Assembly (NCBI GenBank): GCA_009912575.1
Contig: WNDP01000016.1
Location: 1-46,000 of the forward strand
Length of the DNA stretch: 46,000 nt
DNA from: Acinetobacter bereziniae
Lineage (GTDB): Bacteria > Pseudomonadota > Gammaproteobacteria > Pseudomonadales > Moraxellaceae
Direction of reading: 5' to 3'
Below are positions 1 through 46,000 of this stretch, one piece after another. The notes beneath the pieces are model-generated. The model saw only the letters and a program-made list of their open reading frames with translations. It was not told where the DNA came from and searched no databases. The position numbers and the translations under genes were made by a program. Numbering within the stretch: position 1 is the stretch's first letter; each line of letters opens with the position of its first letter.

Positions 1-97
1 GTCCTAATATGTCCTAGTGTGTCTACATGAAAATTGAGGGGTAGATTGAATAATAAGGGTTTTATTATAATTTTTGTCTTAGTGTGTCTTGGTGTAG
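1..97. repeat. Imperfect direct repeat, possible recombination junction
   Basis: The motif TGTCCTAGTGTGTCT (about 10-24) recurs as TGTCTTAGTGTGTCT (about 76-90) with one mismatch. Immediately after the second copy an open frame begins that encodes the conserved interior of a DUF695-type protein, whose N-terminus is missing. A repeat at the exact edge of a truncated gene fits an attachment site or the scar of an insertion to the left. The other end is outside the window, so the mechanism is inference. Confidence 0.35.
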
Positions 98-1069
98 CTG
101 AGTGGCACTAATCCTTTTGAACGATTATCGCCTGAATTAGCCAAAGTGCATGCTGGGATTTTTTTTCTGACAGGAATGTCTGATCCAGAAACCGCTGAGT
201 TGATACTGACGCCAGATGGAGTGATTGCTAATATTATATTTGTTGAGGAACTGGTGGCTGCTGCACCAGAAATTGCGGGCTGGAAATTTACTGCATTGAA
301 ACCCGCAAGTGATATTCATCAAACCAGTATTACGATGCATGGACATGAATTTAGTCAAGAAAGCTTATCTTTTTATTTTGGAGATCATGCTGAGTATCCA
401 GATGAAATTGACCTAGTCGTTGTGCATGATCAATATAATGAAGCGCAAAAAGCTGAATTTTTACAAGCAGTTTATATTTTCTTAGATAATTATTTGGGGG
501 AATACGATGCAATCACCAAACTGGATCAGGTGTCTGTCCAGTCGAAACAAGATGCTGAAAAAGAATTAATGCCTATTGGCAATTTAAAAAATATTTTAAT
601 TTTAAAAAATAGTGAAATCTCCCGCTTAGATAAAGTCACACGCTCCAACACAGATGAAGATGAATATATTAGCCTGCGAGGAGAAACGAATGAGGGTTTG
701 CCACTCATTGCAGTTCTAAACAGTACTTTGCTGGATTGGGATCAAAAAGCGTCACATCCATGGATGATGATTATTGAAATTAGCTACGATGGTCAAAACT
801 CGAGTGGTATGCCTCCTTCAAAAGAATATGAACAACTTGAAAATGTAGAACAAGAACTATTGGCTGAGCTAAAAGACGTTGATGGTTATTTAAATATTGG
901 TCGTGAAACTGGGAATAATTTAAGAACAATGTATTTTGCGTCTAAAGATTTTAGAAAACCGTCCAAAGTCATTGATCAAATTATCGAAAAATATCACAAA
1001 GATTTTGACATTGAGGTGAGTATTTTCAAAGATAAGTATTGGCGTAGTCTGAATAAATTTGGTCGATAA
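98..1069 (+). pseudogene. DUF695-family protein, 5'-truncated
   Basis: The open frame runs from a stop at 95-97 to 1069. The first usable start is GTG at 146 (307 aa) or ATG at 176. The residues before the GTG (NPFERLSPELAKVHAGIFF) already look like conserved family sequence, which in intact relatives follows roughly 50 or more residues, so the beginning has been cut off. The body carries the ELILTPDG...FVEELVAAAPEI..WKFTALKPA signature I associate with DUF695 proteins, followed by a C-terminal half with a YDG.NS.GMP motif. The biochemical function of the family is not known to me. There is no obvious ribosome-binding site before the GTG. It may be a decayed remnant or an N-terminally shortened but expressed protein. 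Confidence 0.6.
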
Positions 1070-1465
1070 ATAAACGACACCTGACAGCAATGTAAAAATC
1101 AAAATCTTAGTAAACTGACTAAGGATAATGGATGTATCATGATCATGATTGAATGGTTTAAATACTTACCAAATGATCCAAGAATCATGATCAGTATTAT
1201 TTAGAAATTTAGGCTTTTACTTCGTTTGTAGTTAGTCTTGTAACTTACTGGATTCAATTGTTAATGTGTCATTGTTCACTTGCTTATGAAAAAATTGATC
1301 ATAGCGAGAAAGTAGAAAAAAAACACCAATAATACTGATAAAAATCACGATTTGCTTAGAAATGCTCATAAATTTTCTACCTAGATCCTTAGTTTTAAAT
1401 TCAGTCTAGTGATGTTTTAAAATCTAATCTAATATAGAAAAAAGCATGATTGATCTAATTTTGAG
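1070..1465. other. Gene-free interval with an inverted repeat
   Basis: No convincing gene is seen. An 11-bp perfect inverted repeat, TGATCATGATT (1140-1150) and AATCATGATCA (1183-1193), can form a stem with a 32-nt loop. The left arm lies in the palindrome ATCATGATCATGAT. It may be a regulator-binding site or a weak hairpin after the truncated gene. It is about 270 bp upstream of the LysR start, far for a classical LysR operator. Confidence 0.35.
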
Positions 1466-2362
1466 ATGGATATGGCAACACTCAAACAATTTAATTATTT
1501 GATTAGAATCGTTGAAGAAGGTGGGTTTATTGCGGCAGCTGAAAAGTTATTTATTGCTCAGTCCGCATTAAGTCGACAAATCAAACTGTTAGAAGAAGAC
1601 ATTGGATTTGAAATTTTTGATCGTAGTGAAAAGAAAATAAAATTGACCAAAGCTGGGCAGTTTTTCTATTTACAAGTGAAAAATAATTTATTGAACTTAG
1701 ATCATCTTATTGAAAATGCTAGAGAAATTTCCAGTGGTCTACACCGTTTAGTTAAAGTTGCACACTCAAGCACCATCAGTATGAGTTTAGAAAAAATCCA
1801 GTTATTTGATCAAGTCGCTAAACAGCAAAATATTAATTTTGAAATCAATAACTTGTCCTCAGAGGATCAAGTGCTTGAATTGCTGAAGGGCAATATTGAT
1901 ATTGGATTTTTTCGTCCACCGATTTTAAATAGTATGGATGGATTAAGCGCTGTTCAATTATATGATGAACCTCTATATGTTGCTGTTCATCAAGATCATT
2001 ATTTAGCAGAAGCAAGTACAGTTAAAATTCAACAATTAAGAGATGAAGACTTTGTGTCCACGCCTCATGCCGAGCGTGGTGGGTTAAGCTATCTAGTTTC
2101 TAACATTTGCCTAAGTGCGGGTTTTGCGCCTAAAAAAGCCCGAATTCAATCTCGAAAAGTTTCGCAATTGCAATTGGTTGCAGAAAATATTGGTATTTGT
2201 ATTGTTCCTGCCGAATTCAAAAATATATTGCCTGAACAAGTCAGATTAATTGCTTTGGATGTTGAGCATGCACGCTCTGATGTTGTTATGGCATGGAACT
2301 GTAATGCTGATAATGCTGTACTGGAATGCGCAAAAGAATTATTGAAATGCTTTCAACAATGA
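1466..2362 (+). CDS. LysR-family transcriptional regulator
   Basis: This 298 aa protein has the normal length and layout of a LysR regulator. An N-terminal winged helix-turn-helix covers about residues 3-62 (LKQFNYLIRIVEEGGF, then AAEKLFIAQSALSRQIKLLE, FDRSEKKIKLTKAG). A linker helix follows, then a periplasmic-binding-like effector domain from about residue 92. Two in-frame ATGs lie close together (1466 and 1472), so the start could be two codons later. No divergent partner gene is adjacent, so the regulon cannot be read from context. It is followed by a strong bidirectional terminator shared with convergent dusA. The inducer is unknown. Confidence 0.9.
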   Translation: MDMATLKQFNYLIRIVEEGGFIAAAEKLFIAQSALSRQIKLLEEDIGFEIFDRSEKKIKLTKAGQFFYLQVKNNLLNLDHLIENAREISSGLHRLVKVAHSSTISMSLEKIQLFDQVAKQQNINFEINNLSSEDQVLELLKGNIDIGFFRPPILNSMDGLSAVQLYDEPLYVAVHQDHYLAEASTVKIQQLRDEDFVSTPHAERGGLSYLVSNICLSAGFAPKKARIQSRKVSQLQLVAENIGICIVPAEFKNILPEQVRLIALDVEHARSDVVMAWNCNADNAVLECAKELLKCFQQ

Positions 2363-2367
2363 ACATC

Positions 2368-2408
2368 AATACAAAACGATGGGCTTTAGCTGTACATCGT
2401 TTTGTATT
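2368..2408. terminator. Bidirectional terminator between LysR gene and dusA
   Basis: A 14-bp perfect stem, AATACAAAACGATG (2368-2381) and CATCGTTTTGTATT (2395-2408), encloses a 13-nt loop. A/T-rich flanks give a U-rich tail in either direction. It lies between the convergent stops at 2362 and 2442. Confidence 0.75.
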
Positions 2409-2441
2409 AACTTTAAATCTTGATGGTTGTTGTGAGTAGAG

Positions 2442-3461
2442 TTAAACAGATTGCTCTCGAATATAGTCTTCAGTCCGTTTCATTGCTTCTTTAATATTGA
2501 CAATGGCATGTTCAACATCAGCAAATGTTTTGGCATTGCCACCACTCAAAGCTTGACGCCATTTACGAGCACCTGGCAGGTTTTGAAATAATCCGAGAAT
2601 GTGACGGGTAATGATCGATAGCGGTGCGCCTTCTTGCATTCGTTTGGCAATGTAAGGCAGCATTTGATCCATAATTTCAAAGCGATCAGGTAAATCTAAA
2701 TTCCAAAGCTGTCCCAATTCCGCTAAAAGGTAAGGATTATGATAAGCCTCACGACCAATCATGACCCCATCGACATGTTTTAAGTGTTCTTGAGTTTCAG
2801 CAAAGGTTTTAACTCCACCATTGATTTCGATCAGCAACTCAGGACGATCTTGTTTTAAACGATATACATCTTCATAACGAAGTGGGGGAATGTCTCGGTT
2901 TTCTTTTGGTGATAAGCCTTGCAGTAATGCAATACGTGCATGCACAATAAAGTTATTGCATCCAGTTTTTGCTACAGTATCGACAAAATGTAGCATTTCT
3001 TGATAGGACTGCATGTCATCAATGCCGATTCGATGTTTTACCGTGACAGGGATATCAACTGCATTACGCATTTCAGCGATACACTCTGCGACTAAGTCTG
3101 GTTCAGCCATCAGGCAGGCACCAATTTTATTATTTTGGACACGATCGCTGGGACAGCCTACATTTAAATTGATTTCATCATATCCCCAGTCTTGCGCCAT
3201 TTTGCTACAGGTTGCGAGTTCTTTTGGATTTGAACCACCAAGCTGTAACACAATCGGGTGTTCTTCATGGTTGTAATCGAGATGGCGATTTGCTCCACCA
3301 TAGATAATTGCACCTGTGGTGACCATTTCTGTATATAGAATGATGTTTGGGTTAAACAAACGTGCAAAAAAACGATAGTCACGAGTTGTCCAATCCATCA
3401 TAGGTGCAACGGATATACGCGGAAGCGTTGATATATCTACGTTTTCTTTTAAATCAGTCAT
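2442..3461 (-). CDS. dusA: tRNA-dihydrouridine synthase A
   Basis: The protein is an FMN-dependent enzyme that reduces uridine 20/20a in the tRNA D-loop. At 339 aa it has the usual DusA length. Visible motifs are the N-terminal VAPMMDWTTRDYRFFARL, the active-site NLNVGCPS with catalytic Cys103, VTVKHRIGID, and NGGVKTF with VMIGREAYHNP for phosphate and FMN binding. The C-terminal helical tRNA-binding region includes ARKWRQALS. The start is ATG at 3461. The 5' end of this gene is a known integration target of tyrosine integrases, and one starts 118 bp upstream on the other strand. The coding sequence is intact, so any insertion left a functional 5' end. Confidence 0.95.
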   Translation of the reverse strand: MTDLKENVDISTLPRISVAPMMDWTTRDYRFFARLFNPNIILYTEMVTTGAIIYGGANRHLDYNHEEHPIVLQLGGSNPKELATCSKMAQDWGYDEINLNVGCPSDRVQNNKIGACLMAEPDLVAECIAEMRNAVDIPVTVKHRIGIDDMQSYQEMLHFVDTVAKTGCNNFIVHARIALLQGLSPKENRDIPPLRYEDVYRLKQDRPELLIEINGGVKTFAETQEHLKHVDGVMIGREAYHNPYLLAELGQLWNLDLPDRFEIMDQMLPYIAKRMQEGAPLSIITRHILGLFQNLPGARKWRQALSGGNAKTFADVEHAIVNIKEAMKRTEDYIREQSV

Positions 3462-3578
3462 TTAAATACCTATTTTGAATTGTAACTTTTATGTGTTTTC
3501 TGAAACTTTTCTGTATATTTTGTATTTAATTGCAACTATATTACAACTAAATAATCTCATTTAAAAAATGGTTGCAAT
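3462..3578. promoter_or_regulatory. dusA/integrase divergent intergenic region
   Basis: This 117-bp AT-rich spacer separates dusA from the integrase. It carries an inverted repeat, ATTGCAAC near 3532 and GTTGCAAT just before the integrase ATG, with related TTGTAAC and TTACAAC words between. These could be integrase or excisionase arm sites, or operators. The crossover core is more likely inside the dusA 5' end (GTTGCACCTATGATGG, read on the minus strand), the position used by dusA-targeting integrases. I did not find a second copy of that core in the window. Confidence 0.35.
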
Positions 3579-4757
3579 ATGGGGCGAATTGTTACTTTAA
3601 ATTCGAAAACAAAAGGCACACGATATAAAGCAATAATACAGATTCGTAGGAAAGATGCTGAATATTTTGATTGTGAAACATTCAGCACGAAAGCACTAGC
3701 AAAAGCTTGGTTGAAAAAACAAGAGGACAAATTAGAAAAGAATCCTGAGCTATTGTCAACTTTTCTGAATGTTTCATCTTTGATGACTCTCGGTTCAGCA
3801 ATAAAAAAATATCTTGAAGAAGTTAAAGATTTCGGAAGATCAAAGGCATTTACCTTAAATCAAATACAGTTTTTTGATATAGCTGAAGTATGTATTACTG
3901 AGCTAAAGCGTACAGATTATGGTGAGCATGCGCGTAGACGAGCTGCAGGTTATGAAAACCAAAACTATCAACTAAAACCAGTTAAACCTGCAACCATAAA
4001 TTTTGATCTTCAATGTATTAAATCTGTCCTTGATTATGCTGAACTTGTATGGGGATTGGAGATTAATTTAGTTGAGTTTGAAAAAGCGATTAAGGGCTTA
4101 CGAAAGGCGCGTATTGTAGGAGACTCAGAAGAACGTTCTCGCTTAATCTCAAGTGAAGAATTACAGCAGGTGACAACATTTAGTTATTATGAGTTTAATT
4201 TTGGAAGTAGATATGTAGGTGCACCAATGTATTTGTTGATTTGGTTGTGCATCTATACTGGCCGTAGATTAAATGAATTGGTCAGATTAAAAACCTCTAA
4301 TTATGATCGTGAAAATAAGAAATGGTTTATAGAGGGAATTAAACATCCTAATGGATCTAAAGGTAATGATAAATGGTTTATGGTTTCAAGCCAGGCAGAG
4401 AAAATAATAGAATTATTGCTTGAACCCAATGTAAGAAAAAAAATGCTTTGTCGTGGAGGTGATTCTCAGTTTTTAATTCCTTTTACAGCCGATGCGATCG
4501 ATAAAAATTGGCGAAGAATAAGAGATCTCTTAGGAATTGAAGATTTACATTTTCATGATTTTAGGCACGAAGCCGCTACACGGTTGGCAGAACAGGGTTT
4601 AACGATACCACAAATTCAACAGTATACATTGCATGATGACTGGAACAGTCTAAAACGTTATGTCAATTTAGATATTATCAGGAAGTCAGTTTTAGGTTTT
4701 GATGATGCAATGAAGATTGCTAAAAATACTCCCATATCTGGGATAATTTTGAAGTAA
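3579..4757 (+). CDS. Tyrosine recombinase, dusA-associated integrase
   Basis: This 392 aa phage-type integrase has an N-terminal arm-binding/SAM-like half (to about residue 190) and a C-terminal catalytic domain. Active-site motifs are visible: the first Arg in IYTGRRLNELVRL, a Lys in the beta-hairpin around HPNGSKGNDKW, His and Arg in HFHDFRHEAATRL, the second His in LHDDWNSLKRY, and the nucleophile Tyr in KRYVNL. The second His motif is LHDD rather than the usual LGHS. The gene sits next to the 5' end of dusA facing away from it, the arrangement described for dusA-associated integrases of genomic islands and prophages. It marks the left end of an element extending rightward. The start is ATG at 3579; no strong ribosome-binding site is visible. 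Confidence 0.9.
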   Translation: MGRIVTLNSKTKGTRYKAIIQIRRKDAEYFDCETFSTKALAKAWLKKQEDKLEKNPELLSTFLNVSSLMTLGSAIKKYLEEVKDFGRSKAFTLNQIQFFDIAEVCITELKRTDYGEHARRRAAGYENQNYQLKPVKPATINFDLQCIKSVLDYAELVWGLEINLVEFEKAIKGLRKARIVGDSEERSRLISSEELQQVTTFSYYEFNFGSRYVGAPMYLLIWLCIYTGRRLNELVRLKTSNYDRENKKWFIEGIKHPNGSKGNDKWFMVSSQAEKIIELLLEPNVRKKMLCRGGDSQFLIPFTADAIDKNWRRIRDLLGIEDLHFHDFRHEAATRLAEQGLTIPQIQQYTLHDDWNSLKRYVNLDIIRKSVLGFDDAMKIAKNTPISGIILK

Positions 4758-4797
4758 GATAGTAAAAAATATTTATTAAACTCTAATTGCGGTTTAT

Positions 4798-5703
4798 ATG
4801 GCTATATCGTTTTCAGAACTAGATTCTTTATCAATGGTTTGGTGGAATGTTGCACTTTCACCACCTAGTTCATCTACAAGAGATAAAGCATCAATTGGGA
4901 AAATTGAAAAGGTAAGTGAGATTTTAAGTATTTTTATAAATAAAAAATACGATTTAATATGTTTAGGTGAGGTTTCAACTGAGGATATGCGTAAGCTTTC
5001 TAAATTATTAAATTTAGAAGAATTAAAATACTCTTACATAGAAGGTGCTGATAAACAGGGACTATTATATTTTGATACAGCAGTCATTTACTCGGATAAA
5101 TTAGTAGCACAAAGACAAGCGAATAATTCATATTGTTTTCATGAAGTTTTGAATATCACTGATCGAAATTCAGTAAAATTATACGAGAGGTACATTTTTA
5201 GAATAAAGGATGTTGATGATGATATTGTTTTATATTTATCGCATTGGCCAAGTCAATTAAGAAATTCAGAAATTCAGACTACACAAATAGCAATAAATTT
5301 AAAAAGTCAAATAAGAGAAATTTTAGAAGAACAGCGTAACGTCATTTTAATGGGCGATTACAATTTAGAACCCTATGATAAATGTATTGTGAATTATCTT
5401 GGATCTTCGCGAAGTAAAGAAGAAGTTATGAGAAATAAAACAATGTTATATAATCCTTGTTGGAAACTTTTGATTCCCAATGATAATGATATAATTTATG
5501 GATCATATTTTTATGCTCAAGGTCATTATCATAAATGGCAAATTTTGGATCAATGTATGTTTTCCCTATCATTTCTTGAAAAACCTTGGTTTTTCGATGA
5601 TAATTTAGTATCTATAATTGATGTAAACAAATTATACGAATCTAACGGAGACATTAACCCTTCAGATCATTGGCCTATCAGTTGTACTATTTTTAGGAAG
5701 TAA
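4798..5703 (+). CDS. Endonuclease/exonuclease/phosphatase (EEP) family protein
   Basis: This 301 aa protein has all the metal and catalytic motifs of the EEP (DNase I/AP endonuclease-like) fold in order: WWN (Asn17), LGE (Glu58), LSHWPS (His149), MGDYNLEP (Asp187, Asn189) and PSDHWP (Asp290-His291). An active Mg-dependent phosphodiesterase is therefore likely. Nucleic acid, a nucleotide or a phospholipid are all possible substrates. There is no signal peptide, so it should act in the cytoplasm. It is followed 4 nt later by a 155 aa partner and then a terminator, forming a two-gene unit in the position where dusA-targeting elements often carry cargo. A role in phage defence or as a toxin with the neighbour as regulator is inference. 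Confidence 0.8.
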   Translation: MAISFSELDSLSMVWWNVALSPPSSSTRDKASIGKIEKVSEILSIFINKKYDLICLGEVSTEDMRKLSKLLNLEELKYSYIEGADKQGLLYFDTAVIYSDKLVAQRQANNSYCFHEVLNITDRNSVKLYERYIFRIKDVDDDIVLYLSHWPSQLRNSEIQTTQIAINLKSQIREILEEQRNVILMGDYNLEPYDKCIVNYLGSSRSKEEVMRNKTMLYNPCWKLLIPNDNDIIYGSYFYAQGHYHKWQILDQCMFSLSFLEKPWFFDDNLVSIIDVNKLYESNGDINPSDHWPISCTIFRK

Positions 5704-5707
5704 GAAA

Positions 5708-6175
5708 ATGAAAAATTATATAACTGCTGCTGAATCAGCGATAACTGTTTCTGAAAAAAAAGATGCGGATCGTGCTGAAATATTTGAGGCTTTGAAGGTC
5801 CTGATTAGCGAAATTAATCAATGGAAAGAAGGAAAAATCACTTTAAAATTAGAGATAAAAAGAAGCAATGAAGAAATAAAAAATCGTGTTGTTGGGACAG
5901 CACTCGGGAAAATGTTAGGTTTAGATCTTCCAGAGTCTACTGAATCAGTTGGGAATAATAATAGTACTCTAGATTATGTATTAAAGGCCATGAATTCTGA
6001 GAAAACTTATCAAGTAACTGAAATAAATTTGTCTAAATCAGGCTACCCTTGTTCTATATATATAGATGGCAACAAAGAAACTAGTAATGATGTTTTTGCA
6101 TTCGAACAAAGTTTACAAAATCTTATGTCATCTGTGCATGTTGGCGATATCTTCAGAAAGCTATTAAATCAATAA
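5708..6175 (+). CDS. Hypothetical protein, partner of the EEP protein
   Basis: A 155 aa soluble protein that I do not recognise. The N-terminal half is helical and charged (KDADRAEIFEALKVLISEI, then a lysine/glutamate-rich stretch that could be a short coiled coil). The C-terminal half looks alpha/beta (YQVTEINLSKSGYPCSIYIDGN). It starts 4 nt after the EEP stop with a TAAGAAA-type spacer and ends just before a terminator, so the pair is almost certainly one transcript. By analogy with other two-gene modules it might bind or restrain the nuclease-like partner; the sequence alone does not show this. Confidence 0.7.
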   Translation: MKNYITAAESAITVSEKKDADRAEIFEALKVLISEINQWKEGKITLKLEIKRSNEEIKNRVVGTALGKMLGLDLPESTESVGNNNSTLDYVLKAMNSEKTYQVTEINLSKSGYPCSIYIDGNKETSNDVFAFEQSLQNLMSSVHVGDIFRKLLNQ

Positions 6176-6180
6176 TTTTA

Positions 6181-6202
6181 CCCAGCTTTCGAGCTGGGCT
6201 TT
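6181..6202 (+). terminator. Terminator after the EEP operon
   Basis: CCCAGC (6181-6186), loop TTTCGA, GCTGGG (6193-6198), then CTTT. It lies 5 nt after the stop of the 155 aa gene and separates that operon from the convergent leftward operon ending at 6212. Confidence 0.7.
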
Positions 6203-6211
6203 AAATTAATT

Positions 6212-6490
6212 TCATCTATTCATTGATGTGTGATCTATTTTAGCAATTGCAGTTTGTTGATCAATATATATAGCTAAATCTACAATATTTACCATCCACG
6301 CAGCTTTTGCTTTTTCTCCAAGTCTAACAACAGGAAAAGGTAATTGTTGTTTGCTTGCAAAGCGTTTTGCATGTTCAATTGACATGTTATTCATATATTC
6401 CTGAACAACAGTTTCAAGTGAAACGAGAGGTGACATGTAGCGTATGAATAACATTTGATATGTATTCAGGGTTTGAGCTTTATTTGTCAT
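6212..6490 (-). CDS. PrtN-like (pyocin activator) transcriptional activator
   Basis: This 92 aa protein matches the layout of the PrtN family, which activates pyocin genes in Pseudomonas after DNA damage. It has YQMLFIRYMSPLVSLETVVQEYM (helix-turn-helix-like start), then LPFPVVRLGEKAKAAWMVNIVDLAIYID, the family's typical P-V-V-R-L...K.A...V.I.DLA.YID core. It is the last gene of the leftward operon. Its ATG overlaps the stop of the preceding frameshifted gene (ATGA), so translation is coupled. In this element it may activate excision or late genes when the CI-type repressor is cleaved; the target is not identified. Confidence 0.75.
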   Translation of the reverse strand: MTNKAQTLNTYQMLFIRYMSPLVSLETVVQEYMNNMSIEHAKRFASKQQLPFPVVRLGEKAKAAWMVNIVDLAIYIDQQTAIAKIDHTSMNR

Positions 6491-6677
6491 CTTTTCACCA
6501 CTTCATTTATAACCACAGTATTTGGACTAACTCTTGCGTGATCTACAGTTTGCGCATGCCAGGCATCATATTGTTTTTTAAGTTCAACCATATCTTCATA
6601 GGCAGGGATATGTTCAGCATGTCGCGAGCTTTTTTAAGACCAAGTTTTTTTATTAAATCAAAGTTTTGAGTACTCAT
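6487..6677 (-). CDS. Small phage-like protein, broken by a -1 shift at an A6 run
   Basis: The ATG at 6677 overlaps the stop of the 169 aa gene and opens a frame (MSTQNFDLIKKLGLKK) that soon runs into non-protein-like sequence and a stop. In the -1 frame after the run of six A (CTT AAA AAA GC) a clear protein continues (SSRHAEHIPAYEDMVELKK, then QYDAWHAQTVDHARVSPN...VVKR). It ends in a TGA overlapping the PrtN-like start. Adding one A gives a single gene of about 63 aa coupled at both ends. The slip site is not an ideal ribosomal heptamer (T AAA AAA), so an indel or a homopolymer error is the simplest reading. Function unknown. Confidence 0.5.
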
Positions 6678-7168
6678 GCTGTCACCACCATTTCTTTTCG
6701 TTTCTGATTCTGATTTCGAGTAAATTCACGTTGGCAAATGCTACAAAGTTGATCTTTGCCTTGTTTGCGAATATTGAAATACTGTTCACCATGTTTTTGA
6801 CATTTACCAACAAACTTTTTTTGGCCACTTATCCAGGCTAACTCGCGTGCCTTGCGGTTAAACTCACGACGATTTGAGCTATTGTCTGGCGTGTAAGTTG
6901 AATTGTTTGTTTCAGATTTTTGCTTTGCAGAATTATTCTTTTTTTCTGCATGGGTTTGCTCTACTGAATGAGTCATAATTGAACGTAAAGAGAAGGTGTA
7001 AGGATCAACACCATTTTTCTTACATGTATTCAAATACTCAGAATGACCGAAAGGAATTTGAACAGGCTCTTCAAGATTCTGACTCTTTAAGAACTCTTCA
7101 ACTTGGTTGGCCAACTCAATTGACTGCAATTTTTTACCGAATACATCGTGATCTATATTAGAGCGCAT
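6674..7168 (-). CDS. Zinc-ribbon hypothetical protein of the leftward operon
   Basis: This is about 164 aa when started at ATG 7168; an upstream in-frame ATG at 7183 would add five residues. The N-terminal part is charged, the middle is low-complexity (Asn, Ser, Thr, Lys), and the C-terminal part reads KFVGKCQKHGEQYFNIRKQG...CSICQREF. The Cys-x2-His plus Cys-x2-Cys pattern suggests a small zinc ribbon. Such proteins are common in the early regions of Acinetobacter phages and may bind DNA. It overlaps the upstream 69 aa gene by about ten bases and the downstream broken gene by a few. Confidence 0.65.
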   Translation of the reverse strand: MRSNIDHDVFGKKLQSIELANQVEEFLKSQNLEEPVQIPFGHSEYLNTCKKNGVDPYTFSLRSIMTHSVEQTHAEKKNNSAKQKSETNNSTYTPDNSSNRREFNRKARELAWISGQKKFVGKCQKHGEQYFNIRKQGKDQLCSICQREFTRNQNQKRKEMVVTA

Positions 7169-7367
7169 GTTGAGTACTCCCATGATTTTCTAATTCTTGT
7201 TGAATAGAATTAACTGTTTCCTGATTTACTGTTGCTGCAAAAACTTGAGAACATTCAAAATGGAATGCAGTAACAAAATTTGGGTTTTGTGGGCGGATCA
7301 CAACATTGGTGATTTTTTCTAAATCAACAAAGTGCTTAAAATTTGTTAAATCAGTAAATTGGAGCAT
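7158..7367 (-). CDS. Hypothetical 69 aa protein
   Basis: The start at 7367 (MLQFTDLTNF) is chosen because GAGGAG lies 7 nt upstream; a start at 7382 would put that sequence inside the gene. The protein is small and soluble with no recognised motif (KITNVVIRPQNPNFVTAFHF, then CSQVF). It overlaps both neighbours by about 10-17 bases in the tightly packed leftward operon. Function unknown. Confidence 0.6.
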   Translation of the reverse strand: MLQFTDLTNFKHFVDLEKITNVVIRPQNPNFVTAFHFECSQVFAATVNQETVNSIQQELENHGSTQHAL

Positions 7368-7527
7368 TATTTTTCTCCTCAATTGATTTCTCTTTTAGAC
7401 AATCAGCCTGTTTTTTTAATGCAGAAACATGAGCGATTGACATGGTAAAAATTGCACCTATTACAAATGCGAAAGGCAAAATAATGAAAATGAAAACAGC
7501 GACATGACCAAGATTAATTTGAAGCAT
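7351..7527 (-). CDS. Small single-pass membrane protein
   Basis: A 58 aa protein starting at ATG 7527 (MLQINLGHVAVFIFI). A hydrophobic segment covers about residues 8-31, followed by a charged tail rich in Lys and Glu, so the C-terminus is probably cytoplasmic. A longer open frame from 7653 exists but lies inside the previous gene. It overlaps the upstream gene by 14 bases. Similar short membrane proteins occur in phage early operons; the role is not known. Confidence 0.55.
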   Translation of the reverse strand: MLQINLGHVAVFIFIILPFAFVIGAIFTMSIAHVSALKKQADCLKEKSIEEKNNAPIY

Positions 7528-7804
7528 GAGCTGCTCCTTTTGCCTGTTTTTCAATTTTGCAAAATGCATCATGCATCTGTTTAATTGCAGTACTTTGTCT
7601 TGATAAATCAATGCGAGTTTTCTGAATACGTTGTTCAGGATTTCTCCAGGCATGAATGTAACCGCCTTGGTAGACGTAAATATTCAGTTCACTTTTTGTC
7701 GGATATAGAGACAAATTGATTTCGAATTCAGATGATGAGTACTTCATGCAAAGCAATGCCATATTGGCTATGCTTTGCTGTATAGCAGGGGTGATAGTAT
7801 TCAT
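7514..7804 (-). CDS. Hypothetical 96 aa phage-type protein
   Basis: The start at 7804 (MNTITPAIQQSIANMALLCM) is selected because the ATG overlaps the upstream stop as ATGA; the longer frame to 7891 overlaps that gene. The protein is soluble with a beta-rich middle (FEINLSLYPTKSELNIYVYQGGYIHAW) and a helical C-terminus. I do not recognise a domain; it resembles hypothetical proteins of Acinetobacter prophages. Confidence 0.65.
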   Translation of the reverse strand: MNTITPAIQQSIANMALLCMKYSSSEFEINLSLYPTKSELNIYVYQGGYIHAWRNPEQRIQKTRIDLSRQSTAIKQMHDAFCKIEKQAKGAAHASN

Positions 7805-7980
7805 GGCACATACCCCATAGCTTCTTTTGCATTTTTCAAGTACTTGGCAATGTCTTGACCAGTAACAGATTTGCGCTGGAGCTTTGGCCAAGTGTCAATT
7901 ACTGATTGCTCAGGTACATCGGGTGCAAAATCTTTCTGAGACTTTGTAATATTCAGAGCCTTATTCTTTTTAGCGTTCAT
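7801..7980 (-). CDS. Hypothetical 59 aa protein
   Basis: A short gene with ATG at 7980 overlapping the stop of the 106 aa gene (ATGA) and a stop at 7801-7803 overlapping the next start (ATGA). It begins MNAKKNKALNITKSQKDF and ends KYLKNAKEAMGYVP. It is basic, soluble and without a recognised motif. Support comes mainly from perfect coupling at both ends. Confidence 0.6.
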   Translation of the reverse strand: MNAKKNKALNITKSQKDFAPDVPEQSVIDTWPKLQRKSVTGQDIAKYLKNAKEAMGYVP

Positions 7981-8297
7981 TGATGCTCTCCAATCGTTTG
8001 GACACGAGTGGCTTGAGCAATTTCATACAACCATTTTGACTTATCTGTTAAGTCAATAAATTCATAGTCATATGCTGCATCAAGAAATGCATTTGCTTGA
8101 GCGATAGCTGTGCTGAAATCGTGTTGATTAGTTGCATTGCGAATAGCTTTCACAGCTGAGGAAATTTGTGCGACAGCCTTGTTTTTGTAGAACCAGTGAT
8201 CATTCACTGCTGGTTGAGCAAAGTCATCAGCGTGTAAACGTGCATATACAGTTTTATCAAAGCTTGTCGGCTTAGTTTTAGACGAAGATTTATTCAT
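7977..8297 (-). CDS. Hypothetical 106 aa protein, first gene of the leftward operon
   Basis: The ATG at 8297 has GAGG 6-9 nt upstream and is the first gene after the predicted leftward promoter. The protein starts with a basic Ser/Lys-rich tail and is then mostly helical (AVAQISSAVKAIRNATNQ, AIAQANAFLDAAYDYEF). It has no known domain. It should be switched off by the CI-type repressor, since operators overlap its promoter. As the first early gene it may take part in excision or replication of the element, but this is a guess from position. Confidence 0.65.
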   Translation of the reverse strand: MNKSSSKTKPTSFDKTVYARLHADDFAQPAVNDHWFYKNKAVAQISSAVKAIRNATNQHDFSTAIAQANAFLDAAYDYEFIDLTDKSKWLYEIAQATRVQTIGEHQ

Positions 8298-8330
8298 GGT
8301 TACCTCAAAGAAAACTTAATTTGTTTAATT

Positions 8331-8381
8331 AAATTAAGACAACTTAATTTTATTGTCAACATAAAAATTAAGACAAGTTAA
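8331..8381 (-). promoter_or_regulatory. Leftward promoter with two repressor operators
   Basis: On the minus strand, TTGACA (8359-8354) and TAATTT (8336-8331) are 17 nt apart, a good sigma-70 promoter for the leftward operon. One 14-bp operator, TTAAGACAACTTAA (8334-8347), fills most of the spacer and the edge of the -10 box. A second, TTAAGACAAGTTAA (8368-8381), lies 8 bp upstream of the -35. Both match the sites flanking the rightward promoter near 9.1-9.2 kb, so the adjacent repressor should silence this promoter. Confidence 0.75.
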
Positions 8382-8414
8382 TATTTTTTGAAGTCTATGA
8401 TTTTTGAGGTACAA

Positions 8415-8440
8415 AAAAGCCTGCATATGCAGGCTTATTT
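8415..8440 (-). terminator. Terminator of the repressor gene
   Basis: A 16-bp perfect palindrome, GCCTGCATATGCAGGC (8419-8434), is flanked by A6 on the left and TTATTT on the right. It follows the repressor stop at 8450 and could work in both directions. Confidence 0.7.
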
Positions 8441-8449
8441 AAAAAAGAA

Positions 8450-9091
8450 TTAAATAAATTTTTTGGGTGGAGTAAATTTTCCAACATATTTACCTTTGTA
8501 AATAAAATCTTCTTTCAATGGGATGATATTAGGATGGAAATTCTCATTTAATGCCTTCAAATGTAAGCTGTTAAATTCTCTTACTAGAGCCTTAAAAGTA
8601 GCCTCATCATCCTGACATACCGCAATCATTTCCCCATGCTGAACATTATCGAAGGGTATATCTGGATTTATACAAACAAAATCTCCATCCTTAAATTCTG
8701 GTGCATTACTAATACCTTGACAGATTAAATAGAAACTATTTTTACTAGCATCAGGCGGTGCAGGTAACCACATTTCAATTTCATGAGGTGCAATGCTTTT
8801 AACGTTAGTCATTGTTCCGCATTGAATATAAGTCAAAACTGGTAACATTCTGGTTACTGGTCTGAAGTCTGATACATTCTCAATATCTTCAGTTTTCCCA
8901 TACATAATAAAATCAATAGTTGTATCGAGATTTGGTGCAAGTAAAGTTAAATGTTCATGCTTGGGCGTATTAACATCATTTTCCCAATTAGATATTGAAA
9001 CATCCGAAACACCTACTTTTGATGCAAGTTCTTTCAGAGTAAATTTCTTCTGTTTACGCAGCTTTTTAATTCTAGTGCCTACAGTTTCCAT
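8450..9091 (-). CDS. CI/LexA-type self-cleaving phage repressor (XRE + S24 peptidase)
   Basis: A 213 aa repressor. An N-terminal XRE helix-turn-helix spans about residues 5-60 (IKKLRKQKKFTLKELASKVG, VSDVSISNWEND). The C-terminal S24 domain has a Cys91-Gly92 cleavage site, catalytic Ser128 (in CQGISNAPEFKDGD) and Lys167 (in ATFKALVR). Cleavage residues are present, so RecA-stimulated self-cleavage after DNA damage is expected. The Ser is followed by Asn rather than the usual Met. The gene lies between two promoters, each with two copies of the 14-bp palindrome TTAAGAYAASTTAA, the probable operator. It keeps the element's two operons off until SOS induction. Confidence 0.9.
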   Translation of the reverse strand: METVGTRIKKLRKQKKFTLKELASKVGVSDVSISNWENDVNTPKHEHLTLLAPNLDTTIDFIMYGKTEDIENVSDFRPVTRMLPVLTYIQCGTMTNVKSIAPHEIEMWLPAPPDASKNSFYLICQGISNAPEFKDGDFVCINPDIPFDNVQHGEMIAVCQDDEATFKALVREFNSLHLKALNENFHPNIIPLKEDFIYKGKYVGKFTPPKKFI

Positions 9092-9122
9092 AAAAAGAAC
9101 CTTTAATGAACGAATAAATAAA

Positions 9123-9185
9123 TTAACTTATCTTAATTCTTGACGTGGAAAGTTAAATTGGGTTTAATAAATTAAGTTATCTTAA
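9123..9185 (+). promoter_or_regulatory. Rightward promoter with two repressor operators
   Basis: TTGACG (9140-9145) and TTTAAT (9163-9168) are 17 nt apart and drive the 144 aa gene. Operators TTAACTTATCTTAA (9123-9136) just upstream of the -35 and TTAAGTTATCTTAA (9172-9185) just downstream of the -10 bracket the promoter. Read on the other strand they are TTAAGATAAGTTAA and TTAAGATAACTTAA, matching the two leftward operators except at the central position. The same region must also hold the repressor's own leftward promoter, so autoregulation is likely. Confidence 0.75.
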
Positions 9186-9199
9186 TTTTTGAGACCAAC

Positions 9200-9634
9200 A
9201 TGACATTAGATGATGCTAAAAAACTGTTGAACTGTAGATTTAATTACGAGTTGGCAGATCTTCTCGGAATTACAAACGCAGCTAATGCAGAATTAAATAA
9301 AATCTATCAAGTATTTTCTTTATATTTTGAAAAATTGAAAGAAATTAATGAAATTGTTAAAACTGGTGATGAGCAAAAAATTATTAGTATTTCAAAAGAT
9401 ACAAATATGTATATCCAAAATGGTATGAGCTTAGCTGCGATAATGGCTAACTTAATTTCAACGCCTTTGTTTAAAGTAAAACGGAATGTACATGGCGATG
9501 TATTTACTGATAAAGATGGGCATCCTGAGATTTTAGTTGATGATTCTGGGATGCAAGTTCTTGATATTGAAGGCTTAGAGAATGCATTAAAACAGACCCA
9601 TGAAGGTTTTAATGGTTCAAATACCAATTTATAA
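9200..9634 (+). CDS. Hypothetical 144 aa protein, first gene of the rightward operon
   Basis: The ATG at 9200 follows GAGACC and the last operator. The first 50 residues (MTLDDAKKLLNCRFNYELAD, LLGITNAANAELNKI) resemble a Cro- or CII-like helix-turn-helix, in which an XRE-type antirepressor begins with a short 'lysine-x-lysine-LGITxxA' helix pair. A helical middle and a C-terminal part with VFTDKDGHPEIL follow. A regulatory DNA-binding role fits its location directly opposite the repressor, but the match is weak. A 36-bp palindrome separates it from the next gene. Confidence 0.65.
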   Translation: MTLDDAKKLLNCRFNYELADLLGITNAANAELNKIYQVFSLYFEKLKEINEIVKTGDEQKIISISKDTNMYIQNGMSLAAIMANLISTPLFKVKRNVHGDVFTDKDGHPEILVDDSGMQVLDIEGLENALKQTHEGFNGSNTNL

Positions 9635-9643
9635 AAAATATTA

Positions 9644-9679
9644 AACAGTCCTTAAGTTTTTAAAAACTTAAGGACTGTT
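9644..9679. terminator. 36-bp perfect palindrome between rightward genes
   Basis: AACAGTCCTTAAGTTTTT (9644-9661) is followed at once by its exact reverse complement (9662-9679). As RNA this is an 18-bp hairpin whose tip would open at the A/T centre, followed by CTTTG rather than a long U run. It may be an intrinsic terminator, an RNase processing site or a protein-binding site. It lies 9 nt after the 144 aa gene and 15 nt before the next start, so it covers the whole leader of the large membrane-protein gene. Confidence 0.6.
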
Positions 9680-9694
9680 CTTTGAGGGATATAT

Positions 9695-11323
9695 ATGTCA
9701 GTAAAAACATTTGATTGGTCAGATGAAATCAACCAGGTAGTGACAAAAAGCTTAGTAACAACTTTTGGTCTTGACTTTTTATTATTTGAAGATAAAAAAG
9801 GTGGAGATGTTGATACTATTAATAATGTCAGACAAGGCATATGGGCAACAGAAGAAGAAAAGAAAAAGTATGAGAATCGTGAAAAATATGATTCCACTGC
9901 TTATCATCAACATCATAATTATATTCAAAAAGGGCGGAATGATAAACAAGCACAAGAAAATGGAGCTTTGAAAGATAGCTATCGTAAAGATAAAAATCTA
10001 TTCAAAGGTCAAAACCGTGATTTGGATCATGTTATATCAGCGCATGAAATTCATAATGATGCTGGAAGAATACTAGCTGAACTGGATGGAGTAGCCTTAG
10101 CTAATCAGGACTCAAATTTATCATCAACAACGAGTAGTATAAATAGAACTAAAAAACAACATTCGGTTGATAAGTTTCTAGATAATTTACCCGAAACAAT
10201 TAATAATCGCGAAATTGAACTAAGTAAGTTAAATCAAGCGCTTGAGGGAATGCCGCAATCTACGCCACAAGAACGGCATGAGCTTCAGCAAGTCCAAGAT
10301 AAAATTAGAAAAAAACAGCAATCATTGGATGAGCTTAAACAAGTTGATAGCGAATCCATGAAAAAAGTTGATCAAAAGGCAAGAGCTGAAACTGAGAAGC
10401 AGATAAATAGTTATTATCAAAGTACCAAGTTTTTTAAGGCAAGTTTAACATCTGCAGGGATTACTGGTTTAAAAATGGGCTTAAGGGAGACATTGGGGCT
10501 TATTCTTGCTGAAATTTGGTTTGAAATAAAAGCTGTAATTCCTTCTATATACGCGAAGTATAAAACAGTTGAATTTAGAGTTAAAAACTTTTTAGATGAT
10601 TTAAAAGACACGGTTTTAAATATTATTGAACGTGTAAAGCACCGGTTTAAGGATGTAGTTTCTAGTTTTCGGGATGCAACAATTGCAGGTATTTTTTCAA
10701 GTCTTTCAACAACGGTATTGAATATTTTTCTTACAACAACAAAGCTTTGGGGGGAAATCATAAGAGAGAGTTGGTTAAACTTGATAAAAATTATGAAGAT
10801 GGCATTCTTTAATCCAGAGAATTTATCTACTGGTGAATTAACTAAAGCAACTTTCAAAATCCTTTCAGCAAGTATTGGTTTAATCATAGGTATGCTAATA
10901 CATGAAAGTTTAGCTGCTCTGAACTCACTGCATTTAGGAAGTTTAGTTGTTGACTTTGTGAGTGCTTTGACAAGTGGTATTGTAATTCTGACTTTAAATT
11001 ATTTCATTGAACAAAGTGAAATAATGCAGAATTTTTGGGCTTATTTAGATCGAACTAAAACTAAATATGAAAAAGTCTTAGATAATTTCAAAGAAATTAA
11101 TAAAGAGTTAGATCGCTATATTCTCGAATTGACTCAATTAGAGTTTGGATTAAATATTGATGAAATCTCAAAATTTACAGAACAACTTACAAACTCTAGT
11201 TCTGAGTTGGAACGTAATATACTTTTAAAGCAAGAAATAGCGAAACAGGAAATTAAACTTCCATTTGAAATGGGAAATGCTGAAAGTACGCAAAATTGGT
11301 TATTAGGATTGGTTAGAAATTGA
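9695..11323 (+). CDS. Large membrane protein with HNH-like motif, candidate defence effector
   Basis: This 542 aa protein has three parts. Residues 1-160 are soluble and contain an HNH-like motif, LDHVISAHEIHNDAGR (Asp111-His112, His117, His120-Asn121-Asp122), preceded by a His/Tyr-rich stretch. Residues 165-240 are a charged coiled coil (INNREIELSKLNQAL, then QQVQDKIRKKQQSLDELK). Residues 245-440 are amphipathic to hydrophobic, with probable membrane segments near 388-410 and 416-437, then a soluble helical tail. The LDHVISA-EIH-D pattern is one I have seen in uncharacterised enterobacterial island proteins; the function is not established. The next gene overlaps it (TTGA) and encodes a cysteine-cluster protein. 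A membrane-anchored nuclease or abortive-infection role is inference. Confidence 0.7.
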   Translation: MSVKTFDWSDEINQVVTKSLVTTFGLDFLLFEDKKGGDVDTINNVRQGIWATEEEKKKYENREKYDSTAYHQHHNYIQKGRNDKQAQENGALKDSYRKDKNLFKGQNRDLDHVISAHEIHNDAGRILAELDGVALANQDSNLSSTTSSINRTKKQHSVDKFLDNLPETINNREIELSKLNQALEGMPQSTPQERHELQQVQDKIRKKQQSLDELKQVDSESMKKVDQKARAETEKQINSYYQSTKFFKASLTSAGITGLKMGLRETLGLILAEIWFEIKAVIPSIYAKYKTVEFRVKNFLDDLKDTVLNIIERVKHRFKDVVSSFRDATIAGIFSSLSTTVLNIFLTTTKLWGEIIRESWLNLIKIMKMAFFNPENLSTGELTKATFKILSASIGLIIGMLIHESLAALNSLHLGSLVVDFVSALTSGIVILTLNYFIEQSEIMQNFWAYLDRTKTKYEKVLDNFKEINKELDRYILELTQLEFGLNIDEISKFTEQLTNSSSELERNILLKQEIAKQEIKLPFEMGNAESTQNWLLGLVRN

Positions 11324-11580
11324 TAGCATTTCCATGTACTCAGTGTGGAGCCTGTTGTAGGCACGTTGATTTATCAGAATTGACAAAGTTTTTAGATCGT
11401 GGTGATGGTATTTGCTATCACCATGATCTGAATTCACATCTATGTAAAATTTACGAAAATCGTCCAGAAGTATGTCGAGTAGATACCTATTATGAACAAC
11501 ACTTTAAACAAAAAATTTCTTGGGAACAGTTTATACATCTTAATTTGATCGCTTGTAAGCAGTTGGACCAGCTAGAGTGA
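11320..11580 (+). CDS. YkgJ-family cysteine-cluster protein
   Basis: This 86 aa protein starts at TTG 11320, overlapping the stop of the large membrane protein (TTGATAG). Seven cysteines form the family's metal- or Fe-S-binding pattern: CTQCGACC (Cys6, 9, 12, 13), GICYHHD (Cys32), LCKIYENRPEVC (Cys42, Cys52), plus a late Cys. It is shorter than many YkgJ proteins but complete in motif. Proteins of this family are often proposed to handle a metal centre for a partner. The tight overlap suggests it modifies or supports the HNH-like membrane protein. The role is inferred from context. Confidence 0.75.
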   Translation: MIAFPCTQCGACCRHVDLSELTKFLDRGDGICYHHDLNSHLCKIYENRPEVCRVDTYYEQHFKQKISWEQFIHLNLIACKQLDQLE

Positions 11581-11700
11581 TTGATCGAATATATTTTTTA
11601 AAGCCCAAAACCATTTGATAAGGTTTATACCCTTCATCTGAAGCCAGTTGAATAGAAACTTCAGTCTTGTGGTGGACTGCTCTTAATAGGCTAAAAATAA
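11575..11700 (-). pseudogene. Possible coding remnant on the minus strand
   Basis: Between the YkgJ-type gene and the next small gene, the minus strand has an open frame without a good start whose translation looks protein-like (LLRAVHHKTEVSIQLASDEG, then YKPYQMVLGFKKYIRSI). It runs on antisense into the YkgJ 3' end. It may be the end of a degraded phage or element gene. Support is only the look of the translation. Confidence 0.25.
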
Positions 11701-11757
11701 ATGATATATAATTTGTTTTGTATTAAGCATTATTTTTTTTGTATGCAATTGTTTTGT

Positions 11758-12012
11758 ATGGAAATTATCTGCAACAATATTATTCATCTTGAACAAAATA
11801 GGAAACCAAATGCTAGCGCTGCAATTTTCCCCGCAATTATTGTATTTCCTATCATCTTTTTAGGGATAGCATTTTTTCTAAATTATTTTTTTAACACTGC
11901 TTATTATATTTTAGTTGGAATATTTATTTTTCAATTTATTATTTGGTGGTTTAATTTTAAGAAGAAAAAGAGAAAATTTAACAAGCTATTGGAGCAGTGT
12001 CACTTCGACTAG
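11758..12012 (+). CDS. Small two-helix membrane protein
   Basis: The ATG at 11758 gives 84 aa; a longer frame from 11701 adds an implausible Cys/Phe-rich start. The protein has a short polar start, two hydrophobic segments (about residues 21-44 and 49-66) and a very basic C-terminus (FKKKKRKFNKLLE), consistent with an inner-membrane protein with both ends in the cytoplasm. No family is recognised, and no strong ribosome-binding site is visible. Confidence 0.45.
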   Translation: MEIICNNIIHLEQNRKPNASAAIFPAIIVFPIIFLGIAFFLNYFFNTAYYILVGIFIFQFIIWWFNFKKKKRKFNKLLEQCHFD

Positions 12013-12250
12013 ATTTTTAAACTCAATATCATTGAATTCTGTTAAATTTTCATATTTCATAAAGCTATTATAAACACTTTATACTTTCTCAAGAAGTCTA
12101 TTCTGGCTCATTATCACTGCGTATCCGCTTTGGCTTAATAAAAGAAAATTGAGTCATACATCATCTACATGAAGATCATGATCTATGTGATTGCTAATGA
12201 GGGTTTATTTCTATAAACCCTTTCATATTTTTTCATTGGAGATGTTTGGT

Positions 12251-12550
12251 ATGCCAACATGTTGTCCATATTGCAAGTCTACTCAAATACATCGAATATT
12301 TGTTTCTCATCAGCAGCAAGTCATTCATTTATTTTCAAATAAGACATCAATCTCAAAGCTTGGCTTAGCAACCATGTTCATTAAGCGGCTTTCATCTGGT
12401 TCATCATTATCACCTTGGATGTTAAAATTGGCAGAAGTGATATTGAGTGGCTTAATTGATTATTTAGTTGAATTGAGACATAGCACTTCGGAATCAGGAA
12501 TTGTAATAAAGTTCTATTGTGAATCTTGCCATCGCAGTTTTAATACATGA
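12251..12550 (+). CDS. Zinc-ribbon hypothetical protein
   Basis: About 99 aa if translation starts at MPTCCPYC (12251); starts at 12242 or 12191 are possible. The protein opens with CCPYCKSTQIHRIF and closes with FYCESCHRSF, two Cys-x2-Cys knuckles that make a split zinc ribbon. A serine-rich, mildly hydrophobic middle (LSSGSSLSPWMLKLAEVILS) lies between. Zinc ribbons of this type often bind nucleic acid or protein; no specific role is apparent. Confidence 0.55.
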   Translation: MPTCCPYCKSTQIHRIFVSHQQQVIHLFSNKTSISKLGLATMFIKRLSSGSSLSPWMLKLAEVILSGLIDYLVELRHSTSESGIVIKFYCESCHRSFNT

Positions 12551-12676
12551 ATTTGGTAGATGATCGTCATGGCTTTAAAATAGACTTGATAGAAGACTAA
12601 CAGGTTTTCATGTGTATTTTTAAGTTTTGTTCTTATATTCTAAAGTCACAAGGAATGATGAAGAGAACTATATATA

Positions 12677-12710
12677 AACCGATGTGTTGAGAGGCATCGG
12701 TTTATTTTAG
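12677..12710 (-). terminator. Terminator between convergent genes
   Basis: AACCGATG (12677-12684) and CATCGGTT (12695-12702) form an 8-bp stem with a 10-nt loop, followed by TATTTT on the plus strand and preceded by an A/T-rich tract (TATATA). It lies between the zinc-ribbon gene and the leftward gene ending at 12740. Confidence 0.6.
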
Positions 12711-12739
12711 TAGAAATCTTGATTTTTTTGATTTAAAAA

Positions 12740-13333
12740 TTAAACGAATCGATAGAGTTTCCCATCAATTTTTAAGTCAACATGTTTAATTTGCTTTTCA
12801 GGACAAGCAGGAGTGATTAAAACGTCTATATCGCTATCTGTTATAGTTTCACCTTCTGGTCCCCATGAATCGACCATACAGGAATGACCATCTTTAGATG
12901 TAATCTGTACTTCCTCAATCAAGATATCTGGATATCCAATAGGTTTACCTAAAGTGATAAATTCGACCCATGCAGCGTTTTTAGAGTTCATGCTGTACAT
13001 GAAGTAAAGACGAGGTACCTGTCGATTCTCACAATCAGCACTGTATTCATCTGCACCACAAGATTGAACCTTTATTGGTGAGTTTGTATTGGTTTGAATA
13101 CTCTCAGTCATTTCTGGTTGATTTAGAGAATCCTCATGACTATCTTCTGGCATGTCTGGTTGGTGGGCAGTCATTGTTCCAACTTGCGAAGCGTGTATTT
13201 GATCAGGATTAATATCTGATGGAACGTTGCTGCTGATTGGTGATTGCTTAGATTGATTCCATACAAGATAAGCTATTCCAGCAAGGGCAATAATAATGAT
13301 CACATTGAAGATAAGCTGCAGATGATTTTTCAT
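12740..13333 (-). CDS. Membrane-anchored periplasmic hypothetical protein
   Basis: A 197 aa protein with an N-terminal membrane anchor or uncleaved signal (about residues 8-25, IFNVIIIIALAGIAYLVW). A long linker rich in Ser, Pro, Gln and Glu follows (to about residue 90), then a folded C-terminal domain with several cysteines (SCGADEYSADCEN, GHSCMVDSW, ITPACPEK) that could form disulfides outside the cytoplasm. The ATG at 13333 has an AAGGATAA-type ribosome-binding site. It is the last sizeable gene of a leftward cluster of small envelope proteins. Function unknown. Confidence 0.65.
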   Translation of the reverse strand: MKNHLQLIFNVIIIIALAGIAYLVWNQSKQSPISSNVPSDINPDQIHASQVGTMTAHQPDMPEDSHEDSLNQPEMTESIQTNTNSPIKVQSCGADEYSADCENRQVPRLYFMYSMNSKNAAWVEFITLGKPIGYPDILIEEVQITSKDGHSCMVDSWGPEGETITDSDIDVLITPACPEKQIKHVDLKIDGKLYRFV

Positions 13334-13509
13334 GTAATTATCCTTTTGATATTCTATAAAGTTAGATCACGTTGAAACTCATTTAGAACGAATAAAATGT
13401 TTCACCCATCATGAAGAAAATCAGCAACTCATTTATATACAGAAATAAATAAGCAGTTGTAATGACTCATAATGTTGAGGTCTTTGGCATGGATGACTCA
13501 GTATCGTTC

Positions 13510-13629
13510 TTAGGTGGAGTTACCTAGGTTTTTAAGCCTAGGCATACCTATTTCTTTTTTGATCATGGATATAAGCAATAATCGAATGAGCGCAACGATT
13601 AAAAAAATGAGAATTATAGCGAAGCACAA
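13510..13629 (-). CDS. Possible 39 aa single-pass membrane peptide
   Basis: A short open frame starting at TTG 13629 inside the 3' end of the 148 aa gene, in the -1 frame. It encodes a strongly hydrophobic helix (FAIILIFLIVALIRLLLIS) followed by a basic tail (MIKKEIGMPRLKNLGN). The topology is realistic and the neighbouring genes also encode tiny membrane proteins. A non-ATG start and no clear ribosome-binding site keep confidence low. Confidence 0.3.
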   Translation of the reverse strand: MCFAIILIFLIVALIRLLLISMIKKEIGMPRLKNLGNST

Positions 13630-14060
13630 GTCTCAACTAGTTCTTTAGCAAAAGCTTTATTGGCTTTTGTAGATATGAACGAAGCCATTTTTTTATTGTT
13701 AATAAAAACATCAATTTTTTTGGCTTTTCCTAGATGAGCGATAAGTTTGTTCCAATCATTTGCATTCAGTCTGGATCGTGTTTCAGTGGGTACATCAAGG
13801 GCTTTTTCATCAATGATAAAGCTGAAAGATGATTGCTTATTAAAGCTTGCATACGCTTTACTTCCAGTTGAGAGTTCCACTGAGTGATCAACGTTTAAAA
13901 CACCGCCACTGTTGCATGAAATGGTCAATTTTTGGTTTTGACCATTTTGGAGGGAATACAAACTAAAGCCTTGTGCAAAACTATCTTGCCAGATATTGGG
14001 CGCTGCTTGAGATGTGGAATACATGCACAGTATGAATGCCATTAATGTGAATTTTTTCAT
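13614..14060 (-). CDS. Secreted/periplasmic hypothetical protein
   Basis: A 148 aa protein with a classical Sec signal peptide (MKKFTLMAFILCMYSTSQAA, cleavage near SQA-AP). The mature part is about 128 aa, beta-rich, with two cysteines (ISCNSGG and the C-terminal ETCASL) that can form a disulfide. The start at 14060 is supported by AGGATC-type sequence upstream. It belongs to the leftward cluster of small envelope proteins. No family recognised. Confidence 0.65.
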   Translation of the reverse strand: MKKFTLMAFILCMYSTSQAAPNIWQDSFAQGFSLYSLQNGQNQKLTISCNSGGVLNVDHSVELSTGSKAYASFNKQSSFSFIIDEKALDVPTETRSRLNANDWNKLIAHLGKAKKIDVFINNKKMASFISTKANKAFAKELVETCASL

Positions 14061-14093
14061 GAGAAGATCCTATAGATATTTTTAGATTGGAAT

Positions 14094-14318
14094 TTATTTA
14101 GACCGAAGGACTAAGCCACCGATGATTACCAGAATAAGTACGCCACCAATGAATTTACCCACAGATGGGAACATGACTGCTGGCCAAATCACGCCTTGCC
14201 CTAAGTGATAGGCAAATGATTTATAGCTATGTTGACCCCAAAAGTTTTGATAAATTGCAAACAGTAAGCCGATAATCAAATAAGAACGGATTAACCAAGA
14301 AGTAATAGATGTATTCAT
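14094..14318 (-). CDS. Small inner-membrane protein (two helices)
   Basis: 74 aa with two probable membrane helices (about residues 8-26 and 49-71) joined by a polar loop (QNFWGQHSYKSFAYHLGQG). Its ATG overlaps the stop of the 43 aa gene (ATGA), so the two are co-translated. Function unknown. Confidence 0.6.
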   Translation of the reverse strand: MNTSITSWLIRSYLIIGLLFAIYQNFWGQHSYKSFAYHLGQGVIWPAVMFPSVGKFIGGVLILVIIGGLVLRSK

Positions 14319-14446
14319 TTATTTCCACCAAACGCATATTGAGCAAGTAAGTAAAACAAACCAAAAACAATCATCATGCCGATGAATGGCAGACCCAGAA
14401 AGCAAATGACTGCAACAATACAGATGATTCCAGCAATAGCTCTCAT
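14315..14446 (-). CDS. 43 aa membrane protein
   Basis: A small gene with ATG at 14446, encoding MRAIAGIICIVAVICFLGLP followed by a second hydrophobic stretch (MMIVFGLFYLLAQYAFGG). GGGAGTAAG lies just upstream as a ribosome-binding site. Its stop overlaps the next ATG. The composition, ribosome-binding site and coupling support a real gene. Confidence 0.55.
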   Translation of the reverse strand: MRAIAGIICIVAVICFLGLPFIGMMIVFGLFYLLAQYAFGGNK

Positions 14447-14449
14447 GGC

Positions 14450-14704
14450 TTACTCCCGCATACATTGCAAACTGGTTTGCACCATATCGTTTTGAAAGGC
14501 TTCAGTTTGGCTTAAGGTGTAAAGATTGTTTTTAAATCCTTCCTCTCCGTACTTAGCCTCTAGCTTTTGATAGACACATTTACAGGCAGATCGCTCCATA
14601 CCTGTAGATTGGCAACCTCCAAGAAACTCTCGTTCAGCTTTACTGGCACAACCGAGTGTTATGAGTGAACAACCAATGATTAAAATTGAAGTTTGAATTT
14701 TCAT
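14450..14704 (-). CDS. Small lipoprotein
   Basis: About 84 aa when started at 14704 (MKIQTSILIIGCSLITLGCA), right after AGGGGGAATG. A start at 14707 is equally possible and a longer frame reaches 14749. The lipobox LITLGC predicts lipidation and membrane anchoring. The mature part contains five cysteines (GGCQ, SACKC, LQCMRE) and is helical. It ends 4 nt before the next small gene, so it leads the leftward cluster. Confidence 0.65.
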   Translation of the reverse strand: MKIQTSILIIGCSLITLGCASKAEREFLGGCQSTGMERSACKCVYQKLEAKYGEEGFKNNLYTLSQTEAFQNDMVQTSLQCMRE

Positions 14705-14749
14705 CATTCCCCCTAATTTATTGTTATTGCTTATTTTGGAATTGATCAT

Positions 14750-14930
14750 TTCAACAGCATGACAAAATGCAAAGACAAAGGCGTCCTATTCCAAGGACGA
14801 ATAAGTCTTTAGATTGAATGTCTGTTGAATGAAAAACTAGCTGTTATGCCAAAGGCAGGGTAATAGTCGATAGAGGTTTAGAGAAAAGAGTAAAGATAGA
14901 TAAAATTTAGTCATGGTTGACTCCTTAGGT
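14750..14930. other. Intergenic stretch without a gene
   Basis: No convincing open frame. It holds the presumed promoter region of the leftward envelope cluster (minus strand) and leads into the structured RNA region to the right. Confidence 0.4.
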
Positions 14931-14933
14931 TAA

Positions 14934-15133
14934 GAAGTTCTACCAACTTACTGCTAAATAATGGTGGCAGAACGAAAAGGGGTTAGCAGACTGAACCTAA
15001 GAATCAGCACACCCGAAGGTGTCCCCCTCCCGTTCTACCGCAGAGGGAGCACGAGTGTTCACACTAAAAAAATAGGGATATTTTAGTGTACTTAGGAAAC
15101 GGTCTGCTAAAACCGACTGACAATGTAGGTCAG
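14934..15133 (+). ncRNA. Highly structured RNA, C4-antisense-like candidate
   Basis: About 200 bases with dense nested pairing and no open frame. An outer helix TTAGCAGAC (14983-14991) pairs with GTCTGCTAA (15102-15110). Inside it CCTAAG (14996-15001) pairs with CTTAGG (15091-15096). Within this are three hairpins: ACACC-CGAA-GGTGT (15009-15022), CCCTC...GAGGG (about 15025-15047) and ACACTAAAA...TTTTAGTGT (15061-15089). Flanking hairpins are GTTCT..CCA/TGG..AGAAC (about 14938-14972) and CTGAC/GTCAG (15117-15133). The tandem hairpins with a TTCTACCGCAGAGGGAG segment recall the C4 antisense RNA of phages P1/P7, but I cannot confirm the family. The strand is assigned from the resemblance; the inverted-repeat structure exists on both. 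Confidence 0.5.
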
Positions 15134-15587
15134 CAAGTTAAGGATAATGATGCGTATGTAGTTAGTCAATTAAGCTTATATAAATATTCTAAATTTTTTT
15201 TGAATGAAGTATCCTTAGTTGCGATTTGTAATGTGAATAAGTTTGGAAAATAAATGCTACATTGCGCTTGGATTTTATCAATTCACACATTCTTCGTTAG
15301 ATGAATAGGGGGTAATTTCATTTTAATGTTAAAGAGGCGGGAGTTTAGGGGGGGAATGAGTTCAGTAAATTCTAAATTTAACGTATAGACATAGCTTAAA
15401 AATCTTCTATATCATTAGTTACAAAATACATCTTTTGATCATTGTGTTAAAATATCTTACAGTAATTAAATTTAAACAGTTTCATTGTTATCGATATTTA
15501 GGTGTTGGTCTGGAAATTTTAGTTCATAATTAAAAATTCTATACTTAATAAAAACTAAAAATAAAAAATTTTGAAAGAGAGGGGAAT
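15134..15587. other. Long intergenic region, no gene seen
   Basis: AT-rich with many stops in all frames. It contains a purine-rich run (GGCGGGAGTTTAGGGGGGG near 15336-15354). The last bases hold the ribosome-binding site for the gene at 15588. No terminator or promoter could be assigned confidently. Confidence 0.35.
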
Positions 15588-15809
15588 ATGGGAATCAATT
15601 TAGAAGAACTTAATTTGGAAATAGAGAAGCTTAAACAATTCAATAAACCTAAAAAATTAGTTATCGGTTACTTAACATTTTCAAAATTAATTAAAAAAGA
15701 TGAATTCCTTAAAGAGCTATCTAAAAATATTGCATATCCTATGGCAAAGTATTACAGGGGCTTAAAAGTGGTTGTTGTTACAGAGAAGTACTTTTTTTCG
15801 ATTGAGTAA
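15588..15809 (+). CDS. Hypothetical 73 aa protein
   Basis: The ATG at 15588 has an excellent ribosome-binding site (GAGAGGGGAAT). The product is small and soluble, with a helical start (MGINLEELNLEIEKLKQF) and a beta-like end (GLKVVVVTEKYFFSIE). Its 3' end overlaps the convergent DUF1275 gene by about 30 bp. No family is recognised; the charged Lys/Glu composition is typical of small phage or island proteins. Confidence 0.55.
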   Translation: MGINLEELNLEIEKLKQFNKPKKLVIGYLTFSKLIKKDEFLKELSKNIAYPMAKYYRGLKVVVVTEKYFFSIE

Positions 15810-16458
15810 TGTATTTGAACCAATAGCCTAGACACAAAGATGTAGATAAACCTAGAGGTGCGATAAAAGCAAAGCGATGAAGATAATTCAGTGAAGGAAT
15901 CGAGAGAAAACAACCTAAAGAAAATCCAGTTAAAATTGCGATATTTAAGGAAAATCTTTGAGAAGGTATGCTTACTTTTCTAATTTTTAATCCTATGGCT
16001 AAACCAAGATCTGTAAATACTCCTGTCAAATGAGTTGTCCTAATATTGATTCCTTTATAAGAACTGAGTAATGAGTTTTGTACCCCCGCACTTAAAGCTG
16101 CAAAAATAATAGTTAGGTTAGCTATATTTAGATAAGAAAAGATAAAACAACAGAGAATACAAGTAACTTCAATTGAAAGAAGATAACCATAACTTGCTTC
16201 TAACTTAAAATTAGAAAAACCAAGAATATAACCGCTTAAAATTGTACCTAAAAAAAATGCAAGAATGATAAGTAATAAAAAGAAAAAATGTGGATAGAGG
16301 GAAAAATAAAGATCATTTGCTAGCAGACTCACATTGCCAGTCATATGAGTAACAGGTTGATGTAAAAAAGAAATCAATGTAATGCTATTTATTAAACCCG
16401 CATTGAGTGCGAAGATAAAAAGTAAAATTAAGGCTGTCTTAGGAAATTTTTTAAACAT
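15778..16458 (-). CDS. DUF1275 (YoaK-like) membrane protein
   Basis: A 226 aa polytopic inner-membrane protein with six or so hydrophobic segments. Family signatures are visible: an N-terminal NAGLINSITLISFLHQPVTHMTGNVS-type region (the conserved D/N-A-x4-G...THMTGN), and SAGVQNSLLSSYKGINIRTTHLTG, where DUF1275 proteins have the A-G-x-QN-A...TTxxTG repeat. The ATG at 16458 gives the normal family length. The biochemical role is unknown. It is divergent from the siderophore receptor, which may be coincidental. Confidence 0.8.
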   Translation of the reverse strand: MFKKFPKTALILLFIFALNAGLINSITLISFLHQPVTHMTGNVSLLANDLYFSLYPHFFFLLLIILAFFLGTILSGYILGFSNFKLEASYGYLLSIEVTCILCCFIFSYLNIANLTIIFAALSAGVQNSLLSSYKGINIRTTHLTGVFTDLGLAIGLKIRKVSIPSQRFSLNIAILTGFSLGCFLSIPSLNYLHRFAFIAPLGLSTSLCLGYWFKYITQSKKSTSL

Positions 16459-16503
16459 AGCAAAACGGCTTAAAAGTTATTTGTGAAAATAGCAGAAAGA
16501 AAT

Positions 16504-16535
16504 TGAGCCACATGGCGGAGTAAAACTGAGCCACA
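16504..16535. repeat. Short direct repeat resembling an insertion-sequence end
   Basis: TGAGCCACA occurs at 16504-16512 and again at 16527-16535, separated by TGGCGGAGTAAAAC. Repeated TGAGCCAC words with a GGCGGAGTAAAA spacer resemble the ends of IS21-type elements. No transposase lies nearby, so this would be a remnant. The family assignment is from memory. Confidence 0.35.
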
Positions 16536-16621
16536 ATGGTTTTAAAAAAATAATAAAAAAATGATCCTTTTTTTAGATCATTCGACTTATTGATAAATAT
16601 ACTCCAAATCGAGAACATCAC

Positions 16622-19081
16622 ATGAAGGAATATCAGATAAAAAGTTCGTTAGCATTGGCTATTCGTGCAATTTTATGGGGAGTGCCTATAATCGGTGGAA
16701 GTCTTATGGCAACTATGGTTTATGCAAATACAACGTATACTATAAATATTAATCAACTCCCTTTAGACAAGGCATTGAATCAGATCGAAATCCAAACTGG
16801 AATTATCATCAGTTATGACTCAAGGGCTCTTTCAAATTTACAAAGTTCGGCAATCAGAGGTCATTATTCTGTTAATGATGCTTTAACAACTATATTAGCC
16901 CCTCATAATTTAGTCGCTATTAAAGTCAAAAATTATGCCTACAGAGTTGAAAATAAAACTCGAGTAGAAACACAAGATACTCAAATAGAAGCCGTTCATA
17001 ATCAAGAAACAAGTCGAACAGGAATGTCTCAGCTTACAACGCTTTCATTCAATGCTACTAGTGAAAATATAATTAAGGTTGGAAAACATGCTTTAGATAT
17101 TAAAGAGATTCCACAATCGGTCACAGTAATGTCTCGAGAGCGTATTGATGAACAAGGTTTAAAAACGCTTGATGATGTGATGGTGCAAACAACGGGCGTA
17201 ACACGTGAACAGCTTTGGCTAAATAATAATTATAGTGCTCGAGGTTTAAAAATCGAGAATATTCGTTATGATGGCGGAAGCGCTTCTAGCCTTCAGGACA
17301 GAAGTAATAGTGCAGATTTGGCACAATATGAATCAGTAGAAGTACTTCGTGGGGCGGATGGCTTATTTGGTGCGGGTGAAGCGGGTGGAGTGATTAGCTT
17401 AAACTCAAAAAGACCAAAAGCAGAAACAGCCATGAATGGAACTATCTCTGCAGGCAGTTGGAAAAATTATCGAGCTGAATTAGATGCTACGGGCTCATTA
17501 ACACAAGATCAAAGTATTAAAGGGCGATTGGTCACAGTATTTCAAGATCAAGATTTTTTTTACAAACCCACACATAATCGCCGAGAAATGATCTATGGCG
17601 CATTAAGTTTTGACTTACAACCAGAAACTACACTTTTTACAGGTATAAGTTATCAGAAAGATAAAACTGACGCTTTTAATGCAAGTTTGCCTCGTTGGGA
17701 AGATGGAGCAGATTTACAATTGCCACGAAGTACAACTATGGGAGCACCATGGGGATGGGTGGAGCGCGAAAATCTTTCTTTCTTTGCTAATCTACAACAC
17801 CAATTAAATGATAACTGGAAAGCACAGTTAAATGCTCGACACAATATTGGTGATGATGCAATTAATGGCGCAGAAATGGAAGGAGCAGTTAGCTATGATA
17901 CGTTCCAAAGTCAATGGTGGCGTTATCAAGATGATACAAGCTTTAAAGAAACGACGTTAGATTTAAATTTGCAAGGAAGTTTTAATCTTTTTGAACAAAA
18001 GCATGACATTATTTTAGGTATCGATCATACAGATAATCAAAAAGATTATAAGCAGAATTGGACGTATTATGCTGATGGTGATGCATTTGATCGTGTAGCA
18101 CCACCAGAATGGTCATATCCACCTGCTACATGGACAACCGATAATACCAATAAAACAAGTAAGTCAGCATTTTATGGTTCTTTAAAGCTTCGACCTATGG
18201 AAGATTTAGCCTTAATAGTTGGTGGGCGATATACCTTTAGAGATCAATTAACGATTGACAATCATAAGACCAATATTCAAAACACCTATAAGGAAGATAA
18301 AACTTTTGTTCCATACTATGGTGTAACTTATGATATTTCTCCATCAACAATAGCATATGCAAGTTTTGCAGAAATTTATAAAAATCAACGCAATTATTTA
18401 GTTGCAGCTGATGGACCTGGGCTTGATCCTTTAACTGGTCGAAATATTGAGTTTGGCATTAAACATCAAATCAACTCAGACCTACTCGCTTCAATAGCCT
18501 TATTTAATATTAAAAAAGAAAAAGAAAAAGTCTATAACACATGGACAAGTATTCCAAATAGCAATTCATCCTGTTGTTATATCGGAACAGGAACCATGGA
18601 AAGTAAAGGTGTAGATATTGAGTTAAATGGCAACATTACAACAGATTGGAATTTGTCTGTAGGTTATACCTACAATAAAAATGAGAAAAAGGACAATACG
18701 GATAATCCATACAACACTTATACACCCAAAAATCTACTTAAAATCTGGACAACCTATCAACTTGATCAACTCATTGAAGGATTAGAAGTAGGTGGTGGTG
18801 TAGTTGCACAAAGCAAAAACTACGCGAGTGGGTCAGTACGCTCATTCAATCCAGAAACTCAAAAATTTGATGGCGCATGGAAAACTATTGAGCTTGTTCA
18901 GCCTAATTATGCTGTTTGGTCAGCACGGGTTGCTTATGATATTAATCCTCAATGGAATATTGCACTCAATCTAAACAATATTTTTGATAAAACTTATTAC
19001 AGTACTATTGGCTATCCAGGGTATGGCAATTTCTATGGTGAGCCACGCAGTTTTCTTTTGACCCTAAAAGCAAAATATTAA
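16622..19081 (+). CDS. TonB-dependent siderophore receptor with STN signalling domain
   Basis: An 819 aa outer-membrane receptor that should import a ferric siderophore using TonB energy. It has a long signal peptide ending near MVYANTTYT. An STN (secretin/TonB short N-terminal) domain spans about residues 38-110 (INQLPLDKALNQIEIQTGII). The plug is about 155-270 (VTVMSRERIDEQGLKTLDDV, YESVEVLRGADGLFGAGEAG). The 22-strand barrel follows to a C-terminal aromatic strand (LLTLKAKY). The STN domain is typical of transducing receptors such as FpvA that signal to an anti-sigma factor, yet no FecI/FecR pair lies next to it. No clear Fur box was identified by eye. Substrate unknown; related receptors take hydroxamate-type siderophores. 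Confidence 0.9.
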   Translation: MKEYQIKSSLALAIRAILWGVPIIGGSLMATMVYANTTYTININQLPLDKALNQIEIQTGIIISYDSRALSNLQSSAIRGHYSVNDALTTILAPHNLVAIKVKNYAYRVENKTRVETQDTQIEAVHNQETSRTGMSQLTTLSFNATSENIIKVGKHALDIKEIPQSVTVMSRERIDEQGLKTLDDVMVQTTGVTREQLWLNNNYSARGLKIENIRYDGGSASSLQDRSNSADLAQYESVEVLRGADGLFGAGEAGGVISLNSKRPKAETAMNGTISAGSWKNYRAELDATGSLTQDQSIKGRLVTVFQDQDFFYKPTHNRREMIYGALSFDLQPETTLFTGISYQKDKTDAFNASLPRWEDGADLQLPRSTTMGAPWGWVERENLSFFANLQHQLNDNWKAQLNARHNIGDDAINGAEMEGAVSYDTFQSQWWRYQDDTSFKETTLDLNLQGSFNLFEQKHDIILGIDHTDNQKDYKQNWTYYADGDAFDRVAPPEWSYPPATWTTDNTNKTSKSAFYGSLKLRPMEDLALIVGGRYTFRDQLTIDNHKTNIQNTYKEDKTFVPYYGVTYDISPSTIAYASFAEIYKNQRNYLVAADGPGLDPLTGRNIEFGIKHQINSDLLASIALFNIKKEKEKVYNTWTSIPNSNSSCCYIGTGTMESKGVDIELNGNITTDWNLSVGYTYNKNEKKDNTDNPYNTYTPKNLLKIWTTYQLDQLIEGLEVGGGVVAQSKNYASGSVRSFNPETQKFDGAWKTIELVQPNYAVWSARVAYDINPQWNIALNLNNIFDKTYYSTIGYPGYGNFYGEPRSFLLTLKAKY

Positions 19082-19154
19082 TGTTTTAATAAGATTGGAA
19101 TAACTGAAGCCCTTGGCTAGTGAATTCAATATTAAATTCTTAGATATACATTTA

Positions 19155-19182
19155 AAACGAGCTAGATCCTTAGCTCGTTTCT
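19155..19182 (+). terminator. Terminator after the siderophore receptor
   Basis: AAACGAGCTA (19155-19164) and TAGCTCGTTT (19171-19180) form a 10-bp stem with a 6-nt loop and end in TTT. It is 74 nt after the receptor stop. Confidence 0.65.
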
Positions 19183-20088
19183 GCTTATTAGATACATAAA
19201 TTATGACATAAAATCCATTCCTTAGAATTTTTTATCATATTCTCATTTTAATGAAATCGTGTATTTCAGTATTAAATTTTTTTATAATAGTGAGTTAAAT
19301 TGATTTTAAAATTTTATTAATATTCTATTCAGATCAATTTTAATTAATTGATTGGGTGAAAAAAAGTTGGCAGCCCGGAAAGACGGGCATGAATTCAAGC
19401 TTTTTACCCACATTCCATAGTGGGTATTTTTATAACTATTTCATAAACCTTAAATTCATATGTGTTTGTAAATATTTTTTCTGAAAATTTAAGATTTTGA
19501 TGAATTATCTATGTATTAAATCTCATGATATACAAATGCTTACTTATTCTTCATTTAAGCGTTAGATAGTCATTTTTTTTAACATTTCTTAAATTATTGA
19601 ACAAATACAACATCTCCATAAATGAAGACTACAGAAACGATGCATTTAAGCTCAAGTTTTACTTTGTTTAAACGAGTGAAGAGAATATTGGAACTTATTT
19701 AATGTTGCTCGAGTTAATGTCTATCAGAGCCTTTGTTTCAAAAATGGTTCTTTAAATTGAAAATACTTTAAGCCAGTGATGTTTGATTAATTTATCAAAG
19801 ATAACCCAGAAGGAGGAAAACTCTAAATAAACTGGAATGCTATCTTGGTATAGGCAGTTGAAACATCGATTCGAAGACTTAAAAATATAAAGAAAATCTA
19901 TAACACTAAAAAGGGTACATTACATAACTGTATTTTAGATCCATTTGACTATAAGTACTTATAATTTAGGCTGAATAAAATAAATTAGAGGCTCAAAAAC
20001 CCTATTAGTTTTTTTATTTTTTAAAAATATTTCAGATATATATCATCTAAGTGAATCAATAGATTTGAATCTAAATATGATGAATCAC
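19183..20088. other. Gene-poor region with paired hairpins
   Basis: About 900 bases with no convincing gene. Two successive hairpins lie at its left part: GCCCG-GAAAGA-CGGGC (19373-19388) and ACCCAC-ATTCCATA-GTGGGT (19406-19425) followed by ATTTTT, a good terminator. They resemble the hairpin leaders found before the next three genes, so a gene that once followed may have been lost. The rest (19430-20080) has scattered stops in all frames. Confidence 0.4.
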
Positions 20089-20133
20089 AATTTGGGCTTG
20101 CTCTTTATGCAAGCCTTTTTTTATGCCCAAATT
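20089..20133 (+). promoter_or_regulatory. Attenuator-like leader of the DUF932 gene
   Basis: Two mutually exclusive stems are visible. GGCTTGC (20095-20101) pairs with GCAAGCC (20109-20115) and is followed by seven T, an intrinsic terminator. AATTTGGGC (20089-20097) pairs with GCCCAAATT (20125-20133), using the same GGC, and would disrupt the terminator. The gene starts 46 nt later. This is the geometry of a transcription attenuator; the trigger is unknown. Confidence 0.5.
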
Positions 20134-20179
20134 TGGATAGACGATCTAAACAATTAAATGACGAATAGGAAAATTTTTT

Positions 20180-21211
20180 ATGGCACATCAAATTGAACAA
20201 ATGGCATATGTTGGACAAACGCCTTGGCATGGATTAGGCAACCAACTTACTCATAACCAACCCATAGAGGTTTGGGCTCAACAGGCTGGTATGGATTGGC
20301 GAATTGAATCTTCAAATGTCAGTTATATGGCACAAAATGATCGTGAGCAAAGTATCATTATGCCATTTGAAGAACAACGGGTACTTTATCGTTCAGATAC
20401 CCATGCACCTTTATCTGTGGTCAGTCAACGCTTTCAGGAAGTACAACCTCAAGAGATTCTACATTTCTACAAAGACTTAACAGAACAATCAGGCTTTGAA
20501 CTGGAAACCGCAGGCGTACTCAAAGGTGGTAAGAAATTCTGGGCTTTGGCGAAAACTGGACAAACGACTGCACTCAAAGGCAAAGATGTCAGCAATGGCT
20601 ATATTTTGTTAGCCACAGCTTGTGACGGTACGCTCGCCACCATTGCACAATTTACTTCCATTCGTGTGGTGTGTAATAACACACTTGCGATTGCACTGAA
20701 AGGGCAGGATACAAGTCGAGGTGTGGTGAAAGTACCGCACAGCACCAAGTTTGATGCTGAAAAGGTCAAACAACAATTGGGTATTTCAATCCGTGCATGG
20801 GATGAGCACATGTATGAAATGAAACAGCTCAGTCAACGAAAAGTCACCCAACAAGAAGCCGCAGCCTATTTCGATGCCGTATTTAACAATACGAGCCTAA
20901 GTATTGCTGAACAGGATGAAAGCATCATTCATTTCTATCGCAATGTTGCCAATCAAGCAGAGTCGAATAAAACTGAACCTAACCGAAGAGCAATGTCTAA
21001 GGTCATGACCATGTTTAATGGGCATGGGCGAGGAGCTACACTTTCCTCAGCCAAAGATACGGCTTATGGCTTACTTTGCTCCATCACAGAATTTGCTGAT
21101 CATGAACGTCGTGCAATGAGTCAGGATCATCGGCTCGATTCAGCATGGTTTGGTGCAGGCGCAGGCTTAAAACAACGTAGTTTGGAACAGGCTTTAAGGA
21201 TGATGGCTTAA
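20180..21211 (+). CDS. DUF932 domain protein (phage/plasmid-like)
   Basis: This 343 aa protein has the full DUF932 layout: MAHQIEQMAYVGQTPWHGLG at the start, VLYRSDTHAPLSVVSQRF, then FWALAKTG and RVVCNNTLAIAL, ending with a helical half rich in charged residues (TMFNGHGRGATLSSAKDTAY, then LDSAWFGAG). The family is found in plasmids, phages and integrative elements, usually near recombination genes; its biochemical role is unknown. The start has TAGGAAAA 9 nt upstream. It heads a row with YqaJ and a metal-binding-type protein, all in one direction but each with its own hairpin leader. Confidence 0.85.
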   Translation: MAHQIEQMAYVGQTPWHGLGNQLTHNQPIEVWAQQAGMDWRIESSNVSYMAQNDREQSIIMPFEEQRVLYRSDTHAPLSVVSQRFQEVQPQEILHFYKDLTEQSGFELETAGVLKGGKKFWALAKTGQTTALKGKDVSNGYILLATACDGTLATIAQFTSIRVVCNNTLAIALKGQDTSRGVVKVPHSTKFDAEKVKQQLGISIRAWDEHMYEMKQLSQRKVTQQEAAAYFDAVFNNTSLSIAEQDESIIHFYRNVANQAESNKTEPNRRAMSKVMTMFNGHGRGATLSSAKDTAYGLLCSITEFADHERRAMSQDHRLDSAWFGAGAGLKQRSLEQALRMMA

Positions 21212-21333
21212 ACAACTATTCAATCTATCTGAATAATTAAAGTTTAGTTGAAGATTTACTTTATAATTGCGTAAAAATAGCAGAAACTCAATACTGATTT
21301 ATTCTTAAATCGCCTGTAGTTTCTCTTTTATAG

Positions 21334-21358
21334 CCACATCTTCGGATGTGGTTTTTTT
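21334..21358 (+). terminator. Terminator-like hairpin before the yqaJ-type gene
   Basis: CCACATC (21334-21340), tetraloop TTCG, GATGTGG (21345-21351), then seven T. A very stable intrinsic terminator only 34 nt before the next start, so it either ends the DUF932 transcript or regulates entry into the next gene. It shares the downstream word TTTATGCCCAAA with the leader at 20089-20133. Confidence 0.7.
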
Positions 21359-21392
21359 ATGCCCAAAATTTAACAATAACAGGAATGAAACT

Positions 21393-22454
21393 ATGAATAA
21401 CCACATCAATATCAACCCCCAATCTACTCGACCCATCACATCAACAACTGCTCAAACATTTATTGCCCCAAAACTCTTTAGTGCTAAACGCTTGGTCAAT
21501 ACCAAACAAATGAGCCAAGCGGAGTGGCTAGAAATCCGAAAACAAGGCATTGGCAGTAGTGACTGTGCCGCAGCGTGTGGACTCAATCCCTATATGTCGA
21601 TGCTTGAACTGTGGATGATTAAAACAGGACGTATCCAACAAAACATTGAGGATGAAAGTGAAGGGCATGCACCACTCTATTGGGGTAAACGTTTAGAACC
21701 CTTAGTGGCTGAATACTACAGTCTCCACACCAATTACAAGGTCCGACGAGTCAATGCGGTACTCCAACACCCTGAAGCTGATAAACACTTTATGTTAGCC
21801 AACTTGGATTACTCAGTGGTCGGTGATGCAGATGTACAAATTCTCGAATGTAAAACCGCAGGGGAACATGGTGCCAAGCTTTGGCGAGATGGTGTGCCTT
21901 TATATGTGCTCTGCCAAGTGCAACACCAACTGGCAGTGACAGGCAAAAAAGCAGCACATATCTGTGTACTGATTTGTGGACATGAAACCCGTATTTTTAA
22001 AGTGACCCGTTCAGAATCAGTGATCCAACACATTATCCATGCAGAACGGCACTTCTGGGAATGTGTGGAAAAAGATACCCCACCTGAAGCAGATGCCAGT
22101 GAATCAGCAGCGAAAGCCTTGCAACTACTTTACCCTGAGCATGTGCCATTAAGCACAATTGATCTTGGCGAAGACCCAATTGCCAATCAACAATTTGAAC
22201 AATTGATTCAAGCACGCCATCAAATTGAAAGTGGTCAAGAGACATTTGACCTACTGAAACACCAACTACAAGCCAAGATGCAACAGGCTGAACGAGCCAC
22301 CTTTAAAACAGGCTCGATAACTTGGAAAAAGTCTAAGGATTCAATCGGTTTGGACACTAAGGCATTACTCAAACAGTACCCTGAATACCTCAATCAATTT
22401 CCACAAAGTAAACAAGGTTCTAGGCGCTTCAACATCTACACTCATGCTGACTGA
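21393..22454 (+). CDS. YqaJ-family viral recombinase/exonuclease
   Basis: The start at 21393 (MNNHININPQ) follows AACAGGAATGAAACT; an upstream start at 21348 falls in the leader. The 353 aa protein is a lambda-exonuclease-like nuclease. It has WLEIRKQGIGSSDCAAACGLNPYMSMLELW (the YqaJ signature with R-x-GIGGSD), then YWGKRLEPLVAEYY (Glu), LANLDY (Asp) and VQILECKTAG (Glu-x-Lys), the PD-(D/E)xK active site. Such enzymes resect DNA ends for single-strand annealing recombination in phages and elements. A RecT-like partner would be expected; the next gene is in the position where one often lies. Confidence 0.9.
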   Translation: MNNHININPQSTRPITSTTAQTFIAPKLFSAKRLVNTKQMSQAEWLEIRKQGIGSSDCAAACGLNPYMSMLELWMIKTGRIQQNIEDESEGHAPLYWGKRLEPLVAEYYSLHTNYKVRRVNAVLQHPEADKHFMLANLDYSVVGDADVQILECKTAGEHGAKLWRDGVPLYVLCQVQHQLAVTGKKAAHICVLICGHETRIFKVTRSESVIQHIIHAERHFWECVEKDTPPEADASESAAKALQLLYPEHVPLSTIDLGEDPIANQQFEQLIQARHQIESGQETFDLLKHQLQAKMQQAERATFKTGSITWKKSKDSIGLDTKALLKQYPEYLNQFPQSKQGSRRFNIYTHAD

Positions 22455-22500
22455 AACAAATTTAGCCTAAGTAATTTGAAGTGAAATAAACATTTAAAAG

Positions 22501-22527
22501 TCCCATGCCAGAGCGTATGGGATTTTT
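22501..22527 (+). terminator. Terminator-like hairpin before the metal-binding-type gene
   Basis: TCCCAT (22501-22506) and ATGGGA (22517-22522) with a 10-nt loop (GCCAGAGCGT), then TTTTT. It is 37 nt before the start at 22565 and repeats the arrangement of the two preceding genes. Confidence 0.6.
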
Positions 22528-22564
22528 AAATGTCACATTAATTTATTCAAAAGAGAGAAATACC

Positions 22565-23494
22565 ATGATCAAAGGTTTAGCGATTACACCACCCATACTC
22601 GGTAGAATCAGCATTGGTAAAATTGTTGAAAAGAATGGAAAACGACTCCCTGAAAAGGATGACCAATTTACCATTACCAGCCAAATCCAAGGAAAAGACG
22701 GCTGGATTAAACATCCACTGGATGAACAATTTCGAGCCAAAGCACCCAATCAAAAACTCAGAATAATTCCAGTACGGATGATCTTCAATGATCCTGAACT
22801 CAATCTTAGAGCAGAGTACACCTTATTTGATCGCCAAACTGGACGACCTGTATGTATTGGCAATGGAGAGATTTGTCAAAGACGAACCAACCAAGGTGTA
22901 GAACAACATCAATGTCCTTCCCCAGAGCTATGTCCATTGGCACAGGGAGGGAACTGTAAACCTTTTGGACGCTTGCATGTCAACTTAGACGAATCGGATG
23001 AGTTTGGCAGTTTTGTATTTAGGACCACGGGTTTTAACAGCATTCGTACTTTGGCAGCACGACTTCATTATTACCACGCAGCATCGAATGGCTTGCTGTC
23101 CTGTTTACCACTACAACTGACTCTGAGAGGAAAGTCCACCACACAAAGCTATCGAACACCTGTGTATTACGTGGACTTAACACTCAAAGATGGTGTCAAC
23201 CTACAACAAGCCATTCAAATGGCAAAAGAGATTGATCAACAAAGCAAAGCAACTGGATTTAATCAAAATGCTTTAGATCAGATGGCTCGACAGTGTTTTA
23301 GTAATGCAAGATTTGAGGTGAATTCAGAAGAGGGTTTGGATTTGGTGGAGGAGTTTTATACAGATGAAGTTACTGAGTCTAAACAAACTCAGTCTGAGTC
23401 AAAATCTAAAGTTAAAACTAAGCCCAATCAGGGGGATGGGTTTGTGCAGGATATCCAGCAGGGATTGCAGGGAAGTGTGAGGGCGGTGAATTAA
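22565..23494 (+). CDS. Hydrolase/metal-binding-type protein of the recombination cluster
   Basis: A start at 22565 (MIKGLAITPPILGRISIGKI) with GAGAGAAATACC upstream is preferred; the longer frame from 22505 reads through the hairpin. The protein is about 309 aa. Its middle has a cysteine pattern, GNGEICQRRTN...QCPSPELCPLAQGGNCKPFGRL, that looks like a zinc or Fe-S site. The C-terminus is a charged, repetitive tail (TESKQTQSESKSKVKTK). The family is usually annotated as a metal-binding protein next to DUF932 and YqaJ in Acinetobacter islands. It may be the annealing partner of the exonuclease; this is inference. Its last 165 bases recur in degenerate form about 20 kb downstream. Confidence 0.75.
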   Translation: MIKGLAITPPILGRISIGKIVEKNGKRLPEKDDQFTITSQIQGKDGWIKHPLDEQFRAKAPNQKLRIIPVRMIFNDPELNLRAEYTLFDRQTGRPVCIGNGEICQRRTNQGVEQHQCPSPELCPLAQGGNCKPFGRLHVNLDESDEFGSFVFRTTGFNSIRTLAARLHYYHAASNGLLSCLPLQLTLRGKSTTQSYRTPVYYVDLTLKDGVNLQQAIQMAKEIDQQSKATGFNQNALDQMARQCFSNARFEVNSEEGLDLVEEFYTDEVTESKQTQSESKSKVKTKPNQGDGFVQDIQQGLQGSVRAVN

Positions 23495-23604
23495 AATTGT
23501 TAAATATATTTTAAAAAGCATTAGGTGATGCGGTTGGTAAGATTGCTTCACCTGTTTTAAAGATATTGATTTTATATAGCTAATTTTTAAGAATGAGTTT
23601 GGTG

Positions 23605-24209
23605 TTATTTAGTCTCTGAGTCATTTTGAACAACCCAACTGAGTGTTGTTGCTATAGAGTGATAAATGTTGAATACAAAAGAACTTATTTCACAAAATAA
23701 AAAAGTAGTTCCTGAAATTAAAAAAGTTAAAATTATATAGTTTAAGTATCTATAAATATTACTTAAATTCTCGATGGTTATGTATTTTGTTTCATAACCT
23801 AAATTTAAGTCTTTAAAAAGATATATGATAAATAAAGAAAAACTGAATGCAATAAAATAAATAAAAACTCGAATAAAAGTGAAATGAACTCTTTTAAAAA
23901 AAATAAGTTCAGTTTTTCTATCAGTGTATGCAATCATTTTTTTTGTAAATCTAATGGCGTAATTGTGCAAAAAATAGTGTAACCTGTAACTAAAAATCCT
24001 AATGTGGCAAATATTGCAGAAAACAAAAATGAAACTAGTTCGTTTATTTTAGTGTAACTAGTTTCGATACTTGTATTATTTAGTATAAGAATTACAAAAA
24101 AAATTAAATCAATAGTAATTGGAAAAAATTTATTAAAATTTGACAAAGGTATAACTTGGGATTTTTTATAGATCTCACGAATATTTTTTTCTTCTAAGAG
24201 CCCATTCAT
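23605..24209 (-). CDS. Four-helix membrane protein, broken by a -1 shift at an A8 run
   Basis: Two open frames (23934-24209, 91 aa; 23605-23970, 121 aa) read as one protein if one base is added in the run of eight A at 23937-23944. Then ...GFLVTGYTIFCTITPLDLQKK continues as MIAYTDRKTELIFFKRVHF... The joined product is about 201 aa with four hydrophobic helices (near 28-48, 57-82, 112-132, 152-178). The join falls where many small 4TM effectors have a charged cytoplasmic segment. The first start overlaps the stop of the 334 aa gene (TGATG). The sequence at the shift, C AAA AAA AA, contains a slippery A AAA AAA heptamer in the right frame. Possible pore- or membrane-acting effector; inference. 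Confidence 0.55.
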
Positions 24210-25213
24210 CAGTCAGTCTCAATTTCATGGATAGTCGTAACTTTAGTTGTATCAATAGTATTCAGAATTTTTTGGGTTTCTGTATCTGTTTGTTTGACTT
24301 TTATTTCATTGGAGTGAATAAGTTTTGTGAATGCTGAAAACATATTTAAAACAGTAGCAAAAATATTATTTTGAACGACATCAATAGTTGTTTGAATTTT
24401 CACATCATCATTGTCAATTTTTAATTTTTTTCCAGATGCGTCAGTACCAAGAAGTATAATATTTTGGTTGCCTTGTATCGTTGCTTTATTAGCCTCTTTA
24501 GCAATAACCTTTTGGTTTAAACCTTCGTTATTCGTAATTTCAAATTTCCCTTGTCCTCCAGCTTCATCTGAGGTTTCTTGCATTTGACGGAACATGTCCT
24601 CTCCATCAATTTCAGAGTTGCGATCATTGAGAATAAATGTAACTTTCTTTAACTTATTGAATAAATATATGTTTTCATTTAAAGTTTTTTGATTCGTAAG
24701 TGGAGTCAGCGTCAACTCGACAATTGGGAATTTTTTTAAAAAGGGATTTCTTTCCTCTTTAGGTAAACTATCTTTATAATTAATTTGCTCATTTCTTAAA
24801 AAATATGACAATGTGCTTCTAAAATTTTCAGGAGTTGGAGCATATTTAGTTTCTGCTGCATAAAGTAATCTATGGTTGTTTAAGATTAAAGCAAAAATTG
24901 CCGAAGGTGCTGAATCAAGGTTTTGCTTATCTTTTACTAGTTTCCCACTTGAATCACGATACTGTTCACGTTCAAGTTTAGTCTGTTTTACAAATCGTCC
25001 TACTATAGCTAGAGTATCTTTTTTACCTAGTATATCTTCACCTAGATTAACCAAGGCTACTTCATCAAAATAGAAATTACTTTTGCCTGCTTTTCGGCTT
25101 TTGTTTTTGAAAAACGAAGGTTCAACAACCTCTTTGTATAAGTCCAATAAATTGTGATCCCCAAATTTACATACTAAATTTGCTATTTCTAAGTTTTTTT
25201 CTAAAGTTGCCAT
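24209..25213 (-). CDS. Hypothetical 334 aa protein, candidate sensor of a two-gene defence operon
   Basis: A soluble protein I do not recognise. The N-terminal two thirds look like one alpha/beta domain (FYFDEVALVNLGEDILGKKD, APSAIFALILNNHRLLYAAE, FPIVELTLTPLTNQKT). The C-terminal third has EITNNEGLNQKVIAKEANKA, then DDVKIQTTIDVVQNNIFATV and a Lys/Thr-rich tail. The start at 25213 is the only one fitting. Its stop overlaps the ATG of a four-helix membrane protein. It is divergent from hsdMSR, so it sits inside a defence neighbourhood. A cytoplasmic sensor paired with a membrane effector is a common plan of abortive-infection systems. No active-site motif could be named. Confidence 0.6.
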   Translation of the reverse strand: MATLEKNLEIANLVCKFGDHNLLDLYKEVVEPSFFKNKSRKAGKSNFYFDEVALVNLGEDILGKKDTLAIVGRFVKQTKLEREQYRDSSGKLVKDKQNLDSAPSAIFALILNNHRLLYAAETKYAPTPENFRSTLSYFLRNEQINYKDSLPKEERNPFLKKFPIVELTLTPLTNQKTLNENIYLFNKLKKVTFILNDRNSEIDGEDMFRQMQETSDEAGGQGKFEITNNEGLNQKVIAKEANKATIQGNQNIILLGTDASGKKLKIDNDDVKIQTTIDVVQNNIFATVLNMFSAFTKLIHSNEIKVKQTDTETQKILNTIDTTKVTTIHEIETD

Positions 25214-25410
25214 ATGGTTGTCAGTGTAATTAAAGTTAAATTTATGAAAATATTATATTAAATTTAACAAAATATAAAACACTTTAAAATTATAAATATT
25301 TCTTATTTGAAGGTTCTTATTGAGAACGTTTCCAAAATCAAGGAGAATACTAGCAACATACGCCTTCGCGGTAATAAGAGGCTTTAACTTTTTAGAACTG
25401 TAGACAACCT
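25214..25410. promoter_or_regulatory. Divergent promoter region of the 334 aa operon and hsdM
   Basis: About 200 AT-rich bases between divergent starts. GGTTCTTATTGAGAACGTTT (25311-25330) contains the imperfect palindrome GTTCTTATTGAGAAC, a plausible operator. The hsdM leader after it is GC-richer (ACGCCTTCGCGGTAATAAGAG). Exact promoters are not assigned. Confidence 0.4.
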
Positions 25411-28167
25411 ATGAACAAGCAACAACTCGCATCCAAAATTTGGGACTCAGCAAACAAAATGCGCTCAAAGATTGAGGCAAATGAATATAAAGACTATATC
25501 TTAGGGTTCATGTTCTACAAGTTTTTATCTGACAAAGAACAAGCCTTTTTAGAAGCGAAAGATTTTAGTCAAGCAGATATTGAAGCACTCACTGAAGAAG
25601 ACCCAGAAACGGTTGAATTTATTAAAGATGGTATAGGCTATTTTATTGCTTATGACAATCTGTTTTCGACATGGCTGAAAAAAGGCAATGACTTCAATGT
25701 TGCCAATGTTCGTGATGCATTGTCTGCCTTTTCTCGTTTAATTAGTCCATCACATAAAAAAGTATTCGATGGTATTTTTAAAACACTAGAAACAGGTTTG
25801 AGTAAACTTGGTGACAACTCAAACAGTCAAACCAAAGCTATCAGTGATTTATTGCAATTGATCAAAGTTATTCCGATGAATAACAAGCAAGACTACGATG
25901 TACTTGGTTTTATTTATGAATATTTGATTGGTTCATTTGCTGCTAATGCAGGTAAAAAAGCAGGTGAGTTCTATACTCCACATGAAGTATCTGTGTTGAT
26001 GTCTGAAATCATTGCACATCACTTAAAAGATCAGCAAGAAATCAAAATTTACGATCCAACCAGTGGTTCTGGGTCGCTATTGATAAATATTGGTAGTTCA
26101 GTTGCCAAGCACGTCAACGATGAAAATAAAATCAAATATTACGCACAAGAGTTAAAGGAAAATACCTATAACTTAACCCGTATGAATTTGGTGATGCGTG
26201 GTATTTTGCCTGCGAACATTGTGGCTCGAAATGCCGATACTTTAGAGGATGATTGGCCGTATTTTGAAGACCATGATCCAATCAGTACCTATACACCGTT
26301 GTATGTCGATGCTGTGGTGTCTAATCCGCCTTATTCTCAAGCATGGGATTCAGCGAATAAAGAATCTGATCCGCGTTATGCTCGTTTTGGTTTAGCACCA
26401 AAAACTAAAGCGGACTACGCGTTCCTGTTACATGATCTATATCACTTAAAACCTGATGGCATTATGGCGATTGTTCTACCACACGGCGTATTGTTCCGTG
26501 GTGGTGAAGAAGAACGTATTCGTAAAAACTTGCTTGAAAATAAACATATAGATGCAATCATTGGATTACCTGCCAATATTTTCTTTGGTACAGGTATTCC
26601 AACTGTAATCATAATTTTAAAACAACGTCGCCAAAGTAGTGATGTGCTCATTGTTGATGCATCAAAAGGCTTTATCAAAGTTGGTAAAAATAACCATCTA
26701 CAAGCATCCAACATTAAGAAAATTGTTGATGCTGTTGTAGAGCGTAAAGATATTGAGCAATTTTCTAAATTGGTCAGCTTGGAAGAAATTCGTGAACAAG
26801 GCTATAACTTAAATATTCCTCGTTATGTTGATTCTTCTGCAACAGCGGAAACTTGGGATATTTATGCCACCATGTTTGGCGGTATTCCGAAAAAAGAAAT
26901 TGATGCACATGCTGAGTACTGGAAGGCATTTCCTCAGTTACGCCAAGACTTATTTACTGATAGCAATACGCCTTATGTCGATTTAGCCACGTCAGAAATC
27001 AGTAATGCTATTTATCAGCATGCCAATGTTCAAACATTTAAATCGCAATTTAATACGGCTTTTGCCAATTTCCATGATTATTTAAAAGCTGAACTCATTG
27101 GCAAGATGCAGTCTTTGCATATTGCGCAGCAGGAAAATGTTTTAAGTCAGGATATTTTCAAGCGTTTGGAAAATATTGCTTTAGTTGACAAATATCAAGC
27201 CTATCAAGCCTTGGATGATCAATGGCAAAGCATTGCAGGGGACTTGGAGATTATTCAATCTGAGGGCTTAAATGCGACCAAGATTGTGAATCCGAATATC
27301 GTCATTAAAAAGAAAGATGGTAAAGAGCAGGAAGTTCAAGACGGTTGGGTGGGTTATGTGTTGCCATTTGATTTGGTACAACAACATTTACTTATTGATG
27401 AACTCACTGCGTTGCAAAATAAAGAACGTGCTTTAACTGAAGCCAGTGCTGAAATTGAAGCGATTATGGATTCGTTGTCTGAAGAAGACAAAGACACCTT
27501 ATTGAACGATGCCAATGATGCCTTTGTAACAGCAGAAATTACCAAAGCATTGAAGCAGGCATTTGAAGAGATAGAAACGCCTGAAATCCGTGTGATCAAT
27601 CAATTGTTAGAATTGCTTGCAAATAAAGCGAAAAAGCCTGAGCAGGAACAGTTTGTACAGTCACATCCTGAAGTACAGTGGGCGAACATTGAAGCCAATA
27701 AAAATGGTACTTATGCAATAGGTAAGGTCAAAGCCTATTTAAAAACGTTACAGGCGAATTTTACTTTTGCTGAAGACTCTTTGGAAGCGAAGTTGTTCCA
27801 AGTAGAAGATTTGCTTGCACAGGAGAAAGAGCTGAAAGCTGAGATTAAAGCTGATGCCAATGCTTTGTATTTGTTGACTAAAACCACGATTGAAGCACTA
27901 GAAGATTCACAGGTTTTAGAGCTGTTGGAAGCGAAGTGGGTGCAACCGATTGTGTCTGCAATTTTGGCGTTGCCGAATGAAGTAATTGAGCATTTGACTG
28001 ATGTGGTACAGGCTTTGGCAGATAAGTATGCAGTGACCTATACCGAAACCACGCAAAAGCTGACTGAAGCAGAAAATAGTCTTGCGAGCCTGATTGATGA
28101 TTTAACAGGTGATGATTTTGACATGCAAGGTTTGGCACAGTTTCAAGCATTGTTAAAAGGGGCATAA
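25411..28167 (+). CDS. hsdM: Type I restriction-modification methyltransferase subunit
   Basis: A 918 aa N6-adenine methyltransferase. An N-terminal HsdM bundle (NKQQLASKIWDSANKMRSKI) precedes GEFYTPHEVSVLMSEII, motif I DPTSGSGSLL (residues 215-223) for AdoMet binding, and motif IV NPPYSQAW (305-308) for catalysis. Most HsdM proteins end near 500-550 aa. This one has a long extra C-terminal half (about 540-918) rich in Glu, Ala and Leu, likely coiled-coil, which may replace or assist subunit contacts. hsdS begins one base after its stop. With HsdS it methylates a bipartite site that cannot be predicted here. Confidence 0.93.
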   Translation: MNKQQLASKIWDSANKMRSKIEANEYKDYILGFMFYKFLSDKEQAFLEAKDFSQADIEALTEEDPETVEFIKDGIGYFIAYDNLFSTWLKKGNDFNVANVRDALSAFSRLISPSHKKVFDGIFKTLETGLSKLGDNSNSQTKAISDLLQLIKVIPMNNKQDYDVLGFIYEYLIGSFAANAGKKAGEFYTPHEVSVLMSEIIAHHLKDQQEIKIYDPTSGSGSLLINIGSSVAKHVNDENKIKYYAQELKENTYNLTRMNLVMRGILPANIVARNADTLEDDWPYFEDHDPISTYTPLYVDAVVSNPPYSQAWDSANKESDPRYARFGLAPKTKADYAFLLHDLYHLKPDGIMAIVLPHGVLFRGGEEERIRKNLLENKHIDAIIGLPANIFFGTGIPTVIIILKQRRQSSDVLIVDASKGFIKVGKNNHLQASNIKKIVDAVVERKDIEQFSKLVSLEEIREQGYNLNIPRYVDSSATAETWDIYATMFGGIPKKEIDAHAEYWKAFPQLRQDLFTDSNTPYVDLATSEISNAIYQHANVQTFKSQFNTAFANFHDYLKAELIGKMQSLHIAQQENVLSQDIFKRLENIALVDKYQAYQALDDQWQSIAGDLEIIQSEGLNATKIVNPNIVIKKKDGKEQEVQDGWVGYVLPFDLVQQHLLIDELTALQNKERALTEASAEIEAIMDSLSEEDKDTLLNDANDAFVTAEITKALKQAFEEIETPEIRVINQLLELLANKAKKPEQEQFVQSHPEVQWANIEANKNGTYAIGKVKAYLKTLQANFTFAEDSLEAKLFQVEDLLAQEKELKAEIKADANALYLLTKTTIEALEDSQVLELLEAKWVQPIVSAILALPNEVIEHLTDVVQALADKYAVTYTETTQKLTEAENSLASLIDDLTGDDFDMQGLAQFQALLKGA

Positions 28168-28168
28168 T

Positions 28169-29413
28169 GTGGAAAATCAAAAATGCCCTGAGATTAGGTT
28201 TAAAGGATTTAATCAGACTTGGATTGAGAAAAAATTAAAAAGTGTTTCTTTTAAAGTTATTGAAAAAAATCTCAATAGTTTATACACAGAAACTTTCACC
28301 AATTCTGCGCAATTTGGAGTGGTTTCTCAACGAGATTTTTTTGATAAAGATATTTCTAATTCTAGTAGCATTAAAGGCTATTATGTAGTTAAAGAAAATG
28401 ATTTTATTTATAATCCGCGGATATCAAATTTTGCCCCTGTAGGTCCAATTAAAAGAAATAAGTTAGGACGTATAGGGGTCGTTTCTCCACTTTATTTTGT
28501 TTTTAGGGTGCATGGTCTTGATTATCAGTTTTTAGAAACCTATTTTGAATCATCTAAATGGCATCATTTTATGTTTTTGAACGGGGACACTGGTGCTAGA
28601 TCTGATCGACTCGCAATAAAAAATTCAATATTAATTGAAATGCCTATTTATTGCCCTGATGAGAAAACTCAAAAGGATATCGGTAAGTTTTTCCAGCACC
28701 TTGATCAATCTATTGCTTTGCATGAAAAGAAATTGAATCAAACGCAAAACCTTAAAAAAGCCATGCTGGAAAAAATGTTTCCAACAGCAGAAAGTAATAA
28801 GCAGCCTGAGATTCGTTTAAAAGGTTTTAGTGGAGAGTGGGAGGAATTTCAATTAGAAAATTTAGGTGAATTTAAAAATGGCATGAATATGGATAAGGAC
28901 TCTATGGGTTTTGGAAATCCTTTTGTAAATATTCAACATATTTTTGAATCTACTGAAGTTACTAAGCACAATTTAGAGCTCGTCAATGCTACTAATAAGC
29001 AAAAAAAAGACTACAACTTATTGAAAGGTGATGTTTTATTTGTAAGGTCTTCTGTTAAGTTGGAAGGTGTTGGAGATACGGCTGTACTGGTGGATGATAT
29101 TGAGGGAGCGACTTATTCTGGTTTTCTTATTAGATTTAGATCGAATATTAATCTTAGTTTAGATTATAAAAAAGTAATGTTCTCTATTCCATTAGTAAGA
29201 AAGCAAATATTGGCTAATGCTACCACAAGCGCTAATACAAACATTAATCAGGAGAGCTTGAAGAAGATTTTGATTTTGCTTCCGAAATACGAGGAACAGA
29301 CTCAAATAGGTCTATTTTTCAAACAACTTGACGAAACCCTTGTATTACAACAGCAACATCTTCAAACCCTAAAAAATCTAAAACAGGCATTTTTAGAAAA
29401 AATGTTTGTTTGA
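28169..29413 (+). CDS. hsdS: Type I restriction-modification specificity subunit
   Basis: A 414 aa HsdS with two target-recognition halves, each ending in a conserved helix. Repeat one starts PEIRFKGFNQTW and ends LHEKKLNQTQNLKKAMLEKMF. Repeat two starts PEIRLKGFSGEW and ends LQQQHLQTLKNLKQAFLEKMF. The paired PEIRxKGF...NLKxAxLEKMF units are the usual internal symmetry and likely points of domain swapping. The start is GTG at 28169; the ATG just upstream is out of frame. It fixes the DNA sequence recognised by both the methylase and the nuclease complex. Confidence 0.93.
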   Translation: MENQKCPEIRFKGFNQTWIEKKLKSVSFKVIEKNLNSLYTETFTNSAQFGVVSQRDFFDKDISNSSSIKGYYVVKENDFIYNPRISNFAPVGPIKRNKLGRIGVVSPLYFVFRVHGLDYQFLETYFESSKWHHFMFLNGDTGARSDRLAIKNSILIEMPIYCPDEKTQKDIGKFFQHLDQSIALHEKKLNQTQNLKKAMLEKMFPTAESNKQPEIRLKGFSGEWEEFQLENLGEFKNGMNMDKDSMGFGNPFVNIQHIFESTEVTKHNLELVNATNKQKKDYNLLKGDVLFVRSSVKLEGVGDTAVLVDDIEGATYSGFLIRFRSNINLSLDYKKVMFSIPLVRKQILANATTSANTNINQESLKKILILLPKYEEQTQIGLFFKQLDETLVLQQQHLQTLKNLKQAFLEKMFV

Positions 29414-29470
29414 ATCCCTCCCTTGCGCCGCTTTAATCGCGGCTCATCCTTTCAAAGGGAGACTTTTTAT
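29414..29470 (+). repeat. Nested hairpin between hsdS and hsdR
   Basis: GCCGC-TTTAATC-GCGGC lies inside a longer stem CTCCCTT/AAGGGAG, followed by ACTTTTTAT. The U-rich end makes it terminator-like, so hsdR may be expressed at a lower level than hsdM and hsdS. It also looks like a mobile intergenic palindrome, being far more GC-rich than its surroundings. Confidence 0.5.
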
Positions 29471-29498
29471 AAATTGACTTGATAAAAGCAAATAGACC

Positions 29499-32400
29499 AT
29501 GACATTTAAAAGCGAAAAAGAATTTGAACAGGCATTTATCGACATCCTTTTAAAAAAAGGGTGGAAAGGTGTAATTAAAAATCCTACGGAACAGGATTTA
29601 ATCAACAACTGGGCAAATATTCTTTTTGAAAATAATAGCGGTATAGATCGGCTGAATAGTCAGCCACTTACTGACTCCGAAATGGCGCAAATACTCGAAC
29701 AAATTAAAACTTTGCGTACACCGTTGGCACTCAATGGCTTTATTAATGGCAAAACTGTTTCTATCAAACGAGACAACCCAAATGATCCAGCACACTTAGG
29801 TAAAGAAATAAGCCTTAGTATTTATGACCGCCAGCAAATCGCAGCTGGGGAAAGCCGTTACCAAATCGTACAACAACCCAAATTCCCAACGTCTTCAACG
29901 ATTTTAAATGATCGACAAGGCGACATTATGTTGCTGATCAATGGTATGCCATTGTTTCATATTGAATTGAAACGCTCAGGCGTCCCTGTCAGTCAGGCAG
30001 CACATCAAATCGAAAACTATGCCCGTTCAGGTATTTTTTCAGGGCTATTTTCATTGGTACAAATCTTTGTAGCGATGAATCCAGAAGAAACTAAATACTT
30101 TGCCAATCCCGGTCCAGATGGATCATTTAACTCAGATTACTATTTTAACTGGGCAGATTTTAACAACGAACCAATCAATTATTGGAAATACATTGCTGCG
30201 CATTTGCTGTCTATTCCGATGGCACATCAGCTCATTGGATTTTACACCGTAGCAGATAAAACCGATGGCGTTTTAAAGGTCATGCGCAGTTACCAGTATT
30301 TTGCAGTTCGTGCTATTTCTGACCGTGTAGCGCGTATCGAGTGGGACGGGCGAGATCGTTTAGGTGGTTATATTTGGCATACCACTGGTTCAGGTAAAAC
30401 CATGACCAGCTTTAAATCGGCTTATCTGATTGCAACCTCTAAAGATGCTGATAAAGTGATTTTCTTGATGGATCGTATTGAACTCGGCACGCAGTCATTA
30501 GAGCAATACAATAACTTTGCAGACACGGACGACTTTGTACAATCTACTGAAAATACTTATGCGTTGATTAGCAAACTCAAAAGTACCAATCCGAACGAAG
30601 TCCTGATTGTTAGCTCAATTCAAAAAATGAGTAATATCAAGCAAGAAGAGGGTGGTCTCAAAGCCCATGATATTGAGCAGATGCAGAAAAAGCGCATCGT
30701 CATTATTGTAGATGAAGCACACCGTTCAACCTTTGGCGATATGCTCATTACCATTAAAGAAACCTTTCCTCAGGCAGTCTTCTTTGGTTTTACAGGGACG
30801 CCGATTCAAGACGAAAATGAAAAGAATTTGAATACCACCGCAACAGTATTCGGTCATGAGTTGCACCGTTACAGTATTGCAGATGGTATTCGAGATAAAA
30901 ACGTACTCGGTTTTGATCCTTACCTGATTTCAACTTATAAAGATTCAAAATTACGAGAAGCTGTGGCTTTGGATGAAGCAAAAGCCAATACTGTTCGAGA
31001 GGCTATGGCTGATCCTAAAAAGAAAGAAATTTATTTACGCTTTATGGATAAAAGTCAGGTTGCTATGGCAGGTCATTGGGATAAAGCCAACAACTATACC
31101 AGAGGAATTGAAGATTACTTGCCAACAGAGCAGTATCGTCGTCCTGAGCATCAAAATAAAGTGGTTGAAGATATTTTAGAGAACTGGATTCAATATAGCC
31201 AAAATAATAAATTTCATGGCATGTTTGCCACCAGTAGTATTGCCGAAGCAATTGAATATTATCGTTTATTTAAAAAATTAAAACCTGAGCTAAAAATTAC
31301 GGCATTGTTTGATCCAAATATTGATAATAATGAAAATGCTAAATTCAAAGAAGATGGCTTGGTTGAGATCATAAGCGACTATAATAATCGTTATGGCATG
31401 GAGTTTAGTTTAGCCACCCACGCCAAAATGAAGCGTGATATTGCTGACCGTTTAGCCCATAAAGAATTATATAAGCGTGTAGAACATACCCCTGAAAAAC
31501 AGCTTGAGCTATTGATTGTTGTTGATCAAATGCTGACAGGTTTTGACTCTAAATGGGTCAATACTTTGTATTTGGATAAGATGCTTGAGTATGCAAACTT
31601 GATTCAAGCATTCTCACGTACCAACCGCTTATTTGGTAAAGATAAACCATTCGGTATCATTCGATATTACCGACGTCCGCATACGATGAAACGTAATATT
31701 GATGCAGCAGTTAAGTTGTATTCAGGCGATAAGCCTTTGGCTTTATTTGTAGATAAACTGCAAGATAACCTAAATAAATTAAACGCGATTTTTACTGATA
31801 TAGAACAACTGTTTAAAAGTGCGGGTATCGAAAACTTTGAAAAGTTACCTGAAGACAAAGATGATTGTGGTCAGTTTGCAAAACTATTTAAGCAGTTCAA
31901 TGAGCATCTTGAGGCTGCAAAAATTCAAGGTTTTAATTGGAAGCAACTTACCTATTGCTTTGATGATAAACAATCAAATGAGCCACCATTTGAGGTTAGT
32001 ATAGACCAACAGACTTATTTAATTTTAGCTTTACGATACAAAGAGTTATTTTCTGAAGTTGGAAGCGGTGGTGGTGGCGGTAGTGTTCCATTTGAAGTTG
32101 AGGGATATTTAACTGAAATTGATACTGATAAGATTGATTCAGATTACATGAACAGTCGATTTACCAAATATTTGAAAGCATTGTATGATGGTGAAAAAGC
32201 TATATCACTTGAAGTCGCATTAAATGAGTTACATAAGAGTTTTGCGGCTTTGACGCATAATGAACAAAGAATTGCCAATATCTTTTTGCATGACTTACAA
32301 CGTGGTGATGTGAAATTACAAGAAGATAAATCGTTTAGAGATTATATTACGGAGTATCAATTTAAAGCCAAAGAGGATGAAATACATGCTATTGCGACTT

Positions 32401-32630
32401 CTTTTGGTTTAGACGAGTCAAAACTAAGACAGTTGATCAGCGCGCATGTCAATGAAAATAATATAAATGAATTTGCACGTTTTGATACATTATTGAATAC
32501 TGTGGACAAGACAAAGGCAAAGCAACATTTTGAGCAGGAAGAAGGAAAGGCGATACCACCTTTCAAAGTCAATGTGAAAGTTGCAGCCTTTTTAAAAGAG
32601 TTTGTTTTGAAAAATTCAAATGTCGACTAG
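29499..32630 (+). CDS. hsdR: Type I restriction endonuclease subunit
   Basis: A 1043 aa HsdR. The N-terminal nuclease domain has Asp142 (DRQGDIMLLING) and HIELKRSG (Glu156-x-Lys158), the PD-(D/E)xK core. The motor follows, with Walker A HTTGSGKT (295-300), DEAH box (404-407) and GFTGTPI (motif III), then the second RecA domain with MLTGFDSKWVNTLYLDK and QAFSRTNRL. A glycine-rich linker (GSGGGGGS) separates a C-terminal helical region that contacts the methylase. Everything needed for translocation and cleavage is present, so the system appears complete. Confidence 0.95.
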   Translation: MTFKSEKEFEQAFIDILLKKGWKGVIKNPTEQDLINNWANILFENNSGIDRLNSQPLTDSEMAQILEQIKTLRTPLALNGFINGKTVSIKRDNPNDPAHLGKEISLSIYDRQQIAAGESRYQIVQQPKFPTSSTILNDRQGDIMLLINGMPLFHIELKRSGVPVSQAAHQIENYARSGIFSGLFSLVQIFVAMNPEETKYFANPGPDGSFNSDYYFNWADFNNEPINYWKYIAAHLLSIPMAHQLIGFYTVADKTDGVLKVMRSYQYFAVRAISDRVARIEWDGRDRLGGYIWHTTGSGKTMTSFKSAYLIATSKDADKVIFLMDRIELGTQSLEQYNNFADTDDFVQSTENTYALISKLKSTNPNEVLIVSSIQKMSNIKQEEGGLKAHDIEQMQKKRIVIIVDEAHRSTFGDMLITIKETFPQAVFFGFTGTPIQDENEKNLNTTATVFGHELHRYSIADGIRDKNVLGFDPYLISTYKDSKLREAVALDEAKANTVREAMADPKKKEIYLRFMDKSQVAMAGHWDKANNYTRGIEDYLPTEQYRRPEHQNKVVEDILENWIQYSQNNKFHGMFATSSIAEAIEYYRLFKKLKPELKITALFDPNIDNNENAKFKEDGLVEIISDYNNRYGMEFSLATHAKMKRDIADRLAHKELYKRVEHTPEKQLELLIVVDQMLTGFDSKWVNTLYLDKMLEYANLIQAFSRTNRLFGKDKPFGIIRYYRRPHTMKRNIDAAVKLYSGDKPLALFVDKLQDNLNKLNAIFTDIEQLFKSAGIENFEKLPEDKDDCGQFAKLFKQFNEHLEAAKIQGFNWKQLTYCFDDKQSNEPPFEVSIDQQTYLILALRYKELFSEVGSGGGGGSVPFEVEGYLTEIDTDKIDSDYMNSRFTKYLKALYDGEKAISLEVALNELHKSFAALTHNEQRIANIFLHDLQRGDVKLQEDKSFRDYITEYQFKAKEDEIHAIATSFGLDESKLRQLISAHVNENNINEFARFDTLLNTVDKTKAKQHFEQEEGKAIPPFKVNVKVAAFLKEFVLKNSNVD

Positions 32631-32816
32631 GATGGATGGTCATTAATATGAAATACCAACTACCTTATACCATCACATACAAAAATATTCATTTGATTAC
32701 ATAGATCCGTGAAAATATAGGACGTTTGACTGTTTTGAAGTTAATTTATATTATATTTAATATTGTAGTGCGATAAGATTTTGAAAATTAATGGAATAAT
32801 TTGAATTTTAGTTAAG

Positions 32817-33691
32817 CTACTTAACCACATTTGAATTAATTAATGTGTCGAAGCCAGATAAAATATCTGGCTGATATTTTACTAAATGATTTTTAATATT
32901 TTCATTGGATACGATTTTGTTAATATAGCCAATAGCAATAACAAGGTTAAGCGTATCTTGCGCGTAGCTTTGTTCGATTGCTTTATATTGTAAGTGTAAA
33001 CTAGAGATGTCATTTTCAATTTTTTTGATGGCATCAACTGAAGGGCTATTTTTTTTATTTTTGGAGGCGAAACTAACATATTGATATCAGTTGCTGCAAG
33101 TAATGCCTTTGCATATGTCATCGTTATGTTATTCACAGATAACATAAGTTCTGTACATTCAATTTGTCTTAATGGCTTCATTTTTCTTAAAAAAGGAAAA
33201 ACCTGATGTGAAATTTCTCTGTTTTTTAATAGCTCAACAACTTCTGGACAAATGCCATTGAGTAAGTTCATTTTTGATTTAATATATTTGATATCCATAT
33301 GGAGAGCTTTTGCTAGCCGCTCTTCACTTACACCTCGTTCAATAGCTCGTTGAATCATAAAATGTTCTTGAATTGTTGCAAGGCGATTAATTTGCTTATT
33401 GTGCGTATAATTTTCATCGTCTGTTGAAAGTAAACATGGAATTTCGGCATGGTCTAATTCTTTTAAAATTTCAAGCCGCAGATGTCCATCAAGTAGCGAA
33501 AATAAATTTTTATCACCTTTTATTTCTGAAATAGATAATGGTTCAATAACTCCTATCTCAAGAATGGACGCTTTGATTTGCTTGTATTTTCTGGTATATG
33601 GAATATGTGGTCCTAATTTTCTAGTGACTAATATTTGTTCTGGGCGGAGATATAAAGGCTGAAAATAGAATGATATTTTGGTTTGTTTCAT
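32817..33691 (-). CDS. ParB/RepB-like protein, broken by a -1 shift at an A8 run
   Basis: The start at 33691 (MKQTKISFYFQPLYL) follows AGGGTGGTGA; an upstream GTG at 33703 is less likely. The N-terminal ParB/Srx-type domain has FSLLDGHLRLEILKEL, followed by the helical RepB core (AIERGVSEERLAKALHMDIK). In the given frame the protein derails after PPKIKK into a Lys/Leu tail ending at 32882. One extra A in the run at 33049-33056 restores NSPSVDAIKKIENDISSLHL, AIEQSYAQDTLNLVIAIGYI and DILSGFDTLIN, the expected RepB C-terminal domain. The site ATA AAA AAA contains the slippery A AAA AAA in the right frame. It is the last gene of the recombinase trio. Confidence 0.65.
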
Positions 33692-33704
33692 TTTTATCAC
33701 CACC

Positions 33705-34595
33705 CTAGTTTATTTGTTCATCTAAGTATTTTGGCATAGTATCTAAATTCTCTGCTCTTAATAGTGTACTGAATAGTTCATCAGCTTTTAGATGGGTTAG
33801 AGCACCTATAATAAAACTTAGCTTTTGTTTAGTTTGTTCAGCTTTTTTCACAGCAATTTGTTGTCGCTCAACTTCTTTTTGATAAGTCTTAACAATGTCA
33901 TTTGCCGTAATTTTATTGTTGATTTGATATTGACCATACCCCAGACTTTTTCCTGAAAATTGTCGACGTTCAATTATTCTCTTTGCTTGTAAAAGTTGAT
34001 TTCCTTTTAAATTTCCCATCTCATAAGCCTCTTGTAAAACCAGTTGCATTTCAGGATTATTATTTGCTGTTTTTGCAATAGTCAAAGCAATACTCAATGG
34101 GATACGTTTTTGTTCAACAGCATACAATAAACGCTCTTCCCCATTTTTTAACAAGGTAAGAATTCCTTGGATATATTCAGGGACAAGCCCCGTTTTTTGG
34201 GCTATCGTAAATTTGTCATAGCCTAAATCAGATAGCCTTTCAATACTACTGAGTAGATCTAAAGCCCTATGTTGCTTTCTTGCAATATTTTCAACCAAGC
34301 TCATAATCAGAGCATCTTCTTGATCAACATCAATAATTCTAGCGGGAATTTCAATTTCTCCTAAAGTTTTGAAAGCTTGTATCCTTCCTTCGCCACAAAT
34401 AAGTTGATATTGAAAGGTACTATTTATACGCTGAGTTACTGTAATGGGTTTTTTTAAGCCCACTTTACGAATACTTTCAATAATTTCTGCAAAGATTTTT
34501 GGATTTCGATCCCTCGGATTTAGAATTTCAATTTGCTCTATTTTAATAAGTTGAATCGAGGTTTCTCTTAACTGTGTTAACTCGCGCTTTTCCAT
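33705..34595 (-). CDS. ParB/RepB-family DNA-binding protein
   Basis: This 296 aa protein has a ParB N-terminal fold (QIEILNPRDRNPKIFAEIIE, YQLICGEGRIQAFKTLGEIE with the family's G-x-x-R motif), then ENIARKQHRALDLLSSIERL and a helix-turn-helix (IAQKTGLVPEYIQGILTLLK). A coiled-coil C-terminal half includes QKEVERQQIAVKKAEQTKQK. The start lies inside the 3' end of the recombinase gene (19-base overlap), so the two are co-translated. In an element without a ParA it is more likely to guide or regulate the recombinase than to segregate DNA; that is inference. Confidence 0.8.
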   Translation of the reverse strand: MEKRELTQLRETSIQLIKIEQIEILNPRDRNPKIFAEIIESIRKVGLKKPITVTQRINSTFQYQLICGEGRIQAFKTLGEIEIPARIIDVDQEDALIMSLVENIARKQHRALDLLSSIERLSDLGYDKFTIAQKTGLVPEYIQGILTLLKNGEERLLYAVEQKRIPLSIALTIAKTANNNPEMQLVLQEAYEMGNLKGNQLLQAKRIIERRQFSGKSLGYGQYQINNKITANDIVKTYQKEVERQQIAVKKAEQTKQKLSFIIGALTHLKADELFSTLLRAENLDTMPKYLDEQIN

Positions 34596-36148
34596 TTGAC
34601 ACGCTCCGCCATTCCAATTAAATAGTTTAAATTATCGAATCTAAAACTTTCTAACTCCACTGAATTGAACTCCCCAATGTTAATTTTGTCACACATAAAA
34701 TCTAGTCTAGGTAAAAGGTAATAATCTTTAATCGCTGTATTTGTTGAATCTAAGCGTACAACAACAGATATATCAGGATTCAGGATTGTATCGAAACGAA
34801 CTTTCCAGCGATAATTTCCACTACCGAGTTGGTGGCAACGAGTAAGAACGAGTGAAATACTGACCTCTTCATTGATGAAAATGAGATCGTTAAATGGATC
34901 TTTTTGAATGTTCGCTCCATTTAACTTAGCCATTTCACTGATAACATGTTGTGTAATTTCAGGGTGCAATTTCCTTAAAAATTTATTGATTTCAATATAA
35001 CGATAGTCTCGTTCAGGTTGAAACCCGATTAACTCATAAGCTCGAAGCAGGCTTCCAAAACGGTTGGAATAAACGCCTGTCTTAGGAGTACTTTCAGATT
35101 CATTGATGATTATGCCAGATAAAAAACCATGTTTTTGATATAAGCTTTTTAATAAATCGAGTAATTCTTCATCTGTGTATTTGCGTGACCTTTCTCGAAT
35201 GATACCTTGTGCCGTATAAAACATTTCTAAAGGGACAATTGCTTCAAATGCTTGATCTTTTCTAATCCATTGTTCTTCAGGATTAGATATATGAACCCTT
35301 TTGAGTTTGAATGATTTTCTATTGAAAACGTTGTTACCTATATATTTTTCGTTGGTAAGCACTTCATGTACTGTATTTCGAGTCCATGCACGGTCAAAGT
35401 CAGTTTTTATATTATCTGAATTCAATTTTTCTGCGATTTGAGATTCAGTCAGATTATGCTGGATAAACCATTCATAAATTTTATGGATAATTTCTATTTC
35501 TTCTTTTGGTCCTGCTACAAGTATGACTCGATCCATTTGAAAGCTTTTGTGTTCTCCCATTCTGAGTAATGTCTTTAAATTACCATGTTGATCAATCAAA
35601 GCTCGTCTTAAGCCATAGCCAGCAGTTCCGCCTTGCCTAAAACCCATTTCAATTAAACGGCATTGGCCAATAAAAACTTTGTTTGATAATTCACGGCTAT
35701 ATTCTCCCGCCATTGTTCGTTTAAAGCTTTTCATGACATTGGAAAAGTTTGTTCCATCATTGGCAAATTGTTCAGCGCAATAAATGATATTAATGCCTGC
35801 ACGCTTACAAATGTATTCGTAGTAGGCACTTTCGTCAGCATCTTGAAAACGACCCCAACGACTTATGTCATAAACCAAGATAATTTTAAAATCAACTTTT
35901 TGTGATTCAACATCTAGTATTAATTGTTGGAGTCCAGAACGTCCATTTAGACTTAGTCCACTTTTTCCATCATCAGAATAAGTTTTGATGATTTTTATAT
36001 TGTGAGCGGTTGCATATTCTTGAATCTTATCGGATTGGTTTAACGTTGAGTATTGTTGGTGATCTGTAGACATGCGGACATAACATGCCGCTAATATAGG
36101 CTTGTCTAGTTCAGTAGTTTGTTGTGGTTCAGCGGTGTTTGAATCCAT
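34577..36148 (-). CDS. Large serine recombinase
   Basis: A 523 aa site-specific recombinase. The resolvase domain covers residues 18-170, with the nucleophile Ser27 in CYVRMSTDHQ and conserved arginines in VYDISRWGRFQD and FKRTMAGEYSREL. The recombinase domain (about 190-300) includes GFRQGGTAGYGLRRAL and WTRNTVHEVLTNEKYIGNNV. A C-terminal region of more than 200 residues lacks the usual Cys4 zinc ribbon and is unlike phiC31-type integrases. It heads a three-gene leftward operon with two ParB/RepB-like proteins, suggesting a dedicated integration or mobilisation module carrying the neighbouring defence genes. Attachment sites were not located. Confidence 0.88.
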   Translation of the reverse strand: MDSNTAEPQQTTELDKPILAACYVRMSTDHQQYSTLNQSDKIQEYATAHNIKIIKTYSDDGKSGLSLNGRSGLQQLILDVESQKVDFKIILVYDISRWGRFQDADESAYYEYICKRAGINIIYCAEQFANDGTNFSNVMKSFKRTMAGEYSRELSNKVFIGQCRLIEMGFRQGGTAGYGLRRALIDQHGNLKTLLRMGEHKSFQMDRVILVAGPKEEIEIIHKIYEWFIQHNLTESQIAEKLNSDNIKTDFDRAWTRNTVHEVLTNEKYIGNNVFNRKSFKLKRVHISNPEEQWIRKDQAFEAIVPLEMFYTAQGIIRERSRKYTDEELLDLLKSLYQKHGFLSGIIINESESTPKTGVYSNRFGSLLRAYELIGFQPERDYRYIEINKFLRKLHPEITQHVISEMAKLNGANIQKDPFNDLIFINEEVSISLVLTRCHQLGSGNYRWKVRFDTILNPDISVVVRLDSTNTAIKDYYLLPRLDFMCDKINIGEFNSVELESFRFDNLNYLIGMAERVKWKSAS

Positions 36149-36776
36149 AACAGTAACCTAAGTAAAATTTATGAAATAAAAGTGAAAGGGATAAAAGCTG
36201 AATACGATTTATAAAAAATGCGTAATGGAAAAAATATTCTAATAAGATGTCATTCCACTACTCTTGAATAAGTCTAAGTCTAAATTTACATTATGACATT
36301 GTTGTGACTAATAACTATGATGTGCTAATTGAAAAAAATAGAAATCAAGAGTGCACAACTTTATGTTTTAAAATAATTGAATTGTAATGAGATTGTGGGA
36401 GACAAACTTTTAAGTGATTGTATTAGCCACAAAAAAACATTTGCCCTTGCATTATTTTTTGTATATTTAGTGGCATTTCCTGTCATGGTATATTTATAGC
36501 TGAACTCATCGACATTGGATACATGGCTGAGCCCGTAAAGTACACCGCCAATGTATTTAATTGAAAGCTCATCCATAAACAGTAATATCAATTGATTAAA
36601 TAGAGTTTTCTAAATTTCGTTAATTCTAGGTTGATCAAGCCTTTGAATGAAAATAACTTTGATGTTAAATCACAAAAAAATTTCAAATTCTTTACATTTT
36701 TTTAAAAACACTTCAATTTTTAAGCTGAAGTTGATAAAACAAGAGTTATTCATCAACACAATAAATTTCAGTTATT
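36149..36776. other. Divergent intergenic region with a doubtful small ORF
   Basis: Upstream regions of the recombinase operon and the HTH-repeat gene. A 76 aa open frame on the minus strand (36361-36591: MILLFMDELSIKYIGGVLYG, then NATKYTKNNARANVFLWLIQ) may be a remnant of a lost gene; it has no good ribosome-binding site and no recognised domain. The rest has no structure I could name. Confidence 0.35.
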
Positions 36777-37721
36777 ATGGCAAAAAAGTATAATTTATAC
36801 CCAATAAAGATAATCAAGGATTGGCAGGGTGAGGATTGGAACGTTTATGAGGAAAAACATTTAATTAATGGAGTGATGATATATAAAGGTCGGATGAGTG
36901 AGCAGGTATATGGAAGTAACCAAGGAAATATACTTACGTCTGAACTTGCGGATTATATTAAGCAAAACAGCAGCATGAAACTTGACGACTTAGCAGGACA
37001 ACTTGGAGTTTCTAAGCATGTTTTAACGCGTTTTAGGCGTGAGCTCAACATTCAGAGAAAGAAGCAAAAAGCAGATTATGAATGGGTCTATGCCCATCAA
37101 GATGAGTTGTTTACGGAAAGCTTTGAAACACTATTTGAAAAATACGGATTGACAAAAAAACAAGTGAAATGGTACGCGAGATATCTTCAGCGATGTAAAG
37201 GCATTGCGGGTCCGCTTAAACGTCGATCATTGCACAAAGTTGTAGAGCGAGAAAAAATGTTTTTACAACATAAAGATGAGATTGTACATTGCAACACAAT
37301 TGTCGAACTCGCTGAACAATTTAATGTGCATATTAGTATTGCACGAGACATACATTTGAGAATGTGTGAGGAAAATCAATCACCTACAACTGGAATCCAA
37401 CGAGCGCAACGAAGAAAGGAGCGAAAACAATGGTTTTTGGACAATAAAGACTTACTTTTGAATTCAGGGCAAACTGATAAAAGTCTTGCTTTACAGTTAA
37501 ATATGACTGAATCTCAATTACAGAAAGCAAAAGCTTATGTCAGAAAAGAATTAGGTATCGTAGTTGAGACTAAAGTACCTGATTATGATTGGGTGAGACA
37601 ACATCAGTTTGAGTTAGAAAATTTAGAACGAAAGCAAATACAAGAGCTATTCCAAATCACAAAAGGGCAAGTGGATTATCGCCGCAATTTACTTAAGAAG
37701 CTGAAACAAAATGAGACATAA
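36777..37721 (+). CDS. DNA-binding protein built from five HTH-like repeats
   Basis: This 314 aa protein is basic and nearly all helical. About five related units of roughly 40 residues follow each other: 53-95 (LDDLAGQLGVSKHVLTRFRR), 100-140 (FETLFEKYGLTKKQVKWYAR), 157-197 (IVELAEQFNVHISIARDIHL), 216-262 (DKSLALQLNMTESQLQKAKA) and 269-311 (IQELFQITKGQVDYRRNLL). Each has a first helix with a W/F-x(4-5)-H/N-(Q/K)-D/F-E-L start, then a helix-turn-helix with LxxxxxLTxxQV. This suggests it reads a long DNA site. It is unrelated in sequence to the recombinase or VgrG beside it. Function unknown; a regulator of the adjacent secretion cassette or an element protein are both possible. Confidence 0.6.
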   Translation: MAKKYNLYPIKIIKDWQGEDWNVYEEKHLINGVMIYKGRMSEQVYGSNQGNILTSELADYIKQNSSMKLDDLAGQLGVSKHVLTRFRRELNIQRKKQKADYEWVYAHQDELFTESFETLFEKYGLTKKQVKWYARYLQRCKGIAGPLKRRSLHKVVEREKMFLQHKDEIVHCNTIVELAEQFNVHISIARDIHLRMCEENQSPTTGIQRAQRRKERKQWFLDNKDLLLNSGQTDKSLALQLNMTESQLQKAKAYVRKELGIVVETKVPDYDWVRQHQFELENLERKQIQELFQITKGQVDYRRNLLKKLKQNET

Positions 37722-37817
37722 ATTGTCGTACTGAACATGATCATAGACAGTTCTGTATAGACAGATTATTAAGTAATTGAGTAGAATGGATCACAATCTA
37801 AAATCCAATAATAAACT

Positions 37818-40800
37818 ATGTCTAACAATATTTATGCTGCTTTGGAGCAATTAGGTCTTACAGCAAAACAACGTGCGATACACTTAAAGTTCAGCAATGA
37901 TATGCTCAACGATCACGTCTCCCTTCAGCGTATTGATGGTACACATGCCCTCAATGACGGAATTCACTTACAGCTGATCTGCCTTTCAACCAATGCTCAA
38001 TTGCCTTTAAAGACCTTCATTGGTTCTCAAGTCGCCATTGATATTGTCAACGATCAATCCGAACTCAATCGAATTTCAGGCATTGTGACCAAAGCAGATG
38101 TCGGTGCCTCTGATGGTTCCCTTACAATTTATCGTTTAACTGTAGAAGATCCGACAGCGCTGTGGAAATATCGTAGAAATTCGAGAGTGTTCATGGCGAA
38201 ATCTGTTGTGGACATCGTTCAATGCATTTTTTCTGAGTGGCAACAACGAAGTTCCTTGTTTGCAACCAGTCTTACACTGGATAAAAGCGGCTTAACCAAG
38301 GACTATGATGTCCGACCATTCATTATGCAGAATAATGAATTAGATGCCGAATTCATTCAAAGGCTTCTTTCTGAGGAAGGGATTACAACTTTAATCGATG
38401 AAGCACAGCTTAAAGTGTCCAGTTCAAGTGAACAAATCCAACCCCAAAAACTACGACTTGTTGACAGCAATGATCAGTACCAAGCATTGGATCGACGTAA
38501 CATCCGTTTTCATCGCAGTTCTGCTGTAGAAGCTTCTGATTCGATCATCAATATTACAGGACAACGTACACTTCAACCCACCGCAGTGCATATCCAACGA
38601 TGGCAAGCGGATGCATTGGAAACAGAAGAAGGTGCAGGTTCAGTTCAAAGTAAACACCAGCACAGTGAAAACTACGACAACGCCAGTTTAGGTCTAGAAC
38701 AAGCATGGCATTTTAGCCCAGCATGGATACAAGACTTGAATGGTGAAGATGGTGTAACCAAATCAGGTAACAGTCAGATTGAAAAGTTCAATGAAAACCT
38801 GAGCAACTACTACGACTCACAAGCCAAACAATTTACTGCTACTTCTACTATACGAGATGCAAATGTCGGCTACTTTTTTGAGCTAGATGAACATCCGACC
38901 ATATCTCAACTCGAGTCTCAAAATAAGCAGTTTCTGATCATAGCGAAGCGCTTTTATAATCAGAATAATTTACCGAAAGACTTGGCCCACCAAGTTGAAA
39001 CTTTGCTGAAACAAAGTGATTGGCAGACTACCAATATCATCACAAACAACAGTGAAGAACGCCAAGCCAATGAATTGGTTCTACAACGACGTAATATTAA
39101 GATTGTTCCTGAATATAATCCCCTAACCCAAAGACCAACTGCCCATCCAATGCGTGCCAGAGTTGTTGGCTTAAGTGGGGAAGAAATTCATGTTGATGAA
39201 TGGGGACGGATTAAAGTTCGCTTCCTATTTACTCGCAATGAAGATCATAACCATGATGGCGGTGCAGGTTCTAACGACAATGACACAGATTCAGCTTGGG
39301 TCGATGTACTCACCCCTTGGGCGGGTGAGGGCTATGGAGCACGGTTCCTACCGAGAGTTGGCGAGGTGGTCGTTATAGATTTCTTTGATGGTAACCTTGA
39401 TAGACCATTCGTGGTGGGACGTATCCATGAAGGACACCGCCATCCGACTAAGTTTGATGACAAAGGCAAACTACCAGAGACCAAAAAACTTTCTGGCATT
39501 AAAAGTAAAGAATATCAGGGTAGTGGCTACAACCAACTTAGATTTGACGATACGACCAATCAGATCAGCAGTCAGTTGCACAGTAGTCATGGCGTAAGCC
39601 AACTCAATTTAGGTAATCTCAGTCATCCTAAAGAAACCGAGACCAGTGAAGGTCGTGGCGAAGGCTTTGAACTAAGAACTGATCAATGGGGTGCAGTAAG
39701 AGCGAAAAAAGGCTTATTGCTTTCTACTTTTTCTCAAGATTCAGCATCGGGCAATCATCTGGATGCGGCTGAAACAAAATCGCAGTTAGAATCGAGCTTA
39801 AATAGTTCAAAAGCTTTAAGTGAGGTTGCGAAAAACCAACAAACTGATCCTTTAGAAATGTTGGATGGTCTAAAACAGTTTATTGAACAAATCGAACAAG
39901 AAAGTGAGACAAAAGCAAAAGCCTTTAAACAAGCGCTAATGATTTTAACTTCACCGAACTCTATTGGCTTAGCAAGTAATGAAGATGTTCATCTTTCAGC
40001 AGACGGACAAATTAATCACAGTGCGGGCAATAGTATCAATTTCAGTACGCAAAAGAACCTCATTACACATGCACAAAATAAGATCAGCCTATTCGCAGCT
40101 CAGGAAGGAGCAAGATTATTTGCAGGCAAAGGCAAGCTAGAAATTCAAGCTCAGGGTGATGGTGCTGATTTGATCGCACGTAAAGGGGTTCAAATCATAT
40201 CGACAGAAGACTCTATCTATATTACGAGTCCTAAAGAAATTAGATTGATTGCGGATACCTCTGAAGTAAAAATCAATGGTTCAGGTGTGTTTGCGACGAC
40301 TGGTGGATTGTTTGAAGTGAAATCTGGACAGCAAAAATTTACTGGTGGTGCAAGTGTTAGTGCTGAATTACCTTATTTACCAGTCATAGGAGAAAATACG
40401 GGGTTCATCGAACTTAATTATGTCTATGAAGACTTGTCACCAGTTAAACAAGCAACTTATGAGCTACTGTTTGAAGACGGCACAAGCAAAAAGGGACAAC
40501 TAGATGAAAATGGTTATGCAAAAATTGAAAATATAGAGCTCGGAAAAAAAGCAAAAATTTTATATGGGGAAGATATAAGAACTAAACCTGAACATTTCAT
40601 CGAACTCCTAGAAAACCCAATATTAAATCAGAAAGTTAGGTCTGAGAGTGAGGTTTCAACTGTTAGGGCTTCATTTGCGGATTCATATCAGTCATTTTTA
40701 ACTGATAATTTTTTTGATGATGAGATTGAAGAAATGCAGAATGGCGGTGACATTACACATGATCATTATGATGACTATATATTAGAAAATGAATTTAATC

Positions 40801-40892
40801 CTGAAACTAAATCTTACACAGAAACTCATTCCCAAGAATTAACAGATGATGAGGATGAAACAGAGCGTAATTTTCAAGAAGATGATATTTAA
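37818..40892 (+). CDS. vgrG: Type VI secretion spike protein VgrG (TssI)
   Basis: A 1024 aa VgrG that trimerises to form the puncturing tip of the type VI secretion system and carries the effector encoded next. Phage gp27-like region about 20-420 (HLQLICLSTNAQLPLKTFIG), gp5 OB-fold at about 440-545 (RARVVGLSGEEIHVDEWGRI, KVRFLF, DSAWVDVLTPWAGEGYGARF, LPRVGEVVVIDFFDG, DRPFVVGRIHE), and a DUF2345-type needle region after 700 (IGLASNEDVHLSADGQINHS). The C-terminus adds a transthyretin-like beta domain (about 860-930) and a very acidic tail, likely the cargo adaptor. The effector's ATG overlaps its stop (TAATG). No PAAR gene or structural T6SS gene is here, so this is an orphan vgrG-effector cassette. 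Confidence 0.93.
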   Translation: MSNNIYAALEQLGLTAKQRAIHLKFSNDMLNDHVSLQRIDGTHALNDGIHLQLICLSTNAQLPLKTFIGSQVAIDIVNDQSELNRISGIVTKADVGASDGSLTIYRLTVEDPTALWKYRRNSRVFMAKSVVDIVQCIFSEWQQRSSLFATSLTLDKSGLTKDYDVRPFIMQNNELDAEFIQRLLSEEGITTLIDEAQLKVSSSSEQIQPQKLRLVDSNDQYQALDRRNIRFHRSSAVEASDSIINITGQRTLQPTAVHIQRWQADALETEEGAGSVQSKHQHSENYDNASLGLEQAWHFSPAWIQDLNGEDGVTKSGNSQIEKFNENLSNYYDSQAKQFTATSTIRDANVGYFFELDEHPTISQLESQNKQFLIIAKRFYNQNNLPKDLAHQVETLLKQSDWQTTNIITNNSEERQANELVLQRRNIKIVPEYNPLTQRPTAHPMRARVVGLSGEEIHVDEWGRIKVRFLFTRNEDHNHDGGAGSNDNDTDSAWVDVLTPWAGEGYGARFLPRVGEVVVIDFFDGNLDRPFVVGRIHEGHRHPTKFDDKGKLPETKKLSGIKSKEYQGSGYNQLRFDDTTNQISSQLHSSHGVSQLNLGNLSHPKETETSEGRGEGFELRTDQWGAVRAKKGLLLSTFSQDSASGNHLDAAETKSQLESSLNSSKALSEVAKNQQTDPLEMLDGLKQFIEQIEQESETKAKAFKQALMILTSPNSIGLASNEDVHLSADGQINHSAGNSINFSTQKNLITHAQNKISLFAAQEGARLFAGKGKLEIQAQGDGADLIARKGVQIISTEDSIYITSPKEIRLIADTSEVKINGSGVFATTGGLFEVKSGQQKFTGGASVSAELPYLPVIGENTGFIELNYVYEDLSPVKQATYELLFEDGTSKKGQLDENGYAKIENIELGKKAKILYGEDIRTKPEHFIELLENPILNQKVRSESEVSTVRASFADSYQSFLTDNFFDDEIEEMQNGGDITHDHYDDYILENEFNPETKSYTETHSQELTDDEDETERNFQEDDI

Positions 40893-42493
40893 TGGCTAAT
40901 TTACCTTCTGTACCTGCAAATGCAACTCGAAGTATTCCACCGCATGTCTCTCAACAACAACTAAAAAAAGCTGATGATGATGTTGGTACTTGGTTTTTAG
41001 GATTGGTTGATGGTAGTGGTACCGGACCAAGCCAGATTATTGTGACGGCAATCTTAGGTTGCGTTCCTGTCGTAGGACAGCTATTTGACCTGCGAGATCT
41101 CATTAAAGGCATTATTATTGTTTCTGCAACCCCAGCAAATGTTATAGGGTGGGTAGATTTAGTGATTACGCTTATTGGATGTATTCCGGGTTTTGGTGAT
41201 GCGTTCAAAGCAGGATTTAAGCTAGCAAGAAATGGCCAGAATGCAGAGCGTGTATTTGATGCAATGCGTAAATATGCCAAGATTGATCCCAAAAAAGCAC
41301 TCAAAGAAATGGATTGGAATAAACTGAAAAATGAGTGTCTTACATTATTAAACAAGATGTTAGATGAGTTTATAGATATACTTGATTCTTGGTTAGCAAA
41401 ACAAGTTATGGGTGGAGCAAAAGTTAAAGAAGTTGTCCAGATGATGACACAGGTCAAAAAGGATGCTCCTAAATATATTAACTCTGCATTTGCTGAAATC
41501 CAAAAAACAGTAAATCAAATGCTGAATATGCATCCACCATTACCTTCGACTGCTGTTGGAATAGCAAGTCACCAAGTCCCAGCAAGACCAGTAGTGCCGA
41601 CTGGATCTGGTAAGGGGAGTGGAGGTGGTAAAGGAACGACAACACCATCACCATCTCAACGACCTTCAAATCCACAGCGAGGCGGTGCACCTAAACAAGT
41701 TAAGGATAAGGCACCGACAGCGCAAAGTTCAGCAAAACCAAAACCTAAAAAAAGTAATGAAATACGCCAAGCAAAGAAAAAGCGTTGGTCTACAGGCGTT
41801 CCTGCTGAACATATTGTAGATTATTACTCTAAAGAAAAACGTAAAACCTTAAGAAAAGTTAATGATCATGGTCGTCTGATTGAAGAATATGATCGTTTAA
41901 AGCGTAATGCGAATGGTGACCGCATACGTAAACAAGACATTAACCAAACTGGTATAGATCATTTGTGGTTTGGAAGTCATAAAGGTCGGAAGTATTTAGT
42001 GGGTGAAACGAAGGGAAGTATTTTTGGTCATTTTTCTTTTTTAGCTGGTATGGCACAATCAGATGCCAAAGCTATTGAGGGCAATCGTACTGAGATTGGC
42101 AAAATATTTGATGATAAGACGGAATATGATGAACACTCAGGTTTAGGAAAAAGATCAACCAGTGCAGAAACTTCTATTCAGAATGAGGGTGCCTTGGAAG
42201 GCAGTAAAGGCAAGGCTGGTTTAGGTGGTACAAAGACTAAAGGTCGCCAGATGAGTCATAAATGGATTAATGCATCGATAATGGTTGATGATTCAATATC
42301 CTCAGGGTATAAAAATCAAATAATCCTTGAATACAGGAATGCTCAAAGATCAAGGCGTCCAATTACGATTTATTCTCGTGAAATTTATATGGTAACTGGT
42401 AAGCAATATGAACAGCATGATCGTTCCAAAGGAAAATTACACAACATTCAACAGCCTGTTATTTTACTACCCGATACAGCTTTAATGGAATAG
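40892..42493 (+). CDS. T6SS effector with C-terminal PoNe-type DNase domain
   Basis: A 533 aa polymorphic toxin. Residues 50-110 form a pretoxin region with hydrophobic hairpins (VTAILGCVPVVGQLFDLRDL, IGCIPGFGDAFKAGFK), often found in effectors carried by VgrG. A disordered Gly/Ser/Pro/Lys linker (235-295) leads to the toxin. From about 345 the toxin shows TGIDHLWF (Asp356) and YLVGETKGS (Glu372-x-Lys374), a PD-(D/E)xK-type active site, then KGRQMSHKWI. This order matches the PoNe (polymorphic nuclease effector) DNase family. It should degrade DNA in a rival cell. The next gene is a matching immunity protein, 5 nt downstream. Confidence 0.85.
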   Translation: MANLPSVPANATRSIPPHVSQQQLKKADDDVGTWFLGLVDGSGTGPSQIIVTAILGCVPVVGQLFDLRDLIKGIIIVSATPANVIGWVDLVITLIGCIPGFGDAFKAGFKLARNGQNAERVFDAMRKYAKIDPKKALKEMDWNKLKNECLTLLNKMLDEFIDILDSWLAKQVMGGAKVKEVVQMMTQVKKDAPKYINSAFAEIQKTVNQMLNMHPPLPSTAVGIASHQVPARPVVPTGSGKGSGGGKGTTTPSPSQRPSNPQRGGAPKQVKDKAPTAQSSAKPKPKKSNEIRQAKKKRWSTGVPAEHIVDYYSKEKRKTLRKVNDHGRLIEEYDRLKRNANGDRIRKQDINQTGIDHLWFGSHKGRKYLVGETKGSIFGHFSFLAGMAQSDAKAIEGNRTEIGKIFDDKTEYDEHSGLGKRSTSAETSIQNEGALEGSKGKAGLGGTKTKGRQMSHKWINASIMVDDSISSGYKNQIILEYRNAQRSRRPITIYSREIYMVTGKQYEQHDRSKGKLHNIQQPVILLPDTALME

Positions 42494-42498
42494 TTCTA

Positions 42499-43506
42499 AT
42501 GATCACATTACTTAACGAAAGCAGTTGGAAAATACAAAAGAGAGAACCATATCAAAAATATAAAGATTACCAAATGGTTGTTTCATCTGCACTAGATGGT
42601 ATTCCTGAGACAATTAAATCTCTTAATGATGATAATTTATCTGTAGATGGTTATCACTATGGAGGGTTAATGAATGCATCAAATGTTTTATTCAAAGAGA
42701 GTTTGGAACTAATTATATATAGTTATTCCGCGGGAATAGATGTTGTAGACCTTGCTAAATATTTCCCTAAAGTTGTTGAATCATTTCAAATTCTAGCTAA
42801 ACACCATATTAACTTTCATAAAAGTAGTGAATGTGATGGTCACTTAGTCCCTCATTTAGAATTGACAACTGATGAGTATTGGGAAGCATTGCAATTAGTC
42901 TGCTTTTCCATCTTATTAGCCCAGCCTGAACATCTATCAACTATTATGGATATTTTGGCTTACGAAAATGATGAACAGGATGCTTTATTAGATAAGTTAG
43001 TCTCACCTTGGTTACCAGATAGAGATATTTCAAATATTTATTTAAGACAATTGCCTTATAGAAAATTAGATAAAGTATTTGCAGCAAAAGAAGAAGATCG
43101 ACCGAAGCTAATGTCTCAGTATATGGATGAATGGTATGGTGCAAGCAAACGAGAGCCGTATCATGACCGTCATAAAAGTAGTTTTTTCCCAGGCTATTGG
43201 TCACTTGAAGCAGCAGCAGTTACAATTATTTTACGTATAGATAACAGTAGTTATCGAGATAAACCTTATTATCCAAAAGACTTGGTTGATTATGCCAGAA
43301 GTCAATACACACCTTTAGATCAACAAGGGAATCCTGAAGATGGTTTAAGTCGTCTACGTTGCGTTGCAGGTGAAGTCTGCCCACAATCAGGTGAGTGGTA
43401 TAGTCCAGCAAACAATATGCAGAAGCGTCATTTTAATCAAGGTGAAGTTATGCCAGAGATTCCGAATAATGCTTGGGGTCTAACCATTTGGTATATGGAC
43501 CTATAA
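42499..43506 (+). CDS. PoNi-type immunity protein (DUF1910/DUF1911)
   Basis: This 335 aa protein starts 5 nt after the toxin stop. An N-terminal helical part (about 25-140) fits DUF1910. A DUF1911 domain includes HKSSFFPGYWSLEAAAVTII, LRIDNSS and KPYYPKDLVDYAR, the hallmark of PoNi proteins that neutralise PoNe DNases. The C-terminal 50 residues carry CVAGEVCPQSGEWYSPANNM and GEVMPEIPNNAWGLTIWY, a small module seen in several T6SS immunity proteins. It is expected to bind and block the preceding toxin in the producing cell. A strong terminator follows. Confidence 0.88.
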   Translation: MITLLNESSWKIQKREPYQKYKDYQMVVSSALDGIPETIKSLNDDNLSVDGYHYGGLMNASNVLFKESLELIIYSYSAGIDVVDLAKYFPKVVESFQILAKHHINFHKSSECDGHLVPHLELTTDEYWEALQLVCFSILLAQPEHLSTIMDILAYENDEQDALLDKLVSPWLPDRDISNIYLRQLPYRKLDKVFAAKEEDRPKLMSQYMDEWYGASKREPYHDRHKSSFFPGYWSLEAAAVTIILRIDNSSYRDKPYYPKDLVDYARSQYTPLDQQGNPEDGLSRLRCVAGEVCPQSGEWYSPANNMQKRHFNQGEVMPEIPNNAWGLTIWYMDL

Positions 43507-43517
43507 AAATGATAAAA

Positions 43518-43550
43518 AATAACTCACCTGATGATGGTGAGTTATTTTAT
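43518..43550 (+). terminator. Terminator after the effector-immunity pair
   Basis: AATAACTCACC (43518-43528) and GGTGAGTTATT (43536-43546) form an 11-bp perfect stem with a 7-nt loop, then TT. It lies just before the duplicated gene fragment. Confidence 0.75.
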
Positions 43551-43553
43551 CCA

Positions 43554-43709
43554 ATAGAGGGTTTGGATTTGGTGGTGGAGTTTTGTACACATGAGGTTGC
43601 TGAGTCTGAACAGACACAGTCTGAGTCGAAAACTAAAATCAATAGGGGGAATAACGTTATGAAGGAGGTACAAAAAAGTTTAAAGCAGTCAGTATCGATA
43701 ATAAATTGA
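43554..43709 (+). pseudogene. Degenerate second copy of the 3' end of the metal-binding-type gene
   Basis: The frame EGLDLVVEFCTHEVAESEQT with QSESKTKINRG and a VQKSLKQSVSIIN end closely matches the last 55 or so codons of the gene at 22565-23494 (EGLDLVEEFYTDEVTESKQT, QSESKSKVKTK, IQQGLQGSVRAVN). At DNA level the first 20 bases (AGAGGGTTTGGATTTGGTGG) are identical in both. There is no start codon for this piece in its frame except inside the immunity gene. It is a truncated remnant and marks one edge of the inserted 20 kb block. Confidence 0.75.
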
Positions 43710-43719
43710 TGTAACAGTT

Positions 43720-43737
43720 GAGTAGCTTTTGCTACTC
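43720..43737. terminator. Hairpin after the duplicated fragment
   Basis: GAGTAGC-TTTT-GCTACTC is a 7-bp perfect hairpin directly after the fragment's stop. It lacks a U run, so its strength as a terminator is uncertain. It may be the original end of the duplicated gene's transcript. Confidence 0.4.
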
Positions 43738-44055
43738 ATAACATAATAATAAATCCTTATTTTTTTTACCAAATAAATTTATTTATATTAGTTTGGAGGG
43801 AATATTAAATTTTTAACTAATCACATAGATTTTATTTTTTTGCTTCATTTTGGCTCAATATTAAAATTAAATTGCACTAAATAAGTTCATTTATATAGTT
43901 TTTTTAAAAACCAAAATTAAAATATAATATTCATGAATTCAATGGATTAGTTATGTTTATGTTTGAAATTTAAGCGGTTAAAATGTGGAGGTATTGTGAA
44001 TTATTTGTAAATAAATATATATTTGTGTAGTTTAATTTAACATTAAAAATTACTA
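43738..44055. promoter_or_regulatory. AT-rich leader of the cdiBA operon
   Basis: About 320 bases without a gene, very AT-rich, upstream of cdiB. Long T and A tracts and several TATAAT-like words (for example AAATATAATATTC near 43919) are present. The promoter is presumably here; its exact position is not assigned. Confidence 0.35.
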
Positions 44056-45834
44056 ATGACTATTTTAAAATGTAATAGAATAGGGAAACTATATTTTATA
44101 TCTTTAATATATTCTTATCCCATATTTTTATACGCTGCGGACATACCCGTAAAATCAGGTATGGTTGATTTGACACCAGAAATTATTCGTCAAGATCAAC
44201 GCATTAACGAACTAGAAAAAAAATTAGCTGATGAAAATATACTTTTAGCACCACAACAAAAAATTGAAAAATTGAGTCGTGATCTTGTTGTTATTTCTGA
44301 AACACTCTGTTTTGAAATAAAACAACTGAGTTTCGTTATAAATGATCCATTGCAGAGTAAAAATCAAAATATTTTTAATAGTTTGTTTTATGATTTGAAT
44401 CAGCCCAATTTTGTTATCGGGCAATGTATAGGCACTCAAAGCCTACAGAATTTAGTGAAATATGCGCAAAATGAGCTGATCAAACAAGGACTAATTACCA
44501 CTCAAATGGTAGTCAACCCACAAGACTTGACTCAAGGTCATCTAGTTTTAAATATCCATGCAGGTCGAATTCATCAAATACTTTCAAAAGATAAATCAGT
44601 AAATAAGGTAGAGATCTTCACTGCATTACCGATAAAAAATCATGAAATTTTAAATCTTAAAAAAATTGATCAAGGTTTAGAAAATCTAAAACGAACTTCA
44701 AATCGCGATGTGGATATCAAGATAGAACCCGCTGTAGCTCAAGATGGTAAAGAGCTGGTTGGCTATAGTAATCTTATTGTGACTTCAAGACCTTATAAAA
44801 AACTAGGATTGAACATAAATATTGATAATTCAGGGTCAAAAAGTACTGGTGAATATATTGGAAGTTTAGGGATTAGCTTAAATAATCCATTGAGTTTAAA
44901 TGATTCACTGAATATCAATTTAAGCCATTCACTCGATGATTGGAAAAAAGATTTTAATCAAAGTTTTTATATCAACTATTCACTCCCATTTCGGAACTAT
45001 GAACTATCTGCGACTCATAATGAATATAAATATGAGCAAAAGGTTGCAGGGTTTGATGCTCCAATTTTATATAGTGGAAAAACAAAACAAAGTAATTTAA
45101 CACTTACACGTATGATCAGCCGTGGTTCACATCATAAAACCAGTATTTATACCAAGGGTTATCATAAAGAAAATCAGAATTTTATTGAGAATATAGAAGT
45201 CAATGTACAACGTAGAGAAACTACGGGATGGAATGCCGGCCTTCAACATCGACAATATATTGGCAATGCATTACTCGATTTGAATCTTGATTATCGACGA
45301 GGCACTGGCGCATTAAATGCTCAATCTGCACCAGAAGAAAGAATTGTTGATATCTATGGACAACCATTACCTGTCGAAGGGTATGCACGTGCTCCGCTTT
45401 GGAGTGCTGATATTCGTTACTCTCAGCCCTTTACAATTCTGAATCAACCTGTCCAATACCGCTTAAATTGGCGTGGGCAATTTGCACCTAAAATTTTAGT
45501 TCCTCAAGATCGTTTTTATATTGGTGGGCGCTACAGTGTTCGTGGCTTTGATGGTGAGGTCATGCTGTCAGGTGATAACGGTCACTATTTACAACAAGAG
45601 TTTAGTTGGAATTCGCCTATTACTGCAACTCAGTTTTATGCAGCTATCGATCAAGGGTGGGTCAATGGACGGAATAGTTATTCTGGACAACGTCATCTAA
45701 TTGGAAGTGTATTGGGTACACGCAGTTATTTTAAAGGTATCTATCTAGATACCTTTGTGGGGCACGGTATTGAGGCACCTAAGCTCATTAAAAAAGAATG
45801 GGTTGCTGGCTTTAGTTTAAATTTTTCATATTAA
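44056..45834 (+). CDS. cdiB: Two-partner secretion outer-membrane transporter (CdiB/ShlB type)
   Basis: This 592 aa protein should export the large exoprotein that follows. It has a signal peptide (ISLIYSYPIFLYAADIP), then a short coiled coil (about residues 45-80), POTRA domains (80-240: LSFVINDP, YAQNELIKQGLITTQMVVNP, LVLNIHAGRIHQI) and a 16-stranded barrel of the FhaC/ShlB family. The conserved lid-lock motifs are VRGFDGE, with GGRYSVRGFDG near residue 497, and a C-terminal aromatic residue (FSLNFSY). Upstream of the coiled coil it lacks an extra domain. The start at 44056 gives the right signal peptide. It lies 26 nt before cdiA. Confidence 0.92.
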   Translation: MTILKCNRIGKLYFISLIYSYPIFLYAADIPVKSGMVDLTPEIIRQDQRINELEKKLADENILLAPQQKIEKLSRDLVVISETLCFEIKQLSFVINDPLQSKNQNIFNSLFYDLNQPNFVIGQCIGTQSLQNLVKYAQNELIKQGLITTQMVVNPQDLTQGHLVLNIHAGRIHQILSKDKSVNKVEIFTALPIKNHEILNLKKIDQGLENLKRTSNRDVDIKIEPAVAQDGKELVGYSNLIVTSRPYKKLGLNINIDNSGSKSTGEYIGSLGISLNNPLSLNDSLNINLSHSLDDWKKDFNQSFYINYSLPFRNYELSATHNEYKYEQKVAGFDAPILYSGKTKQSNLTLTRMISRGSHHKTSIYTKGYHKENQNFIENIEVNVQRRETTGWNAGLQHRQYIGNALLDLNLDYRRGTGALNAQSAPEERIVDIYGQPLPVEGYARAPLWSADIRYSQPFTILNQPVQYRLNWRGQFAPKILVPQDRFYIGGRYSVRGFDGEVMLSGDNGHYLQQEFSWNSPITATQFYAAIDQGWVNGRNSYSGQRHLIGSVLGTRSYFKGIYLDTFVGHGIEAPKLIKKEWVAGFSLNFSY

Positions 45835-45860
45835 TCAAAAAACTTTTTGGAACATTAGAA

Positions 45861-46000
45861 ATGAATAAAAATCGTTATCGTATTATTTTTAGCAAAGCAA
45901 AAAATATGTTTGTTGCTGTTGCAGAGAATATCAAAAGTCAGAGCAAATCTGCTGGACAAAGTACACAACAAGTTTGCTTTGAAGAGTTAGTAAATACACA
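45861..46000 (+). CDS. cdiA: CdiA-type exoprotein, N-terminal fragment (runs off the window)
   Basis: The ATG at 45861 follows GGAACATTAGAA. The first 46 residues contain an extended signal peptide of the type used by large two-partner secretion proteins (MNKNRYRIIFSKAKNMFVAV, then AENIKSQSKSAG). The window ends inside the gene. With CdiB directly upstream this is expected to be a contact-dependent inhibition adhesin-toxin or a filamentous haemagglutinin-like adhesin; the toxin end and any cdiI immunity gene lie to the right. Confidence 0.85.
   Translation, partial: MNKNRYRIIFSKAKNMFVAVAENIKSQSKSAGQSTQQVCFEELVNT

Follow-up and report, generated by a model that had tools for sequence, protein, structure and literature searches.

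What is the function of an unrecognised 334-aa protein that is encoded divergently from a type I restriction-modification (R-M) system and coupled to a putative membrane protein? The pair lies in a 46,000-nt stretch of an Acinetobacter bereziniae contig (the window), and the initial annotation proposed it as a candidate new defence system made of a soluble sensor (gene A) and a four-helix membrane effector (gene B). The open reading frames and the sequence bore out the 334-aa gene and its one-base TGATG overlap with B. They also confirmed that B occupies two frames meeting at an A8 run. When both pieces were compared separately with one intact 205-aa protein of Acinetobacter chengduensis (locus L002), each matched its own part of that single protein, indicating a single B gene in two parts. 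As a feature of this assembly the split is genuine, and it may represent either a lesion or a sequencing or assembly error; a programmed frameshift was set aside, as the relatives carry B in one frame. The complete divergent type I system was also present, HsdM, HsdS and HsdR (25411-32630) all matching Pfam and PADLOC families. No promoter-like site was found on the A strand of the intergenic region 25214-25410, the scanned region having fewer sites than shuffled sequences. Comparison with A. chengduensis indicated purifying selection, with dN/dS of 0.07 for A, 0.05 for B piece 1, 0.11 for B piece 2 and 0.06 for hsdM, the values for the B pieces and hsdM being rough because their dS is 1.5-2.0.

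Table 1. Position of the A-B pair and the adjoining type I R-M genes in the window.
Feature	Coordinates	Strand	Details or basis
Gene A, RexA-fold soluble protein, presumed DNA-binding sensor	24209-25213	-	334 aa, ATG start
TGATG, one base common to A stop and B start	24207-24211	-	sequence
Gene B piece 1, helices 1 and 2 of four-helix membrane protein	23934-24209	-	91 aa; 86% identity to residues 2-92 of intact L002 B
A8 run, junction of both B frames	23937-23944	- (T8 on + strand)	sequence
Gene B piece 2, helices 3 and 4	23605-23970	-	121 aa; 62% identity to residues 86-201 of intact L002 B
Divergent intergenic region A/hsdM	25214-25410		197 bases
hsdM, type I methyltransferase	25411-28167	+	Pfam/PADLOC; 85% identical, same place in A. 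chengduensis
hsdS, type I specificity subunit	28169-29413	+	Pfam/PADLOC
hsdR, type I restriction subunit	29499-32630	+	Pfam/PADLOC

The earlier statement that A belongs to no recognised family held for the sequence libraries. Searches of Pfam, PADLOC, PHROGs and NCBIfam with window A and the B pieces returned weak rows only, the best at E 0.0019 and 16.8 bits against a cut-off of 362, and the best sequence match in PDB (E 0.072) was to unrelated enzymes and was taken as chance. A metabolic assignment, against which the annotation had asked its proposal to be checked, was rejected: no metabolic family matched, and Pfam, NCBIfam and PHROGs gave no match of weight. The PADLOC models for RexA and RexB (PDLC02339 and PDLC02340) matched none of the seven proteins scanned (window A, both B pieces, A of L005 and L014, B of L005 and L002), whereas the lambda RexA and RexB controls matched them at 9e-110 and 8.6e-61. 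By this test A-B falls outside the lambda RexA/RexB sequence family, whose models exist yet miss the scanned members. A DUF4747 (PF15931) row appeared for one of 21 A proteins (21.9 bits, E 1.3e-4), under the Pfam cut-off of 27, and by that cut-off A is not classed as DUF4747.

Fold comparison of a predicted structure assigned to A the two-domain fold of lambda RexA. Superposition of A on RexA gave low TM-scores (0.27-0.34, rmsd >14), which we read as a probable difference in the angle between the domains. The adjacent partner B, present at all 49 places described below, showed mostly four stretches in hydropathy profiles (range 3 to 5), and an AF2 model of one B predicted a helical bundle; comparison of the B fold with PDB and BFVD returned no trusted row. 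The first BFVD row for A (E 9.1e-12) and an untrusted second row for B (E 0.87) came from one phage, Siphoviridae sp. ctylc9.

Profile comparisons with hhalign added a second connection. Alignment of A with seven RexA sequences produced one marginal match, located in the second half (probability 4, score 26.6), a score reached by 2 of 60 column shuffles; with a 35-sequence A set the score was 26.9 against 20.8 for the reversed control, and 0 of 40 shuffles reached it. No signal was obtained between A and five DUF4747 proteins (18/60 and 1/40 shuffles reached the score, and the reversed control equalled it). This failure says little, because DUF4747 and RexA, a pair linked in papers and used here as a yardstick, also scored a probability of just 0.9 with shallow profiles (0/60 shuffles reaching the score). 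B showed no signal with RexB. A clear match joined B, in turn, to the membrane proteins that accompany two Acinetobacter DUF4747 proteins, with probabilities of 83.5 and 87.9 and scores of 43.3 and 46.5, compared with 13.6 for the reversed control of the latter and at most 18.6 for shuffles, and the B profile retrieved both partners from a small database by hmmsearch (3.9e-5 and 1.4e-4). These profile matches suggest that B belongs to the membrane family of the DUF4747 partners, two of which were compared. A is thus tied to RexA by its fold and B to RexA-like systems through their DUF4747 branch.

Two further loci concern these families separately from A-B. Another contig of the window's own genome (L031:1328-2227; G000:C207) carries a DUF4747-type gene (E 4.8e-30) that, by eye, is not directly followed by a four-helix partner, and a search of viral contigs with its protein found nothing. 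A 3.3-kb E. coli plasmid (L050:101-1382) encodes a RexA relative (26.8% identity with lambda RexA in tblastn) and, after it, a RexB-like protein (27%); there were also matches in several further small plasmids.

The pairing of A with B is strict. Among viral contigs, a scan with A retrieved 21, every one with B directly downstream, and a scan with B retrieved 32, with A directly upstream in 31; the single B without an upstream A was a weak B-like gene (L096:3818-4504). The genome collection yielded 11 loci, 10 of them with both genes and one truncated by a contig end. Together, 49 places carry both A and B; they lie in Gammaproteobacteria, in one Rhodocyclales MAG and in contigs of phages or viruses, and comprise 31 viral contigs, 10 collection loci, four further whole-genome loci, three phage or plasmid loci and the window. 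This number counts double-fetched loci once and leaves out L065 (cut by a contig end), L096 (B without A) and 12 of 13 phage records matched with A, one of which is a second record of phage 4LV2017. Many of the 49 places are near-identical, 35 A proteins being left after a redundancy filter that also dropped split or short copies. The gene is rare: A occurred in 4 of 176 Acinetobacter genomes, in 5 of 299 at the level of the family and in 1 of 369 at that of the class, with the window's own genome counted each time, and in 2 of 348 Pseudomonas genomes including the one on which the search was centred. At the Salinivibrio locus, B is followed by a 231-aa ORF (L006:11697-12392) with hydrophobic stretches by eye.

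P2-like Klebsiella phage 4LV2017 has the gene order cI, A, B, integrase, and this order was found again in other contigs. A cI gene overlapped A or lay no more than 11 bases upstream of it in at least 12 of the 31 viral contigs, as well as in L005, L007 and L064, and an integrase gene lay within 150 bases on either side in at least 18 of the 31. Both counts are minimum values obtained with three repressor and six integrase queries, several of the contigs being near-identical, and the 31 contigs came from a search of a viral collection, which biases the sample towards phages. The other 18 places leaned away from the outcome that the annotation had named as a refutation, namely homologues mostly outside defence neighbourhoods. 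Five carried phage signatures (L005, L007, L061, L064 and L100); seven adjoined R-M, methylase/HerA, Septu-like, FRG or toxin-antitoxin-like genes (the window, L056, L058, L062, L063, L098 and L099), the window and A. chengduensis L063 sharing a common arrangement and so not being independent; and six had neither phage nor defence genes recognised in what was examined (L006, L055, L057, L059, L060 and L104), with L059 checked by a few queries only and some neighbour names assigned by eye. The window copy had no CI-like repressor location and no recognised prophage genes adjoining it.

In Alteromonas sp. MMG017, hsdR, hsdM and hsdS are followed after 79 bases by A and B on the same strand. This R-M association looks independent of that in the window, because the C-terminal family of HsdR differs between them (EcoEI in Alteromonas, EcoR124 in the window). 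Another Acinetobacter genome (G062, L098) has a D12 methylase, a HerA-like helicase, an unknown 449-aa protein, A-B and an Mrr_N/HNH gene in this order. B is followed by a Septu-like pair in Pseudomonas sp. IPO3778 (best PADLOC rows PDC-M62A/B) and by an FRG gene in Thalassotalea, and on an 11.8-kb contig of G140 the pair lies beside BrnT/BrnA-like genes, named by eye. The accessible part of a 2026 paper reports R-M genes adjoining DUF4747/CarolAnn systems, with a DNA-damage-responsive regulator in between. As an observation in its own right, the three genes upstream of A-B in L098 (9138-13302), whose 449-aa product has no Pfam or PADLOC match, constitute a candidate three-gene defence module.

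The window pair lies within an apparent mobile island (20180-36148). One side of the pair holds DUF932, YqaJ exonuclease and Gp3-like genes; the other holds the R-M system, two ParB/RepB-like genes and a large serine recombinase weakly similar to SCCmec Ccr. The part from DUF932 through YqaJ, Gp3 and the pair to hsdMS is common to A. chengduensis L063, in which a 131-aa HNH endonuclease gene (11664-12059) stands between B and the Gp3-like gene; the ORF list shows no such HNH ORF in the matching gap of the window. No tRNA was found in the window. Beside the island, positions 37818-43506 contain a type VI secretion VgrG gene, a 533-aa gene without a Pfam match and a PoNi-type immunity gene, apparently effector-immunity cargo.

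Among named systems, lambda RexA/RexB resembles A-B in the RexA fold, the adjacent membrane partner and the order cI-rexA-rexB, which equals the cI-A-B order of the P2-like phages. It differs in length, A being 55 aa longer than RexA and the intact 205-aa B of L002 61 aa longer than RexB, and in sequence, with no clear hhalign similarity and no match of A-B to the PADLOC RexA/RexB models. E. coli RdgC is a recombination-associated protein that, unlike A-B, is not known to have a membrane partner. CarolAnn gp44-gp43 and Sbash gp30-gp31 (DUF4747), set beside A-B by their descriptions in the accessible texts, likewise combine a RexA-like cytosolic protein with a four-helix partner; at the sequence level, B matches the partners of two Acinetobacter DUF4747 proteins by profile, while A stays under the DUF4747 cut-off. 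The same texts, as far as available, report that lambda RexA and the RexA-like proteins from CarolAnn, Sbash and Butters match DUF4747 weakly by HHpred, and they report dimerisation and DNA binding without sequence preference for RexA, Sbash gp30, CarolAnn gp44 and Toast gp42.

Also close is RexABpp from Pseudomonas putida prophage P1 (PP_5643-5644), for which the accessible part of PMC12894663 (2026) describes a CI-like repressor followed by genes for a RexA-like DNA-binding protein and a membrane protein with four helices; A-B has the same two-gene plan. DNA binding is reported there for RexApp, and its tagged form is given as 37.5 kDa, compared with 36.9-37.6 kDa untagged and 37.7-38.4 kDa with six His for six A relatives (L062, a Pseudomonas, and five viral contigs). 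The mass of lambda RexA is 31.3 kDa. Because RexApp and the A relatives are close in size, and going by its description, RexABpp may belong to the same family as A-B. The locations differ: RexABpp resides in a prophage, whereas the window pair lies beside a type I R-M system with no recognised adjoining prophage genes.

The computations thus show that A and B occur strictly as a pair, that A has the RexA fold, that B is predicted to form a helical bundle, that P2-like phages carry the genes in the order cI-A-B-int, and that several other loci have defence neighbours. In our judgement it is very likely that A and B constitute a RexAB-type phage-exclusion pair, distantly related to lambda RexA/RexB, that works as follows. 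A would be a cytoplasmic, probably dimeric and DNA-binding protein that recognises an intermediate of phage replication or recombination, or a DNA-bound phage protein, and, having sensed the phage, switches on B. B, with its four helices in the inner membrane, would respond to this trigger by making the membrane leaky, which halts growth and aborts the infection. It is from work on lambda RexAB, CarolAnn and RexABpp that we infer that A binds DNA and triggers B, that the membrane leaks and that phages are excluded; the suggested immune role of A-B has the same standing. Of the original proposal, the soluble/four-helix unit and its defence setting thus stood; its novelty did not, since A has the lambda RexA fold and the pair follows the RexAB plan. 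The family has no name in the libraries searched and represents a known type of plan; among the literature matches listed, no publication dealt with it, with RexABpp as a possible overlap.

One gene of the pair was broken at four of the 49 places, as judged from stop-to-stop frames with no broken gene mended. The window, a plasmid prophage of Klebsiella (L007) and a genome of the genus Pseudomonas (G769, L104) have a broken B, whereas in P. mandelii (L061) it is A that is broken. Three of the four, including the window, thus combine an unbroken A with a broken B, which fits B as the costly part, four cases being few. Because B is split, the system is probably inactive in this strain unless the split is an assembly error. 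Piece 2 of B is less conserved than piece 1 (62 vs 86%), and no such gap is seen in five pairs of intact B proteins; set against a piece-2 dN/dS of only 0.11, this difference allows no conclusion about relaxed constraint after the split. The local A-B may accordingly be a decaying remnant that rides with the R-M island and is now functionless, a reading compatible with the RexAB assignment of the family and, for this strain, about evenly balanced with its opposite. The two frames of B at the A8 run and the broken A or B at three of the 48 other places point to decay, while the low dN/dS of A and both B pieces against A. chengduensis means that decay would have to be recent, or that the split is an assembly error.

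The same broken copies bear on whether the roles within the pair could be reversed, as in mycobacteriophage Butters, B holding A at the membrane and freed A being the toxic or antiviral agent. Butters gp30/gp31 has the same two-part plan, and its reversed roles are described in the available parts of PMC12894663 and of the Butters paper. A toxic free A, though, would bring selection against loss of B beside an intact A, the very combination seen at three of the four broken places, and the accessible text of PMC12894663 describes the membrane protein as the effector in lambda, CarolAnn, Sbash and RexABpp. We consider such a reversal improbable for A-B. More improbable still is that the pair mainly serves the prophage, with A tuning the lysogeny switch as proposed for lambda RexA and exclusion being secondary. 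This idea agrees with the cI-A-B order in P2-like phages and with the bias of the bistable switch ascribed to RexA in the literature as far as available; it sits poorly with copies that lack a recognised prophage and lie beside R-M, methylase/HerA, Septu-like and FRG genes, and with the P. putida repressor promoter, which was unaffected by rexABpp according to the accessible part of PMC12894663.

Membership of a different membrane-effector defence type, for example one resembling Pycsar or Kiwa, appeared hardly credible given the RexA fold of A. One intact B matches PycTM weakly (E 5.5e-4), which recalls Pycsar, yet no cyclase was found among the window neighbours scanned. Kiwa is a four-helix membrane protein coupled to a cytosolic protein of similar size, a plan similar to that of A-B. 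It was dropped because, besides the fold of A, DUF4868, which we take to be the KwaB domain, was not listed by Pfam, with a limit of E 1, for any of 21 A and 16 B proteins.

The reading of A-B as a RexAB-type pair adds a further family to a small group: the accessible part of PMC12894663 calls RexAB the first abortive-infection system linked to phage defence and counts just five RexAB-like systems described. The scanned A-B members are missed by the PADLOC models, and the intact pairs can be used for asking what RexA-like proteins sense. The pair beside type I R-M in two genera also makes a layered response testable. Such pairs may repeatedly have left prophages to become a second line behind restriction, in which A would sense the DNA ends or repair intermediates left by R-M or other nucleases that fail against a phage and would then fire B, a scenario that we put forward tentatively and regard as rather unlikely. 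If true, one family would serve P2-like phages as a prophage exclusion system and, in islands of Acinetobacter and Alteromonas, act as a fail-safe coupled to R-M.
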